IMG/VR virus record: IMGVR_UViG_3300008113_000088
Span: 1 to 45,961 of that record
Source of the DNA: a virus
Length of the DNA stretch: 45,961 nucleotides
Reading direction: 5' to 3' (one strand)
The notes below the pieces were generated by a model. It did not search any database and was not told the DNA's origin. It saw nothing but the letters and a program-made list of their open reading frames with translations. Below, in pieces: positions 1-45,961 of the stretch. The translations under genes were made by a program, and so were the position numbers. Every line of letters begins with the position of its first letter. Within the stretch, counting starts at the first letter, position 1.

Positions 1-1294
1 CTTTTAGGTTAGCACAGCCATATTTTTTAACAGCTTTGGTCATCTTGACTCCTAGCTGTGCTTTGTTGGAGAACCCAGTGCCAACTAACTGTCCAGCACG
101 ACCCTTCATTGCACACATGAGCAAATTATCATATTCAAGATCAAACTGAAGAATATCTGCTACCTGCCCACCAATATCATTGACTTCAACGAGCACATTA
201 GCATTATTGTAATTTTTACCTACAGTGTCGATAATGTTGGGAAACAATATCGGTTTGATTTCGTTGTTTTTATATTTTGCTACTAATTTATATGGAATAG
301 TAGTTACATCAATAACAGCAAATGCAGAGTAATCATTTCCAACTCCTCGTGCAACGTCAACAGTCATTACATAGTCATGACCTTCTATTACATCTTCATA
401 TACATCCAATCCACCACTTCTTTTTAGTGGATCTTCATACACCATGGTACGAAGTTTATTTGGATTGATAAGTGTATCAACAGATCCTAGGAAGGTACAT
501 TCAAACTCCTGCTCAAACTGTCGTTGAGAAGTATTTGCAATAGTCTCTTCTTTCCACTTTTGGTCTCTGCCTGGAACATCCCACCAGTTAACTTCAAGTG
601 GTGTATAACTGTTCTTTTTTCGTTCTGCATCATGCCAGAACTTGTAGAACATGTTCATTCCATTTGGCGTGGAAATAATAATAACTTTGGTTGTCTTACC
701 AGATGAAATAGTCGGATATACAGAGCTAAAGAACTGCTCTGCAATATGATTCGGAATGAACGCAAATTCGTCCAGGAAGATGATGTTAAAAGAGTTACCT
801 CGGACAGCAGACGATGAGGTGGAAGCAGCAATAATCTTAGATCCGTTCTCTAGCTCCAGCGAGCCACGGTTCCAAGAACCCACGCCCTGCTGTAGCCATT
901 TAGGTAGATTTTCATAGGATAACTGCAATCTGGATAGAAGTTCCCTTGAGGTCTCCGCTTTGTTTGCAAGAATCGCTATTTTTACGTTTGGGTTGAAAAG
1001 AGCATAGTGAAGTAGGTAAGAAACCACAGTTGTTGACTTACCAGTTTGCCTAGGAAGCTTTGCAATATTGAATCTATGCTTGTGAAAATTATCAATTAAT
1101 TTTTCCTGAAAGTCCCACATTTTAAATGGAACCAAACCTTCGTCAAGAGAAACAATTTTGATATATTTTTTAGCAAAATAAATTGGATCCTCTTGACACT
1201 TTAAATATTCCTCTAACTGTTCAGACGTAAATTGCATCTGAACGTTAGAAGGTTTTAGGTTAGGATTACCTTTATAACTAGATCTTTCACTCAT
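1..1294 (-). CDS. gp17: Terminase large subunit gp17 (C-terminus outside window)
   Basis: Large terminase: the ATPase that drives DNA into the prohead and the nuclease that cuts the concatemer. 431 residues are visible; T4 gp17 has 610, so the C-terminal part of the nuclease lies beyond base 1. Visible motifs: Walker A PRQTGKST at about residues 81-88, Walker B IIFLDEF followed by AFIP at about 170-179, and the first nuclease acidic motif VDVARGVGNDYS at about 311-322. A second acidic segment (VLVEVNDIGGQ) follows. The start MSERSSYKG is 8 nt downstream of the DUF5661 gene stop. It has no clear Shine-Dalgarno, so translation may depend on the upstream gene. Identification is very secure. Confidence 0.97.
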   Translation of the reverse strand, partial: MSERSSYKGNPNLKPSNVQMQFTSEQLEEYLKCQEDPIYFAKKYIKIVSLDEGLVPFKMWDFQEKLIDNFHKHRFNIAKLPRQTGKSTTVVSYLLHYALFNPNVKIAILANKAETSRELLSRLQLSYENLPKWLQQGVGSWNRGSLELENGSKIIAASTSSSAVRGNSFNIIFLDEFAFIPNHIAEQFFSSVYPTISSGKTTKVIIISTPNGMNMFYKFWHDAERKKNSYTPLEVNWWDVPGRDQKWKEETIANTSQRQFEQEFECTFLGSVDTLINPNKLRTMVYEDPLKRSGGLDVYEDVIEGHDYVMTVDVARGVGNDYSAFAVIDVTTIPYKLVAKYKNNEIKPILFPNIIDTVGKNYNNANVLVEVNDIGGQVADILQFDLEYDNLLMCAMKGRAGQLVGTGFSNKAQLGVKMTKAVKKYGCANLK

Positions 1295-1302
1295 AGTAAT
1301 AA

Positions 1303-1887
1303 TTATGCGTTTTTACTTCTTGGTATAAACACTGTTTTTTGTGGTACTGGTTTTTGATACTGTGGCCCTGTTGTCATTTTTCGTGCCACTTCTGCTTCAT
1401 GAGGGTTATTAGTTCCATCTCCGAGTTTTCTAATCTTTGCTTGTTTTTTGCGTCGGTTGTGATCTGGATCAATTTCAAAACTTACTGAATCTGCTTCAGC
1501 CATAAACTGTGCGAATGATTTACCTTCTTTCATTGTACGGAGTCTCCTTGAATTCATTTCCCATGCCTCTGGTCCATATGAACATTGAGATTTAGTTTCT
1601 TCTTTTTCACACAGATGGCAATAGCGTACCTCTTCCTTTTCTTCTTTGACGGCTTTTTTGCCGTTTCTCCATTCTCCTTTAAGTTTTTTTTCCATCTTGA
1701 GTAAATGCTTGTAGTAATCTGGAAATTCTGCTATATGCTGAAGTGCAATATTGTAGGCTTCGTCATGCTTGGTGACATGCTCTCTTTCTACAGTAGAACC
1801 AATTTCAGCTTGTCTGATAACGTAATCTACTGAGACGCCATGCTTTTTAGCGATCTCTTTTTCTGTAGGAACTCTTTTGTGTGCCAT
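1303..1887 (-). CDS. DUF5661-like phage protein with CxxC motif
   Basis: 194 residues. The N-terminal part (about 1-70) resembles DUF5661: a short helical start, then EHVTKHDEAYNIALQHIAE and FPDYYKHLLKMEKKL, a pattern of His and Leu-rich helices seen in many phage proteins. Residues about 85-105 hold CHLC and a third Cys, suggestive of a small metal site. Near residue 125 is KSFAQFMAEA, which resembles the capsid-targeting peptides found elsewhere in this window but is internal. The C-terminus is basic. It sits between gp16 and gp17, separated from gp16 by one gene, whereas T4 genes 16 and 17 are adjacent. Its start overlaps the upstream stop (TAATG). Role unknown; packaging or a virion-associated job is inferred from position only. 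Confidence 0.8.
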   Translation of the reverse strand: MAHKRVPTEKEIAKKHGVSVDYVIRQAEIGSTVEREHVTKHDEAYNIALQHIAEFPDYYKHLLKMEKKLKGEWRNGKKAVKEEKEEVRYCHLCEKEETKSQCSYGPEAWEMNSRRLRTMKEGKSFAQFMAEADSVSFEIDPDHNRRKKQAKIRKLGDGTNNPHEAEVARKMTTGPQYQKPVPQKTVFIPRSKNA

Positions 1888-2438
1888 TATCCACCTACAA
1901 TCTGCACTTCAGTAATGTGTCCTGTAGCAGCGCCATTTCCATCAGGTTTTACAGAAAACTTGATTGAATTGGAAAGAGTTGCAGTTCCAGTGAATGCAGC
2001 GTATGCAGATGAATCTAGCGCAACTGTAATTGAAGTATCGGTAACTGCTGTAACTGCTAAGTGTGCAATCCCAGTATTGTATGCAGCAACGGAAGATCCA
2101 GTAAGAGTTACATAATCACCAACTGCAAAAGGATGCCCAGGAGTACCAGTATCAAGTGGAATATTCATTACAGTATTTGTTGCTCCTTTAGTGATTGAAG
2201 TAATTCTTACCTTTTTAGGAGTTGCACACTTTACAATTTCAGAATTTTCTTTTGGAATATGAAAATCATTTCCATCTACTGCAGTTGGATTGCCACCCCA
2301 AGCAACATGAATTGCGTCACTTGCATCAGCAGTGAAACGATAGATTCCACTTCTAACAATGACAGCTGCAGATTGAACAGCATTGCCACCAGTGCAAGCT
2401 ACTGCAGAAATATTTTGCACAACTTTAAGTACAGACAT
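1887..2438 (-). CDS. Putative virion structural protein
   Basis: 183 residues, rich in Ala, Thr, Val and Ser with a beta-strand-like pattern and no enzyme motif. The N-terminus (SVLKVVQNISAVACTGGNAV) resembles conserved cyanophage virion proteins encoded next to the terminase. A good Shine-Dalgarno (AGGAG) lies 8 nt before ATG, and a late-promoter box lies about 25 nt upstream inside the end of gp16. This gene therefore probably starts its own late transcript leading into the DUF5661 protein and gp17. It could be a capsid decoration or fibre component; the sequence does not decide. Confidence 0.75.
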   Translation of the reverse strand: MSVLKVVQNISAVACTGGNAVQSAAVIVRSGIYRFTADASDAIHVAWGGNPTAVDGNDFHIPKENSEIVKCATPKKVRITSITKGATNTVMNIPLDTGTPGHPFAVGDYVTLTGSSVAAYNTGIAHLAVTAVTDTSITVALDSSAYAAFTGTATLSNSIKFSVKPDGNGAATGHITEVQIVGG

Positions 2439-2448
2439 TAAAATACTC

Positions 2449-2862
2449 CTATTCTTCTATATTATTTATTTTTGATTGTTTTAGAAATTTTTGAAGTTCT
2501 GCAGTAGATCCAACAAACATAGTATTATTAATAGTAGATGGACCCTTCTGAGGAACATCTCCTTCAATAGTTTTCATTTTCTTTTGGAGATCAATGAGTT
2601 TATCAGTCATATCTGACACATGTTTCATCCCCTGGAAAGCAACTTCATATGCTCTTGGGTGATCACTACTTGAAGCTACGTCTATAATTCCGTCTATAGC
2701 TTTTTGACCTTTTTGAATTAACTTGTATAGTTGATTTCTGCTATACTGATAATCGGATTCAATATGATCCAAGTCTGAATCTACTTCTACAATTTCTGTA
2801 GAGTCATCAAAATCTTTAGGGATTATATTAAAGGCATCGTCTAAATTATCGTATGTTGGCAT
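2449..2862 (-). CDS. gp16: Terminase small subunit gp16
   Basis: 137 residues, acidic at the N-terminus (DLDDAFNIIPKDF) followed by long helices (QYSRNQLYKLIQKGQKAIDG and KHVSDMTDKLIDLQKKMKTI). This is the layout of T4 gp16, the small terminase oligomer that recognises DNA and regulates the large subunit. T4 gp16 is 164 aa. The order gp13-14-15-16 is kept exactly as in T4, which strengthens the call. Start is 2 nt after the gp15 stop. Confidence 0.92.
   Translation of the reverse strand: MPTYDNLDDAFNIIPKDFDDSTEIVEVDSDLDHIESDYQYSRNQLYKLIQKGQKAIDGIIDVASSSDHPRAYEVAFQGMKHVSDMTDKLIDLQKKMKTIEGDVPQKGPSTINNTMFVGSTAELQKFLKQSKINNIEE
2461..2470 (-). promoter_or_regulatory. T4-type late promoter box for 183-aa protein
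   Basis: Minus strand reads AATAAATAAT, close to the T4 late consensus TATAAATA. It lies inside the last codons of gp16 and about 25 nt before an AGGAG/ATG. The same box recurs before other late units in this window. Confidence 0.6.
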
Positions 2863-2864
2863 AA

Positions 2865-3662
2865 TTAGTTAGTCCAAATTTCATTAAATCCAAAATTGTC
2901 ATCTGCTTCAACTAATAAATCATCTGCAGAATTAATTTGACCATCATCATTTAAATCTTCCAATGCTTTAGGAGTCACACTATAAGTCACATACCTATTA
3001 GCATTGATAGCAGTTCCGATATCAATATTGACTTTTTTGATAACATCAGAAGTAGTGACGGGACCGTAAATATAACTTTTGGCGGTAAATGTTAAAGTAT
3101 AAATAATTGTTCTTCTTTGAGTAAAGTCTCCTTCATAATCATCTTGAATAGAAACATTATTCAATAAAATTGGAATATCTTTCTTCTCACTGGTTTCTGC
3201 TACCATGTTAATAGTAATTGAAAAGTATGGCTGGAAGAAAGGTAAAATTTGTTCTATAATTTGAACAGCATCATCATTATTTTTACTAATAATTCCGACT
3301 TCAAAATCTAAATTGTATGGAACCGGTAAGTAATGTGAATAACTTTTTTCAGTTTCACCTGATTTTGCAGTTCTGCATACTTGAGTTGGTCCAAGTTTTC
3401 TTGATGCATCATATGAAATTGACTTTAGCTCAAAAGAAATTCTTGGTAACTGAATTTGAGTTGGTCTCCTCTTATCTAAATCTGATTCTGCTTCTACTCT
3501 TGCAAGAAACTTTTCCATGGGTCCGTATGCAAGAGGAACCTTAATTGTTTGTTTAACAACTCCATCTTTATCTTTACGACGAAGTTCTATATTGTTGAAC
3601 AAAGTTCCAAATCCAATAATAGTTTTACGAATAGATTCGTTATAAAAATGTGTACCTAACAT
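2865..3662 (-). CDS. gp15: Tail sheath stabiliser / tail completion protein gp15
   Basis: 265 residues; T4 gp15 has 272. It matches the gp15 pattern: N-terminal FYNESIRKTIIGFGTLFNNI, then IKVPLAYGPMEKFLARV, LPRISFELKSISYDA, the strong stretch IIEQILPFFQPYFSI, and GDFTQRRTIIYTLTF. gp15 caps the tail after sheath assembly and contacts the neck. The last roughly 40 residues carry a dockerin/EF-hand-like loop, DLNDDGQINSADDL, which fits the DxNxDGxIxxxD calcium-binding pattern. T4 gp15 has no such element as far as I recall. Start overlaps the gp14 stop as TAATG. Confidence 0.95.
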   Translation of the reverse strand: MLGTHFYNESIRKTIIGFGTLFNNIELRRKDKDGVVKQTIKVPLAYGPMEKFLARVEAESDLDKRRPTQIQLPRISFELKSISYDASRKLGPTQVCRTAKSGETEKSYSHYLPVPYNLDFEVGIISKNNDDAVQIIEQILPFFQPYFSITINMVAETSEKKDIPILLNNVSIQDDYEGDFTQRRTIIYTLTFTAKSYIYGPVTTSDVIKKVNIDIGTAINANRYVTYSVTPKALEDLNDDGQINSADDLLVEADDNFGFNEIWTN

Positions 3663-4759
3663 TAAAAATCTCCCATATTTGAATATTCACCAAATGGATT
3701 TTTTTCAGACCAGTCAATAATTTGATCTGCCTCATCTTCAAACCATTTGTTTTCATTGAAATCATCATTATCATTTTCTATAGAACTGAACGAATAAATT
3801 GCCCATTCAGCTCCACTGGATTGTCCAATTAATAAATCATTATCAACAAACGTTCCTACTATATCTATAACCTCAATCTGTTTAGCACTAACATCATAAC
3901 GTACTACTTCCGCAGTTGCACCACTAACAGAACCAACTACAGTTTCTTTATATAAATAAGTTCCTTTTGGTACTAATATTGCCTGTGCAGTTGCCCCAGT
4001 TCCTGCTCCATTGATTGCAATTCCTGGAACTGTATTGTATCCTAATCCTGGATTAGTTACATTTATAGCAACAACTTTTCCAGCAGATATAGTTGCAGAA
4101 GCAGTAGCCATAACAGTTTGTCCAACTGAACCAAACGCTACTGTAGTAGATGCAGCAATGTAATTATTTCCTTGATTTGTAACATTAATTTGTTTAATTC
4201 CATCACTAAGTTGAAATGTAATAGAATATCCTTCAGATCTTCTAATTTTATCTATTTCAGATACTCCAGTATCTAACCTTTCACTGGAGTCTTCCATAAC
4301 TTCACAGACCAATTGATATGTTGCAATTTGTCCTAATTGCCTAAATGGTTTATTGTGCTCTACAAATTTAATTTGAAATAATTGATTTGTCAGTGGAAAA
4401 TAAATTACATCGCCCTCATTAGGTCTTTTATTAGTAATTAAATTGTTTGAATTATCTATTAAATCTTCCCATCTTCTTTTTGAAATTATAAACGTAGCTT
4501 CTTCTGCAATTCTTACTCCAAATTTAGTTAATAATGTTCCTTCTCCCGTAAATCCTTCATAGTTTGATAGGTACATTTCAATCATATAATTTTCATCAAA
4601 CTTAACTAATGTATCTTCTCCGAATAAGCGATCTGATATGTCAACTTCTCTTGGTAAATAATAAACATCAAATCCATATATTTTCAAAGACTCTATGATT
4701 AAATCTTCATAGAGTCTTTGTTCAGATGAAGTTCCGTGGGAAAAGTAAACGTTTTTCAT
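3662..4759 (-). CDS. gp14: Neck protein gp14 with inserted beta module
   Basis: 365 residues against 256 in T4. The N-terminal about 185 residues follow gp14 (FSHGTSSEQRLYEDLIIESL, YYLPREV, FISKRRWEDL, RPNEGDVIYFP). The typical C-terminal end is DWSEKNPFGEYS. Between them, about residues 190-325, lies an insertion of glycine-rich beta repeats (NQGNNY, NPGLGYNTVPGIAI, GAGTGATAQA). The same repeats recur in the 2680-aa protein and gp8. gp14 with gp13 forms the neck joining head and tail. The insertion may project from the neck as a decoration, which is inference. Overlaps gp13 and gp15 as TAATG. Confidence 0.94.
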   Translation of the reverse strand: MKNVYFSHGTSSEQRLYEDLIIESLKIYGFDVYYLPREVDISDRLFGEDTLVKFDENYMIEMYLSNYEGFTGEGTLLTKFGVRIAEEATFIISKRRWEDLIDNSNNLITNKRPNEGDVIYFPLTNQLFQIKFVEHNKPFRQLGQIATYQLVCEVMEDSSERLDTGVSEIDKIRRSEGYSITFQLSDGIKQINVTNQGNNYIAASTTVAFGSVGQTVMATASATISAGKVVAINVTNPGLGYNTVPGIAINGAGTGATAQAILVPKGTYLYKETVVGSVSGATAEVVRYDVSAKQIEVIDIVGTFVDNDLLIGQSSGAEWAIYSFSSIENDNDDFNENKWFEDEADQIIDWSEKNPFGEYSNMGDF

Positions 4760-5580
4760 TATCCTACCATATCAAGTGGTGGTAAGGAATAAGTTGTCAT
4801 TAAACTTTCTTCCAATTTATCTATTTCTTGTGTTGCGTCATCATATAATTGACGACCATTAAATGTTACTCCACCTGGCATTTGAATTCCTTCAAATTTT
4901 GATAAATTTTGGCCCCATTGTTTTTTTATCAATGCAGTAGTATATTTTTTAAGCCAGATATCATCATACATTTTAGTGAAATCATTTGGATTCAAAGCAC
5001 GATAACAATCTATTACAATAAAATCATCGACTGATTGCATACCCCAATCTAGATCTACGTATAATCTATTTTGAACTTTAGTATATCTAATATCTTTGTT
5101 TCCTTCTAACATAAAATCCAAGGTCTCAAGATATGTCAAAACCATATAATAATTCATAATATCATATGAATAAAAATTATAAAAATCATTCAAAAAAAAC
5201 TGATATCTAAAACCAAACATATTATTGACAAAGGCATTAGATACTTTAAAAATACCTTGAATTCCAATGACATGATCTGGAACTGTTAGATATCCTCTAC
5301 CTTCTTCAAAATTTAATGTTCTTGAATTGTCAGAATCATTTGTATCAGTTTTAGTTGTAGTAAAATTACGTTTTTTGCCGTTATCAATATCTTCTTGAGT
5401 AAGTTTGTATTTTAGATACATTCTTTCCATGCCATCAAATGCTCTATTATTAAACATCTGAATAGCATCATCAATTAGGTCTTCAATTTGATCATCGTCC
5501 ACATTAATTTCAATCACTGGCTTCCCAAGTTTACGAAGACAATATTCTTTTAATTGTGTTCTACTACTTGGTTTTGCCAT
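4759..5580 (-). CDS. gp13: Neck protein gp13
   Basis: 273 residues; T4 gp13 has 309. The N-terminus SSRTQLKEYCLRKLGKPVIE followed by INVDDDQIEDLIDDAIQMF is a near-textbook gp13 start. Later segments (DFMLEGNKDIRYTKVQNRLY, YRALNP, YTTALIKKQWGQNLSKFEG) also fit. gp13 forms the collar ring on the portal. It is translationally coupled (TAATG) to the small coiled-coil gene upstream and to gp14 downstream. Confidence 0.96.
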   Translation of the reverse strand: MAKPSSRTQLKEYCLRKLGKPVIEINVDDDQIEDLIDDAIQMFNNRAFDGMERMYLKYKLTQEDIDNGKKRNFTTTKTDTNDSDNSRTLNFEEGRGYLTVPDHVIGIQGIFKVSNAFVNNMFGFRYQFFLNDFYNFYSYDIMNYYMVLTYLETLDFMLEGNKDIRYTKVQNRLYVDLDWGMQSVDDFIVIDCYRALNPNDFTKMYDDIWLKKYTTALIKKQWGQNLSKFEGIQMPGGVTFNGRQLYDDATQEIDKLEESLMTTYSLPPLDMVG

Positions 5581-5792
5581 TATTCTGACCTTTTAGATTT
5601 GGTTGGTTCTTTTTCAATTTTTGGAGGTTCATCAAATGATCCTCCATCCGAAACACTAGCTTCTTTAGACATATTATTAATGACATTGGTGAGGTAAATT
5701 ATTTTAGCCTCAAACATGATATTTTGTGATGTCAACTCAGTAATTCTTTTTTGCATCACTGATAATAAATTGCTTATTTCATCTTGATTCAT
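5580..5792 (-). CDS. Small coiled-coil protein upstream of gp13
   Basis: 70 residues. The first about 45 form a heptad-like helix (ISNLLSVMQKRITELTSQNI). The tail is short, charged and Pro/Lys-rich. Shine-Dalgarno AGGAG precedes the ATG. It heads the coupled cluster gp13-gp14-gp15. It may be a small fibritin- or neck-associated coiled coil (T4 has wac just before gene 13), but no family is recognised. Confidence 0.75.
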   Translation of the reverse strand: MNQDEISNLLSVMQKRITELTSQNIMFEAKIIYLTNVINNMSKEASVSDGGSFDEPPKIEKEPTKSKRSE

Positions 5793-5802
5793 AATTTATC
5801 TC

Positions 5803-7590
5803 CTAGTAGCTTCCTCCATCAATAGTTGTAGTCCAAACTGGAACTCCAGAACTATTTACAGTTAAAATTTGATATGATGTAGTAACATCAGAACCTGTAC
5901 CAGGGCTTGCCATATTTGCAGCTGCTGTTGAGGTTAAACGTTTATATGAATCAAAAAATGGAATTCCTTTATTTACGCCATCATCTAATTTGACTGTCTT
6001 AAAATATGCGCTTCCCTTTGTTCCAGAAAATACATTACTATTATTTGTAGCTTCTGGGATGTATGTAAAATAATATGTGGTCACATCCTCAGATTCTCCA
6101 GATTCATCATATCCAAAAAATCCAGTTTTCAAACTTTGATTATAGTATTTAAATTCAATACCACGATCCATATTATCGTCTGTTGCCTGGGTAAATGTAA
6201 ATTCAGTTCCGCTTAAAATAGCTCCAGTAATTGCTGAACTTAATGTAATTTGAGTAGATGAATTTACTGTAATAGTAGTTCCATTTGCAATATTTGAATT
6301 TCCAGTAATTAAATCACCAGTATTTAATCCAGTAGTATTGTCTAAAGTTAAAGTTGTAGCTCCATTTGATGCATCAGCAGTAAGTACTTTATCACTAACT
6401 GAATCCCCTAATGTAATAGTTGGGTCATTTATAGTAATTGAATTTGAATTTACAGTGGTTGTAGTTCCACTAATTTTTAAATTTCCTCTTACTACAACAT
6501 CTCCTCCTGATGCACCTCCCGCAGGAAATGGGTCAATAACAATAGTTTGCCCATTAGCATCTCCAGAAATAGTAGCACCCTTTATTCTAATATCACCAAA
6601 ATCTACTGTAGTTGATGATGTACCTAAATTTACTGTTGTGGCTGCACCAAACGCATTAATAGTAGTTGCAGTCGCATTTAGTAAATTAAATGTATTTGAT
6701 CCTGTGGTCAAACTTGATCCATCAATATTTAAATTATTATCAATATCAACATTTGCGGTGGAAAATTGAATAAGTTCTGAATTATCAGTTGTGATAATAT
6801 TAATATATCTATTATTGCCCTCTTTAATAGAAAATGAATTTGAAATATTATCTTTTATATTTACATTAGTCGCAGAGTTAGATACGATAATATCTCCACC
6901 CTGAACAGTTAAATCTGCAGTTACAGTTAAATCAGAAACTGAAAATGTATTAAGAACACTTAAAGTATTAACAGTTGCAGTTCCACCTACATGTAAATTT
7001 CCTGCAATTCCAACTCCTCCACTTATAGTTAGTGCGCCTGTAGTTGATGATGTTGATGCTGTGATATCATTGATTTTAATCGCAACATTATCTGCAAAAT
7101 TCCAGTCTGCACCTGTAATTTCTAATCTATCATCAGTAGCTTCATCATACGTAATTTTTGTATCTTTACTTGTACCAAAAGTTAAAAATGTATTATCTGG
7201 TATTACTATTTCTCCGTTTCCATTTGGGGAAATATTAATATCTCCATCTGAATTAGTAGATGATATTACATTTCCATCTAATCTAAGATTATCTACATTC
7301 CAAACATTAATTTTATTTGCGGAATCAACAATTACAGCAGAATTTGCAGTCAGTGTTCCATGCCCATGATCTAGTAAATCAGTGAAATATTTTCCTCCAA
7401 TAGCTTCAATATTTGCTGCCAATCCACCAGTTTCTGTTCCAGTGCCAAGAAACAATTTTCCATATGATGTCACTGATGCGTTTTGTGCATCAGTATAAGT
7501 AGAAGTTCCCCAAGAATATCCTAATTCTCCTTGCCCCAAATTTGGAACATTAGAAGTACTGGATCTTTTTATTTTGATGAGAGTTGACAT
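5803..7590 (-). CDS. Tail fibre-like structural protein
   Basis: 595 residues. The N-terminus STLIKIKRSSTSNVPNLGQG followed by ELGYSWGTSTYTDAQ, and the segment GKLFLGTGTET...IGGKYFTDLLDHGHG, are the usual start of cyanophage fibre proteins. The body is built of beta repeats such as TGALTISGGVGIAGNLHVGG, typical of trimeric fibre shafts. The C-terminus ends in WTTTIDGGSY; the neighbouring 68-aa protein ends similarly (LTIDAGNY). Its position corresponds to the T4 gene 12/wac region. Probably a short tail fibre or whisker; receptor unknown. Confidence 0.85.
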   Translation of the reverse strand: MSTLIKIKRSSTSNVPNLGQGELGYSWGTSTYTDAQNASVTSYGKLFLGTGTETGGLAANIEAIGGKYFTDLLDHGHGTLTANSAVIVDSANKINVWNVDNLRLDGNVISSTNSDGDINISPNGNGEIVIPDNTFLTFGTSKDTKITYDEATDDRLEITGADWNFADNVAIKINDITASTSSTTGALTISGGVGIAGNLHVGGTATVNTLSVLNTFSVSDLTVTADLTVQGGDIIVSNSATNVNIKDNISNSFSIKEGNNRYINIITTDNSELIQFSTANVDIDNNLNIDGSSLTTGSNTFNLLNATATTINAFGAATTVNLGTSSTTVDFGDIRIKGATISGDANGQTIVIDPFPAGGASGGDVVVRGNLKISGTTTTVNSNSITINDPTITLGDSVSDKVLTADASNGATTLTLDNTTGLNTGDLITGNSNIANGTTITVNSSTQITLSSAITGAILSGTEFTFTQATDDNMDRGIEFKYYNQSLKTGFFGYDESGESEDVTTYYFTYIPEATNNSNVFSGTKGSAYFKTVKLDDGVNKGIPFFDSYKRLTSTAAANMASPGTGSDVTTSYQILTVNSSGVPVWTTTIDGGSY

Positions 7591-7609
7591 GGTTTGTACC
7601 TATGGTAAA

Positions 7610-7816
7610 TTAATAGTTTCCTGCATCAATAGTAAGACCAGATGCATCTAGTTTATTAGTTGCATTCCAAGTTTGAGTAGTGGCATCATATTGCAACAAC
7701 GCTCCATTTTGAGCATTACTTGCATTAACATCACCCAAAAAATATAATCTTTGAGTAGTATTAGTTGCAATAGTAATAACTTGTGGTTGGTTTAGAACTT
7801 CTATTTGGGCTCTCAT
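7610..7816 (-). CDS. Small fibre-associated virion protein
   Basis: 68 residues. It contains NGALLQYDATTQTWNATNKL followed by DASGLTIDAGNY, a short motif seen in fibre proteins of cyanophages; the ending parallels the C-terminus of the next gene's product. Shine-Dalgarno AGGAG before ATG, and ATGA overlap with the upstream gene. It may be a split-off fibre tip or adaptor. Confidence 0.75.
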   Translation of the reverse strand: MRAQIEVLNQPQVITIATNTTQRLYFLGDVNASNAQNGALLQYDATTQTWNATNKLDASGLTIDAGNY

Positions 7817-8145
7817 GTTACTCCTGGATTAATGGTAATGATTCCTTCTATTACTCTAACTTTTTTCCCGGAAGAATCTTCGATTACTATATCGTATAAA
7901 TATCTTCCTTGCTCCATAGAAGAAGTTTGTGCCGAAGTAAGAGCAATTATAATAATACCAGTACTTCTATTTGAGTTAAATGTCACATTAAATGTGACAG
8001 AAGTAGAACTATAATATGATTTTTTTATTTTTGCAGAAGCCGTATACCCAGTTAAATTCCACGGAGCATTGTTATCATCATATACAGTAAGCTGTGCATT
8101 GAAATCAGTTCCCTGATCAACCGATAAATTTTTTACCGCTGCCAT
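7813..8145 (-). CDS. Virion structural protein with BppU-like beta domain
   Basis: 110 residues: KNLSVDQGTDFNAQLTVYDD, then NLTGYTASAKIKKSY, ending GRYLYDIVIED...RVIEGIITINPGV. This is the immunoglobulin-like beta pattern of phage baseplate or fibre N-domains (BppU-like). It starts the fibre subcluster and is preceded by a perfect TATAAATA late promoter. No Shine-Dalgarno is evident. Confidence 0.78.
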   Translation of the reverse strand: MAAVKNLSVDQGTDFNAQLTVYDDNNAPWNLTGYTASAKIKKSYYSSTSVTFNVTFNSNRSTGIIIIALTSAQTSSMEQGRYLYDIVIEDSSGKKVRVIEGIITINPGVT

Positions 8146-8176
8146 GAAGAAGCCACTAGAATATAGATTTCAATAT

Positions 8177-8184
8177 TATTTATA
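8177..8184 (-). promoter_or_regulatory. Late promoter, exact TATAAATA
   Basis: The minus strand reads TATAAATA exactly, the T4 late consensus, about 32 nt upstream of the 110-aa structural gene. It lies just beyond the NblA-like gene, between two oppositely bounded coding ends, where conservation for coding is not needed. Confidence 0.75.
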
Positions 8185-8192
8185 ATAATAGT

Positions 8193-8351
8193 TCATTTCT
8201 TAATTAACAAATTCATTACTACATGTTGTTGCATGTGATACAATCTAGCAAATTCCTTTGCGATTTGTTTGGCCCCTTCTTCATTCAATGTATCAATATC
8301 ATTATAAATTTTCTGAAGAGTAAATTGTTTAGTGAGAGGTAGATCGTTCAT
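8193..8351 (-). CDS. NblA-like small protein
   Basis: 52 residues read directly from the sequence: starts MNDLPLTKQFTLQKIY and ends MQQHVVMNLLIKK. It resembles the phycobilisome-degradation adaptor NblA, which is 50-60 residues of two helices with a start like LSVEQQFDLQK and an end like HENIFKGMIRQ. Shared features are the L-x-x-x-QF-x-LQK start, an acidic middle, and a C-terminal Leu/Ile plus basic residues. The start overlaps the upstream coiled-coil gene by 23 nt. Its place in the late structural block is odd for an early host-takeover factor, so a virion or assembly role is the main alternative. Confidence 0.55.
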   Translation of the reverse strand: MNDLPLTKQFTLQKIYNDIDTLNEEGAKQIAKEFARLYHMQQHVVMNLLIKK

Positions 8352-8562
8352 TTAATTCTAATAGCAAATTTTTAATTTGAGTCATTTCAGATTTTAAATC
8401 ATGTAGATCATTTTCAATTTGATTAATTTTATCGAATTTGGTTTTTCGATTTTGATAACTTTTCATGTATGACTCATATTCATATAAGTTATCATTTATT
8501 ATGGCACCACTTTCAACATCTCTATATAGACCTGGATGACCATCTACCATTAATTTTTTCAT
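8329..8562 (-). CDS. Small coiled-coil protein of the fibre cluster
   Basis: 77 residues when started at MKKLMVDGHPGLYRDVESGA. That start lies 4 nt after the DUF4815 gene stop. A start further upstream would overlap that gene by tens of bases and lacks the recognisable N-terminus. The C-terminal half is a coiled coil (KINQIENDLHDLKSEMTQIK). Small proteins with the GHPGLYRD signature are common beside fibre genes in cyanophages. Function unknown, possibly a chaperone or minor virion protein. Confidence 0.75.
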   Translation of the reverse strand: MKKLMVDGHPGLYRDVESGAIINDNLYEYESYMKSYQNRKTKFDKINQIENDLHDLKSEMTQIKNLLLELNERSTSH

Positions 8563-8566
8563 AATT

Positions 8567-11500
8567 TTAAACTGCGAGAGAGATAGCTCTAAAGTTTCTA
8601 ATTTTAATGATATTTGTTTGATCTTCTGCAATCATGCAAATTTTCACTGCGTATTGTTTAAATTCTGGTAAATTTTTCAATTCAAATTCAAAGGCTTTAT
8701 AATCATTTGAATTTGAAGATTTTGGATATGATAGGGATGGCACTTCAACATAACCACTCTGATTAAATGAAGTTAAATTGCCATCTCCAACAGCTTTAAC
8801 AAATACTTTTATGTCAGAATAAGATCCATTTAAACCTTGAGTTCTAACTGCATCAAAGAATACTTTAATTGATGTAGAAACTCCTTCTAAAGTAACTTTT
8901 TTAGTTATATATGATGAATAAAATCCAGATGACGGAGTTAATTCTGCTGAAATATCAATATCATTATCTATAAGTTTTTTACTCAATCTGTTTGATACTG
9001 TATTAATAGAGGACCCATATAGTTCTATGATAGGACTTACATTATCAGAAGATGAAGACATATTTACATTTAATTTCAATGTAGTCGGGGATCCTGGATA
9101 ATATACTGCAGTATTTGGGGAAGAAGCAATCAATCTAGATGAATTCATTTTACAATATTTTTTATTTTCAATGGATTCTTGATTTAATTGACTAAATGAA
9201 TTCTTAGGTCCATATAAAGAACTTCCACTTACACTAGTAAATGTTATAGACATATCCGTAGATGGAAGAACTAAATTATTTAAATTTGGATATAATTCTT
9301 CATATTGAATATTTCTAGAAGCTTTTGCAGTATCTCCTCCACTTCTTAAATCTAATGATGCTTTACTGATAGTTGAAATTTTATAATTATCAAAATCTAT
9401 TACATCTACTATTTTATGTACTTTATTAATTTCTATTAATGGAATGCCATTTAAATTATAACACATTACAGGAGAATTTAAAGAATGGCCAGTTGCAACA
9501 GTACCGGCAATACCTCTTTCCGAAACACTTAATGTATTTCCTGATTTTGAAGTATATTTTATAATTTCATTATCTATCATTAAATATCCAGGATTAGAAG
9601 CACTGACTGGAAATCCATTAACTGTTTGCCATGTAGTTGATGATGCATTTCCTACCGTAATATTTCCAATGTATGTGGATGTAATTGAAGTATTTAATAT
9701 TGTTGCAGGTGCATCTGAAGTAATACCTGAAATTCTAACATAATTTTGTGTAGTATTCATACAATGATTTGGCTGGAACACAGTAATATCAGATGAATTT
9801 AAAGTCATTTGCAGCGGACTTTGAATTAAAGTCACATCTGCAACTGGATCATTATTTAAAACGCATGTATATGTTGAATTTGTAGCAAATTTTGCTCTAT
9901 TGATAGTAAATTTAATATCTTCAAATTGATCTGGAGTCCATGTAGACATATTCTGAGATTTAAATAGTGATCCAGAATATGGTTGTTTATCAATAGCGTA
10001 TGAAGTAGTTACATCAGCTTCATTAAGTCTAGAAATCCAAATTTTGTATAATTTTGAATCACTTTTTACTACAAATGCATAATACGTATCTTGATTTAAA
10101 TATACTAAAGATGGAAATGTAAATTTGGTCGCACGAGAAGCATCGGAAGAAATGTTTACATTAGATGCCTGAACTATTGCAACTGAGTTTGGAACTACAG
10201 TATTAGTAAGTGTTCCGTTTTCCATTGTTCTAATTTCGATAGAAACTGGAGTTGTGGAATCTTTTGACTGAAAATATAAATCAATTGAAGATAGGAACAC
10301 TCCACCCTGAGAATCTACATAGAATGATTGAGCTACTGGATCTCCTCCACCAGCCGGTGGAGGTGGTGGTGGGAATGCAATAAATCTTACTGTGGTTCCT
10401 CTAATTGGACCAGAAGAAATTTCTGGCAAATCCAGCGACATAACGTTACTGGTTAAATTCACAGTAGTTCCTAAAGTATCATATGTAGCTACTGCACTAG
10501 TCTCGGAAATACCATAAATTGAAGTTCCAGTAACTTGGTCGCAAACTTTAAAGGATAAGTTGCCAGTCTCAAAAGTATCTGGAGGAATTACTAGAAATGC
10601 TTCCAAGCTACCAGCTGCATCTGTTTTAACTCTGGCTAAATTTAGTAAAGTTACTTTTCCAATTGCACCAGAAGTTTCTCCAATAATATAAAATGTAGAA
10701 TTTAAAATTGTTGGATTTAACTGAGTTCCATCAGACGTAGTTGGTGGCTGTATTGATAGATATGTACTAGATGAAGTATAATTTCCCAGCGATGAACTAA
10801 TTACAGTAGTTTCTATAGTAGTTGATTCTGGAGGAGTAGTTACTGTATTAGTATTGGATAAAAATACCTTTTCTCCAATTACAAAAGTTCCAGTCCTCTC
10901 GGTCATATCAATAATGTCCAGTGGAAAAATCATTTCATCATGTAGAACTTCATCAACAAAGAAATGAATTACAGTATTGGCTTTTAACTTATTGGCACTT
11001 AAATAAACTAGTCTAGAACGAACAAACCTGTTTACTTCAATATTATTAATACTATCTCCAACTTCAATATCTTGAGTAAATGTTGTAAATGTATTGTCTA
11101 CTTCTCCAACATTACTAACATTTAATGTTCCCCCTGCAACTTGAAGTCTAGGAACAATATTTCTATTCCAATCATTCCATTGATCTGCTAATGCAGTTGT
11201 GCGATCAAATAGTGCTCTAAAAGGAGTGCTTAAATCTATTTGTTGAGTGTTAGTCTCAGTTCTAACAGTATCAAACCATACATCTTTATTTGGTTGTAAA
11301 TTAATTTCTCCATTCCATGAAATAACTTCAAATGGTTGTAGATTTTCTACTCTACTAGCGTATTGCTGACTAATATATTCATTTTCAGTGTACGGTAAAG
11401 TTACTATAGATCCTGACTTTACTGTAGTTGATGCTTGATCATAATTTACTCCAATTTTAGTTGCATATGGATATGGCCTCAATATTGCATTATCAGTATC

Positions 11501-14500
11501 AATAGATGCAGTATAATTAACATTATTTAAATCTGCAAAATCAGTAGTTTTAAAATTATCTGCAATAAATCCAGTTTTAAATCTATTATTTCCAAATTCA
11601 TCTAGTATTAATAAACTGTTGGTTCCAATTTCTAGTAGATTTAATGATGTTAAATTTTCTACGGTTTCTAAACGTTTATCAATTGATGAAATATCTTTCA
11701 TTGTATAACGTTTAAAATCACTAATTTTAACACTTGCCAGAGAAGCATCCTTCATGTATGGTGGAATTGTTACTGTAGCCAGTAACAATGAATTTTGAAC
11801 TTCTTGAGGTTCTTGTGGAAAATTAGATTCGGATCCTTTTAGTACTAATAGATTGTTATTTTCATCTAAAAATATTTTATCAATTCTTCCAAGATAATAA
11901 TCATAATCTGCACTAATAATTTCACCTGGATATGTAAATGCAGTAATTGGTCTATTTGAAAGAGATATAGAATTAAACAAATCAAATGCAGAATTAGTTT
12001 CTACAAAAGGAGATGATAATGTGCCAGAAGTTCCTGAAACTGAAGACGGTAGAGTTTCATATCTAAAATCTACAATATCAGTGTACGCAATCCCATTATA
12101 TGTTGTGGGTGTAGTTGAAAATGGTTCTTCCGTAAAATTATATGAATTTGCAGTGTAAAAATCATTCGATGTATTGGAATGAATATAATAATCAAATATT
12201 ACAATAAATTTATTTGTTGGAATTGGCCTTCCATCGTTTCTAACTAATTTTGAAATATTATAAAATTCAGTGGAATCATTCTTAACTAAATTAAAATTGT
12301 TTGTAATATCTATGTAATTTCCATGTGTAACTGAAGTAATAAATTTACCTTGCACATTAGAATTTCCTGCGACTACAATTTCTAGAGGTTGAGTAAATGT
12401 AACTGGAAATTTATTGGATGTTAAATATTTAATATATAATGTATTTCCACTTATAGAAATAACTCTAGCATTAGCTAATTCATAATAAATTATATCTCCT
12501 ACTTGTATTTGGCTTGAGCTATTTACTACAACTTTATCAAATAAAGATGTATTTGCATCTGATGCAGATGTAGCTTCATGTATTGCATGAATTCTATATA
12601 CATCAGCAAATTTTAATGAAATTTCTTTATCTGAAATTCTAGTTCCATATTTGACGTTTGAACTATTTTTTTGCTTATCTACCAATAAACATGTAAATTT
12701 ATTTGCGGTTTTGAGTTTTAATGATGGATTATTTACTCTTACTTTATATGTAACTAATACTGAAGACCCAATTAATGTACTATCAACGTCTAAACGCACA
12801 CTATTTGACTGAGAAGATTCGTTTACTGTATAATTAATATTTCCTGTGGAACTATTTGAAACACTTATATCTCCGGTTGATATAGAATAATCTGAAGTTG
12901 TTGAAATGATAATAGACGCACTTGAGCTGACAACTTTAAGTTCATTTACTATTTTATAATATGATAAATCTGTTGTTTCTTTAACCGTATTTGGAAATTT
13001 AGAAAAGAAATTTGCTCCAAAAGTTTTTAATTTTGGAACTAATTTTTTAATAGAATAATAATTTCCATTTCCAATACCAGGAGAAGATAGAGTTACCGAT
13101 TCTCCTGAAATTGACTGTATTGTAACAATACTAGTTGCAATTTCAAGTTTCATTCCAGCTTTTAAATCTCTTGAAAAATTAGTAGAGATTCCAGTTAAAA
13201 TATTATTTGATACTGTAAATGAAGATCCAGAAATTGAAATTTTTTCCAATTCTAATTCAGCAGTTGCTCCATTGGATGTAATAATTGAAGTTATATTTTC
13301 AATTTTATAATTTACTGCACTATTAATAATGTATGATGCTGAATTATTACTATTAGTAAATGATACTCCACTGGAAAAATCTCCAGTGGTTTGTCGCACA
13401 GTAATGTTGTTGCCAGTTATTCCATGAACAACGCCTTGATTTCCATTAGATCCAAAAATAAAATCTCCAACTACTAAAGCTGGATTTGTGTCAAATGTAG
13501 TGATAGTAGAAAATAACGTAACATCACAAACAAATAGTCTTCCACTAGAAATTAATCCCAACGATCTACACTGACCAATTTGAGTTCCTGAACTTAATAA
13601 TTGAATTGTAGCTCCAAATGGAATTACTCCACCTGTAATGGTATTAACCTTTAATGTAAAATAATTACCAAAAATTGAAGAAATTCCTTGATTATTCAAA
13701 GATAAAAATGATCTAGGTTTTTCTACTGTTAAATATTTTTTACTTGTATTGGTAAGTTCATATCCTTTCACGTATGCCTTTAGTGGATCTAGTTCAATAG
13801 TATAGTAATCTAACCCATTAATTGCATTACCATCTTCTGCAGTTACAGGTCGATTTAATATTTTTTTTCCATCTGGAAGTGTATCATTTAATTTATAGAC
13901 TCCATTATTCTTTCCAGTATTATAAGTTTCACGAATTCTAAGATTAATATCATTAAGAGTATAATTTCCAGACTCATCATAAGTTCGTCTAGCTAAGTTT
14001 TTTTCTAATTCATCGTAAACTGAAACTTCAACTTGTTCAACTAACTTTCCTCCATCCAGTCTAAGTAATTCAATAAATGCCGAGTCAGTTCCAAAATTAA
14101 TATCTTGTTTTGTCAGTACTGCATCTATTTGTAATCTGTCTGCACCCGGAGCAGTGTAGTTGGAAGAACCAACAGCATTATCATACAAAGTAGAATCTGT
14201 TTCTGCAGTTACTATAGACTCTTGTATAGATAACCCAATTTTATAAGATGGATAGTTGGAATATTGATCTAATATAATAGTTTGTGTAGGTACAGTTACA
14301 AAAAATCCACGAATAAAAAATATTCCTTCTGTGATGTAAGCAGCACTTCCAACATAATCTGTAGCATTTTGAGATGCTGTCACTGCTACTGGATTATTAA
14401 ATTCATCGACTAAAATTTCACCACTAGCAAATTTGGCAAACTGAGTTCCATTTACAATATTTCCAGATGAAATATATTTTACATACAATGTAGCTACGGA

Positions 14501-14863
14501 TTTTTCAGATTCTTCAGCACTAATACTATTAACTACAGTTGCAACTACATTACTTGTTAATCCTCTAACAGTCTTTTCAACTAAATTTTCTCTAATAGTT
14601 TCAAAACTAATAGAGTTTACAGTTGGCTGTACTAATACTGCATGATATTGAGTATTATAACCTGTTTGGCCAGGAATAACTACCGAACCTTCTTTAAATA
14701 CATGCTGTCCAAATTTTTCAATTTGATATTGTAGCATAGACTGCAGAGTGGTTAACTCTCTAGCCTGCACAGGATAGTTTGGCTTGAATAATACCTTATA
14801 AAATTTTTTATTTTCAGTAAAATCATCAAAGTATGGTTGCAAACTAAGATCTGTATTTTGCAT
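8567..14863 (-). CDS. Giant DUF4815 virion protein (baseplate/fibre)
   Basis: 2098 residues. The N-terminus (YFDDFTENKKFYKVLFKP, ARELTTLQSMLQYQIEKFG, FKEGSVVIPG) is the DUF4815 signature of cyanophage structural proteins. The long middle consists of beta repeats. A proline hinge, FPPPPPPAGGGDPVAQSFYV, lies near residue 1500 and separates it from a C-terminal region resembling a jelly-roll fibre head. A module MIDNEIIKYTSKSGN...ERGIAGT is shared with other virion proteins here. It lies after gp8, the place of T4 genes 9-10, so it probably links baseplate to fibres. Shine-Dalgarno GAAGG, and a late box upstream. Confidence 0.9.
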   Translation of the reverse strand: MQNTDLSLQPYFDDFTENKKFYKVLFKPNYPVQARELTTLQSMLQYQIEKFGQHVFKEGSVVIPGQTGYNTQYHAVLVQPTVNSISFETIRENLVEKTVRGLTSNVVATVVNSISAEESEKSVATLYVKYISSGNIVNGTQFAKFASGEILVDEFNNPVAVTASQNATDYVGSAAYITEGIFFIRGFFVTVPTQTIILDQYSNYPSYKIGLSIQESIVTAETDSTLYDNAVGSSNYTAPGADRLQIDAVLTKQDINFGTDSAFIELLRLDGGKLVEQVEVSVYDELEKNLARRTYDESGNYTLNDINLRIRETYNTGKNNGVYKLNDTLPDGKKILNRPVTAEDGNAINGLDYYTIELDPLKAYVKGYELTNTSKKYLTVEKPRSFLSLNNQGISSIFGNYFTLKVNTITGGVIPFGATIQLLSSGTQIGQCRSLGLISSGRLFVCDVTLFSTITTFDTNPALVVGDFIFGSNGNQGVVHGITGNNITVRQTTGDFSSGVSFTNSNNSASYIINSAVNYKIENITSIITSNGATAELELEKISISGSSFTVSNNILTGISTNFSRDLKAGMKLEIATSIVTIQSISGESVTLSSPGIGNGNYYSIKKLVPKLKTFGANFFSKFPNTVKETTDLSYYKIVNELKVVSSSASIIISTTSDYSISTGDISVSNSSTGNINYTVNESSQSNSVRLDVDSTLIGSSVLVTYKVRVNNPSLKLKTANKFTCLLVDKQKNSSNVKYGTRISDKEISLKFADVYRIHAIHEATSASDANTSLFDKVVVNSSSQIQVGDIIYYELANARVISISGNTLYIKYLTSNKFPVTFTQPLEIVVAGNSNVQGKFITSVTHGNYIDITNNFNLVKNDSTEFYNISKLVRNDGRPIPTNKFIVIFDYYIHSNTSNDFYTANSYNFTEEPFSTTPTTYNGIAYTDIVDFRYETLPSSVSGTSGTLSSPFVETNSAFDLFNSISLSNRPITAFTYPGEIISADYDYYLGRIDKIFLDENNNLLVLKGSESNFPQEPQEVQNSLLLATVTIPPYMKDASLASVKISDFKRYTMKDISSIDKRLETVENLTSLNLLEIGTNSLLILDEFGNNRFKTGFIADNFKTTDFADLNNVNYTASIDTDNAILRPYPYATKIGVNYDQASTTVKSGSIVTLPYTENEYISQQYASRVENLQPFEVISWNGEINLQPNKDVWFDTVRTETNTQQIDLSTPFRALFDRTTALADQWNDWNRNIVPRLQVAGGTLNVSNVGEVDNTFTTFTQDIEVGDSINNIEVNRFVRSRLVYLSANKLKANTVIHFFVDEVLHDEMIFPLDIIDMTERTGTFVIGEKVFLSNTNTVTTPPESTTIETTVISSSLGNYTSSSTYLSIQPPTTSDGTQLNPTILNSTFYIIGETSGAIGKVTLLNLARVKTDAAGSLEAFLVIPPDTFETGNLSFKVCDQVTGTSIYGISETSAVATYDTLGTTVNLTSNVMSLDLPEISSGPIRGTTVRFIAFPPPPPPAGGGDPVAQSFYVDSQGGVFLSSIDLYFQSKDSTTPVSIEIRTMENGTLTNTVVPNSVAIVQASNVNISSDASRATKFTFPSLVYLNQDTYYAFVVKSDSKLYKIWISRLNEADVTTSYAIDKQPYSGSLFKSQNMSTWTPDQFEDIKFTINRAKFATNSTYTCVLNNDPVADVTLIQSPLQMTLNSSDITVFQPNHCMNTTQNYVRISGITSDAPATILNTSITSTYIGNITVGNASSTTWQTVNGFPVSASNPGYLMIDNEIIKYTSKSGNTLSVSERGIAGTVATGHSLNSPVMCYNLNGIPLIEINKVHKIVDVIDFDNYKISTISKASLDLRSGGDTAKASRNIQYEELYPNLNNLVLPSTDMSITFTSVSGSSLYGPKNSFSQLNQESIENKKYCKMNSSRLIASSPNTAVYYPGSPTTLKLNVNMSSSSDNVSPIIELYGSSINTVSNRLSKKLIDNDIDISAELTPSSGFYSSYITKKVTLEGVSTSIKVFFDAVRTQGLNGSYSDIKVFVKAVGDGNLTSFNQSGYVEVPSLSYPKSSNSNDYKAFEFELKNLPEFKQYAVKICMIAEDQTNIIKIRNFRAISLAV

Positions 14864-14896
14864 CTATTTAACCTTCAAATTTTTTGTTCTTTTTAT

Positions 14897-14904
14897 TATT
14901 TATT
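14897..14904 (-). promoter_or_regulatory. Late promoter box before DUF4815 gene
   Basis: Minus strand AATAAATA in the short gap between gp8 and the DUF4815 gene, about 35 nt before its ATG. It has the same flanking AT-rich sequence as the other late boxes. Confidence 0.65.
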
Positions 14905-16509
14905 TTAAAACTCGATAACCAATTTAACATCTTCAATTTGATCATTAGAACGGAATACTGGTTTTCTATTTTCAACATATAAAATATTGCCACTATATGG
15001 AGTTATTTCGGAAGTAAAATAACCATTTGTAAACTGAATTGCAGGTAGCCCTGCGATTGTACCTGTGAATGCAGAGTCCGGTGTAGCAGACCCAGTTGAG
15101 CTAGAAATTGCAGAATTTCCTTCAAATGCAATCAATTTATTTTTGCTGCCTACAGATTCTTGAGCTGCTGAAATATATTCATTTTGATAATATCTTAAAA
15201 CTTTGTTTATTGTATCCCAATGAATAACTCTTCCTTTTGCTTCATATGTAACTCCATTGACTGTTCTAGTTTGAGTTATAATTTCACCATTTAAAAATGT
15301 AGTTGTTTCTGGTGTAGTGTCTAAAAATTTAACTGCTTTACACACTGTTCCAGTAGTTTCAACAAAATCTAAACTACTAATTTGAGGATCTTCGATAAGT
15401 CCAAATCTTCTAAACTCCATGTTAACTGGAATATCACCATTGCCATCTAAGAATTCAATACTTTTATTAATCATCACCCTATATCCACCTAATTCACTAA
15501 GTGCATTTTTGCCATGGCCCCCTGGAGGAGAAATAATTGGGATAATATTTGCTGTAGTTGCATTTATTCCCAATCCCACTATAGAACCACTTAAATTACT
15601 TGTAGAATAGCATTTGGATAAATCAATATATCCAAATGTATATCCAGTACCTACTGCAGAAACGGATGCATTAGTAATTACTCCTGAAGAGATTGTAATT
15701 TGAACAATACCTCCTGTTCCATTTCCATCAATACTAGTATAAACAGTTCCAGATGTAGTGCTGCCGTTAATAACAAGTCCAGAACCAGCATTTTGAATAA
15801 GTACTTGATCAATTGAACCGGAAATTGCAGCATTTACAACTGTAGATTCTATTTTAACTGGAATAAAATCTGTAGACACAAATTTGATATAATCTGCAAC
15901 TCCTATAGTATACATATATTTCCATCTATATCCATCCCCAGTAGTTTGTATAGTTGGAGTAGTTGCAGATGGTTTTACGGTTGATGGTTTTCCATTAGGA
16001 TATGCCCCCCCAGCTGGAGTCTGGCCATTGTAAATACATTTGTATACACGAAAATCGTCAGTCAGCACATAAAAACTAGAATCATATAATTTTGGTTGTA
16101 GTGATGCTTTAGCTAAATTTGATGGTCCATAATCATGCCTATACATATCATATACAATTCCAGATTGCCAATTTCTTTTACGAATTACATGAGAAACATC
16201 TGCTGGCTGAATTCGTTTAATTGCTATCATATCATCATAAATTTCATTTAGTTCATCTAAGTTATCGACTGGATTTGGGGGTGTTTGATCACTAACTGAT
16301 GATAACGAACCATATTTTTCTTTGATTGTGCCATTCACATCATTCCAATTATAAGATCTTCCAATGAACAAATATATTTTACTTCTATATGCCTGAGCAC
16401 TAGTAGAAGAATCTACATCTTGAGTTTGGCCTGTAAAAGGCTCTGCAAGTGATTCTATAAATTGTTGTGCTGCAAACACTCTAAAATTATCAGTTACTAA
16501 AGAAGGCAT
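14905..16509 (-). CDS. gp8: Baseplate wedge subunit gp8
   Basis: 534 residues against 334 in T4. The N-terminal 200 residues follow gp8: VTDNFRVFAAQQFIESL, YLFIGRSYNWND, PPNPVDNLDELNEIYDDMIA, KRIQPADVSHVIRKRNWQSG, and IVYDMYRHDYG. The middle contains an inserted beta segment with QNAGSGL and VSAVGTGYTFGYIDL, the glycine-aromatic module also present in gp14. gp8 forms part of the wedge around gp6/gp7. Shine-Dalgarno AAGGAT, and a late box overlaps the end of the upstream gene. Confidence 0.92.
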   Translation of the reverse strand: MPSLVTDNFRVFAAQQFIESLAEPFTGQTQDVDSSTSAQAYRSKIYLFIGRSYNWNDVNGTIKEKYGSLSSVSDQTPPNPVDNLDELNEIYDDMIAIKRIQPADVSHVIRKRNWQSGIVYDMYRHDYGPSNLAKASLQPKLYDSSFYVLTDDFRVYKCIYNGQTPAGGAYPNGKPSTVKPSATTPTIQTTGDGYRWKYMYTIGVADYIKFVSTDFIPVKIESTVVNAAISGSIDQVLIQNAGSGLVINGSTTSGTVYTSIDGNGTGGIVQITISSGVITNASVSAVGTGYTFGYIDLSKCYSTSNLSGSIVGLGINATTANIIPIISPPGGHGKNALSELGGYRVMINKSIEFLDGNGDIPVNMEFRRFGLIEDPQISSLDFVETTGTVCKAVKFLDTTPETTTFLNGEIITQTRTVNGVTYEAKGRVIHWDTINKVLRYYQNEYISAAQESVGSKNKLIAFEGNSAISSSTGSATPDSAFTGTIAGLPAIQFTNGYFTSEITPYSGNILYVENRKPVFRSNDQIEDVKLVIEF

Positions 16510-16543
16510 TAGTTTTATCCTTGTAGTTAGTCTTTTGTATAAT

Positions 16544-16551
16544 TATTTATT
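16544..16551 (-). promoter_or_regulatory. Late promoter box before gp8
   Basis: Minus strand AATAAATA, about 35 nt upstream of the gp8 ATG. It abuts the stop codon of the 2680-aa gene. Confidence 0.65.
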
Positions 16552-19500
16552 TAAATAAACCCATCAAAATACACGAGTGTATTTTGCGTATGTGAAGTTG
16601 CATTTGACCCTCGTGTACATCCAAATAAACGTGGATATGCTTCATCTGTATTAATAATGGTATATTCTATTATTTCAGAGTCTATGATAACTTTATAACT
16701 ATCATAACCTTCACCTTTATTCTTTAAATTTATAGATGTTATAGTTCCAGAAGAATTTAGTACAGGTTCGATAATACATCCAAATCCCCCACCTCCAACA
16801 ACTTTAATTTCTATATCTTTCTCATTATAATTGCTGCCACCATTTATAAGTTGTACTTTAGTTACTCTGCCATTGCTAACAAATGGTATAAATGTTGCGC
16901 CAGAACCAGTAGATGAATTTACAGTAATTTGAATATTACTAGATCCAAATCTATAGGAATTAAAAATTTTAACAAATTCTTGACTAGAATTCATTGTTTC
17001 ATTCAATTTAGTTGCAAATGTAACAGAAGATTTACTAGTTAAATTTTGTTGCTCTACGTATGAGTATGCAGTAGCAACTACTGTAGGATTAACATATTGA
17101 TCATATCCTTCAATTTGAATTTTTACAGGTCCAACTACAGCATTTCCAGAATTTATATCTATGGTAGCACTTCCTACCGCATTGTATCCAGAACCCTTTG
17201 CAACTAATATAACTGGGTCTGTATAATTATTTCCCCCAGCAGTAATATTAAAACTAGTAACTTTACCATTTGCTATAGTAGTATTTGCACTAAACCCAGA
17301 AGCTTTATTTCCGGTGTATGGCTCAGTTTTTAATACCGTAGGTGATAGTACCGAAGTTACTATTCTAGAATTTTCTTCTCCATCAATTGCTAATGTATCT
17401 CCTGGGGAAATTTGATATGAAATATCTGTTGTATTTACATCAGAATAAGTTCCCCTAAAATCTAAAATTGTTAACTTATTAGTTCCAGTGATATTATTAG
17501 TAAATACTATTTTGTTATTATCAATATAATAATCATACAATGGACTTTGAATATTTCCATTTTTAATAACTAAAATTTGATTTTCATGTTTTCTTGGCCT
17601 TTCTATAACTGCATTTGGGTAATAATCTGTGGCATCTATTTTCTTTAAATTATATACTTTACCCCCAAACCCGGAAGTAATGGTTTGTAATTTTAGGAAT
17701 GACCCTACAGATTTAACTGAAATTATATCTGTACTAACTGGAGCAGTTGTAAACTGAATTTGACTATTATTATCTCCCTGTAATGTATAGTCTACACCAG
17801 GGTCAAGAATTTTGCCATTTTTAGTTATGATAATACTTGATTCAGAAGCTATTGAATCGTTTTCTATAGTTCCAACTGGGGTAAAGTTTTGCTCATTTAA
17901 GAACATATTGAATTTAGTGTTTACTCCATTATATGGAGTATTGATTTGATCAAGTAATTTTATGAGTCCTTCAAATTTAATTCCAAATAGTGTGCTACTT
18001 ATATTTTGAGTAATATTTAAATCTACATTGTTGGTATTTACATATGAGAAATTTTGTAGTTCTTCAAAACACCATTGTGTTGTGCCAAAAATACATAAAT
18101 TTGATCTTTCTGCCGTAGAAATAGACTGACTCAGTGTATATCTATTAGCTGTTCCAGTTGCTGTTAAATTTACTACAGTATTACCGTGCATTCTAACCAT
18201 GAAGATAACATCAGTAGGATTTGGAGGTTGAGTAAAGTACACCATACCCCTTTGTGAAGATAACGTATATTGAACTCCAGGATGTTGAATTCTCCCATTT
18301 ATTGATACTAAAATATCTGCATCTGTTACAATATCTGCAACAACTAAATTATTATTATTGTAATAGGTTCTAAATTTAGTTCTATATCCATCAGTATAAT
18401 CGTCAAATTTATCAATAGTTGTTGTAGCTACAGTTTTTATAACAAATGCATTTGTAATTGGTATATTTTCACTTAAAGTTATAGTATTTCCAGATATAGT
18501 AAAATTGTCGTTGTAAAATTGATTAGTTCCATCTAAGTATACAATTATATTTTTATATTGTTCTGGGGGAATTGATGATGCTAATGTAATTGTAGTTCCA
18601 TTAATATTTGTAATTGAAATTTTATCATTTCCATGGCAATATAGTAGGTATATGTCATCCTCAACAGTTATGTTCGTAGTAAATGTAATAAATCCATTAC
18701 CTGTAGTGTAATCAACTTCAGGATTTTGAACAATACCATTTCGTAGAAGTAGAATATCTGAAATTTCAACTGGATTTACACTAGAATAATTTGAAAGTAA
18801 TTTATAAGTTGATTTTGAATAATTATCATCAAAATCATCTATAATTTCTGTTTCATTAGAACCAATTTGATAAATGTGCACTTCACTACCAGCTAATATT
18901 CCAGGAATAGTAATTAATGACCCAGATACAGAATATGAAGTAGTAGGTAATTGATATACACCATTTATACTGACAATTAAATCTGAATTAATTGGAGGTT
19001 CGGTGGCTATCGGTGATCCATTTATTTGTAAACTATAAGTTTCAACTCCAGAAACAGTAGTAATCGTATCAAAAGTTCTTTTTTGATTTTGAAACGCTAA
19101 TATTGTAACATTATCAAATGATAAACTAACAAATCCTGCAAAAATTAATCTATTTGTGCCACTATCAAAACTCCAAGAATTTCCTACTTGTAGAGTTCCA
19201 TTTACAAAAATTAAAAGTGTGTTAATATCTACTGCTGGAGTTTGACTTGTATATTGTAAAGTCGTAGTATTATATTGTGTAAATCTATTTGTAATATTAA
19301 CTAAATCATTTGATTTATAATTTACAATATGCAATGGCTCTTGTGTGGTCAATGGAGAGTCAAATTGAATATATCTTGCATTAGAATTTCCTCCAATAGT
19401 ATAATCTACATCTGGTTTTTGATAAACTCCATTTCTAGTAATTATCAAATTACTAGAACTATACACTTGAGAACTAACATAGTTTGTTGTTAATGCAAAA

Positions 19501-22500
19501 GTAGTTCTCACTCCATCTATCTGTTTAAATGTATCTATTGCAAAATTTTGATTTATACCATTATATGCATAATAGCAATATATGTTATCAGTTAAAAGTG
19601 GAGCATCGGAGAAGGTAATATTTGAACCAGATATAGTATAATCAATTCCCGGTTTTTGATATACTCCGTTTCTAACAACAAACAAATGATATACTGAGAT
19701 TGGAGTAAATAAAATTCCGTCTATTGAAATTGGCCAAGTAGTTCTTATTCCGTCAAAAAATTGTAAAGTGTCTAATAATACATTTTTAGTATTTGCTGGA
19801 GATAATTGTCTATTAAAACGTAAAATATTATAAGTATCGGAATTTGCAGGCGCAGTTTGAAATGTTATTTTATTTTGAGATACGGAATGAGTTTGTAAAT
19901 CTGGTCTTAATAACGAATTATTTTTTATTGCAAATACATCACCAGTATTATTTGTATATTGTGGAACTCCTTTATCAGATAAATTAAAAGTTTTTCTAGA
20001 AGAATTTTGAACTACATTTAATCTATCAAGGTTAGCCCCTTTAGATGTTAAATTATTTGCAAAATATTTGCTGTTAAAATCAATAATAGTACATTTATTT
20101 GATGATGTGTACGTTTGCACAAAAGTAATAGACGAACCAGTAACTGAATATTGATCATGATCTAAAACATTATTATCAATATTAACTATTAAATTAATTT
20201 CTCCATTAATTGGAGTGTATGTAAGACCATTTCTATATGTTAAATTAAATGTTTTTGAAAACCCATTAAATATAATAGGATTCAAAACTTCAACATAACT
20301 GGTTGAATATTCAGGGCTAGAATACATAAATTTAGTATCTATGCCATATACAGTATCTGAATTTTCAGTATATACCGTACCATCAAGTAAATTTTTTGTT
20401 ATTTCGTATGTTGATTTTGGAGATTTACTTGAATTGGCTTCAAGGTATTCGGTTAATTTTTGTAAATTTATTGGCTTTACATCAATAATTTTGCGGGTAT
20501 TAATATCCCCTATATCTACAATTGAACAAGTTACATTTTCATCAATATACCATCCTACTAAATTTACAAAAGGATTATTAATTAAATTGCTAAAGATTAA
20601 CTGATTTCCGCTTAAAGAATAATTGGCTAATGGAGATAAATGAGTTTGATACACTCCATTAACAAATATCATCAAATTACATGTTGTTGATGGAGTGTAA
20701 TTTATAGTATAATTAGCACCAGCTCCTGTAAATGTTAAAGCTTTTAAATTTGGATGGTATAAAACATTAAGATTATCAGCTTCTGATAATGTAATTGAAT
20801 TAAACGTTAAAATATTTCCACTGAGAGTAAACGCTGTTTGTGCTTGTACAACACCATTAATTGAAATTATAAGTTGTTCTTTAGACGATGGAACTACTGG
20901 ACTTGAATTCGCAGTTAATGTTACTTGATTTGAAAATAAAGTAGTTGTTAAAATTTGAAACGGACTTTGAATCCTTTGTAATATAATATTATCACTGGAA
21001 GATACTGTAAACCTTGGAATATAATCTGACTCAGTTAAATAATATGATTCATATGGAAGTTGATATACACCATTACAAAAAGAAATACCATAATTAGTTT
21101 CACTGGCATTTTGATTAATAAATTCTAAGGGTACTTTAAATATATACTCTCCCAATTCAAACTCTACATCACTAATTACATTAATCGTGATATAATTTTC
21201 ATTAATTGCTGTAATAATACCAAATGATTTACTAAAACTGCCATAAACAATATCAGATACTAAAAATGATGATGCATCAAATACTGCAATTTTTAATAAA
21301 TTGGACTTCGGTAAATTTACAGTTAAATCAATTAAATTATTTAATGTAGACTTAAAAATAACTGAACTATTAAATACTTCTTCTTTTGTCTCAAAAAATT
21401 CTCGTTTGTTTTCAATTCTATGTTTTCCAAATACCTTAAATCCAGATACATGAGTATTATCAAGTACTTGATTTTTCCATTCGGAAGTATTTCTATTTGA
21501 TGTTATTGTATATGACCAATCTTGAGTATAATCACTATCAATAATTTTTTGACTTGAATCGCTAACAAAACCAAGATTATCTAAAAATTTTGGTGTGTAT
21601 TTAATATAAGGAGATCTTTTGCAATAAACTGAAGCATTACTAATACTTTGAATATTTCCATATAACACCCCAAGTGGGTCATAAATCGCATCCCCATTTG
21701 AGATAGTTCCAGATATCACATAGTACTCTAATGTAGATGATTGCGAATCAAATTTTACAACTTCGGCTTTAACATTAGATGTGGGAGTTCCAAATGTTAA
21801 AATATCACCCTGATTGAGCTGTTTTCTTTTTAATTTTGAATTAAAAGTTGCCCCAAAACCAAATTGGCTTTGGACACCAATTGTAGGAAATGAAGTTAAA
21901 TTATATTTACTTTTTAAAACATTAACTTTTCTAATAATTCCAGAATCAGCTATTATCTCAAACTCATAGTTTAAATCTATTACACCATTTACAGTTATTT
22001 TATCCAATGAAGAATTATAATTGTTGCCACCATCTAAAACTTCAATAGAGTCCAATTCAAAATTATTAATAAGTTTGGCACTGTTTGGAATTTTTAACTG
22101 ATACTTAGTATTTTTATTACCAATTAGTTCATTGCCAACCGAATCATATGTAAACTTCGTAAGCTTTCCTACCTCAGACGAATTTAGTTGAATAAGTGCT
22201 CCAGTGCCAAATTGAGAATTTATTCCGATTACTTCCGGCAATTTAGAATAATTTTTTCCATAATTTGAAATATTAATGGTATTAATAGGACCTAATGCGG
22301 TAAGTGAATTAGTAATATACGATATGTTTTCCAATGATAATGTTGTCAAATTTGTTAAATTTTCTACTGCAAATTTAGTAGTTGATATTACACTGAAAAC
22401 TGTTTGATTTCCTAAATTAGCATTAAACTTTACCTTGTCTCCAACTAATAAACCATGATTTTCACTAGTCGTAAATACTATACAATTTTGCTCATTAATT

Positions 22501-24593
22501 TCACTAAAATTAACTAAAGTTAATTGCTTTCCAACAATGCTAGAAATTTGTGCAGAAAATCCACTACCAATATTTCCCACATTGCTTATAATTAATTTAT
22601 CATTTACTTTATAGTTAGTTCCTGCGTTTTCTATAATTACACTATCTATTTTTCCACTATTATATTGACTAGATTTTAATATAGTTTTATTAAATTTTAA
22701 CGATGGAACTTCTAACTCATATACATCATTTGAGTACAGTCTACCCCCATCTTCAATAATTGGAGCTGATGGTAGTGCATGTAATCGTAATAGAACTGGA
22801 GTAGAATTTCTATCTCCATTAACATAACCTTTAATAAAATATGTAAGTTCTCCAGAAGTTAAACAATTTCTACCATATAGATGGATATCACTGCCAGATA
22901 CTACACTAACAGTTCCATTTCCCACTAAAGTACAATTTAAAAATTGAGTATTATTTTTACTTTGGTAGTTTATTATTGTATTATTTACAAACAATTTCCC
23001 ATTAGTCTTTGGAAAATTGAAAGTTGATTCTACTGAAATAGTAGAATTTGATGATGATGTAATATTATTAGTAGTAGAAGTAACTTTTGTTGATGATGGA
23101 AGATATAAATTTTTATACTTTAGTGATTTTTGTAATTCAAACTCATATAAAACATCACTTATTTTTGAAATTTCAGAAACTACTAATGATGTACCTGGAA
23201 TATTATTAGCAGAATCTTTAGATTGCACCAATTCAATTAAATTTATACCATCTAAATTTGATATTGGACTATAATTAGATATCAACTCACAACGTACAGC
23301 TATTTTTTCGTAAAATACTGCAGAAGATGGTTTAAATACATAATTTTTTGGATATTCTATAGTAGGATTTTCAGAAATAATCTCAATAGCAGGATTTCCT
23401 TCTTTGTTGATATCTGTTACTGGATATGCTTTTGAAATAAATGCTCTTGGATTTTCCCCACCTTCTCCAATAATTTTGTCATCAATTTTAAAATATCCAA
23501 TAACATCATACAAAATTAGTTCATTTGTGCCAGAATCCCAGGTATCTACTTTTGCAGTTCCGGTAGTGACTCCATTTGAATCTACATTATAAATTTGTTG
23601 ATCTTGAATAAATGTTCTTGGTCTTATTCTTGCACTAATTGGACCAATATAATTTTCTCCTTCATTTATAACTGAGACCTGAGTAATAGCACCAGATGAA
23701 TTCATCTGAGTTACTTTCATTTGAGCTGAAACTGGCACAACAACTTCACCTGGCATTTTTTTACCAATACCAGAACCAATAATTTCAATTAATGGTTCGG
23801 CAACCAAGTTGCCATTGTCTAATTCGTAATAATAATTATTGCCGCCAGAAATTAAAGTAAATGTATCAATTTTTCCTGTGTAATTTAAAATATCAATGAC
23901 CGCACCAGAACCTCTAGGCGTGAGACGTATCTTTACCTTCTTATCGTTAAATAAAATTCTGAATAAAATTTTATGAGATTCTTCACTTCCTTTAGCGGAA
24001 TAAAAAGATTTTATATTTTTTAAAAATGTGATTAAATTTAGATCTTTTGCTAATACTTCTGGTAGGATTGGAGAAATTTCAGATTTTATTCTCTTTAAAA
24101 ATTCCTGAGTAAAATAATATGCAATATTAACTACTTGAGATCCACCAGCATGAGAAACAGCGACAGAACCTTGTTTATATACTACCTGATTATATGGAAC
24201 ACTTTCAAACACAAACGCAGAAGTTCCACGAACACAGTCAATAAATTGAGTTGCGGTTTTTTCCTTGTAAAAAATTATTTCTCCATCAATTGAAAGATAC
24301 CCATTTTTGTCGGGAAATCCTTTAGTGGATATTACGGTGATAATATCAGAACTATCTGTTAAATGAGATTGTAAATTTGTATATTGTGTTAAACTAGCTA
24401 GAGTATAACTTCCAATATTATAATAATTAATTAAGTTAGTAACTAAATCTAACGAATTATACTTGGTTTCCTGAGATTCATAATATGAATTTAAAAATGA
24501 AATGAATTTTGGATTATCTTGGGAAACAAAGTTTGGTAACTGCTTTTCAATCAGTGAAGAAATATTTACAATTTTTTCCTTTAGACTGTTCAT
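16551..24593 (-). CDS. 2680-aa baseplate-associated repeat protein in the gene 7 position
   Basis: The largest gene here. It lies between gp6 and gp8 exactly where T4 has gene 7 (1032 aa), so a gp7 role in the wedge is a reasonable inference for its first about 250 residues (start MNSLKEKIVNISSLIEKQLP). Residues about 1230-2370 contain at least 13 repeats of about 90 aa with the core NGVYQxPxxDYTxSGxxIxF, for example RNGVYQKPGIDYTISGSNIT. Flanking regions have glycine-aromatic modules (NEGENY, NAGTNY, GGNNYTDPVI, GGSNYNEKDI, KGEGY). The IDGEIIFYKEK...CVRGTSA module occurs near residue 100 and again at the C-terminus. Start overlaps the gp6 stop (ATGA). The repeats look like an extended adhesin-like arm. 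Confidence 0.88.
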   Translation of the reverse strand: MNSLKEKIVNISSLIEKQLPNFVSQDNPKFISFLNSYYESQETKYNSLDLVTNLINYYNIGSYTLASLTQYTNLQSHLTDSSDIITVISTKGFPDKNGYLSIDGEIIFYKEKTATQFIDCVRGTSAFVFESVPYNQVVYKQGSVAVSHAGGSQVVNIAYYFTQEFLKRIKSEISPILPEVLAKDLNLITFLKNIKSFYSAKGSEESHKILFRILFNDKKVKIRLTPRGSGAVIDILNYTGKIDTFTLISGGNNYYYELDNGNLVAEPLIEIIGSGIGKKMPGEVVVPVSAQMKVTQMNSSGAITQVSVINEGENYIGPISARIRPRTFIQDQQIYNVDSNGVTTGTAKVDTWDSGTNELILYDVIGYFKIDDKIIGEGGENPRAFISKAYPVTDINKEGNPAIEIISENPTIEYPKNYVFKPSSAVFYEKIAVRCELISNYSPISNLDGINLIELVQSKDSANNIPGTSLVVSEISKISDVLYEFELQKSLKYKNLYLPSSTKVTSTTNNITSSSNSTISVESTFNFPKTNGKLFVNNTIINYQSKNNTQFLNCTLVGNGTVSVVSGSDIHLYGRNCLTSGELTYFIKGYVNGDRNSTPVLLRLHALPSAPIIEDGGRLYSNDVYELEVPSLKFNKTILKSSQYNSGKIDSVIIENAGTNYKVNDKLIISNVGNIGSGFSAQISSIVGKQLTLVNFSEINEQNCIVFTTSENHGLLVGDKVKFNANLGNQTVFSVISTTKFAVENLTNLTTLSLENISYITNSLTALGPINTINISNYGKNYSKLPEVIGINSQFGTGALIQLNSSEVGKLTKFTYDSVGNELIGNKNTKYQLKIPNSAKLINNFELDSIEVLDGGNNYNSSLDKITVNGVIDLNYEFEIIADSGIIRKVNVLKSKYNLTSFPTIGVQSQFGFGATFNSKLKRKQLNQGDILTFGTPTSNVKAEVVKFDSQSSTLEYYVISGTISNGDAIYDPLGVLYGNIQSISNASVYCKRSPYIKYTPKFLDNLGFVSDSSQKIIDSDYTQDWSYTITSNRNTSEWKNQVLDNTHVSGFKVFGKHRIENKREFFETKEEVFNSSVIFKSTLNNLIDLTVNLPKSNLLKIAVFDASSFLVSDIVYGSFSKSFGIITAINENYITINVISDVEFELGEYIFKVPLEFINQNASETNYGISFCNGVYQLPYESYYLTESDYIPRFTVSSSDNIILQRIQSPFQILTTTLFSNQVTLTANSSPVVPSSKEQLIISINGVVQAQTAFTLSGNILTFNSITLSEADNLNVLYHPNLKALTFTGAGANYTINYTPSTTCNLMIFVNGVYQTHLSPLANYSLSGNQLIFSNLINNPFVNLVGWYIDENVTCSIVDIGDINTRKIIDVKPINLQKLTEYLEANSSKSPKSTYEITKNLLDGTVYTENSDTVYGIDTKFMYSSPEYSTSYVEVLNPIIFNGFSKTFNLTYRNGLTYTPINGEINLIVNIDNNVLDHDQYSVTGSSITFVQTYTSSNKCTIIDFNSKYFANNLTSKGANLDRLNVVQNSSRKTFNLSDKGVPQYTNNTGDVFAIKNNSLLRPDLQTHSVSQNKITFQTAPANSDTYNILRFNRQLSPANTKNVLLDTLQFFDGIRTTWPISIDGILFTPISVYHLFVVRNGVYQKPGIDYTISGSNITFSDAPLLTDNIYCYYAYNGINQNFAIDTFKQIDGVRTTFALTTNYVSSQVYSSSNLIITRNGVYQKPDVDYTIGGNSNARYIQFDSPLTTQEPLHIVNYKSNDLVNITNRFTQYNTTTLQYTSQTPAVDINTLLIFVNGTLQVGNSWSFDSGTNRLIFAGFVSLSFDNVTILAFQNQKRTFDTITTVSGVETYSLQINGSPIATEPPINSDLIVSINGVYQLPTTSYSVSGSLITIPGILAGSEVHIYQIGSNETEIIDDFDDNYSKSTYKLLSNYSSVNPVEISDILLLRNGIVQNPEVDYTTGNGFITFTTNITVEDDIYLLYCHGNDKISITNINGTTITLASSIPPEQYKNIIVYLDGTNQFYNDNFTISGNTITLSENIPITNAFVIKTVATTTIDKFDDYTDGYRTKFRTYYNNNNLVVADIVTDADILVSINGRIQHPGVQYTLSSQRGMVYFTQPPNPTDVIFMVRMHGNTVVNLTATGTANRYTLSQSISTAERSNLCIFGTTQWCFEELQNFSYVNTNNVDLNITQNISSTLFGIKFEGLIKLLDQINTPYNGVNTKFNMFLNEQNFTPVGTIENDSIASESSIIITKNGKILDPGVDYTLQGDNNSQIQFTTAPVSTDIISVKSVGSFLKLQTITSGFGGKVYNLKKIDATDYYPNAVIERPRKHENQILVIKNGNIQSPLYDYYIDNNKIVFTNNITGTNKLTILDFRGTYSDVNTTDISYQISPGDTLAIDGEENSRIVTSVLSPTVLKTEPYTGNKASGFSANTTIANGKVTSFNITAGGNNYTDPVILVAKGSGYNAVGSATIDINSGNAVVGPVKIQIEGYDQYVNPTVVATAYSYVEQQNLTSKSSVTFATKLNETMNSSQEFVKIFNSYRFGSSNIQITVNSSTGSGATFIPFVSNGRVTKVQLINGGSNYNEKDIEIKVVGGGGFGCIIEPVLNSSGTITSINLKNKGEGYDSYKVIIDSEIIEYTIINTDEAYPRLFGCTRGSNATSHTQNTLVYFDGFI
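17490..20890 (-). repeat. Coding tandem repeats (NGVYQ modules)
   Basis: At least 13 degenerate protein repeats of about 90 residues within the 2680-aa protein. Each has a hydrophobic strand, NG(V/I)xQ, a D/S-Y-T/S pair, then SGxxIxF. Examples: INGVYQLPTTSYSVSG, RNGIVQNPEVDYTTGN, INGRIQHPGVQYTLSS. Sequence identity between copies is low at the DNA level, so the duplication is old. Confidence 0.85.
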
Positions 24594-26758
24594 GAGCAGA
24601 TATCTGGGGTAACTGGAGTAAAGTCTTCAATAGTTGGATCTGGTGGTGGACATCCATATTCTGCAAGCTTTTGCTTGGTATCATTATCCATGTAGTTTTG
24701 AGCTTGAATTTTATTATATAGTGCAATGCAAGGATCTACTGGATCTGTTGGTTGCTCTATAGTTTGGCTACCATCTGGATTTGTTGTTGTCGCAGTTCCA
24801 TCATCACCAACTACTGTAACACTTCCATCTGGATTGTTAGTTGTAGTTCCAGGAACATTAGAAACTGGAGGAATTCCTAATGGATCACCAATTGGCGTTG
24901 TAGGTGGAACTAAAGTATCTGGAGTTGGTAATGGCTGAACAGTACTAGTTTGGGATCCAGTAGAAGATCCTATATCAATATAATCCACTTTAATTGGAGT
25001 AACTACTGGATATGTGTCGGCTCCTGTGGTTATATCTGGATTATCTGGAATAACATAGATATTTATCGGGGAGGTCTGACATGCAGTTAGGGAAAATTCT
25101 ACTAATCCAAGTTCATAATCTATAGTTCCTACAATTGCTACGACTCTTCCCTTTTCGGTCATTAAGTATACTGTTCCATCTTTTTCACAACCAGAAAAAT
25201 TATTGGAAAATCCAACTAAAAATAGCGGAGTATTATACCCCTTAACGCAGAATGGATCACTGATTAAAGTATACTTACTATCAATATTATTTTTTAGTCT
25301 AGTATAGTAATCTAAGGTATACCTATAGCGTACATTTTCAAATAACTGAACGATTCTTCTAAATATTGGCTTTACAACGACAAACTTAACTGCTGGTTCG
25401 ATATCTCTAATAAGACAAATTAATTTAGATGATGAAAATAGACCATTGAAATTTTTAAACTCATCATCTAAATTATAATCTGATATAATTTGTCTTGTTA
25501 AATTGATAAGAGTTAATTTATCTTTATTTGTTTTACTCTGATCATAAATGACATCAATGTATAAGTCAATGAAGAATGGAATAGCATCTTCTATAACTGG
25601 AGTTACAGAACCTACTGCATATTTCTTCAATTCATTGACAATTTTGGTTTTTTCTACAATTGAAATAGTGGAGCCAATCTTTGGCTTGATTGAGATGAAA
25701 ACTTTACCAAATTCTGGAGGTGATTTAGTTTCTCCGCCAATAACCCTAATCAAATCTGCATTTGAGTAAATATTTTGCAGGATGCTTTCATAGTCACTAT
25801 TTACTACTGCTCTTTGCTGAGATGCATAATATCTAGGGGCTCTATATTTTATTGATTTGATTGATTCAAACTCGGATCCACCATCAGTTTTTGCACTGAG
25901 TGCAGTTACTGCAATATTTGTAGGAGATATAACTGCGGAATCGCCAGTTATAGTACCAATGAATTTTAATTGTGAAGTTGCAATCTGATTTGCGACAGAT
26001 CCACTAGACACAATATATCTAATAATAACAATTTCACCGTTTTGTAGTTTTCTTCCAATTATATCGTCTCCAAAAATAATTTCGTATTTTTGATCTTGAA
26101 CTTCTTCAACAAAAAATACTCTATCTGATGCAGTTATACCTACAATACCAAGTTTTCGTTGATATTCAACTTCTAAATTTGTTGATGGATCTGAAATTAT
26201 AAAAACTTTAATAGAATCTGCATCTACAAAGTTATTTGGGACAAAAAAACGTTGGTTTTCGTTGGCATCATTTACAGTGTATCTAATGCTAAATTCGGAG
26301 CCCTCGACTAACTCTATATTTTGAACTGTTACTGAAGAACTTCCTTGAGTATTTACATTCAGCGCATTTCTAAGTAAAAATGTATATACTTTATTATTTT
26401 GAGTTGTTGAAAATAGTGGCCCAGCACTAATATTTACTGATTGATAATTTTGAACATTATTTACTGTAATATTATAATTTACTTTTGCTGAAGTATATGA
26501 ATTTGGTGTATATCCTAATCTCTTTGCATGTGAAACTACATTATCACGAAGAACTGCAGTATCTAAGTTAAGTTCATTAGCCGCCATATTGATGTTATAT
26601 GACGAATACATGCTATTATACGCTAAAATATCCACTAACATGGATAAGTTAGATCCTTCAAAATCGTAATCTTGGAAATCAGTCTTACTTCTGATAAAAT
26701 TTTTAATGGATTCTCTGATTTGATTAAATTCTAAAGCAGAGATAGTAGGTAGTTCCAT
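24590..26758 (-). CDS. gp6: Baseplate wedge subunit gp6
   Basis: 722 residues; T4 gp6 has 660. The N-terminus EFNQIRESIKNFIRSKTDFQ...YDFEGSNLSMLVDILAYNSM and NINMAANELNLDTAVLRDNV is a clear gp6/J-like wedge signature. The core extends to about residue 590. The remaining about 130 residues are a low-complexity Pro/Thr/Asp tail with repeats (TTTNPDGSQT), ending in a Cys-containing segment. gp6 is the iris-like ring component that opens on contraction. ATGA overlap with the 2680-aa gene indicates coupled synthesis. Confidence 0.95.
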   Translation of the reverse strand: MELPTISALEFNQIRESIKNFIRSKTDFQDYDFEGSNLSMLVDILAYNSMYSSYNINMAANELNLDTAVLRDNVVSHAKRLGYTPNSYTSAKVNYNITVNNVQNYQSVNISAGPLFSTTQNNKVYTFLLRNALNVNTQGSSSVTVQNIELVEGSEFSIRYTVNDANENQRFFVPNNFVDADSIKVFIISDPSTNLEVEYQRKLGIVGITASDRVFFVEEVQDQKYEIIFGDDIIGRKLQNGEIVIIRYIVSSGSVANQIATSQLKFIGTITGDSAVISPTNIAVTALSAKTDGGSEFESIKSIKYRAPRYYASQQRAVVNSDYESILQNIYSNADLIRVIGGETKSPPEFGKVFISIKPKIGSTISIVEKTKIVNELKKYAVGSVTPVIEDAIPFFIDLYIDVIYDQSKTNKDKLTLINLTRQIISDYNLDDEFKNFNGLFSSSKLICLIRDIEPAVKFVVVKPIFRRIVQLFENVRYRYTLDYYTRLKNNIDSKYTLISDPFCVKGYNTPLFLVGFSNNFSGCEKDGTVYLMTEKGRVVAIVGTIDYELGLVEFSLTACQTSPINIYVIPDNPDITTGADTYPVVTPIKVDYIDIGSSTGSQTSTVQPLPTPDTLVPPTTPIGDPLGIPPVSNVPGTTTNNPDGSVTVVGDDGTATTTNPDGSQTIEQPTDPVDPCIALYNKIQAQNYMDNDTKQKLAEYGCPPPDPTIEDFTPVTPDICS

Positions 26759-26761
26759 TTA

Positions 26762-27178
26762 TTAACTTTCTCTTACGAGGATAAAATCTACGGTTTGTAC
26801 TATAGGTGGTAATCCAACAATAAAATAATCTATAATTACTTCAAACTCATTAGAGTCATCTTCTACATTAACTGTAATATTATTAAGTGTTATTCTAGGT
26901 TCATAGCTGAGTAGTACAGTTTCAATTTCTTCAATCAATGAATTTGCAGAGAATGTAGTAGTTAACTCAAATAGGTAACTGGTGGTATCAGTTCCAATGA
27001 GAGGATTAAACAGTCTTTCTCCCAATTTAGTCAATACTAAATTTTTGACTGATTGCTTAATTGCCTCTTCATTTTTTAATACTACAAGGTCTTTAGTCAC
27101 AGGATTTAGTCCAAAATTTAAACTAATGTCCTTAAATGACCTAGAAATTTTGCCTAACTCTTGTGAAACAGTTGACAT
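26762..27178 (-). CDS. gp25: Baseplate wedge subunit gp25
   Basis: 138 residues; T4 gp25 has 132. It fits the GPW/gp25 family: DLVVLKNEEAIKQSVKNLVL, TKLGERLFNPLIGTDTTSYL, and the LSYEPRITLNNI segment with the conserved EPR. gp25 joins the wedge to the hub and helps start sheath assembly. In T4, gene 25 lies elsewhere (next to 53 and 26); here it directly precedes gp6. Confidence 0.95.
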   Translation of the reverse strand: MSTVSQELGKISRSFKDISLNFGLNPVTKDLVVLKNEEAIKQSVKNLVLTKLGERLFNPLIGTDTTSYLFELTTTFSANSLIEEIETVLLSYEPRITLNNITVNVEDDSNEFEVIIDYFIVGLPPIVQTVDFILVRES

Positions 27179-27203
27179 TTAAATAAAGTACTATAATTAT
27201 AAA

Positions 27204-27359
27204 CTATTTAGATGTATCTTCAAAGTATTCACAGTAATCTACAGAGTAGATTTTCTTCTTTTTCTTTGGCAAAGGAGCATAATCTGTAATTAATCTTGTA
27301 GTTCCCCACATTTGCTTCATATATGTGGTATCCCTATCGGGATTTGGGTGAATCGCCAT
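27204..27359 (-). CDS. Small conserved protein between PAAR and gp25
   Basis: 51 residues read from the sequence: starts MAIHPNPDRDTTYMKQMWG, contains PLPKKKKKIYSVDYCEYFED, and ends TSK. A good GGAG Shine-Dalgarno precedes ATG, and a late box lies about 60 nt upstream, after a terminator. It has a lysine cluster and acidic ending. Role unknown; its own promoter and position suggest a virion or assembly protein. Confidence 0.75.
   Translation of the reverse strand: MAIHPNPDRDTTYMKQMWGTTRLITDYAPLPKKKKKIYSVDYCEYFEDTSK
27205..27212 (-). promoter_or_regulatory. Possible late promoter box before gp25
   Basis: Minus strand TCTAAATA, one or two changes from the late consensus, about 27 nt before the gp25 ATG. 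It overlaps the stop of the 51-aa gene. Confidence 0.45.
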
Positions 27360-27420
27360 CTGTTTTCTCCAATAATTGGGTCTAACAGAACTTTTAAAGG
27401 GGTTGCTATCCCTTCGGTAG

Positions 27421-27428
27421 TATTTATG
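27421..27428 (-). promoter_or_regulatory. Late promoter box after terminator
   Basis: Minus strand CATAAATA directly downstream of a strong terminator and about 60 nt before the 51-aa gene. Together they separate the PAAR transcript from the gp25-gp6 transcript. Confidence 0.6.
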
Positions 27429-27431
27429 GAC

Positions 27432-27454
27432 AAAAAAAGGGGTCCTAAGACCCC
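27432..27454 (-). terminator. Rho-independent terminator after small basic protein gene
   Basis: On the minus strand: stem GGGGTC/GACCCC with a four-base loop, followed by seven T residues. It lies just downstream of the 47-aa gene and before the next late box. This is the clearest intrinsic terminator of the late block. Confidence 0.9.
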
Positions 27455-27463
27455 GTTTTACTA

Positions 27464-27607
27464 TTATTTACCTTGTCCTCGGTAAGCTTTCTTGCGTCCA
27501 TTGCGACTTGAAGCAGAAAGTCGAGTGTTTTTTGAACGTCCCTGGCGAGTCATTTTGGGCTTTCCAGGACTGTAGCTAGACTTATTGAAACTAGGTGCTT
27601 TTGCCAT
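27464..27607 (-). CDS. Very small basic protein
   Basis: 47 residues: MAKAPSFNKSSYSPGKPK, then MTRQGRSKNTRLSASSRN, ending KKAYRGQGK. It is rich in Lys, Arg and Ser, with about one basic residue in four. It starts 1 nt beyond the PAAR gene stop and ends at a terminator. Probably nucleic-acid- or virion-binding; no family recognised. Likely last gene of the 1081-aa/PAAR transcript. Confidence 0.72.
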   Translation of the reverse strand: MAKAPSFNKSSYSPGKPKMTRQGRSKNTRLSASSRNGRKKAYRGQGK

Positions 27608-27608
27608 G

Positions 27609-27932
27609 TTAGTTCACGAAAACGTTGGTGGGTACAGGTAGTATTGTACGTGGAGAAACGGTATTTGTCAAGTCCCCTACGTGTGCGGATGGCCGACCAT
27701 TAATAAAGACCTTGCTGGGGGCAATGATAGCCCTGGCAAGAGGAACACAAGTAGTGTCTGGGCATACAGGAAAGCCTGGAGCAGGGGTTAGAACGTCCCC
27801 TGCTTTGGCTCTGGGGCGGCCATTGGCAAATACCGTCGCCACGATAGGAGTGACGATATTTGGGGGGTAGACACAGCATGGTCTGAATGAAATGGAATCT
27901 GGATTTCCTAATCCTGCTATGGGTCTTGTCAT
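27609..27932 (-). CDS. PAAR-repeat tail-spike tip protein (gp5.4-like)
   Basis: 107 residues. PAAR features: start MTRPIAGLGNPDS, FANGRPRAKAGDVLTP, FINGRPSAHVGDL and VFVNG-like turns, each following a beta strand. His and several Cys are suitable for the metal site at the cone. PAAR proteins sharpen the tail spike under the hub; T4 gp5.4 (97 aa) is the equivalent, also encoded just before gene 6 in T4. It overlaps the stop of the 1081-aa gene (ATGA). Confidence 0.9.
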   Translation of the reverse strand: MTRPIAGLGNPDSISFRPCCVYPPNIVTPIVATVFANGRPRAKAGDVLTPAPGFPVCPDTTCVPLARAIIAPSKVFINGRPSAHVGDLTNTVSPRTILPVPTNVFVN

Positions 27933-30900
27933 ACGTTTTTGTTCTGAATTGAAATTGGCCAGAATTGAGACAAGTAATTATTTTTTTCATAACTATGGTA
28001 GGAATAATTGCTGTTTTCAAAAGGAGTCATTGTACTTTCAAACAAGTATACTTCTCCACTTTCTACAGCCCCTGATCCATCAGATGTAGCAGTAAACACT
28101 GTTCCAACTGTATATCCATCTGGAGCACCATAATCTTTCCAGTTCACAGATCCAAGAGTCTTAATTATATATCTCACATTGGTTTCAATATCTCCAGTGT
28201 TTGCAGTTTTCACAAAAGCAGATGTGGTATCAAACATCTCTCTGGTACATTGTAAAAATTCTGTCTCAGTTTTATCTCTGTAATAGATAATCTCTTCACC
28301 CAGGTAATAATGATATAGGGTTTCATTTCTAGTTTCTGGGTTAATCTCTTTCTTTACAATGTATTTGGGAATAATCAAATATCCTGCAGAAATAAATTCG
28401 CTTGTACTATCAACTTTAATTGTAGTATCAGTTGATTTTAGCTCTTGTGTTAGCTTTGCATATGGAGGTTCATCCATATATGGATTACCTTTATTCTTGA
28501 CTGCACTAGAAAGATTCTTACTAACCTCGTTAACTCTAAAGTTTAAGATCTTCTTAAAGGTAACTTGATAGTTAGTATCATCTCCATGCCAGAATGTAGT
28601 AGGAGCTGGTCCTGCTGCCCATGAAGTAATACTTCCACCTAGTGGTGGAGCAGGGAAAGGTACTGCAGAAATTGTTACTGTAGTGATAAAACCTTCACTA
28701 TCAGTGTTAATATTTGCTTGCCAACCAGTTGCACTTGATGGAGTTACAGATCCAGTCCATCTAGGAATAGACTTAATTTGAATTTCAGTATTGTTTTCAT
28801 CAGAATCTGGAAAAAGACCTGAATCACTAACGAAGCTAAAGTCTTCAATAATGTATTCAAGTGACTTGAACCTTGGTGGAATACGATATGCAGCTTCAGT
28901 TTTATAGACTTGGCTTGATTTGTCCTCTCCTTCAATTAGTGGAGGTAGATTTGGAATGGTAGTTTGCTTTGGAACAGAAGCACCAATAGTAGAAATTGCT
29001 TTCAGTAGGGTATTTTGTAGTGAATTTTCATTGGAGATTATTTGTTTGTACATCTCTTCAGGCAAATTAATGCTAGAAAAGTCAAAACTACCACCAAGAT
29101 TTGAGGTAACTATAGAGTCTAACTCTTCTTTACTGTAAGTTTTAGGTGTTTTTACGTCAATGCATGGGTCATACTTAGTATCATTTTGTATCGGAGCGAT
29201 ATATTCATTAAAAGTATTGAATTCACTATGTGGATAGTAGACTTTTGAGTAGTCTGGGGTGACATTACTATCACATTCAGAGTCTTTAACTGCTAAAACA
29301 GTCTTATTACCAAGCTTTAGCTTCTCAGATTCAATGATTTCCTTCTGAACCGTAAGAAAATCAGAAGCAGTTAGGCGATCTATCCAACCTTTTAGCTCAT
29401 TAATCTCTGCTGGTCTACTAAAATAAGTCCAGAAGATGTTGTTTAGTTGATATGCAGTGTCATTTGCAGCTGATACACATAAAAACTTCTGCTGAATGTA
29501 GTTAGAACCATCATTTAAGACAACATTACCAAGTGTAAATTTACCTAAATCGTCTTCTAGGTAAGTAGATTCGCAGAATCCATCCCTAGAATAAAATAAT
29601 GGAGTGTAAGTATAGAACTTTTTATCATTACTAACATAAACACCACAGACTGCAGACCTATCAATGATGCCTCTACCAGCAATAACTTGAATTCTATTGA
29701 CTGGAATTAGTGCTTGACCTTGAACTCTAGTGACTGACCAGCCACGAACAAAGGTATTGACCTTATTACTGTCTCTTTTGAACCATACTTTGAAGCTTTT
29801 AGTGTTGACAAATTCAACTTTAGAAGCAAATATGAAAGAGTTTTCCACTCCAGATGCACTTTGATCATCTGTAATAGAAATCTGAACATCATTTTTGCTG
29901 GTAATTGTAGTATTGTCTAGGAAAGTGACTAAGTAATACTTCCTACTTTCACTATCATTGGAACCACCTTCGTCGTTTTTATTGATAGTTTCTACTTTAA
30001 TATCCTTTGTTGTGGTCAGTTGTATGTTTTTGTTCTTTTTGTCATCAAAAACATGGTAAATCGTGCTTGTATACTGGGGAGTTGAGGGGGTAGACTTGGA
30101 ATAGTACTGGTCTTTAACAAAAGGAGCACTACCGCCACTGATCTCAGCATAGCAAAGAATCTGGTTTGAGATATTATTAGCAAGACCAGTATTAGTAAAC
30201 TTGACGTTTCTAACCTTTCTCTTGTTTTTATACTTCAGAGGTTTAGTAAGAAAGATCTTAAGTCCCTGAATACTCTCTACGTAGGTATCACTCTGAATAC
30301 CGTAGCCAGTTACTAAGTCTCCGATGTTGATAATTCTATCCTCTGCTCCATCGTTTTTGTTAATAAAGATAAACCCAGGAGTCTTGTTCTTCTCAGAAAC
30401 CTTAGAGACTCTTCTTCTAACAGATTCTGTGGTTCTCAAAGACTTCTCATCAAAGTGCTCAGAGTTATAGTTGACTACTTTGTTGACTGTCCAGCCATTG
30501 ATGACATCACCAACAGCAATCATATCTTTATTGGAAGTATTCTCATAGTAGAAGAATATCTTATTATCGAGTGTACCTCCATGGTAAGCAACGCTTCCTT
30601 CAGGTAGGCCAATTACTTGACTGTCCACTCTATTGAGTGTGAATGTACCACTAACGCTGGTACTGGATGTTGCATAGACTGGGCATTCTGTAGTTTCTGT
30701 ATTTCCATCATCAGGGGGAGTAGTTACAGTAATACCTCCCACAGGTCGTGCAGGAAGTGTGTGAGTTAAAGGCCACTCAAAAATATGGTAAAAGTATTGC
30801 TCATCATATACTTTGTCTGCCTTGCAGAATCGTTCATAAACTGGCTTACTCTTGATATTATCACCAGAACCAACAATTTCATATTCTGGTTGATAAAATA

Positions 30901-31174
30901 CTTGGTCAACAAAGTTTACATTATCACCGTTAGCGTTCTCTGCATCTAGAGCAGGAACTTGAATTACAGTGCGACGAAGCTTTTGCTGTTTACTTCCATT
31001 CTGAATAGTTTTATTTGCTAAACTAGGTGGCCTGACTTCGTACCAATATGGATCAATATATGGAAATTCTATCGTAATCTGAGCTGGTGGCCCTTCTTCT
31101 GGTGGAGGGCACTCTGGATATGTAAATGTAAGCTTTTTATTTACTGGGTCTTTCTTTGGACTACAATTAGTCAT
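27929..31174 (-). CDS. 1081-aa virion structural protein upstream of PAAR
   Basis: No T4 homologue recognised, although it occupies the place of the gene 5 hub/lysozyme; I see no lysozyme motif. The first about 150 residues are Pro/Tyr-rich (ITIEFPYIDPYWYEVRPPSL). Residues about 575-625 (IFWTYFSRPAEINELKGWID) resemble DUF4214, a repeat of secreted or surface proteins. The C-terminal part has the module GEEIIYYRDKTETEFLQCTR, shared with three other virion proteins here. Many short beta strands. Good Shine-Dalgarno (TAGGAG) and ATGA coupling to PAAR point to a tail-tip or baseplate component. Confidence 0.8.
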   Translation of the reverse strand: MTNCSPKKDPVNKKLTFTYPECPPPEEGPPAQITIEFPYIDPYWYEVRPPSLANKTIQNGSKQQKLRRTVIQVPALDAENANGDNVNFVDQVFYQPEYEIVGSGDNIKSKPVYERFCKADKVYDEQYFYHIFEWPLTHTLPARPVGGITVTTPPDDGNTETTECPVYATSSTSVSGTFTLNRVDSQVIGLPEGSVAYHGGTLDNKIFFYYENTSNKDMIAVGDVINGWTVNKVVNYNSEHFDEKSLRTTESVRRRVSKVSEKNKTPGFIFINKNDGAEDRIINIGDLVTGYGIQSDTYVESIQGLKIFLTKPLKYKNKRKVRNVKFTNTGLANNISNQILCYAEISGGSAPFVKDQYYSKSTPSTPQYTSTIYHVFDDKKNKNIQLTTTKDIKVETINKNDEGGSNDSESRKYYLVTFLDNTTITSKNDVQISITDDQSASGVENSFIFASKVEFVNTKSFKVWFKRDSNKVNTFVRGWSVTRVQGQALIPVNRIQVIAGRGIIDRSAVCGVYVSNDKKFYTYTPLFYSRDGFCESTYLEDDLGKFTLGNVVLNDGSNYIQQKFLCVSAANDTAYQLNNIFWTYFSRPAEINELKGWIDRLTASDFLTVQKEIIESEKLKLGNKTVLAVKDSECDSNVTPDYSKVYYPHSEFNTFNEYIAPIQNDTKYDPCIDVKTPKTYSKEELDSIVTSNLGGSFDFSSINLPEEMYKQIISNENSLQNTLLKAISTIGASVPKQTTIPNLPPLIEGEDKSSQVYKTEAAYRIPPRFKSLEYIIEDFSFVSDSGLFPDSDENNTEIQIKSIPRWTGSVTPSSATGWQANINTDSEGFITTVTISAVPFPAPPLGGSITSWAAGPAPTTFWHGDDTNYQVTFKKILNFRVNEVSKNLSSAVKNKGNPYMDEPPYAKLTQELKSTDTTIKVDSTSEFISAGYLIIPKYIVKKEINPETRNETLYHYYLGEEIIYYRDKTETEFLQCTREMFDTTSAFVKTANTGDIETNVRYIIKTLGSVNWKDYGAPDGYTVGTVFTATSDGSGAVESGEVYLFESTMTPFENSNYSYHSYEKNNYLSQFWPISIQNKNV

Positions 31175-31184
31175 ATTATTAGAA

Positions 31185-31367
31185 TTAATCTCCTACTTTA
31201 TGTATGCGAATACCTGGAGTATCATGATGATCAAAATATTCAAATTCTAAAGTATCACCTTCTTGCCATTGCATTTCATCTACCAGCTCATCTGGAAATG
31301 TAATAAAATATTCACCTGTTTTATCGTCATATTGTACCTCAGTAGTAAACGAAGAAAATGTTGACAT
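31185..31367 (-). CDS. AbrB/SpoVT-like small protein
   Basis: 60 residues: TTEVQYDDKTGEYFITFPDE, LVDEMQWQEGDTLEFEYFDH. The swapped-hairpin pattern (x-G-E-Y-x-I-x-x-P, then W-x-E-G-D-x-L) is that of AbrB/MazE-type DNA-binding domains, common in cyanophages. It is the first gene of the minus-strand late block and faces a divergent operon, so it may regulate the intergenic region 31368-31426. That is inference. Confidence 0.75.
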   Translation of the reverse strand: MSTFSSFTTEVQYDDKTGEYFITFPDELVDEMQWQEGDTLEFEYFDHHDTPGIRIHKVGD

Positions 31368-31426
31368 ATGTGTATTTAAAACTACAGTATATAGCCGAAA
31401 TAAATAATTAAAAATTTTTTAACCTA
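31368..31426. promoter_or_regulatory. Divergent promoter region
   Basis: 59-bp gap between the AbrB-like gene (minus) and the capsid-targeted operon (plus). On plus, AATAAATA at 31399-31406 lies 20 nt before ATG 31427, a late box. On minus, the strand reads CTATATACT and then TTTAAATAC before the AbrB-like start, so it may have both a sigma-70-like and a weak late element. No Shine-Dalgarno on either side. Confidence 0.55.
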
Positions 31427-32602
31427 ATGACTAATCTATTAGAAGCCTATCAATCTATGTATGAAGATCAAGATTGGAAGGAAAGAAATTTTAGATCAAT
31501 GCCAGATAAAAGTATTCCTAAGGTTGCAGATAAAGCTAGAAAGTTGCAGGCAGATATCAAGTCTCAGAAATCAAGACCATTAGCAAGATTTCGCCCTGGA
31601 ATTAGAAAAGACGTAAAGAATAAGAATAATCAGCTTAGAAATATTATACATTCACTTAGAATGAAACAAGGTGATGTAGAAGCTAGAAAAAGAGCACATG
31701 ATAGTAAAATTGATCATATTAGACAAAAAGCACACGAACTAGGAGTTAGGATTCACAATCTTAATAAACCACAAAGTGTTATTGCACCTGGACCAAAAAA
31801 CTGGAATAGACCCTCAAATAAAAAGGTAAATGCATCAAATACAATCAAGAGATTTCGTAGAGAAGATATTGAGTATATTCTAGATTATCTTGTAAATGAA
31901 GGCTATGCAAACTCCTATGAAAGTGCTGCAGGAATTTGTGAGTCTATGTCTGATGCCTGGGTAAATTCAATCTTAGGTGAAGTTATTGTAGAATCTTCTA
32001 GAAGATCACAAGTTGCATCAAAGCAAGGTAGAACACCAAAGCCAGGTGCAAAGAGTGGCAAATCTAGTGCACCATTGGATATCAAGATGGCTGGAATGCC
32101 TGGCTCTGGTAAATCAACAATGGCAAAAAGGCTAGCCAAAAAGACTGGCGGAACTGCAACTGGATATGACGATGCACGAGAAACAATTCATGGTAATAGA
32201 TCTAATCAATCTAAGTTTCCTGAAGTCCACAAACTTACAATGGATCGACTAAGAGACGCAAATAAATCTAAGCCAAGAATTCAAGACAACACTAATGTTA
32301 ATCCAAAGTTCAAACAGAGTACTGATGATAGTCTAAAGAAAGATGCTGGATTTAGATCAATTACAACAGTATCACCTAGAACATCACAGAGGAGATCATT
32401 TGCACGAAATGCAAAGAGAGATCAGCCAGTTCCAAGATTTGTGATGAAAAGTATGGCATCACAAGAAAAAGAGTTTAGAAAGTCTAGAGAAGGTAAAGGT
32501 GCAGTTAAGACAGGTAAGGACCTGACTAAGAGATTCAGATTAAATCGTAGATCTGCAAGAGCAAGACTAGGAGTTGAAAATCCAAAGAGAGGTCAAGCAT
32601 GA
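31427..32602 (+). CDS. Capsid-targeted protein with polynucleotide-kinase-like domain
   Basis: 391 residues. N-terminus MTNLLEAYQSMYE gives an L-L-E|A site like those cut by the T4 prohead protease. Residues about 20-140 are highly basic. About 145-185 (DIEYILDYLVNEGYANSYES) is a helical motif seen in cyanophage head proteins. Residues 223-231 are a Walker A (GMPGSGKST), then YDDARETI matching the DDxR (D35/R38) of T4 polynucleotide kinase, QDNTNVNP matching SDTNLNP, and a lid RNAKRDQPVPRFVMKSM matching T4 RNSKRGTKAVP...MYKSM. So it is a 5'-kinase or zeta-toxin-class P-loop phosphotransferase without the phosphatase half. It ends ATGA-coupled to the next gene. Target unknown. Confidence 0.8.
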   Translation: MTNLLEAYQSMYEDQDWKERNFRSMPDKSIPKVADKARKLQADIKSQKSRPLARFRPGIRKDVKNKNNQLRNIIHSLRMKQGDVEARKRAHDSKIDHIRQKAHELGVRIHNLNKPQSVIAPGPKNWNRPSNKKVNASNTIKRFRREDIEYILDYLVNEGYANSYESAAGICESMSDAWVNSILGEVIVESSRRSQVASKQGRTPKPGAKSGKSSAPLDIKMAGMPGSGKSTMAKRLAKKTGGTATGYDDARETIHGNRSNQSKFPEVHKLTMDRLRDANKSKPRIQDNTNVNPKFKQSTDDSLKKDAGFRSITTVSPRTSQRRSFARNAKRDQPVPRFVMKSMASQEKEFRKSREGKGAVKTGKDLTKRFRLNRRSARARLGVENPKRGQA

Positions 32603-33234
32603 AAACGTACTCTGAATTTTTAGTAGAGTCTGAACGTAGAATTGGAAGGGCATTGAGCCCTAGAGGGCCATCTTCAACTAGAGGGTTTATGGCTCGTAAT
32701 AGAACTTATGGTGAATATGATAATACTCCTCCAACACAACAAAGAACTCAACGAAGAGCTATGCTCAGAAGGCATGGACTTCCAAAAGGATCTGCAAACT
32801 TAAAAACTCCCGAAACCAAATCCATCAAAAATGATGGAATGGAAACGAAAGTTACAACCCATAAAAACTCTGGACACTTTGCAAACGAAAGACTTCGTAC
32901 TATGCAAATGTTTAAGTCACCAAAGAAAGATCAACATCAAGTTGTTAAGAGTATTACAAAACACTTAGGAAGAAACCACAGAAAACCATTTTCTGATGTT
33001 GATATCTACAATACAAACAAAGATGACTCTAAGATGACAAGTGGTAGAAAGTTTATGAAGGCAGTGAAAAATGTTCCAAAGGATGTTAGGTCTGTAGGTG
33101 GAAAATCTTTTGGTGGAGTTCCAACAGATATGAATACTGGAAGACACTCTCCAAGTCGTGAGAAGTTATATCGTGATAAACTTAAAATGACTAGACAAGA
33201 TAAAACTACTCGATATCAATTCAAAAGAGGTTAA
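32599..33234 (+). CDS. Basic capsid-targeted (internal head) protein
   Basis: 211 residues starting MKTYSEFLVESERRIGR, very close to the T4 internal-protein capsid-targeting sequence (MKTYQEFIAEA). It has a protease site L-V-E|S. The rest is strongly basic (Arg/Lys rich, many Ser and Asn), with no enzyme motif. Proteins of this kind are packed with DNA in the head, trimmed by the gp21-type protease, and injected. Middle gene of the plus-strand operon, ATGA overlap at its start. Confidence 0.78.
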   Translation: MKTYSEFLVESERRIGRALSPRGPSSTRGFMARNRTYGEYDNTPPTQQRTQRRAMLRRHGLPKGSANLKTPETKSIKNDGMETKVTTHKNSGHFANERLRTMQMFKSPKKDQHQVVKSITKHLGRNHRKPFSDVDIYNTNKDDSKMTSGRKFMKAVKNVPKDVRSVGGKSFGGVPTDMNTGRHSPSREKLYRDKLKMTRQDKTTRYQFKRG

Positions 33235-33236
33235 GC

Positions 33237-33842
33237 ATGAAAACATTTGCTCAGTTCCTAGAAGAAGCAAAGCAACATACTCAACTTTTAGATGATGCTT
33301 GGATTCCACCTGCATCAAAGAAATTGAGAGCTGGAACAGAAAGTCCATTAAGTCTTGCAAGAAAGAAGGGAACGGATGTTAATAAAGTAAGAGCATCAGT
33401 TGGAAAATTCGCAGAACCAATCAACAATCCAAGGCATCCTGATATTGATTATAAAAAGGATGAAAAGTCAGGAACTCATACATTCACACACAAAAAACAT
33501 CCAATTCAAGTAACCTATACCCCAGGAGATAAACCAAATACATTTATTCAGAATACAACTAAAACTGGAGAAACAACTGATAGAATTGGTGCAGGTAAAG
33601 CAATGCAGGATATTAAAAAGAAAGTATCATCTTCAGCAAGACCTGGAACTACATTAGTATCACAACCAGTAGGAGATCGTAGGGCATCATTGAATACAAG
33701 ATCCCAGGGAATGAGTGAACCAAATGAAAAGGGAGTACAAGCAGGAATTACAAGAAATCGTTCACCAAAACAAAAGGCGAGAGGTGCAAAGCCTTTAGAT
33801 CCAGTGAAACATACTGGGACATTTATTGATCCTAATCATTAA
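33237..33842 (+). CDS. Capsid-targeted (internal head) protein
   Basis: 201 residues starting MKTFAQFLEEAKQHTQ, a capsid-targeting peptide with predicted cleavage L-E-E|A. The remainder is basic and low in hydrophobics. A central segment looks like a short beta domain (SGTHTFTHKKHPIQVTYTPG). It begins 2 nt after the previous stop and is followed by a strong terminator. No known enzyme fold; probably injected with the DNA. Confidence 0.78.
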   Translation: MKTFAQFLEEAKQHTQLLDDAWIPPASKKLRAGTESPLSLARKKGTDVNKVRASVGKFAEPINNPRHPDIDYKKDEKSGTHTFTHKKHPIQVTYTPGDKPNTFIQNTTKTGETTDRIGAGKAMQDIKKKVSSSARPGTTLVSQPVGDRRASLNTRSQGMSEPNEKGVQAGITRNRSPKQKARGAKPLDPVKHTGTFIDPNH

Positions 33843-33868
33843 ATCTACAAACTCAAATAAATTATTTT

Positions 33869-33903
33869 TTCCGAGGATCTAAACGGTTCTCGGAATTTTT
33901 TTT
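33869..33903 (+). terminator. Rho-independent terminator of capsid-targeted operon
   Basis: Stem TTCCGAG/CTCGGAA with a 13-base loop followed by eight T residues, 27 nt after the last stop codon. It ends the only plus-strand operon of the window. Confidence 0.9.
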
Positions 33904-34204
33904 GTTGAAAATTTTTTCCGAGATTATTTTGATACACTCGGTAAGACAAAGGGCGATATATGTGAATTGCTCGGAATATGTTGTGCGGGTTGGGAGGGGC
34001 ATATGGGGAAACCTTGGATGGGCTTGGAGATTGGTGGAAAATTTTTGAGTTGATTGAGTATCTCTCTGGCTTTCTGGGTACGTTATAGCTTAGGGTAGTT
34101 AGACGTTTTTCACGGGTACGGGCCGGGGCGACCCATAAGGGCCGTTTATACTGCCCCTGCCCACTGATAAGGACTGCTGATCGATCAGGATTGCTGATCA
34201 AAGG
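33904..34204. other. Gene-free convergence zone
   Basis: About 300 bp between convergent transcription units. I see no credible gene. It holds CCGAG/CTCGG half-motifs related to the terminator, a 12-bp palindrome CTGATCGATCAG near 34180, and a near-repeat GGAxTGCTGATC on both sides of it. A minus-strand TATAAA (34145-34150) has no good -35. Base composition switches here from AT-rich to GC-rich. Confidence 0.6.
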
Positions 34205-34224
34205 GGGAGCCCCGGAGGGCTCCC
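34205..34224 (-). terminator. Hairpin terminator after 58-aa gene
   Basis: Perfect 8-bp stem GGGAGCCC/GGGCTCCC with a 4-base loop, directly after the stop. It is followed by CCTTTG, not a full T run. Last unit of the GC-rich array. Confidence 0.7.
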
Positions 34225-34232
34225 GCTGCGGG

Positions 34233-34409
34233 TCAGTGGAACACCACAGAAGTGCAGTGGCAGCCGAAGCTCTCAAACCACTGATCCAGCTCCTCCCACG
34301 TGGGGAAGGACACCTGCCCGCCTTCCGTGGGGGACAGCATGTAGCTGGCGCTGTAGGCCACACGGGTGACCGTGGTGTTCTGAGCGGTGACGGTGACGGC
34401 TTTAGTCAT
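34233..34409 (-). CDS. Hypothetical small protein (cassette array)
   Basis: 58 residues: MTKAVTVTAQNTTVTRVAYS, ...PTWEELDQWFESFGCHCTSV, ending VFH. A beta-like N-half and a short helix, with two Cys near the end. High-GC codons. The start is set by leader hairpin copy A, which ends at GAGGATC immediately before ATG. Upstream -10 TAGGAT at 34452-34457. Not recognised. Confidence 0.72.
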   Translation of the reverse strand: MTKAVTVTAQNTTVTRVAYSASYMLSPTEGGQVSFPTWEELDQWFESFGCHCTSVVFH

Positions 34410-34412
34410 GAT

Positions 34413-34450
34413 CCTCAGGCAGTGCGGGCACCGATCGGCCCGCTTGAGAT
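34413..34450 (-). repeat. Leader hairpin element, copy A
   Basis: 5' leader on the minus strand: CTCAAGC-GGGC-loop-GCCC-bulge-GCCTGAG, then GATC-ATG. It differs from copies B and C at three bases, all in the 3' arm, and keeps the stem. It abuts the start codon of the 58-aa gene. Confidence 0.8.
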
Positions 34451-34467
34451 AATCCTACAGGATGGGC

Positions 34468-34492
34468 GGGCCAGCCGTGGCTGAGCTGGCCC
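34468..34492 (-). terminator. Hairpin after 62-aa gene
   Basis: 8-bp stem GGGCCAGC/GCTGGCCC with a 9-base loop, 12 nt downstream of the 62-aa gene stop and just upstream of the next promoter. Confidence 0.6.
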
Positions 34493-34504
34493 TAAAGTTC
34501 ATAT

Positions 34505-34693
34505 TCAGTAACCTAGCCAGACCAGCCACTCCCCGGCGTCAACCCCATTGGGCCAGCCTATGGCTGAGCCATACAGGGCCAAAAACTCTTGCCCGACACC
34601 GTGGCTGATCGATTCACTGAAAGCATCCTGATAGGGGATGCAGCCCTGCTCGTTCATGCGGGCTTCTGTGGCTTCCCTAAGGGTTTCGTACAT
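34505..34693 (-). CDS. Hypothetical small protein (cassette array)
   Basis: 62 residues: MYETLREATEARMNEQGCIP, then a helical/aromatic C-half (FLALYGSAIGWPNGVDAGEW). High-GC codons. Leader is AC-rich (GCACAAGCACCATG) with no Shine-Dalgarno. Ends at a GC hairpin. No family recognised; one of the short presumed early genes. Confidence 0.65.
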   Translation of the reverse strand: MYETLREATEARMNEQGCIPYQDAFSESISHGVGQEFLALYGSAIGWPNGVDAGEWLVWLGY

Positions 34694-34725
34694 GGTGCTT
34701 GTGCTTGTGGGGTGTAGGTAGGAAG

Positions 34726-34756
34726 GGGGACCCCGTAGGGTCCCCGGCTGGGCTCA
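34726..34756 (-). repeat. Terminator hairpin repeated at 36028
   Basis: Stem GGGGACCC/GGGTCCCC with loop CGTA plus flank GGCTGGGCTCA. The 31 bases are identical to 36028-36058 and include the stop codon of each upstream gene. It marks a duplicated gene junction. Confidence 0.8.
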
Positions 34757-35038
34757 CCAGTCGCTGGGATCGTACTGATCGCAGCGCCAATCCTCACGCT
34801 CCTCATCTGTCATGGGCCGGGTGAGGCTGAGCGGGCCACATGCCCACAGTTCTACTTCCTCGCCGTGCTCGGGCTCACAAGCCCAGCTCAGAACCAACCC
34901 AGCTGGCAGATACAGCCAGCCCCGTGTGGGCTGGTTTGCTGCTGTATCTACGTACAGCACGTGAAGTATCGTCTGGAACTTAGGCGGGAGGCGCAGGTCG
35001 CCTACCGAGCAGGGAGTGAAAAGGTCAGAGCTTTGCAT
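34754..35038 (-). CDS. Hypothetical small protein (cassette array)
   Basis: 94 residues: MQSSDLFTPCSVGDLRLPPK, FQTILHVLYVDTAANQPTRG, an acidic Trp-rich C-terminus (MTDEEREDWRCDQYDPSDW). It looks like a small beta-barrel followed by an acidic tail. Own promoter (TTGACG-18-TACACT) and leader hairpin copy B, with AAGGACC immediately before ATG. No known family. Confidence 0.72.
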   Translation of the reverse strand: MQSSDLFTPCSVGDLRLPPKFQTILHVLYVDTAANQPTRGWLYLPAGLVLSWACEPEHGEEVELWACGPLSLTRPMTDEEREDWRCDQYDPSDW

Positions 35039-35040
35039 GG

Positions 35041-35078
35041 TCCTTAAGCGGTGCGGGCACCGATCGGCCCGCTTGAGA
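35041..35078 (-). repeat. Leader hairpin element, copy B
   Basis: Minus-strand leader: CTCAAGC-GGGC-CGATCGGT-GCCC-GCACC-GCTTAAG, then GACC-ATG. The first 37 bases are identical to copy C. The predicted transcription start falls at or just before the first base of the stem. Confidence 0.85.
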
Positions 35079-35081
35079 TTA

Positions 35082-35120
35082 AGTGTACAGCATGGTGGGG
35101 CAAGCCGTCAAGCTTGCCCC
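35082..35120 (-). promoter_or_regulatory. Fused hairpin terminator and promoter
   Basis: Hairpin GGGGCAAG/CTTGCCCC (35097-35120) follows the 85-aa gene. Its loop contains the -35 TTGACG (35106-35111). Then 18 bp to -10 TACACT (35082-35087). It drives the 94-aa gene. Confidence 0.75.
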
Positions 35121-35128
35121 GGTTGGGT

Positions 35129-35386
35129 TTAGAGGTTGAACGCCAGCTCTAGGGCATTGGCATAGCCTTGTGCCGTATTCGCCAGCTGCAGCAGCGCCTT
35201 CCGTTCGGGCGACATGTAGTGTCCCCGTTCCATCTCACACCACTGTGCAACCCAGGCCCAATCGGCTTGCTGCTGCCAGCCACGGCAGGCCATAGCCTCA
35301 TCACTCCACCCCCAACGGGTGTACTGCTCGACTTGCTGGGAGTCGAGCTTGCGGATGCCAGCGTAGACAAGCTCAGTCAGGGTCAT
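35129..35386 (-). CDS. Hypothetical small protein (cassette array)
   Basis: 85 residues: MTLTELVYAGIRKLDSQQVE, then Trp-rich helices (WGWSDEAMACRGW, ADWAWVAQWCEMERG), ending LLQLANTAQGYANALELAFN. All-helical. The start MTLTEL resembles MTLAEL inside the 69-aa protein at 36751-36960, a weak hint of relationship. Own promoter and leader hairpin copy C. Unknown role. Confidence 0.72.
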   Translation of the reverse strand: MTLTELVYAGIRKLDSQQVEQYTRWGWSDEAMACRGWQQQADWAWVAQWCEMERGHYMSPERKALLQLANTAQGYANALELAFNL

Positions 35387-35388
35387 GG

Positions 35389-35426
35389 TCCTTAAGCGGT
35401 GCGGGCACCGATCGGCCCGCTTGAGT
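35389..35426 (-). repeat. Leader hairpin element, copy C
   Basis: Same as copy B over 37 bases and in the same place: between -10 box and ATG, ending AAGGACC-ATG of the 85-aa gene. Confidence 0.85.
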
Positions 35427-35429
35427 TCA

Positions 35430-35468
35430 ATAGTAGAGGGTGAAGGGGCAAGCCGTCAAGCTTGCCCC
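35430..35468 (-). promoter_or_regulatory. Fused hairpin terminator and promoter
   Basis: Hairpin GGGGCAAG/CTTGCCCC (35445-35468), with -35 TTGACG in its loop at 35454-35459, 18 bp, then -10 TACTAT (35430-35435). Identical hairpin and spacing to the 35082 unit, but with a different spacer distal half. Confidence 0.75.
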
Positions 35469-35476
35469 GGCTGGCC

Positions 35477-35677
35477 TCAGGCGTCGAATAGCAGTTGGGA
35501 GCCGATCTCCAGCTCGACTGCTCGCCGATACTGAGCGAGCGCCAGCCGCTTGGCTTGCCGGTCGCCCCGGTAGCCAGCGTTACAGGCAAGACACCACCAC
35601 ATCTCCCACCTACCGGTAGAGGGGGGCAGCCCTTCCGGGCGATCGTAGGCGGTGTGTGTGCTGATGGTGCTGATCAT
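35477..35677 (-). CDS. Hypothetical small protein with CxxC
   Basis: 66 residues: MISTISTHTAYDRPEGLPPS, WWCLACNAGYRGDRQAKRLA, then a helix (LAQYRRAVELEIGSQLLF). WWCLAC...G-x-R is like one half of a zinc ribbon, but the second Cys pair is absent. Leader is AC-rich, no Shine-Dalgarno. Ends at the hairpin at 35445-35468. Confidence 0.65.
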   Translation of the reverse strand: MISTISTHTAYDRPEGLPPSTGRWEMWWCLACNAGYRGDRQAKRLALAQYRRAVELEIGSQLLFDA

Positions 35678-35715
35678 CGTTCTAGTGGGTTGGCTTGTGC
35701 AGTGTAGGGAGAGAT

Positions 35716-35737
35716 GGGGCCACCAGCTGGTGGCCCC
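35716..35737 (-). terminator. 22-bp perfect palindrome after 79-aa gene
   Basis: GGGGCCACCAG/CTGGTGGCCCC, perfectly self-complementary over 22 bp, 8 nt downstream of the 79-aa gene. No T run. The next -10 (TACACT) follows within 15 nt. Confidence 0.6.
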
Positions 35738-35745
35738 GGTGGTGA

Positions 35746-35985
35746 TCAGCCAGCCTCGCCGGGCTGGAATCGGATGCTGCCATCCGCTAGCACGTCAGCC
35801 TGCCTCCCAGGCCGGCGCTGCAGCCAGGCCATGGCACCCCGTAGGGCAGCCATGCGAACCTCGGCCATGGCCTGCCAGCCGGTGAGCCGAAGGCACGAGT
35901 CGCCTCCGGCAGCCGGAACGGCGTAGTAGGTCAGCAGCTGACCCTCACGGGTGGTGTGCTGGCTGATCAGGATCGGAGAAGGCAT
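35746..35985 (-). CDS. Hypothetical small protein (cassette array)
   Basis: 79 residues: MPSPILISQHTTREGQLLTY, YAVPAAGGDSCLRLTGWQAM, ending ADGSIRFQPGEAG. A beta-rich start, helix, then a beta hairpin. High-GC. Extended -10 TGCTAAGAT upstream at about 36013-36021, after a GC hairpin. No recognised family. Confidence 0.65.
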   Translation of the reverse strand: MPSPILISQHTTREGQLLTYYAVPAAGGDSCLRLTGWQAMAEVRMAALRGAMAWLQRRPGRQADVLADGSIRFQPGEAG

Positions 35986-36027
35986 TGGTCTGGGTTGGTT
36001 TGGGACTTGAGAATCTTAGCAGGTGGT

Positions 36028-36058
36028 GGGGACCCCGTAGGGTCCCCGGCTGGGCTCA
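36028..36058 (-). repeat. Terminator hairpin repeated from 34726
   Basis: Second copy of the 31-base junction (stem GGGGACCC/GGGTCCCC, loop CGTA, GGCTGGGCTCA). It terminates the 84-aa gene. Confidence 0.8.
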
Positions 36059-36310
36059 GATGCAGTTGTCAGCCAGCCAATCCCGGATCTCGTTCGGGTA
36101 GGTGGCCCATGCCTGCAGGGCTTGTGCGAGCATGTCGCACTCTAGGTAGCCTCTGTCAAAAGCCCATAGTGTGCCGCCGTTTCCGGTGAGGGAACACCAG
36201 ATAGAAAAGGTGCTCGGCTTGCGATCATCCTCGCTATCGGCCCAGCTCAGCAGCCTCTCCACGGCGTAGGTGGCCTGTTCAACGGTGAGGCGGGTCTCGG
36301 TGGTTGCCAT
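36056..36310 (-). CDS. Hypothetical small protein (cassette array)
   Basis: 84 residues: MATTETRLTVEQATYAVERL, LSWADSEDDRKPSTFSIW, ...ALQAWATYPNEIRDWLADNC. Mixed alpha/beta with a Trp-containing C-terminal helix. AC-rich leader (AACGGAACCCACC-ATG) without Shine-Dalgarno. -10 TACACT is about 25 nt upstream. Unknown. Confidence 0.65.
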   Translation of the reverse strand: MATTETRLTVEQATYAVERLLSWADSEDDRKPSTFSIWCSLTGNGGTLWAFDRGYLECDMLAQALQAWATYPNEIRDWLADNCI

Positions 36311-36350
36311 GGTGGGTTCCGTTTGGGACTTCTACAGTGTACAGCATGGT

Positions 36351-36369
36351 GGGGCCAGCTTGTGGCCCC
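36351..36369 (-). terminator. Hairpin after 68-aa gene
   Basis: Stem GGGGCCA/TGGCCCC, loop GCTTG, 9 nt after the stop. The flank GGCCCCGGTGGTGATCAGCC is shared with the junction at 35731-35750. Confidence 0.6.
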
Positions 36370-36377
36370 GGTGGTGA

Positions 36378-36584
36378 TCAGCCGATCAGCTCACCCAGGC
36401 GCTGGGCCATGGCCCCGCTTTGACGCCACAGGCGCTCGATTGCCTCCCGGTCACGACCGTTGGCGGGGTCTTGAAAAGCTTCCTGCAGGATGCCAAACCA
36501 GTAGGAGCTGGAATCAAAAGCCATACGGCGCAGGGCCTCGGCCTCCCAGGCGGTGAGGGTCAGGGTGACGGTTTCGGATTGCAT
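36378..36584 (-). CDS. Hypothetical small helical protein
   Basis: 68 residues: MQSETVTLTLTAWEAEALRR, MAFDSSSYWFGILQEAFQD, REAIERLWRQSGAMAQRLGE. After a short strand it is all helix, which fits small ribbon-helix-helix-like or anti-repressor-type folds, but no diagnostic motif is present. Promoter at 36610-36639. Unknown. Confidence 0.65.
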   Translation of the reverse strand: MQSETVTLTLTAWEAEALRRMAFDSSSYWFGILQEAFQDPANGRDREAIERLWRQSGAMAQRLGELIG

Positions 36585-36609
36585 CGCTGTAGTGCGGTGT
36601 ACGTAGGGA

Positions 36610-36639
36610 ACACTAGCAGGCCGCTGCTGCAGCTTGCAA
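36610..36639 (-). promoter_or_regulatory. Sigma-70-like promoter of 68-aa gene
   Basis: -35 TTGCAA (36634-36639), 18 bp, extended -10 TGC-TAGTGT (36610-36615 for the hexamer). About 25 nt of leader to ATG 36584. Confidence 0.6.
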
Positions 36640-36711
36640 GGGGTCAGAGTGACAGCTTAGAAAGTGGCACAGCTGTGGCAGTTCTAGAACTGGCCCACTA
36701 GGGTTTAGCGT

Positions 36712-36741
36712 GGGCCAGTGTGCCAGCAGGCCAGCTGGCCC
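36712..36741 (-). terminator. Hairpin after 69-aa gene
   Basis: Stem GGGCCAG/CTGGCCC with a 16-base loop, 10 nt past the stop of the 69-aa gene. The surrounding 36640-36711 holds no gene; it has several CCAGT/ACTGG half-repeats. Confidence 0.5.
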
Positions 36742-36750
36742 TGTGCCAGC

Positions 36751-36960
36751 TCAGGCCCTGGCCCTGCGACGCCTGATCTCGTCACCATACGTGCTTGCTT
36801 CATCGCTGTAGCGGCCCTCGGCGATGGGGTTCCAGCCTCGCATCGCCTGCTCGGCCTTGCGTGCATCCTGTGCACTGTAGATCAGCTCAGCCAGGGTCAT
36901 GGCCTTTGCCTTGGCTTCCCAACGGGCGAAGTCTTGTGGAGTGGCGTGGTTGGCGATCAT
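36751..36960 (-). CDS. Small helical protein, cyanophage-type
   Basis: 69 residues: MIANHATPQDFARWEAKAKA, MTLAELIYSAQDARKAEQAM, GRYSDEASTYGDEIRRRR. The pattern (LxxLxxAxxDAxxAxxAxxxxxxGxYxDExxxYxxEIxRR) is a repeated theme of small cyanophage early proteins. Extended -10 TGC-TATACT upstream at 36986-36991, with no good -35. Function unknown. Confidence 0.7.
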   Translation of the reverse strand: MIANHATPQDFARWEAKAKAMTLAELIYSAQDARKAEQAMRGWNPIAEGRYSDEASTYGDEIRRRRARA

Positions 36961-37148
36961 GGCCTTTGGCTGAACTGAGATCAGTATAGCAGGTGGGCTG
37001 GCGTGGTGTGGGCCAGCTGGTGGCCAGCCCTTGGATTGTCACAATGTGAAATGTATGTACATTGTGCCCCTACGTGTGTGTGGGGGAATGTATGGTTAAG
37101 TATTACCTATTACGGTTAATAATTTGTAATACTGTTAATAATTTTATA
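36961..37148. other. Gap with promoter, then AT-rich stretch
   Basis: No gene seen. Contains the extended -10 TGCTATACT (minus) of the 69-aa gene and a GGGCCAGCTGGTGGCCAGCCC palindromic cluster. After about 37085 the composition changes abruptly to AT-rich, with repeated TTAATAATT. Confidence 0.55.
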
Positions 37149-37298
37149 TTATTGATAATAATTCTTGTCTACCAGAATATCATTCTCCCAAACTACATTG
37201 GTAGTATTAAATATAACGCTTAATAATTCTTCAGTCAATTCAATGTAACCCATAGTGTTCAATTCTTCCACTTGTGCGTTGGTGAGAAAGGGATTCAT
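37149..37298 (-). CDS. Very small acidic protein
   Basis: 49 residues: MNPFLTNAQVEELNTMGYIE, LTEELLSVIFNTTNVVW, ending DKNYYQ. Acidic, helical, AT-rich codons unlike its GC-rich neighbours on the array side. Leader GGCAACCCC-ATG lacks a Shine-Dalgarno; a TATATAA lies about 25 nt upstream. Pattern of small early cyanophage proteins; function unknown. Confidence 0.65.
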   Translation of the reverse strand: MNPFLTNAQVEELNTMGYIELTEELLSVIFNTTNVVWENDILVDKNYYQ

Positions 37299-37589
37299 GG
37301 GGTTGCCTTTGTTTGACCTTTATATAGTCCCATAGATCCTGGCCAGAGTCTAGTGGTCTTGTGCCAGTGGTCAAACTGGTTCTAGGACTTGACTGGGGGC
37401 CGGACGGCGTGCTAGAGTGAAGGTAGACTCTATTTGTCTGTGTGACGATTTGTATACTGTCTGTAATTTGGCTCTGTTGGGGGGTGGTGCCGTGCTAGGA
37501 TGTGATCACAACCGAGAGAGGGCTGGGGTAAGCCTGATGATGAAATGGTCGCCACGCCCCCTGCCATAAAATAGTTAATAAAAAAAGAC
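37299..37589. other. Gap with plus-strand promoter signals
   Basis: About 290 bp without a convincing gene. On plus: TTGACT (37389-37394), 18 bp, extended -10 TGC-TAGAGT (37413-37418), and a second extended -10 TGC-TAGGAT at 37491-37499. A hairpin TAGAGT/ACTCTA (37413-37432) follows the first promoter. These could drive a non-coding RNA antisense to the 104-aa gene. Confidence 0.45.
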
Positions 37590-37614
37590 AAAAAAAGGGC
37601 TTGCTGTCAAGCCC
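37590..37614 (-). terminator. Rho-independent terminator after 104-aa gene
   Basis: Minus strand: GGGCTTG/CAAGCCC stem with loop ACAG, then seven T residues. The stem/loop also contains TTGACA, as in the fused units, but no good -10 follows. Confidence 0.88.
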
Positions 37615-37628
37615 CGGTGTGCCACTTG

Positions 37629-37943
37629 TCAAACTGCGCTAGGGCGATCCTGGCTCCACTGGCGCAAGCGACGGGTGCTGGCCTTGCTGTAGACACGGTT
37701 GGTGATCGGGTCGCCGTTGGCCTTGGTGGCGATATTGCGGCCTGCAGCGTCAGCAGCAGCCTGCAGTGCCTTACGGCCCAGCTTGCGTTCAGCCTCTAGG
37801 GCGTTCTCATTGGTGGCCAGGTCAAACAGCCATTGTGCACGGTGGCGGCCAACGATGTGGGGCTGACGGATGGTGATCTTGGCAACAGCCACAGCAACCA
37901 CGGTGGGGATGCTGGTGCGGGTCAGGCGATCGTTGCGGGTCAT
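37629..37943 (-). CDS. Basic Ala/Arg-rich hypothetical protein
   Basis: 104 residues: MTRNDRLTRTSIPTVVAVAV, AKITIRQPHIVGRHRAQWLF, ENALEAERKLGRKALQAAAD, then an Arg-rich C-terminus. Basic and helical, possibly nucleic-acid binding. The leader contains hairpin GGGGGCAGAGATCCCCC (37962-37978), between -10 TATACT (37986-37991) and ATG. No known family. Confidence 0.7.
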   Translation of the reverse strand: MTRNDRLTRTSIPTVVAVAVAKITIRQPHIVGRHRAQWLFDLATNENALEAERKLGRKALQAAADAAGRNIATKANGDPITNRVYSKASTRRLRQWSQDRPSAV

Positions 37944-37961
37944 TGTCTCGTGGGGTGTGTG

Positions 37962-37991
37962 GGGGATCTCTGCCCCCGTGATCTAAGTATA
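37962..37991 (-). promoter_or_regulatory. -10 box plus 5' leader hairpin
   Basis: -10 TATACT (37986-37991) with weak -35. The transcript would begin about at the 5-bp stem GGGGG...CCCCC, 19 nt before ATG of the 104-aa gene. Confidence 0.5.
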
Positions 37992-37995
37992 GGGC

Positions 37996-38029
37996 ACCGG
38001 GTAGACCCTGGCTATGGGTCAGACCCGGT
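37996..38029 (-). terminator. Long hairpin after GP88 gene
   Basis: ACCGGGT/ACCCGGT outer stem and ACCC/GGGT inner stem, 20 nt past the GP88 stop. No T run. It lies immediately upstream of the -10 of the next gene. Confidence 0.6.
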
Positions 38030-38048
38030 TTGTTGCAAAGCTTAATCT

Positions 38049-38807
38049 TTACACTTTAGCGGTCAGAATAGCCTGGCGCTCTTTAGCGTAACCACTAAAC
38101 TGTCCAGCCTTGCGACGTGCCCACACTGCTTTGCCATAGGTTGAACCTTTAGGCTGGGTTGAATGCACGAGAAGTGCAAACGGTTTGTCACCAAAACAAT
38201 GCGAATCGTCGTGATCAACCTCTAACCCAAGCGCTGCAGCTTCTTCATCGTTGTGCACAACTTTACTGTAGCGGGAGAACACACCAGCATCAATGTAGTG
38301 GTCAAACTTACCACCATAGCTGGCAGTAAAGTAAAAGTTGGAGGGAAGCTCCAAACCTACAAACAGTGGCAGATTCTTGCTGTAGCAGTAGAACTTAAGA
38401 TCAGGGTTCAGCTTAGCTACTTCAATCCAAGCATCCAGATAGGCACCCGAGAAGAAATCACCAGACTCGTGGATTCTCACCAGCTTGCTGTTCTTCTTGC
38501 GAGCATTCTGCAAGCTTCGATCAATTAAACCTACCAAATTGTTGGCTTGCATCGCTTCCACAACCATTTCAAGGTTGCGAGCCCGAGCATAGAAAGGGCC
38601 ATCGTATTGTGCCTCGCTAGTTGCAGCAAAGCAACGGAATTGAGTCTGTGGGCCATCCTGAACTTTACGTTTGCCGTCTTCAGTAACAACAGCAAAGGAC
38701 AAACAGAACAGAGCGCCAGGGCAGGTTTTACCAGCTGGCAGACTAAAGATCAGTGTGCCCTTGCCAAGCTTGGCGTTACCGTGGGAGAAGGTGAGAAGGT
38801 CGGTCAT
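38049..38807 (-). CDS. GP88-family protein
   Basis: 252 residues. It matches the phage Gene product 88 family: N-terminal GNAKLGKGTLIFSLPAGKTC, PGALFCLSFA with conserved Cys, FRCFAATSEAQY, then the signature LVRIHESGDFFSGAYLDAW with IEVAKLNPDLKFYCYSKNLP. Several Cys (CPGxxxC and later FxC) suggest a metal or Fe-S site; His/Glu/Asp in RIHESGDF may be catalytic. The biochemical role of GP88 is not established. It is the only sizeable gene in the cassette array. Leader has the GTTCAACACCCGAACCA-ATG element. Confidence 0.85.
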   Translation of the reverse strand: MTDLLTFSHGNAKLGKGTLIFSLPAGKTCPGALFCLSFAVVTEDGKRKVQDGPQTQFRCFAATSEAQYDGPFYARARNLEMVVEAMQANNLVGLIDRSLQNARKKNSKLVRIHESGDFFSGAYLDAWIEVAKLNPDLKFYCYSKNLPLFVGLELPSNFYFTASYGGKFDHYIDAGVFSRYSKVVHNDEEAAALGLEVDHDDSHCFGDKPFALLVHSTQPKGSTYGKAVWARRKAGQFSGYAKERQAILTAKV

Positions 38808-38825
38808 TGGTTCGGGTGTTGAACT
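38808..38825 (-). repeat. AC-rich leader element, copy 1
   Basis: Minus leader GTTCAACACCCGAACCA before ATG of the GP88 gene. Related copies at 40241, 40485 and 40763 share GTTCACCACC(T/C)(G/A)AACC(A/C)-ATG. No Shine-Dalgarno in any. Confidence 0.7.
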
Positions 38826-38832
38826 TGAGTGA

Positions 38833-38866
38833 ATCCTAGCAGCTGGTGGGGGCTTGTGAAGCCCCC
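38833..38866 (-). promoter_or_regulatory. Fused hairpin terminator and promoter
   Basis: Hairpin GGGGGCTT/AAGCCCCC (38848-38866), with a weak -35 TTCACA across its loop (38855-38860), 16 bp, then extended -10 TGC-TAGGAT (hexamer 38833-38838). Serves the GP88 gene. Confidence 0.6.
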
Positions 38867-38885
38867 GACTGATTAGCGTTGCTTA

Positions 38886-39050
38886 TCAGTAACCGTTCAG
38901 AAACTCGTGCAGGGCTTCCTGATATTGCTCCTCGGTGTGGAAGGTCCGAGTCCCGATGGTGCAAGGGAAGGTGCGACGGGGAGCGGCAGCCTTGCTGGGC
39001 TCTTTGCCCTGCTGCTGCAGCTGCTGAACATAGGGGTTCTGGCTGGTCAC
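38886..39050 (-). CDS. Small protein with GTG start
   Basis: 54 residues from GTG: MTSQNPYVQQLQQQGKEPSK, then RTFPCTIGTRTFHTEEQYQE, ALHEFLNGY. There is no ATG in frame between the -10 (TAGGAT at about 39075) and this point, so GTG is chosen. The C-terminal EEQYQEALHEFLNG is typical of short cyanophage proteins. Gln/Lys-rich linker at the front. Unknown role. Confidence 0.6.
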   Translation of the reverse strand: MTSQNPYVQQLQQQGKEPSKAAAPRRTFPCTIGTRTFHTEEQYQEALHEFLNGY

Positions 39051-39129
39051 GGTGTCGTTTGTGGTTGACTCTGGAATCCTAGCAGCTGGTGGGGAGCCCT
39101 GAGCCCCCCTTCGTTACAAATCGAAATAA

Positions 39130-39321
39130 TTACATCACCAGTAGCCAATCCTGGTCATTGTGTACATTAACCCAGAAGAAGTTCTTGCCATTCATAGAAC
39201 GCAAGAATACTCTATCACCTTTGTGCTGTTCAATGATACAATGTGGGCAGGATTGCATTTGGTTAGCCATCCTGTTTTTAGCCTTTTTGCTGATGGGTTG
39301 AACTGAAATCATCGGAGCCAT
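39130..39321 (-). CDS. Small conserved cyanophage-type protein
   Basis: 63 residues: PMISVQPISKKAKNRMANQM, SCPHCIIEQHKGDRVFLRSM, NGKNFFWVNVHNDQDWLLV. The (P-I-S-K-K-A-K-N-R-x-A-N) helix plus a beta hairpin with the VFLRSxNGKxFFWV pattern recurs in marine cyanophages. A CPHC pair is present. Start could also be the Met at residue 4. Function unknown, presumably early. Confidence 0.72.
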   Translation of the reverse strand: MAPMISVQPISKKAKNRMANQMQSCPHCIIEQHKGDRVFLRSMNGKNFFWVNVHNDQDWLLVM

Positions 39322-39411
39322 GATGTTAGTTTGCGGTTAGCAACACTCAGTAGCTTAGCAATAACCAGCAGTGCAATGAGTTCGGCTGTCACAATCTGTA
39401 ATAATGTAGTG

Positions 39412-39433
39412 AAAAGGGGGAATTGCTTCCCCC
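39412..39433 (-). terminator. Terminator after 87-aa gene
   Basis: Minus strand stem GGGGGAA/TTCCCCC, loop GCAA, followed by TTTT. About 10 nt after the stop. Confidence 0.82.
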
Positions 39434-39442
39434 TAGATCCTA

Positions 39443-39706
39443 TCACACGGTGACAGGCTTCAGTTCTTCAGTCTTGCGAGCGTCTGCAATAGTAGAACCA
39501 ATGCTTACATTCTTCAGGATCTCATCGTTAGTCATAAGATCACTCAGGAACTGAGCATATGACTCGGTAGCAGTAAAGTTATAGGCTTTGTCAGGATTGC
39601 TGTGGTAAGTGATAATAATATCAGTGTTGTCTACAGTGATAGAGTTAATAGCACTGGACTGTTCTTTGGTGAATGAACGATGAACAGAAGCGATTGCAGT
39701 TGCCAT
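39443..39706 (-). CDS. Small protein, possible KTSC-like fold
   Basis: 87 residues: MATAIASVHRSFTKEQSSAI, SITVDNTDIIITYHSNPDKA, YNFTATESYAQFLSDLM. The strand pattern (I-x-V-x-x-x-x-I-x-I-T-Y-x-S-x-x-x-x-Y-x-F) resembles KTSC domains but is not decisive. Own fused promoter unit at 39734-39767 and SD-less AC-rich leader. Ends at a U-tailed terminator. Confidence 0.7.
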   Translation of the reverse strand: MATAIASVHRSFTKEQSSAINSITVDNTDIIITYHSNPDKAYNFTATESYAQFLSDLMTNDEILKNVSIGSTIADARKTEELKPVTV

Positions 39707-39733
39707 GATGTTTGTGCTTGGTGTACGGTTAAT

Positions 39734-39767
39734 AATTTACAGGATGGGGCTCAGTCTGTCAAGCCCC
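39734..39767 (-). promoter_or_regulatory. Fused hairpin terminator and promoter
   Basis: -35 TTGACA (39757-39762), 17 bp, -10 TAAATT (39734-39739). The hairpin GGGGCT/AGCCCC (39746-39767) encloses the -35. It ends the three-gene operon and drives the 87-aa gene. Confidence 0.78.
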
Positions 39768-39787
39768 TGAATGATTAGTATTACTAA

Positions 39788-39922
39788 TCAGAACTCGATT
39801 TCGTCTAGTGTGGGTTCCGACATAGTATCATCAGACTCATCTGCTAGCATGTTGAGAATACTAAGAATCTCGTTGCCAGTTTGACCCTTACGAAGCATTG
39901 AAATTAGCAGTGCTTTAGACAT
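39788..39922 (-). CDS. Very small protein, cyanophage-type
   Basis: 44 residues: MSKALLISMLRKGQTGNEIL, SILNMLADESDDTMSEPT, ending LDEIEF. The LRKGxTGxEILxIL helix and acidic SEPTLDEIEF ending form a small-protein type familiar from cyanophages. Third gene of the operon started at 40240, 6 nt after the previous stop. Function unknown. Confidence 0.72.
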   Translation of the reverse strand: MSKALLISMLRKGQTGNEILSILNMLADESDDTMSEPTLDEIEF

Positions 39923-39928
39923 AATAAT

Positions 39929-40057
39929 TCAGAAGTCGATGTTAGAGTTAATAAATTGACGAAAGTTTGCTTCACTTTCATCATCATCAGCAGCAGGAAT
40001 TAGTAAATCATCCTGCCACTCAGTTTCAAGATCAACAAAGTCGTAGGTGGTTTCCAT
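39929..40057 (-). CDS. Very small acidic protein
   Basis: 42 residues: METTYDFVDLETEWQDDLLI, PAADDDESEANFRQFI, ending NSNIDF. Strongly acidic, with the FxxFIxxxIDF ending common among short cyanophage proteins. Middle gene of the operon. Function unknown. Confidence 0.68.
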   Translation of the reverse strand: METTYDFVDLETEWQDDLLIPAADDDESEANFRQFINSNIDF

Positions 40058-40066
40058 TGTTAATAA

Positions 40067-40240
40067 TCAACCTTCAAGAAGTTCAGGGTAATGATCACTA
40101 ATTTCAGTGATCAGTTCTTCAGCAGTATAACCCTCAAAGCAATTCACCAGCATGTCGTATGCGTACTGTTCAAGAGTTTTCATGTCCATGCTGTCCAGAA
40201 TTTGCTGGGCGTAGGCATCAATCAGATCAGAACGGTTCAT
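40067..40240 (-). CDS. Small acidic cyanophage-type protein
   Basis: 57 residues: MNRSDLIDAYAQQILDSMDM, KTLEQYAYDMLVNCFEGY, TAEELITEISDHYPELLEG. All-helical. The pattern MNRxDLIDAYAxxxxDxMDMKTL...EELIxExxxxYPELLEG is a recurrent cyanophage small protein. First gene of a three-gene operon with promoter TTGACT-17-TAAATT and AC-rich leader copy 2. Role unknown. Confidence 0.78.
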   Translation of the reverse strand: MNRSDLIDAYAQQILDSMDMKTLEQYAYDMLVNCFEGYTAEELITEISDHYPELLEG

Positions 40241-40258
40241 TGGTTCAGGTGGTGAACA
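40241..40258 (-). repeat. AC-rich leader element, copy 2
   Basis: GTTCACCACCTGAACCA-ATG on the minus strand, before the 57-aa gene. Near-identical to copies at 40485 and 40763. Confidence 0.75.
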
Positions 40259-40263
40259 ATAAT

Positions 40264-40297
40264 AATTTACCAGGGCTGGGGGCTGGAGTCAACCCCC
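40264..40297 (-). promoter_or_regulatory. Fused hairpin terminator and promoter
   Basis: -35 TTGACT (40287-40292), 17 bp, -10 TAAATT (40264-40269). The hairpin GGGGGTTG/CAGCCCCC (40278-40297) contains the -35 in its stem and loop. Confidence 0.78.
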
Positions 40298-40304
40298 TGA
40301 TTGA

Positions 40305-40484
40305 TTAGTGTTGCTTATGGTTAATATCTAAGGCACCATATTTGTTTAGTTTGCCTGCACAAGGCTTGTTGTCATAAACTCCAAAATAATACTTGCCGAT
40401 ACTAATACCGAATTGTTCGTCGCCTTGATTAGCCTTGGTGTTTGCACCAATGTAGAAGAGTTTGGAATCAAGTGAGAATTTCAT
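40305..40484 (-). CDS. Small beta-rich hypothetical protein
   Basis: 59 residues started at MKFSLDSKLFYIGANTKANQ, because the AC-rich leader repeat and -10 lie directly upstream; an earlier Met at 40535 would precede the promoter. Continues FGISIGKYYFGVYDNKPCAG. Two beta hairpins and a short basic tail. No family recognised. Confidence 0.7.
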   Translation of the reverse strand: MKFSLDSKLFYIGANTKANQGDEQFGISIGKYYFGVYDNKPCAGKLNKYGALDINHKQH

Positions 40485-40502
40485 GGGTTCGGTGGTGAAC
40501 GA
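40485..40502 (-). repeat. AC-rich leader element, copy 3
   Basis: GTTCACCACCGAACCC-ATG before the 59-aa gene. It fixes the start codon there. Confidence 0.75.
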
Positions 40503-40506
40503 GTTA

Positions 40507-40540
40507 AGTATGGCATGGATGGGGGCTGGAGTCAACCCCC
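40507..40540 (-). promoter_or_regulatory. Fused hairpin terminator and promoter
   Basis: -35 TTGACT (40530-40535), 17 bp, -10 CATACT (40507-40512). Hairpin 40521-40540 is identical to that at 40278-40297. Part of a roughly 45-base junction duplicated between the two sites. Confidence 0.78.
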
Positions 40541-40564
40541 TGAATGATTAGCGTTGCTTATCGG

Positions 40565-40762
40565 TTAAGCTTCATTGTAAATGATAGTGCTAATACACCA
40601 ACCAAAACAATCAGAGATTGCATCAGTCAGGTATTCTTCATCATCAACTTCCCATACTTTTTGCTTTGCTTCTTCAACAATAGCCTGTTGATAATCCACA
40701 GAAGGAAACTCATCGTCTTCCATCTCAAAATCAAACTCAATGTGAGCGACTTGGAACTGCAT
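40565..40762 (-). CDS. Small acidic cyanophage-type protein
   Basis: 65 residues started at MQFQVAHIEFDFEMEDDEFP, chosen because leader copy 4 abuts this ATG. Continues YQQAIVEEAKQKVWEVDDEE, LTDAISDCFGWCISTIIY. Strand-helix-helix-strand with very acidic middle. The (V-x-H-I-E-F-D-F ... GWCIxxIxY) frame is a known type of cyanophage small protein. Function unknown. Confidence 0.78.
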   Translation of the reverse strand: MQFQVAHIEFDFEMEDDEFPSVDYQQAIVEEAKQKVWEVDDEEYLTDAISDCFGWCISTIIYNEA

Positions 40763-40782
40763 GGGTTTGGGTGGTGAACGAT
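40763..40782 (-). repeat. AC-rich leader element, copy 4
   Basis: GTTCACCACCCAAACCC-ATG before the 65-aa gene. It extends upstream into a shared ACTTGAATCG/ACTTAACTCG segment with copy 3. Confidence 0.75.
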
Positions 40783-40785
40783 TCA

Positions 40786-40814
40786 AGTATGGCCTGAATT
40801 GGGTCAGGAGTCAA
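40786..40814 (-). promoter_or_regulatory. Sigma-70-like promoter
   Basis: -35 TTGACT (40809-40814), 17 bp, -10 CATACT (40786-40791). The hairpin seen at the other junctions is weak here (only GGG/CCC). Confidence 0.72.
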
Positions 40815-40835
40815 GCCCTGGAATGATAATAATCT

Positions 40836-41057
40836 CTAATCAATCATATTAGTACTGATAAGTGATTCTAATAGATTGGCATTGATAAAGCTTTCTAGAT
40901 GGGTCAGCTGTTCGCCATCCATAGAGGTTACATATTCCTCAATGATTTGTTCCATTAGTTTATAGTTATTACTATAAAGTTCTTCTGTTAATACTTCAAT
41001 CATCTCATCTTGTTTCATGGATGGGCTGAAGAATTGTACCACGTCAGGGTAGTGCAT
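40836..41057 (-). CDS. Small acidic helical protein
   Basis: 73 residues from MHYPDVVQFFSPSMKQDEMI, or 60 from the internal MKQDEMIEVL. The first start leaves only about 18 nt after the predicted transcription start. Body: EELYSNNYKLMEQIIEEYVT, LTHLESFINANLLESLI. Acidic, all-helical, no known family. First cassette of the array, driven by a consensus-like promoter. Confidence 0.68.
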   Translation of the reverse strand: MHYPDVVQFFSPSMKQDEMIEVLTEELYSNNYKLMEQIIEEYVTSMDGEQLTHLESFINANLLESLISTNMID

Positions 41058-41081
41058 GTGGGGTGTCTCAGTGACATATGT

Positions 41082-41110
41082 AATATACCTGATCCTGGGC
41101 GGCCTGTCAA
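41082..41110 (-). promoter_or_regulatory. Strong sigma-70-like promoter
   Basis: -35 TTGACA (41105-41110), 17 bp, -10 TATATT (41082-41087): one mismatch from full consensus. Drives the 73-aa gene. Confidence 0.8.
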
Positions 41111-41135
41111 GGGGTCTTTGATTAGTAATGCTAAT

Positions 41136-41213
41136 GGATGGCCTCGGAGGGATTTGGAATGCTTATATTAGTGATACTTATCGGTGGCCTCGAAATGATT
41201 TGGAGTTCTTATG
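41136..41213. repeat. Imperfect direct repeat, 46-bp period
   Basis: GGCCTCG...GATTTGGAaTgCTTAT at about 41140 recurs at about 41186 as GGCCTCG...GATTTGGAgTtCTTAT. Non-coding as far as I can tell; it lies just upstream of the plus-strand promoter. Confidence 0.6.
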
Positions 41214-41233
41214 AGTTTTTTGGGCCGGGGGGC

Positions 41234-41262
41234 TTGACAATTTCGGCGGGGTGTGATATACT
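41234..41262 (+). promoter_or_regulatory. Consensus plus-strand promoter without gene
   Basis: TTGACA (41234-41239), 17 bp, TATACT (41257-41262). It points opposite to all nearby genes. No credible open reading frame follows, and the transcript would run antisense into the homing endonuclease gene. Confidence 0.75.
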
Positions 41263-41322
41263 GCGGGCCAAGACCGCTGCACCTCCGAACATTTCAGATA
41301 CTTTCTCTGACATACTCGGAAA

Positions 41323-41380
41323 CATAGGATATAAGGTTAATAATTCTAGGCATACAGGGTATAAGGTTAATAATTTCTAA
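41323..41380. repeat. Two-copy tandem repeat downstream of promoter
   Basis: TATAAGGTTAATAATT occurs twice with a 30-bp period (41330-41345 and 41360-41375), each preceded by a CATA-containing segment. Together with 41263-41322 this 170-bp stretch has no gene I can support. Confidence 0.65.
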
Positions 41381-41434
41381 CTCATACTCACTACGTATAA
41401 CACACAAACATATATTTTTTATTACATTTAATAA

Positions 41435-42049
41435 TTACACTAAATCATACATACCATTCCGCAATACATCTATCCATCTATTCAATCCATCAATAATTCT
41501 TTGATCTGTTTCCTTTGTTAGATAATAATCTTGAATATACTTTATCTTTGCTTGTACATATACTTCATGTGCTTCTTCTGGTGTTTGATAATAACCTAGT
41601 GAAACATACTTACCATTCATTTTAATGCGTGATCGAAAGAGTTTAACTTGTTTACCTTTATTAGGATGTTTAACTACTCCAATAGGATATTTTCCTCTAT
41701 TTGCAGTTGATTTAATTAGTAATTTATTTAATTCATCTGATACGTATACACATTTATCTGGTCCATAGACTTTATTCCCTGGATAGATAATATCTTTATC
41801 TAATTCTAATCCCTCTGTATAATTTTGTTGATTATGCCAGGCTTTGAAGTTAGAGAATTTGTGCCATTCTGGTGCTACAGTACAACCAGCATAGGTTGGT
41901 CTAGTCATTTGGTATTCTTCAGAATAACAACGCCTGAGCATTCCATGCCAATTAGCATATTCTCTACGTACTATTATTTTTGCATTGATTTTAGAAGTCA
42001 CTGTGCAGTCAACATCATTGATTCCTACACCATAAACTAATTTTGTCAT
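41435..42049 (-). CDS. Homing endonuclease-like protein, HNH-related N-domain and AP2 domain
   Basis: 204 residues. N-domain: REYANWHGMLRRCYSEEY, YAGCTVAPEWHKFSNFKAWH, then LDKDIIYPGNKVYGPDKCVY. This is the arrangement of phage HNH-type endonucleases accompanied by AP2 DNA-binding domains. C-domain (about 120-175): PIGVVKHPNKGKQVKLFRSR, KMNGKYVSLGYYQTPEEAHE, a clear AP2-like three-strand plus helix fold. The exact HNH histidines are not all obvious. Free-standing, with AT-rich codons, it sits between the antisense-promoter region and a capsid-targeted gene, consistent with a mobile gene insertion. Confidence 0.85.
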   Translation of the reverse strand: MTKLVYGVGINDVDCTVTSKINAKIIVRREYANWHGMLRRCYSEEYQMTRPTYAGCTVAPEWHKFSNFKAWHNQQNYTEGLELDKDIIYPGNKVYGPDKCVYVSDELNKLLIKSTANRGKYPIGVVKHPNKGKQVKLFRSRIKMNGKYVSLGYYQTPEEAHEVYVQAKIKYIQDYYLTKETDQRIIDGLNRWIDVLRNGMYDLV

Positions 42050-42060
42050 AATAATAATAA

Positions 42061-42414
42061 TCAGTGTTTGTTTTGGTTCATTTTTTCGATTCTTCGGATG
42101 ATTTCTGCTTGTTCATCCTCTCTATCTGCATCTTGTCTTCTCTTTTTCTTATAGTTCTCTACTCTATCTCTTTCTGCTTGTAGTCTTTCTGCTTGTCTTT
42201 GATTCAGTTGTTGTTGTTTCTGTTGTACATCTTCACCTAGCTTATACTCTCTTGGGCCTTGGTTTGGATTCTTTTCATTGTACTTTCTGATTGCTTCAGC
42301 ACCATGGCCTCCTTGTTTCTTTATAAGATCCATGATATGCTTCTTAGAGTACAGTGGCTTTGGTTTCTTATCCTTCTTCTTTGCTTCTTCTAGGAACTGT
42401 TTAAACGTAATCAT
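42061..42414 (-). CDS. Fourth capsid-targeted coiled-coil protein
   Basis: 117 residues started at MITFKQFLEEAKKKDKKPKP. That N-terminus is a capsid-targeting peptide (site L-E-E|A); a Met five codons earlier would bury it. The body is highly charged, with a long coiled coil (QQLNQRQAERLQAERDRVEN) and a Lys/Arg stretch. It lies far from the other three capsid-targeted genes and among presumed early genes, but has its own late box at 42439-42446. Probably an internal head protein. Confidence 0.75.
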   Translation of the reverse strand: MITFKQFLEEAKKKDKKPKPLYSKKHIMDLIKKQGGHGAEAIRKYNEKNPNQGPREYKLGEDVQQKQQQLNQRQAERLQAERDRVENYKKKRRQDADREDEQAEIIRRIEKMNQNKH

Positions 42415-42438
42415 GATTGATCTAAACATGGTTAATTC

Positions 42439-42446
42439 TATTTATT
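42439..42446 (-). promoter_or_regulatory. Late promoter box of capsid-targeted gene
   Basis: Minus strand AATAAATA 25 nt before ATG 42414. It is the only late box in the right-hand third of the window, which fits a virion protein placed among early genes. Confidence 0.65.
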
Positions 42447-42488
42447 TTCGGGTTTAGGTTAGGTTGGGTGGAGGTGGGGGTTTTAGGG

Positions 42489-42629
42489 TTAAAAAGTGGG
42501 TTTTTTCTGTGATGGATACTTGGCTTTGATATGGTTCAGTGATTGTCTACGTGCCTTGAGTTTGGCTTTTGACATGCCTTTGGTGGTTTTTGGCTTGTTA
42601 GAGTGGTGTTGCCAATTTGGAGTGTTCAT
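42489..42629 (-). CDS. Very small basic protein
   Basis: 46 residues: MNTPNWQHHSNKPKTTKGMS, KAKLKARRQSLNHIKAKYPS, ending KKPTF. Very basic with a central amphipathic helix; likely binds nucleic acid or a polyanion. Just upstream is a terminator with an embedded -35 (TTGATA), 18 bp, -10 TATATT, so it may have its own promoter. No family known. Confidence 0.68.
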   Translation of the reverse strand: MNTPNWQHHSNKPKTTKGMSKAKLKARRQSLNHIKAKYPSQKKPTF

Positions 42630-42639
42630 TAGTCTGCTG

Positions 42640-42676
42640 AATATAAAAATGCGGAACTGAAAGTATCAATTCCGCA
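42640..42676 (-). terminator. U-tailed terminator overlapping a promoter
   Basis: Stem TGCGGAA/TTCCGCA (42650-42676) followed by TTTTT (42645-42649): a genuine terminator for the large operon. Its loop holds -35 TTGATA (42664-42669), 18 bp, then -10 TATATT (42640-42645) for the 46-aa gene. Confidence 0.8.
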
Positions 42677-42681
42677 GATGC

Positions 42682-42819
42682 TTATTTAGTTGGAGTAGAG
42701 ATCATTTCTAGTCCATCTTCCAGTGATGTATTCTTTGGAAACTTAATATAGGTATGAAGTGTGCCAAAGATTTTGATGGTCTTGGGCTTTGGATTGTGGT
42801 GATAGGGTTTCTTGCTCAT
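42682..42819 (-). CDS. Very small protein at operon end
   Basis: 45 residues: MSKKPYHHNPKPKTIKIFGT, LHTYIKFPKNTSLEDGLE, ending MISTPTK. Basic N-terminus, two strands, short acidic helix. ATGA overlap with the preceding gene; the next element is the terminator. Unknown. Confidence 0.7.
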   Translation of the reverse strand: MSKKPYHHNPKPKTIKIFGTLHTYIKFPKNTSLEDGLEMISTPTK

Positions 42820-43088
42820 AGTGCTTGTACCTCTTCTAGAATGTTGTTAATGTCTTGTTCATCACGATGACCTAATACATCATCAGTGATTGGTGTATCA
42901 TAGGTGAGTTCCCAATCATCTTCTGTGCCTTTTAGAATGGCAACTTCATACAGATCATCTTGGAAACCATAGGAACCAGGAAACCTGACTACAGAAACAC
43001 CATAACCATTAGGGAAAAAGTGTTTAGCTTGAATACCATCTTCTTTGTAGTGAGGATGAGGCTGGAAGTTCAGTTCAGTGAAGTTCAT
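42816..43088 (-). CDS. Conserved cyanophage-type protein
   Basis: 90 residues started at MNFTELNFQPHPHYKEDGIQ: this ATG overlaps the upstream stop as ATGA. It continues AKHFFPNGYGVSVVRFPGSY, YDTPITDDVLGHRDEQDINN. The pattern (HPHxxxGIQAxxxFPNGYGxSVVxFxGSYG ... YDTPITDDVLGH) is a familiar conserved cyanophage protein of unknown function. Small alpha/beta fold, cytoplasmic. Confidence 0.82.
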   Translation of the reverse strand: MNFTELNFQPHPHYKEDGIQAKHFFPNGYGVSVVRFPGSYGFQDDLYEVAILKGTEDDWELTYDTPITDDVLGHRDEQDINNILEEVQAL

Positions 43089-43243
43089 TTGCAGTGATGA
43101 TGATTGGGGTACTTGGTGCAATACAGTTTGTGTACTGCTCTGTATTCAGTGTCGATTAGTTTGCCATTGTCACGAAGGATTGCAAGTACATTCCATCCAA
43201 TAATAAAACTGATTCCGCATAGAATAACTGGTACGTATTTCAT
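43085..43243 (-). CDS. Small single-pass membrane protein
   Basis: 52 residues: MKYVPVILCGISFIIGWNVL forms a membrane segment or signal anchor. A short soluble part with two Cys (LYCTKYPNHHHCK) follows. ATGA overlaps on both sides. Could act at the membrane or in the periplasm; function unknown. Confidence 0.7.
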   Translation of the reverse strand: MKYVPVILCGISFIIGWNVLAILRDNGKLIDTEYRAVHKLYCTKYPNHHHCK

Positions 43244-43416
43244 GCGTTGTAGCCTTCTGATTTGAGTAGTGCACGACGTGCATCATAAGCATCAAATTGT
43301 GACTTGAATGTTGCTACCTTTTGGAATGGTTCTAGTCTGTAAATAGACCATTTAGTTGAACCAATCTCTTGCATAATCCTGTACGGATTATCAATGCCAA
43401 GTGGGTAGGGTTTCAT
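43240..43416 (-). CDS. Small hypothetical protein
   Basis: 58 residues: MKPYPLGIDNPYRIMQEIGS, TKWSIYRLEPFQKVATFKSQ, DAYDARRALLKSEGY. One beta hairpin and a C-terminal helix. The (KWSIYRLEPFQKVATFxSxFDAYDARRAL) layout recalls small DUF proteins that handle sequence-read motifs in cyanophages, but I do not recognise it. ATGA-coupled to the next gene. Confidence 0.7.
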   Translation of the reverse strand: MKPYPLGIDNPYRIMQEIGSTKWSIYRLEPFQKVATFKSQFDAYDARRALLKSEGYNA

Positions 43417-43442
43417 TTGGGTCCCTTGACTACCTTTACAGA

Positions 43443-43628
43443 TTAACCGATTTGCGGTGGCATGTCAACCTCTGACTCATTAGCTTTCCTGATGCGTGCG
43501 GAACGTTTCCGCATTTCATACTGATGGTTCCGTGTGAAAGAGTAAACAATCACAACAAGTGCTCCAGCTAATCCAGCAACTGCTGCGATTGCATTCACTT
43601 CAGTCGGAAAAGTAGTAGCTTCAATCAT
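43443..43628 (-). CDS. Small membrane protein
   Basis: 61 residues from MIEATTFPTEVNAIAAVAGL; this start overlaps the previous stop by 8 nt. One hydrophobic helix (AGLAGALVVIVYSFTRN) followed by a basic cytoplasmic tail (MRKRSARIRKANESE). Unknown; perhaps a membrane anchor or a spanin/holin-sized factor, without specific evidence. Confidence 0.68.
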   Translation of the reverse strand: MIEATTFPTEVNAIAAVAGLAGALVVIVYSFTRNHQYEMRKRSARIRKANESEVDMPPQIG

Positions 43629-43842
43629 TAGTAATCGTTTCGATGTGGTCAAGACAGAGTGTAACATAGGTTTGATCTTCTTCGATCAATTCACGATACT
43701 CTGCATACAGAGCATCAGCGATTCGGAAGTTCTTGTGCTTTGTTTTGTAGGTCTTAGCCTTTACTGCACGTTTGTTGAACTTTTCCAGTCTATCTAGTGC
43801 ATTCATATGAGAAAGATAGATTGAAAAATCAGTGTCGTTCAT
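43621..43842 (-). CDS. Small basic helical protein
   Basis: 73 residues from MNDTDFSIYLSHMNALDRLE. A start further upstream would lie fully inside the preceding gene in another frame. Continues KFNKRAVKAKTYKTKHKNFR, IADALYAEYRELIEEDQTY. Helical, basic centre and acidic end. Overlaps neighbours by 14 and 8 nt. Unknown. Confidence 0.68.
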   Translation of the reverse strand: MNDTDFSIYLSHMNALDRLEKFNKRAVKAKTYKTKHKNFRIADALYAEYRELIEEDQTYVTLCLDHIETITND

Positions 43843-43984
43843 AATGTGGGTCTCCTTTCCCCTCAAGTGATTTTGCAAGAAGTTCAGCATACTTCTCCAG
43901 ATATGCTGTATCATAGGCTGCTAGATGGTTCTTTGTCAACTCATTGTGCATGTTGCTAAGGTTGATCCAGTCTTCATCGTTCAT
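43829..43984 (-). CDS. Small acidic helical protein
   Basis: 51 residues: MNDEDWINLSNMHNELTKNH, LAAYDTAYLEKYAELLAK, ending PHYERH. ATGA overlap with the phosphoesterase stop. Two helices, no known family. Confidence 0.68.
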   Translation of the reverse strand: MNDEDWINLSNMHNELTKNHLAAYDTAYLEKYAELLAKSLEGKGDPHYERH

Positions 43985-44613
43985 AGTTCTAGGTCTACGT
44001 AATTTAACTCACCCAAACCAATATATTCTACATCATTGTGTATGGTGTGATGATTAACATGCCAATGACCATGAATGAATAGATCTGGTTTGTGGATGTG
44101 TATGATATTATCAAGAAACTGACGAGTGATTGAAGTATCGTCAAATTTCGTTATGTTATGATTCGCACACACTATGTATGTTAGGCTTTCTGGCATTTCA
44201 TGTGCAACAATGACAGCTGGCTTGAGCTTTTCATACTCATCATACATCTTTAATAATTTTGAATATGATAATTCTTCATCGGGCCACCAGTCATAACCTT
44301 CTGTTCGGTAGTGAGAATCAATAGACTTTGCACCACCAACACAGAAGATCTTATCATGGACTATAGTACCATCAGGTATCCAGAATGGATGTGTGTTACA
44401 TACATTTGGATTATCATGATTGCCACGAATAAAGCGATGATCACCTTTCTTCATGGAATCATATGGTGGATTGGAGTGAACTGCCTCAGTGATCTTACTA
44501 ATAAAGCCCACTCCAAAGTCACCAACCTGAATAGAAGTATCGCAGTCATTGATGATCTTCTTGTATTGTTTCCATTTACCATGAACATCACCAATGAAGC
44601 GAATACTTTTCAT
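43981..44613 (-). CDS. Calcineurin-like metallophosphoesterase
   Basis: 210 residues with the full motif set: GDVHGKW (about 8-14), GDFGVGF (31-37), GNHDN (64-68), AHEMPE (about 137-142) and GHWH (about 187-190). These are the metal and phosphate ligands of the two-metal phosphoesterase fold. Phage members act on nucleotides, RNA 2',3'-cyclic ends or phosphoproteins; the substrate here cannot be read. ATGA-coupled on both sides in an operon of membrane and small proteins. Confidence 0.93.
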   Translation of the reverse strand: MKSIRFIGDVHGKWKQYKKIINDCDTSIQVGDFGVGFISKITEAVHSNPPYDSMKKGDHRFIRGNHDNPNVCNTHPFWIPDGTIVHDKIFCVGGAKSIDSHYRTEGYDWWPDEELSYSKLLKMYDEYEKLKPAVIVAHEMPESLTYIVCANHNITKFDDTSITRQFLDNIIHIHKPDLFIHGHWHVNHHTIHNDVEYIGLGELNYVDLEL

Positions 44614-44939
44614 TTCTTAAACCATTTGTAGATACAATAGATGACAAAACCAATGATAGCAATCAAGATTACATATCGAAATACATAAACTGCCATCATT
44701 GCACCGAAGAGCAATATCCAGAACATGCCACCATCAGATGAATCAGAAGAATAACTGGATCCAGAACTAGATGATGAAGAAGGTGAACTGATAGGATTGC
44801 AGGTAACAACCTCCTTTGCACCATAAGTTGATTTAACTTGTGCAATAGCATCTTGTCGTACAATGCCTGGTGTCTCAATCTCAACATTCTGTAGAACATT
44901 AGATTGAGTTCGGATTGTTGCTCTCCAGAGTTGTGCCAT
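44610..44939 (-). CDS. Two-helix membrane protein with Ser-rich linker
   Basis: 109 residues. N-domain (about 1-50) looks soluble: MAQLWRATIRTQSNVLQNVE, IVRQDAIAQVKSTYGAKEVV, like a small ferredoxin-type alpha/beta domain. Then SSPSSSSSSGSSYSSDSSDG, then two hydrophobic helices (WILLFGAMMAVYVF and VILIAIIGFVIYCI) and WFKK. Function unknown; membrane-located. One nt from the upstream gene. Confidence 0.72.
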   Translation of the reverse strand: MAQLWRATIRTQSNVLQNVEIETPGIVRQDAIAQVKSTYGAKEVVTCNPISSPSSSSSSGSSYSSDSSDGGMFWILLFGAMMAVYVFRYVILIAIIGFVIYCIYKWFKK

Positions 44940-44940
44940 G

Positions 44941-45117
44941 TCAGCGACTCATGCGATAGATGATACAACGCTTGAACTCTTGCCATTCAGTATCACTAAA
45001 ATTGTCGCTAGCATAAGGAATGCCAACATCAGAGGCACATTGCTTTGCAACACTTTCAGGAACAGGAGTCGATAGGAAATCATACTGAACGATTGTAGCC
45101 AGGAGAAAAGGAAGCAT
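44941..45117 (-). CDS. Small secreted or membrane-associated protein
   Basis: 58 residues: MLPFLLATIVQYDFLSTPVP, then CASDVGIPYASDNFSDTEWQ, CIIYRMSR. The short hydrophobic N-terminus may be a weak signal peptide; two Cys could pair outside the cytoplasm. Tight spacing in the operon. Not recognised. Confidence 0.65.
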   Translation of the reverse strand: MLPFLLATIVQYDFLSTPVPESVAKQCASDVGIPYASDNFSDTEWQEFKRCIIYRMSR

Positions 45118-45119
45118 GA

Positions 45120-45353
45120 TCAGACAGCGTATTCGGAAGGTTCAAAACGATCAACCCAAAGAGTAAAAAACAACTCTTGAAGGGTATCTAGTGTTGCTTG
45201 CCGTTGGACAATTTCATTATCAAGAGTAAGAGATGCAAATGATTCAGAAGAAGGAATTGCAAAGTTGAATGCTTCTTGTGCATTTGTCAGAACCTCAACC
45301 ATCATTTCATGTTGAGATTCAGTGAGTGTAACCGTGATGTTGCCAGTTTCCAT
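45120..45353 (-). CDS. Small acidic protein
   Basis: 77 residues: METGNITVTLTESQHEMMVE, VLTNAQEAFNFAIPSSES, LDTLQELFFTLWVDRFEPSE. Starts with a beta strand and continues helical. A GNITVTLTESQ start resembles small antitoxin-like or ribbon-type proteins, but this is weak. Function unknown. Confidence 0.68.
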   Translation of the reverse strand: METGNITVTLTESQHEMMVEVLTNAQEAFNFAIPSSESFASLTLDNEIVQRQATLDTLQELFFTLWVDRFEPSEYAV

Positions 45354-45359
45354 GATAAA

Positions 45360-45596
45360 TCAGTTTTTGTTTACAGTAACAAGGCCAGAGAATACAAGTC
45401 GAACACCTAGAATGATGCCCCAGACTTGCCAAAGAGTGAGTACAGTGTAGTTGAACAAGTTCACTAGAATCCAGTGAACAATCCATGCTACAGGAATCAT
45501 GAGCAGTGCACTCAAAGCGAATGCAAATACTGCAACGATAATGATTCCTATGAATGTACCTAGCAATTCTGGCCAGGTATAGTTTTGGTTGTCCAT
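45360..45596 (-). CDS. Membrane protein with two to three helices
   Basis: 78 residues, nearly all hydrophobic: LLGTFIGIIIVAVFAFALSA, LLMIPVAWIVHWILVNLF, and VWGIILGVRLVFSGLVTV. First gene of the operon. Leader starts at TTGACA-17-TATTGT. Could be holin-like by size and topology, but there is no specific support. Confidence 0.75.
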   Translation of the reverse strand: MDNQNYTWPELLGTFIGIIIVAVFAFALSALLMIPVAWIVHWILVNLFNYTVLTLWQVWGIILGVRLVFSGLVTVNKN

Positions 45597-45630
45597 GCGT
45601 TTGCGTCGTCGTGTGTAGGTCAGAGAACCT

Positions 45631-45675
45631 CCGTGTCAACAAAGACACAATAGGTCAAATTGGCTGGGCTGTCAA
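45631..45675 (-). promoter_or_regulatory. Consensus-like promoter with leader hairpin
   Basis: -35 TTGACA (45670-45675), 17 bp, -10 TATTGT (45647-45652). A small hairpin GTGTC/GACAC (45633-45648) lies at the expected transcription start. Drives the operon from 45596 to 42682. Confidence 0.8.
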
Positions 45676-45692
45676 GTGGTATGTGACAGCCC
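45666..45692 (-). terminator. Hairpin after helicase gene, enclosing -35
   Basis: 9-bp perfect stem GGGCTGTCA/TGACAGCCC, 10 nt after the helicase stop. Its 3' arm supplies the -35 TTGACA of the next promoter. Confidence 0.72.
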
Positions 45693-45702
45693 GTGAACTG
45701 GC

Positions 45703-45961
45703 TCAGTCCACATAGTATTCAGGAGGGATGCCCTGCCTGAATACAAAGTCTACCACACTCTGGAGCCGCTGCTGGGTGTTCTTGCCATAATTTTTGTGAA
45801 CTGGTACAGTCACGAAGCCATACGACTTACGATAGGACAGGTAATCGCCAGGAGTGAGTACACCATTGGCCATATCTTGTGCATCTTCTCTATCCACACG
45901 AATAACTCGGCCAATAGTTTGACACATTTCAATGACGTTGAGATTTCGCAGCAGCACAGAG
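45703..45961 (-). CDS. C-terminus of superfamily 2 DNA helicase (UvsW-like), N-terminus outside window
   Basis: 86 residues at the right edge. LLRNLNVIEMCQTIGRVIRV contains motif VI (Q-x-x-GR-x-x-R) of SF2 helicases, then RED and a C-terminal segment QRLQSVVDFVFRQGIPPEYY. Best guess is a UvsW-like or related phage helicase acting on branched DNA. The gene is open to the window edge, so its start and other motifs are not visible. Confidence 0.8.
   Translation of the reverse strand, partial: SVLLRNLNVIEMCQTIGRVIRVDREDAQDMANGVLTPGDYLSYRKSYGFVTVPVHKNYGKNTQQRLQSVVDFVFRQGIPPEYYVD

Follow-up and report, generated by a model that had tools for sequence, protein, structure and literature searches.

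The closest described systems to the one presented here are found in phage T4. Its internal proteins IPI, IPII and IPIII are small basic head proteins that bear a capsid-targeting sequence (CTS), are processed by the gp21 protease and combine a constant leader with varying cargo; they are reported to be injected, each of them blocking a GmrSD restriction system (PMC12373910, PMC9026906). For IPIII, the first 10 residues are described as enough for packaging, and residues 4 and 7 of the T4 CTS are reported to matter for targeting and residues 8 and 10 for processing (PMC9026906). In these accounts, those T4 internal proteins whose role is known inhibit restriction, and the ADP-ribosyltransferase Alt is a packaged enzyme (PMC9026906, PMC12373910), processed by gp21 and injected from the head (PMC9026906). 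The polynucleotide kinase of T4 (Pnk, PseT) is reported to repair PrrC-cut tRNA together with the ligase Rnl1 (PMC3014915, PMC3874168) and to phosphorylate the 5'-OH RNA left by RegB, which leads to attack by RNases E and G; Pnk and Rnl1 are described there as delayed-early proteins (PMC3014915). GNATs, ARTs and zeta-like kinases are reported to occur in polyvalent proteins delivered with the DNA (PMC5512222), and it has been argued that ARTs are often packaged into virions (PMC9503650), so that the delivery of enzymes by phages can be regarded as an accepted idea. In the literature searched, which comprised titles and the beginnings of abstracts with few subscription papers, neither a packaged Pnk nor a CTS route for a Pnk-type kinase was found. 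Delivery of the T4 internal-protein type is known; a Pnk-type kinase as its probable cargo would be the new part.

The locus described here can be compared with each of these systems. The kinase family of this locus resembles IPI, IPII and IPIII in its small, basic, probable head proteins with a CTS, in predicted gp21 processing and in a constant leader with varying cargo, but the T4 cargo consists of inhibitors whereas here it would be a P-loop kinase, and the fusion joint of the window retains only the processing half of the CTS. Its product would resemble Alt as a head-packaged, processed and injected enzyme, although it belongs to another enzyme class and Alt does not start with an MKT[YF]-type sequence. 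With T4 Pnk it has in common the kinase fold and the Walker A, DDxR, NT and lid motifs; it differs in lacking the 3'-phosphatase, in the CTS tag of its relatives, in the late-promoter motif and in its very basic character. The zeta-like kinases of polyvalent proteins, or fused to MuF domains, are also P-loop kinases with predicted delivery by phages or conjugative elements (PMC5512222), but their delivery signal is another one and they are of the zeta type, not of the Pnk type.

The window (the whole stretch of DNA that was analysed) is a virus record of 45,961 bases in which T4-type baseplate, neck and small-terminase genes are present. The virus is T4-like, and its hosts are probably cyanobacteria. 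This assignment is based on the presence of psbA in G001, the longest relative with the same locus (it carries locus L002), and on the best annotated match of the body of the fused gene, which is Synechococcus phage S-CRM01. psbA is absent from the other five of the six records searched, all of them fragments, and no close DNA relatives were found among phage isolates. The features of the locus are the following.

31399-31406, plus strand: late-promoter-like NATAAATA (within AATAAATA), ending 20 nt before the ATG.
31427-32602, plus strand: fused gene, basic head-operon body and Pnk-type kinase (391 aa, intact reading frame, ATG start).
31427-31993, plus strand: N-terminal body, residues 1-189; a separate gene in L002, its C-terminal part resembling S-CRM01 g291.
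31436-31447, plus strand: LLE/A, residues 4-7, candidate site for the prohead protease close to the N-terminus (motif scan, predicted cut at 6/7).
31985-31996, plus strand: IVE/S, residues 187-190, prohead-protease-type site at the joint of body and kinase, aligned with LLE/S of L003.
31994-32599, plus strand: predicted mature kinase, residues 190-391.
32000-32029, plus strand: conserved linker motif RxxQxASKxG, confined to these kinases among the reading frames scanned.
32093-32119, plus strand: Walker A, GMPGSGKST.
32168-32179, plus strand: DDAR, residues 248-251, counterpart of DDYR in T4 Pnk.
32285-32296, plus strand: DNTN, counterpart of the DTN/DQTN motif of Pnk.
32405-32419, plus strand: RNAKR lid arginines, residues 327-331.
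32474-32599, plus strand: basic C-terminal tail, mostly of low confidence in the structure model.
32599-33234, plus strand: second operon gene, CTS MKTYSEFLVE/S.
33237-33842, plus strand: third operon gene, CTS MKTFAQFLEE/A.

The original prediction of a Pnk-type kinase fused to a basic body, within an operon for internal head proteins that is probably expressed late, is supported by this arrangement, with the three kinase motifs that it had named (Walker A, DDxR and lid) in an intact frame, two CTS genes next to it and the late-promoter-like motif in front. The TGA of the fused gene overlaps the ATG of the next gene at 32599. The fused protein is basic (pI 10.6), and its residues 190-391 even more so (pI 11.6). 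The same fusion is encoded by a second contig, L001, with 23 differences from the window in 13,173 bases (99.8% identical), and an assembly error is therefore unlikely; the window and L001 are the two records with the fusion.

The kinase domain is recognized by Pfam AAA_33 over residues 221-345 (E 2.6e-10; 41.2 bits, cut-off 27) and by the polynucleotide kinase family PHROG_505 (6.3e-11). The latter match covers the kinase half alone (6-147 of 295); the window kinase thus lacks the 3'-phosphatase domain that T4 Pnk has. GMPGSGKS starts at residue 223, DDAR at 248, DNTN at 287 and the lid RNAKR at 327, in the same order as in T4 Pnk in the alignment. DDxR and the two lid arginines are catalytic in T4 Pnk; the window kinase has them, together with Walker A and a predicted P-loop kinase fold. 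With regard to the Asp of the T4 SDTN motif, DNTN of the window has it one column earlier, like DQTN of the ordinary Pnks of the phages. Divergence between relatives indicates that the kinase is under purifying selection, with dN/dS values (NG86) of 0.17 for the window and L003, about 0.13 for the window and L009 (dS 1.8, near saturation) and 0.016 for L009 and L010.

The comparison of a predicted structure with T4 Pnk and zeta toxins, which had been proposed as a check, gave a modelled P-loop kinase fold. The model covers residues 190-391 and is of modest quality (pLDDT 63, pTM 0.57; a model from a 4-sequence alignment reached pLDDT 52). In VIA-align, T4 Pnk is its best match with Z 13.0 (136 residues, 3.1 A), followed by Clostridium thermocellum Pnkp with 12.9, PSTK with 11.5, adenylate kinases with 10.9 and below, and zeta toxin with 9.8; the alignment behind the model included 14 ordinary Pnks, and the model therefore favours likeness to Pnk. 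In Foldseek, PSTK ranks first, followed by a gluconokinase and then by mammalian PNKP, and T4 Pnk comes in sixth place. Profile comparison with solved structures gives weak matches, T4 Pnk at E 4e-4 over the domain and PSTK at 0.01, and T4 Pnk is outranked by adenylate kinase 9 (9e-5) over 39 residues. PADLOC gave nothing better than 0.0045 for the window protein. In two trees, the seven rows of CTS-kinases cluster together (97/94 and 97/95), separate from the ordinary Pnks of the phages, on the PseT-type side. We take these trees as supporting evidence only, because treekit gave long-branch warnings in both. One of them kept the CTS columns; in the other one, 4 of 23 rows (window, L003, L009, L091) carry surplus linker residues, since GK[ST] also occurs earlier in the linker. 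L010, 99% identical to L009, was omitted from both.

The strongest indication for packaging comes from relatives in which the kinase is a gene on its own. Such stand-alone kinases with a CTS were found in eight IMG/VR contigs, encoding seven distinct proteins with identities to the window kinase down to about 30%. Their leaders follow the consensus MKT[YF]x[EQ]F[IL]xE/[AS], with the predicted cut before [AS]: MKTYSEFLLE/S in L003 and L004, which encode the same protein, MKTFNEFIFE/A in L009 and L010, MKTYSEFITE/A in L087, MKTFNEFITE/A in L091 and MKTFSQFIFE/S in L086 and L088. In L003/L004, which occupy the same locus as the window and share its late-promoter motif, the body is absent and MKTYSEFLLE runs straight into SSRRSQVASKQ and the kinase. 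In L009/L010, the kinase is a separate gene (MKTFNEFIFE/ARTR...) in a different neighbourhood, directly downstream of a body-type gene. Y/F4, F7, I/L8 and E10 are present in all seven distinct proteins, and all seven also keep the CTS together with the linker motif, although identity to the window falls to about 30%. Down to the same level, Walker A and the two arginines of the lid are invariant, whereas DDxR and NT are either retained or conservatively changed; in a second subfamily (L086, L088), DKSR and SNTS replace DDAR and DNTN. When IMG/VR was searched with a DNA pattern for CTS plus Walker A, seven stretches were obtained and all seven encode CTS-kinases (L003, L004, L009, L086, L087, L088, L091). 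A looser pattern gave ten stretches, three of which (L092, L093, L094) were not counted because their leader MKSFFEFI is missing in the HTVC008M homologue; in these three, a P-loop kinase lies close to a DNA-polymerase-like gene.

Among isolates, tblastn with the window protein against 50,697 phage records gave 26 matches, and in none of the 26 does the match extend over a CTS; the same holds for the best 40 of 816 matches with L009, the best 12 of 323 with L091 and all 12 with L088. A bacterial origin of the kinase was also considered, and a contig scan gave at least 14 loci and no useful relative. A kinase-like reading frame is present in 13 of the 14 loci listed, most of them matching around Walker A alone and being shikimate-kinase-like by eye.

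The leaders can be compared directly with T4, in which IPII and IPIII start with MKTYQEFIAE/A. Of 744 distinct viral N-termini, 12 have a strict CTS motif, where shuffling predicts 0.002; this is a biased rate, because the viral loci were fetched partly for encoding such genes. Fairer controls are the stretches of T4 (2 of 97, IPII and IPIII), of S-CRM01 (2 of 325) and the bacterial loci (0 of 385); the strict motif misses T4 ipI (MKTFKEFTST). A protease of the gp21 type (Peptidase_S77) is encoded in eight of nine related records, including those of L002, L003 and L010, and in two of seven records of a second, overlapping set composed mostly of short fragments, the record of L001 being among the five without it; none was found in the 46-kb fragment that forms the window. 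Since the kinase of the relatives directly follows a T4-type CTS, we think that this kinase family is very probably packaged in heads.

In the window, the targeting of the fused form has to be different. The original prediction placed a capsid-targeting-type peptide at its N-terminus. LLE/A is indeed present there at residues 4-7, but a T4-type CTS is absent: MTNLLEAYQS has none of the T4 targeting residues, and the targeting of the fused form would therefore rest on the body. N-termini like MTNLLE/A recur in four distinct body-type proteins (window type, L002, L013 and S-CRM01 g291). At the joint, ...GEVIVE/SSRRSQ of the window aligns with ...SEFLLE/SSRRSQ of L003, in such a way that CTS positions 8 and 10, those for processing, are kept as I187 and E189, and positions 4 and 7, those for targeting, are lost. 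Both LLE/A (6/7) and IVE/S (189/190) have the protease motif (L/I)xE/(A/S/G), and the same scan also lists ICE/S at 172/173 and LGE/V at 185/186. The simplest reading is that the fused protein would be carried in by the body and cut at IVE/S, giving the same mature kinase as in the relatives. The fused form of the window is thus likely packaged as well, as originally predicted, through the argument from the T4-type CTS of its relatives and with the internal IVE/S, not the N-terminal LLE/A, as the useful site. L002, at the same locus, has the body only, and it retains 11 residues from the start of the kinase module and four from its end (RGQA). Such a remnant would be expected if a fused ancestor had lost its kinase in frame. 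L002 has the body without the kinase, and the kinase is therefore dispensable.

The NATAAATA-type motif, which we take to be the late-promoter motif of T4-like phages, precedes the gene or operon by 17-33 nt in six of the eight kinase loci examined, L009 and L010 being those in which it is missing. AATAAATA also occurs 20 nt upstream of the ATG in L002 and 18 nt upstream in L003. When 16000 windows of 120 nt were drawn at random from these loci, 351 had its core ATAAATA. In the window it is rarer than in shuffles (11 vs 26), and the promoter argument is therefore one of placement, not of abundance: 6 of the 11 copies sit 9-34 nt upstream of a gene. In T4 controls, the motif is found within 120 nt before alt and is absent before ipI, ipII and ipIII.

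Next to the anchor gene (27929-31174) lies an accessory slot, which is occupied by body, CTS or kinase genes in 5 of the 15 anchor loci examined (16 were fetched); in the remaining ones none of these genes was seen, some of them ending at the contig end. The cultured phage B23 has two CTS genes, one of them a GNAT, at a comparable position, where they diverge from gp25 and a small reading frame. Several other features lie near the operon. On the minus strand, 31185-31367 encodes a 60-aa PHROG_661 protein with a weak MazE match below cut-off, which is conserved beside the operon in L001-L004. Downstream of the operon, 33845-40000 is a GC-rich block (0.43-0.63 vs 0.27-0.41 elsewhere) of tiny reading frames that contains a duplicated stretch of ~91 nt (35036-35126 and 35384-35474, 89%); L001-L004 have similar blocks of small reading frames at this position, and other relatives have them close to the anchor gene. 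Towards the right-hand end, the window encodes an HNH-endonuclease-like protein (41435-42049) and, on the minus strand, a metallophosphoesterase-like one (43981-44613).

Four records of this group also encode an ordinary Pnk. Its kinase and phosphatase lie elsewhere in the record of L001, which has the fusion of the window, and they are likewise present in those of L003, with its CTS-kinase, of L002, with the body alone, and of L029, which has neither. In G001, a 166-aa gene encodes this kinase, and the phosphatase has its own frame downstream. An Rnl1-type ligase is present in the records of L002, L003 and L029. The fused kinase of L001 and the CTS-kinase of L003 are therefore additions. In the records of L010, L088 and L091, which are fragments, the CTS-kinase was seen and no second Pnk. 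The late-promoter-like motif, the two CTS genes of the operon and the separate Pnk alongside the same fusion fit an extra enzyme that would be delivered by the virion.

The interpretation that we favour, with some confidence, is that the locus encodes a packaged and injected Pnk-type kinase cargo, cut at IVE/S, which would act on 5'-OH ends of RNA or DNA before phage expression. The kinase domain and its motifs, the CTS of the relatives, the operon, the late-promoter motif and purifying selection can be read from the sequences, and we infer packaging, cleavage, injection, a nucleic-acid substrate and the role. The kinase would be made late and enter the prohead core, targeted in the relatives by its own CTS and in the window by the fused body. 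The gp21-type protease would then cut IVE/S between residues 189 and 190, producing a basic mature kinase (residues 190-391) that would share the head with the DNA and enter the host at infection. In the cell it would most likely phosphorylate 5'-OH ends of RNA (or DNA) ahead of phage gene expression, either helping to repair RNA cut by host defences or feeding 5'-OH fragments to decay of the RNase E type. That the substrate is a nucleic acid seems probable to us; that 5'-OH ends of RNA are the likeliest substrate is an even call. A packaged kinase would supply Pnk activity at time zero.

Other interpretations have to be weighed against this one. The protein might be packaged and act mainly as a structural or DNA-condensing internal protein, with an inherited kinase fold whose activity is irrelevant. 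The very basic mature part (pI 11.6) and the existence of a body gene without kinase in L002 agree with this possibility, which we nevertheless judge unlikely, because Walker A and the lid arginines are kept down to about 30% identity, with DDxR and NT kept or conservatively changed, and dN/dS is well below 1. A zeta-toxin-like or other small-molecule kinase delivered by the head, acting for example on UDP-sugars and weakening the host wall, is another possibility; a zeta-toxin-like effector had been suggested originally. Its P-loop kinase fold is the right one, zeta toxin is among the structural matches (Z 9.8), and zeta-like kinases do occur in polyvalent proteins and fused to phage MuF domains (PMC5512222). 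This suggestion turns out to be weak and we regard it as improbable: Pfam Zeta_toxin scores 12.3 bits for the window protein against a cut-off of 22.3 and 14-17 bits in L003, L009, L010, L086 and L088, with no listing for L087 and L091, the lid is of the Pnk type, and T4 Pnk structures stand about 3 Z units above zeta. No better are the chances of a kinase acting during assembly, for instance on ends or nicks of the DNA being packaged, its injection being incidental. The late-promoter motif and the CTS would put the kinase in the prohead core and a Pnk fold is compatible with DNA ends, but gp21 processing in T4 is reported to come before DNA packaging, and the T4 internal proteins with known inhibitor roles are reported to act after injection (PMC9026906, PMC12373910). 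As for a PSTK-style kinase of charged tRNA, PSTK resembles Pnk in both sequence and fold and comes first in Foldseek, but this reading is hardly credible given 16.4 bits for NCBIfam PSTK (TIGR03574, L-seryl-tRNA(Sec) kinase) against a cut-off of 290.5 and the place of PSTK under Pnk in VIA-align.

If the injected Pnk-type kinase is real, a kinase of nucleic-acid ends carried by a CTS would represent a novel type of virion enzyme for immediate action, and it would illustrate how the gain of a 10-residue tag can bring enzymes into the head. A wider proposal, which we put forward tentatively and with slightly less than even expectation, is that T4-like cyanophages use the CTS as a general loading tag for changing injected enzymes (two Pnk-type subfamilies, GNATs and possibly ART-like proteins), the kinase 5'-phosphorylating RNA ends at time zero, before the phage's own Pnk and Rnl1. 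Enzyme cargo is perhaps a wider theme because GNATs with a CTS occur in one relative and in two cultured cyanophages. The one of the relative (L091:2010-2396) lies directly upstream of the L091 kinase, with an Acetyltransf_7 match (1.3e-6) above cut-off, and its homologues in S-CRM01 (g185, 139045-139440, annotated as acetyltransferase) and B23 (gp252, 122703-123095) keep the CTS. The CTS tag also provides a sequence rule for finding cargo in unannotated phage genomes, the GNATs being candidates in two phages in culture. In L010, a CTS protein (3254-3682, MKTYNQFLSEA) adjoins the kinase and has a weak, sub-threshold DUF3990/ART-like match (0.0054). S-CRM01 also encodes, at 36132-36791 (g33), a Lys-rich protein of 219 aa that starts with MRTFESFLAE/A and adjoins a gp16-like terminase gene.
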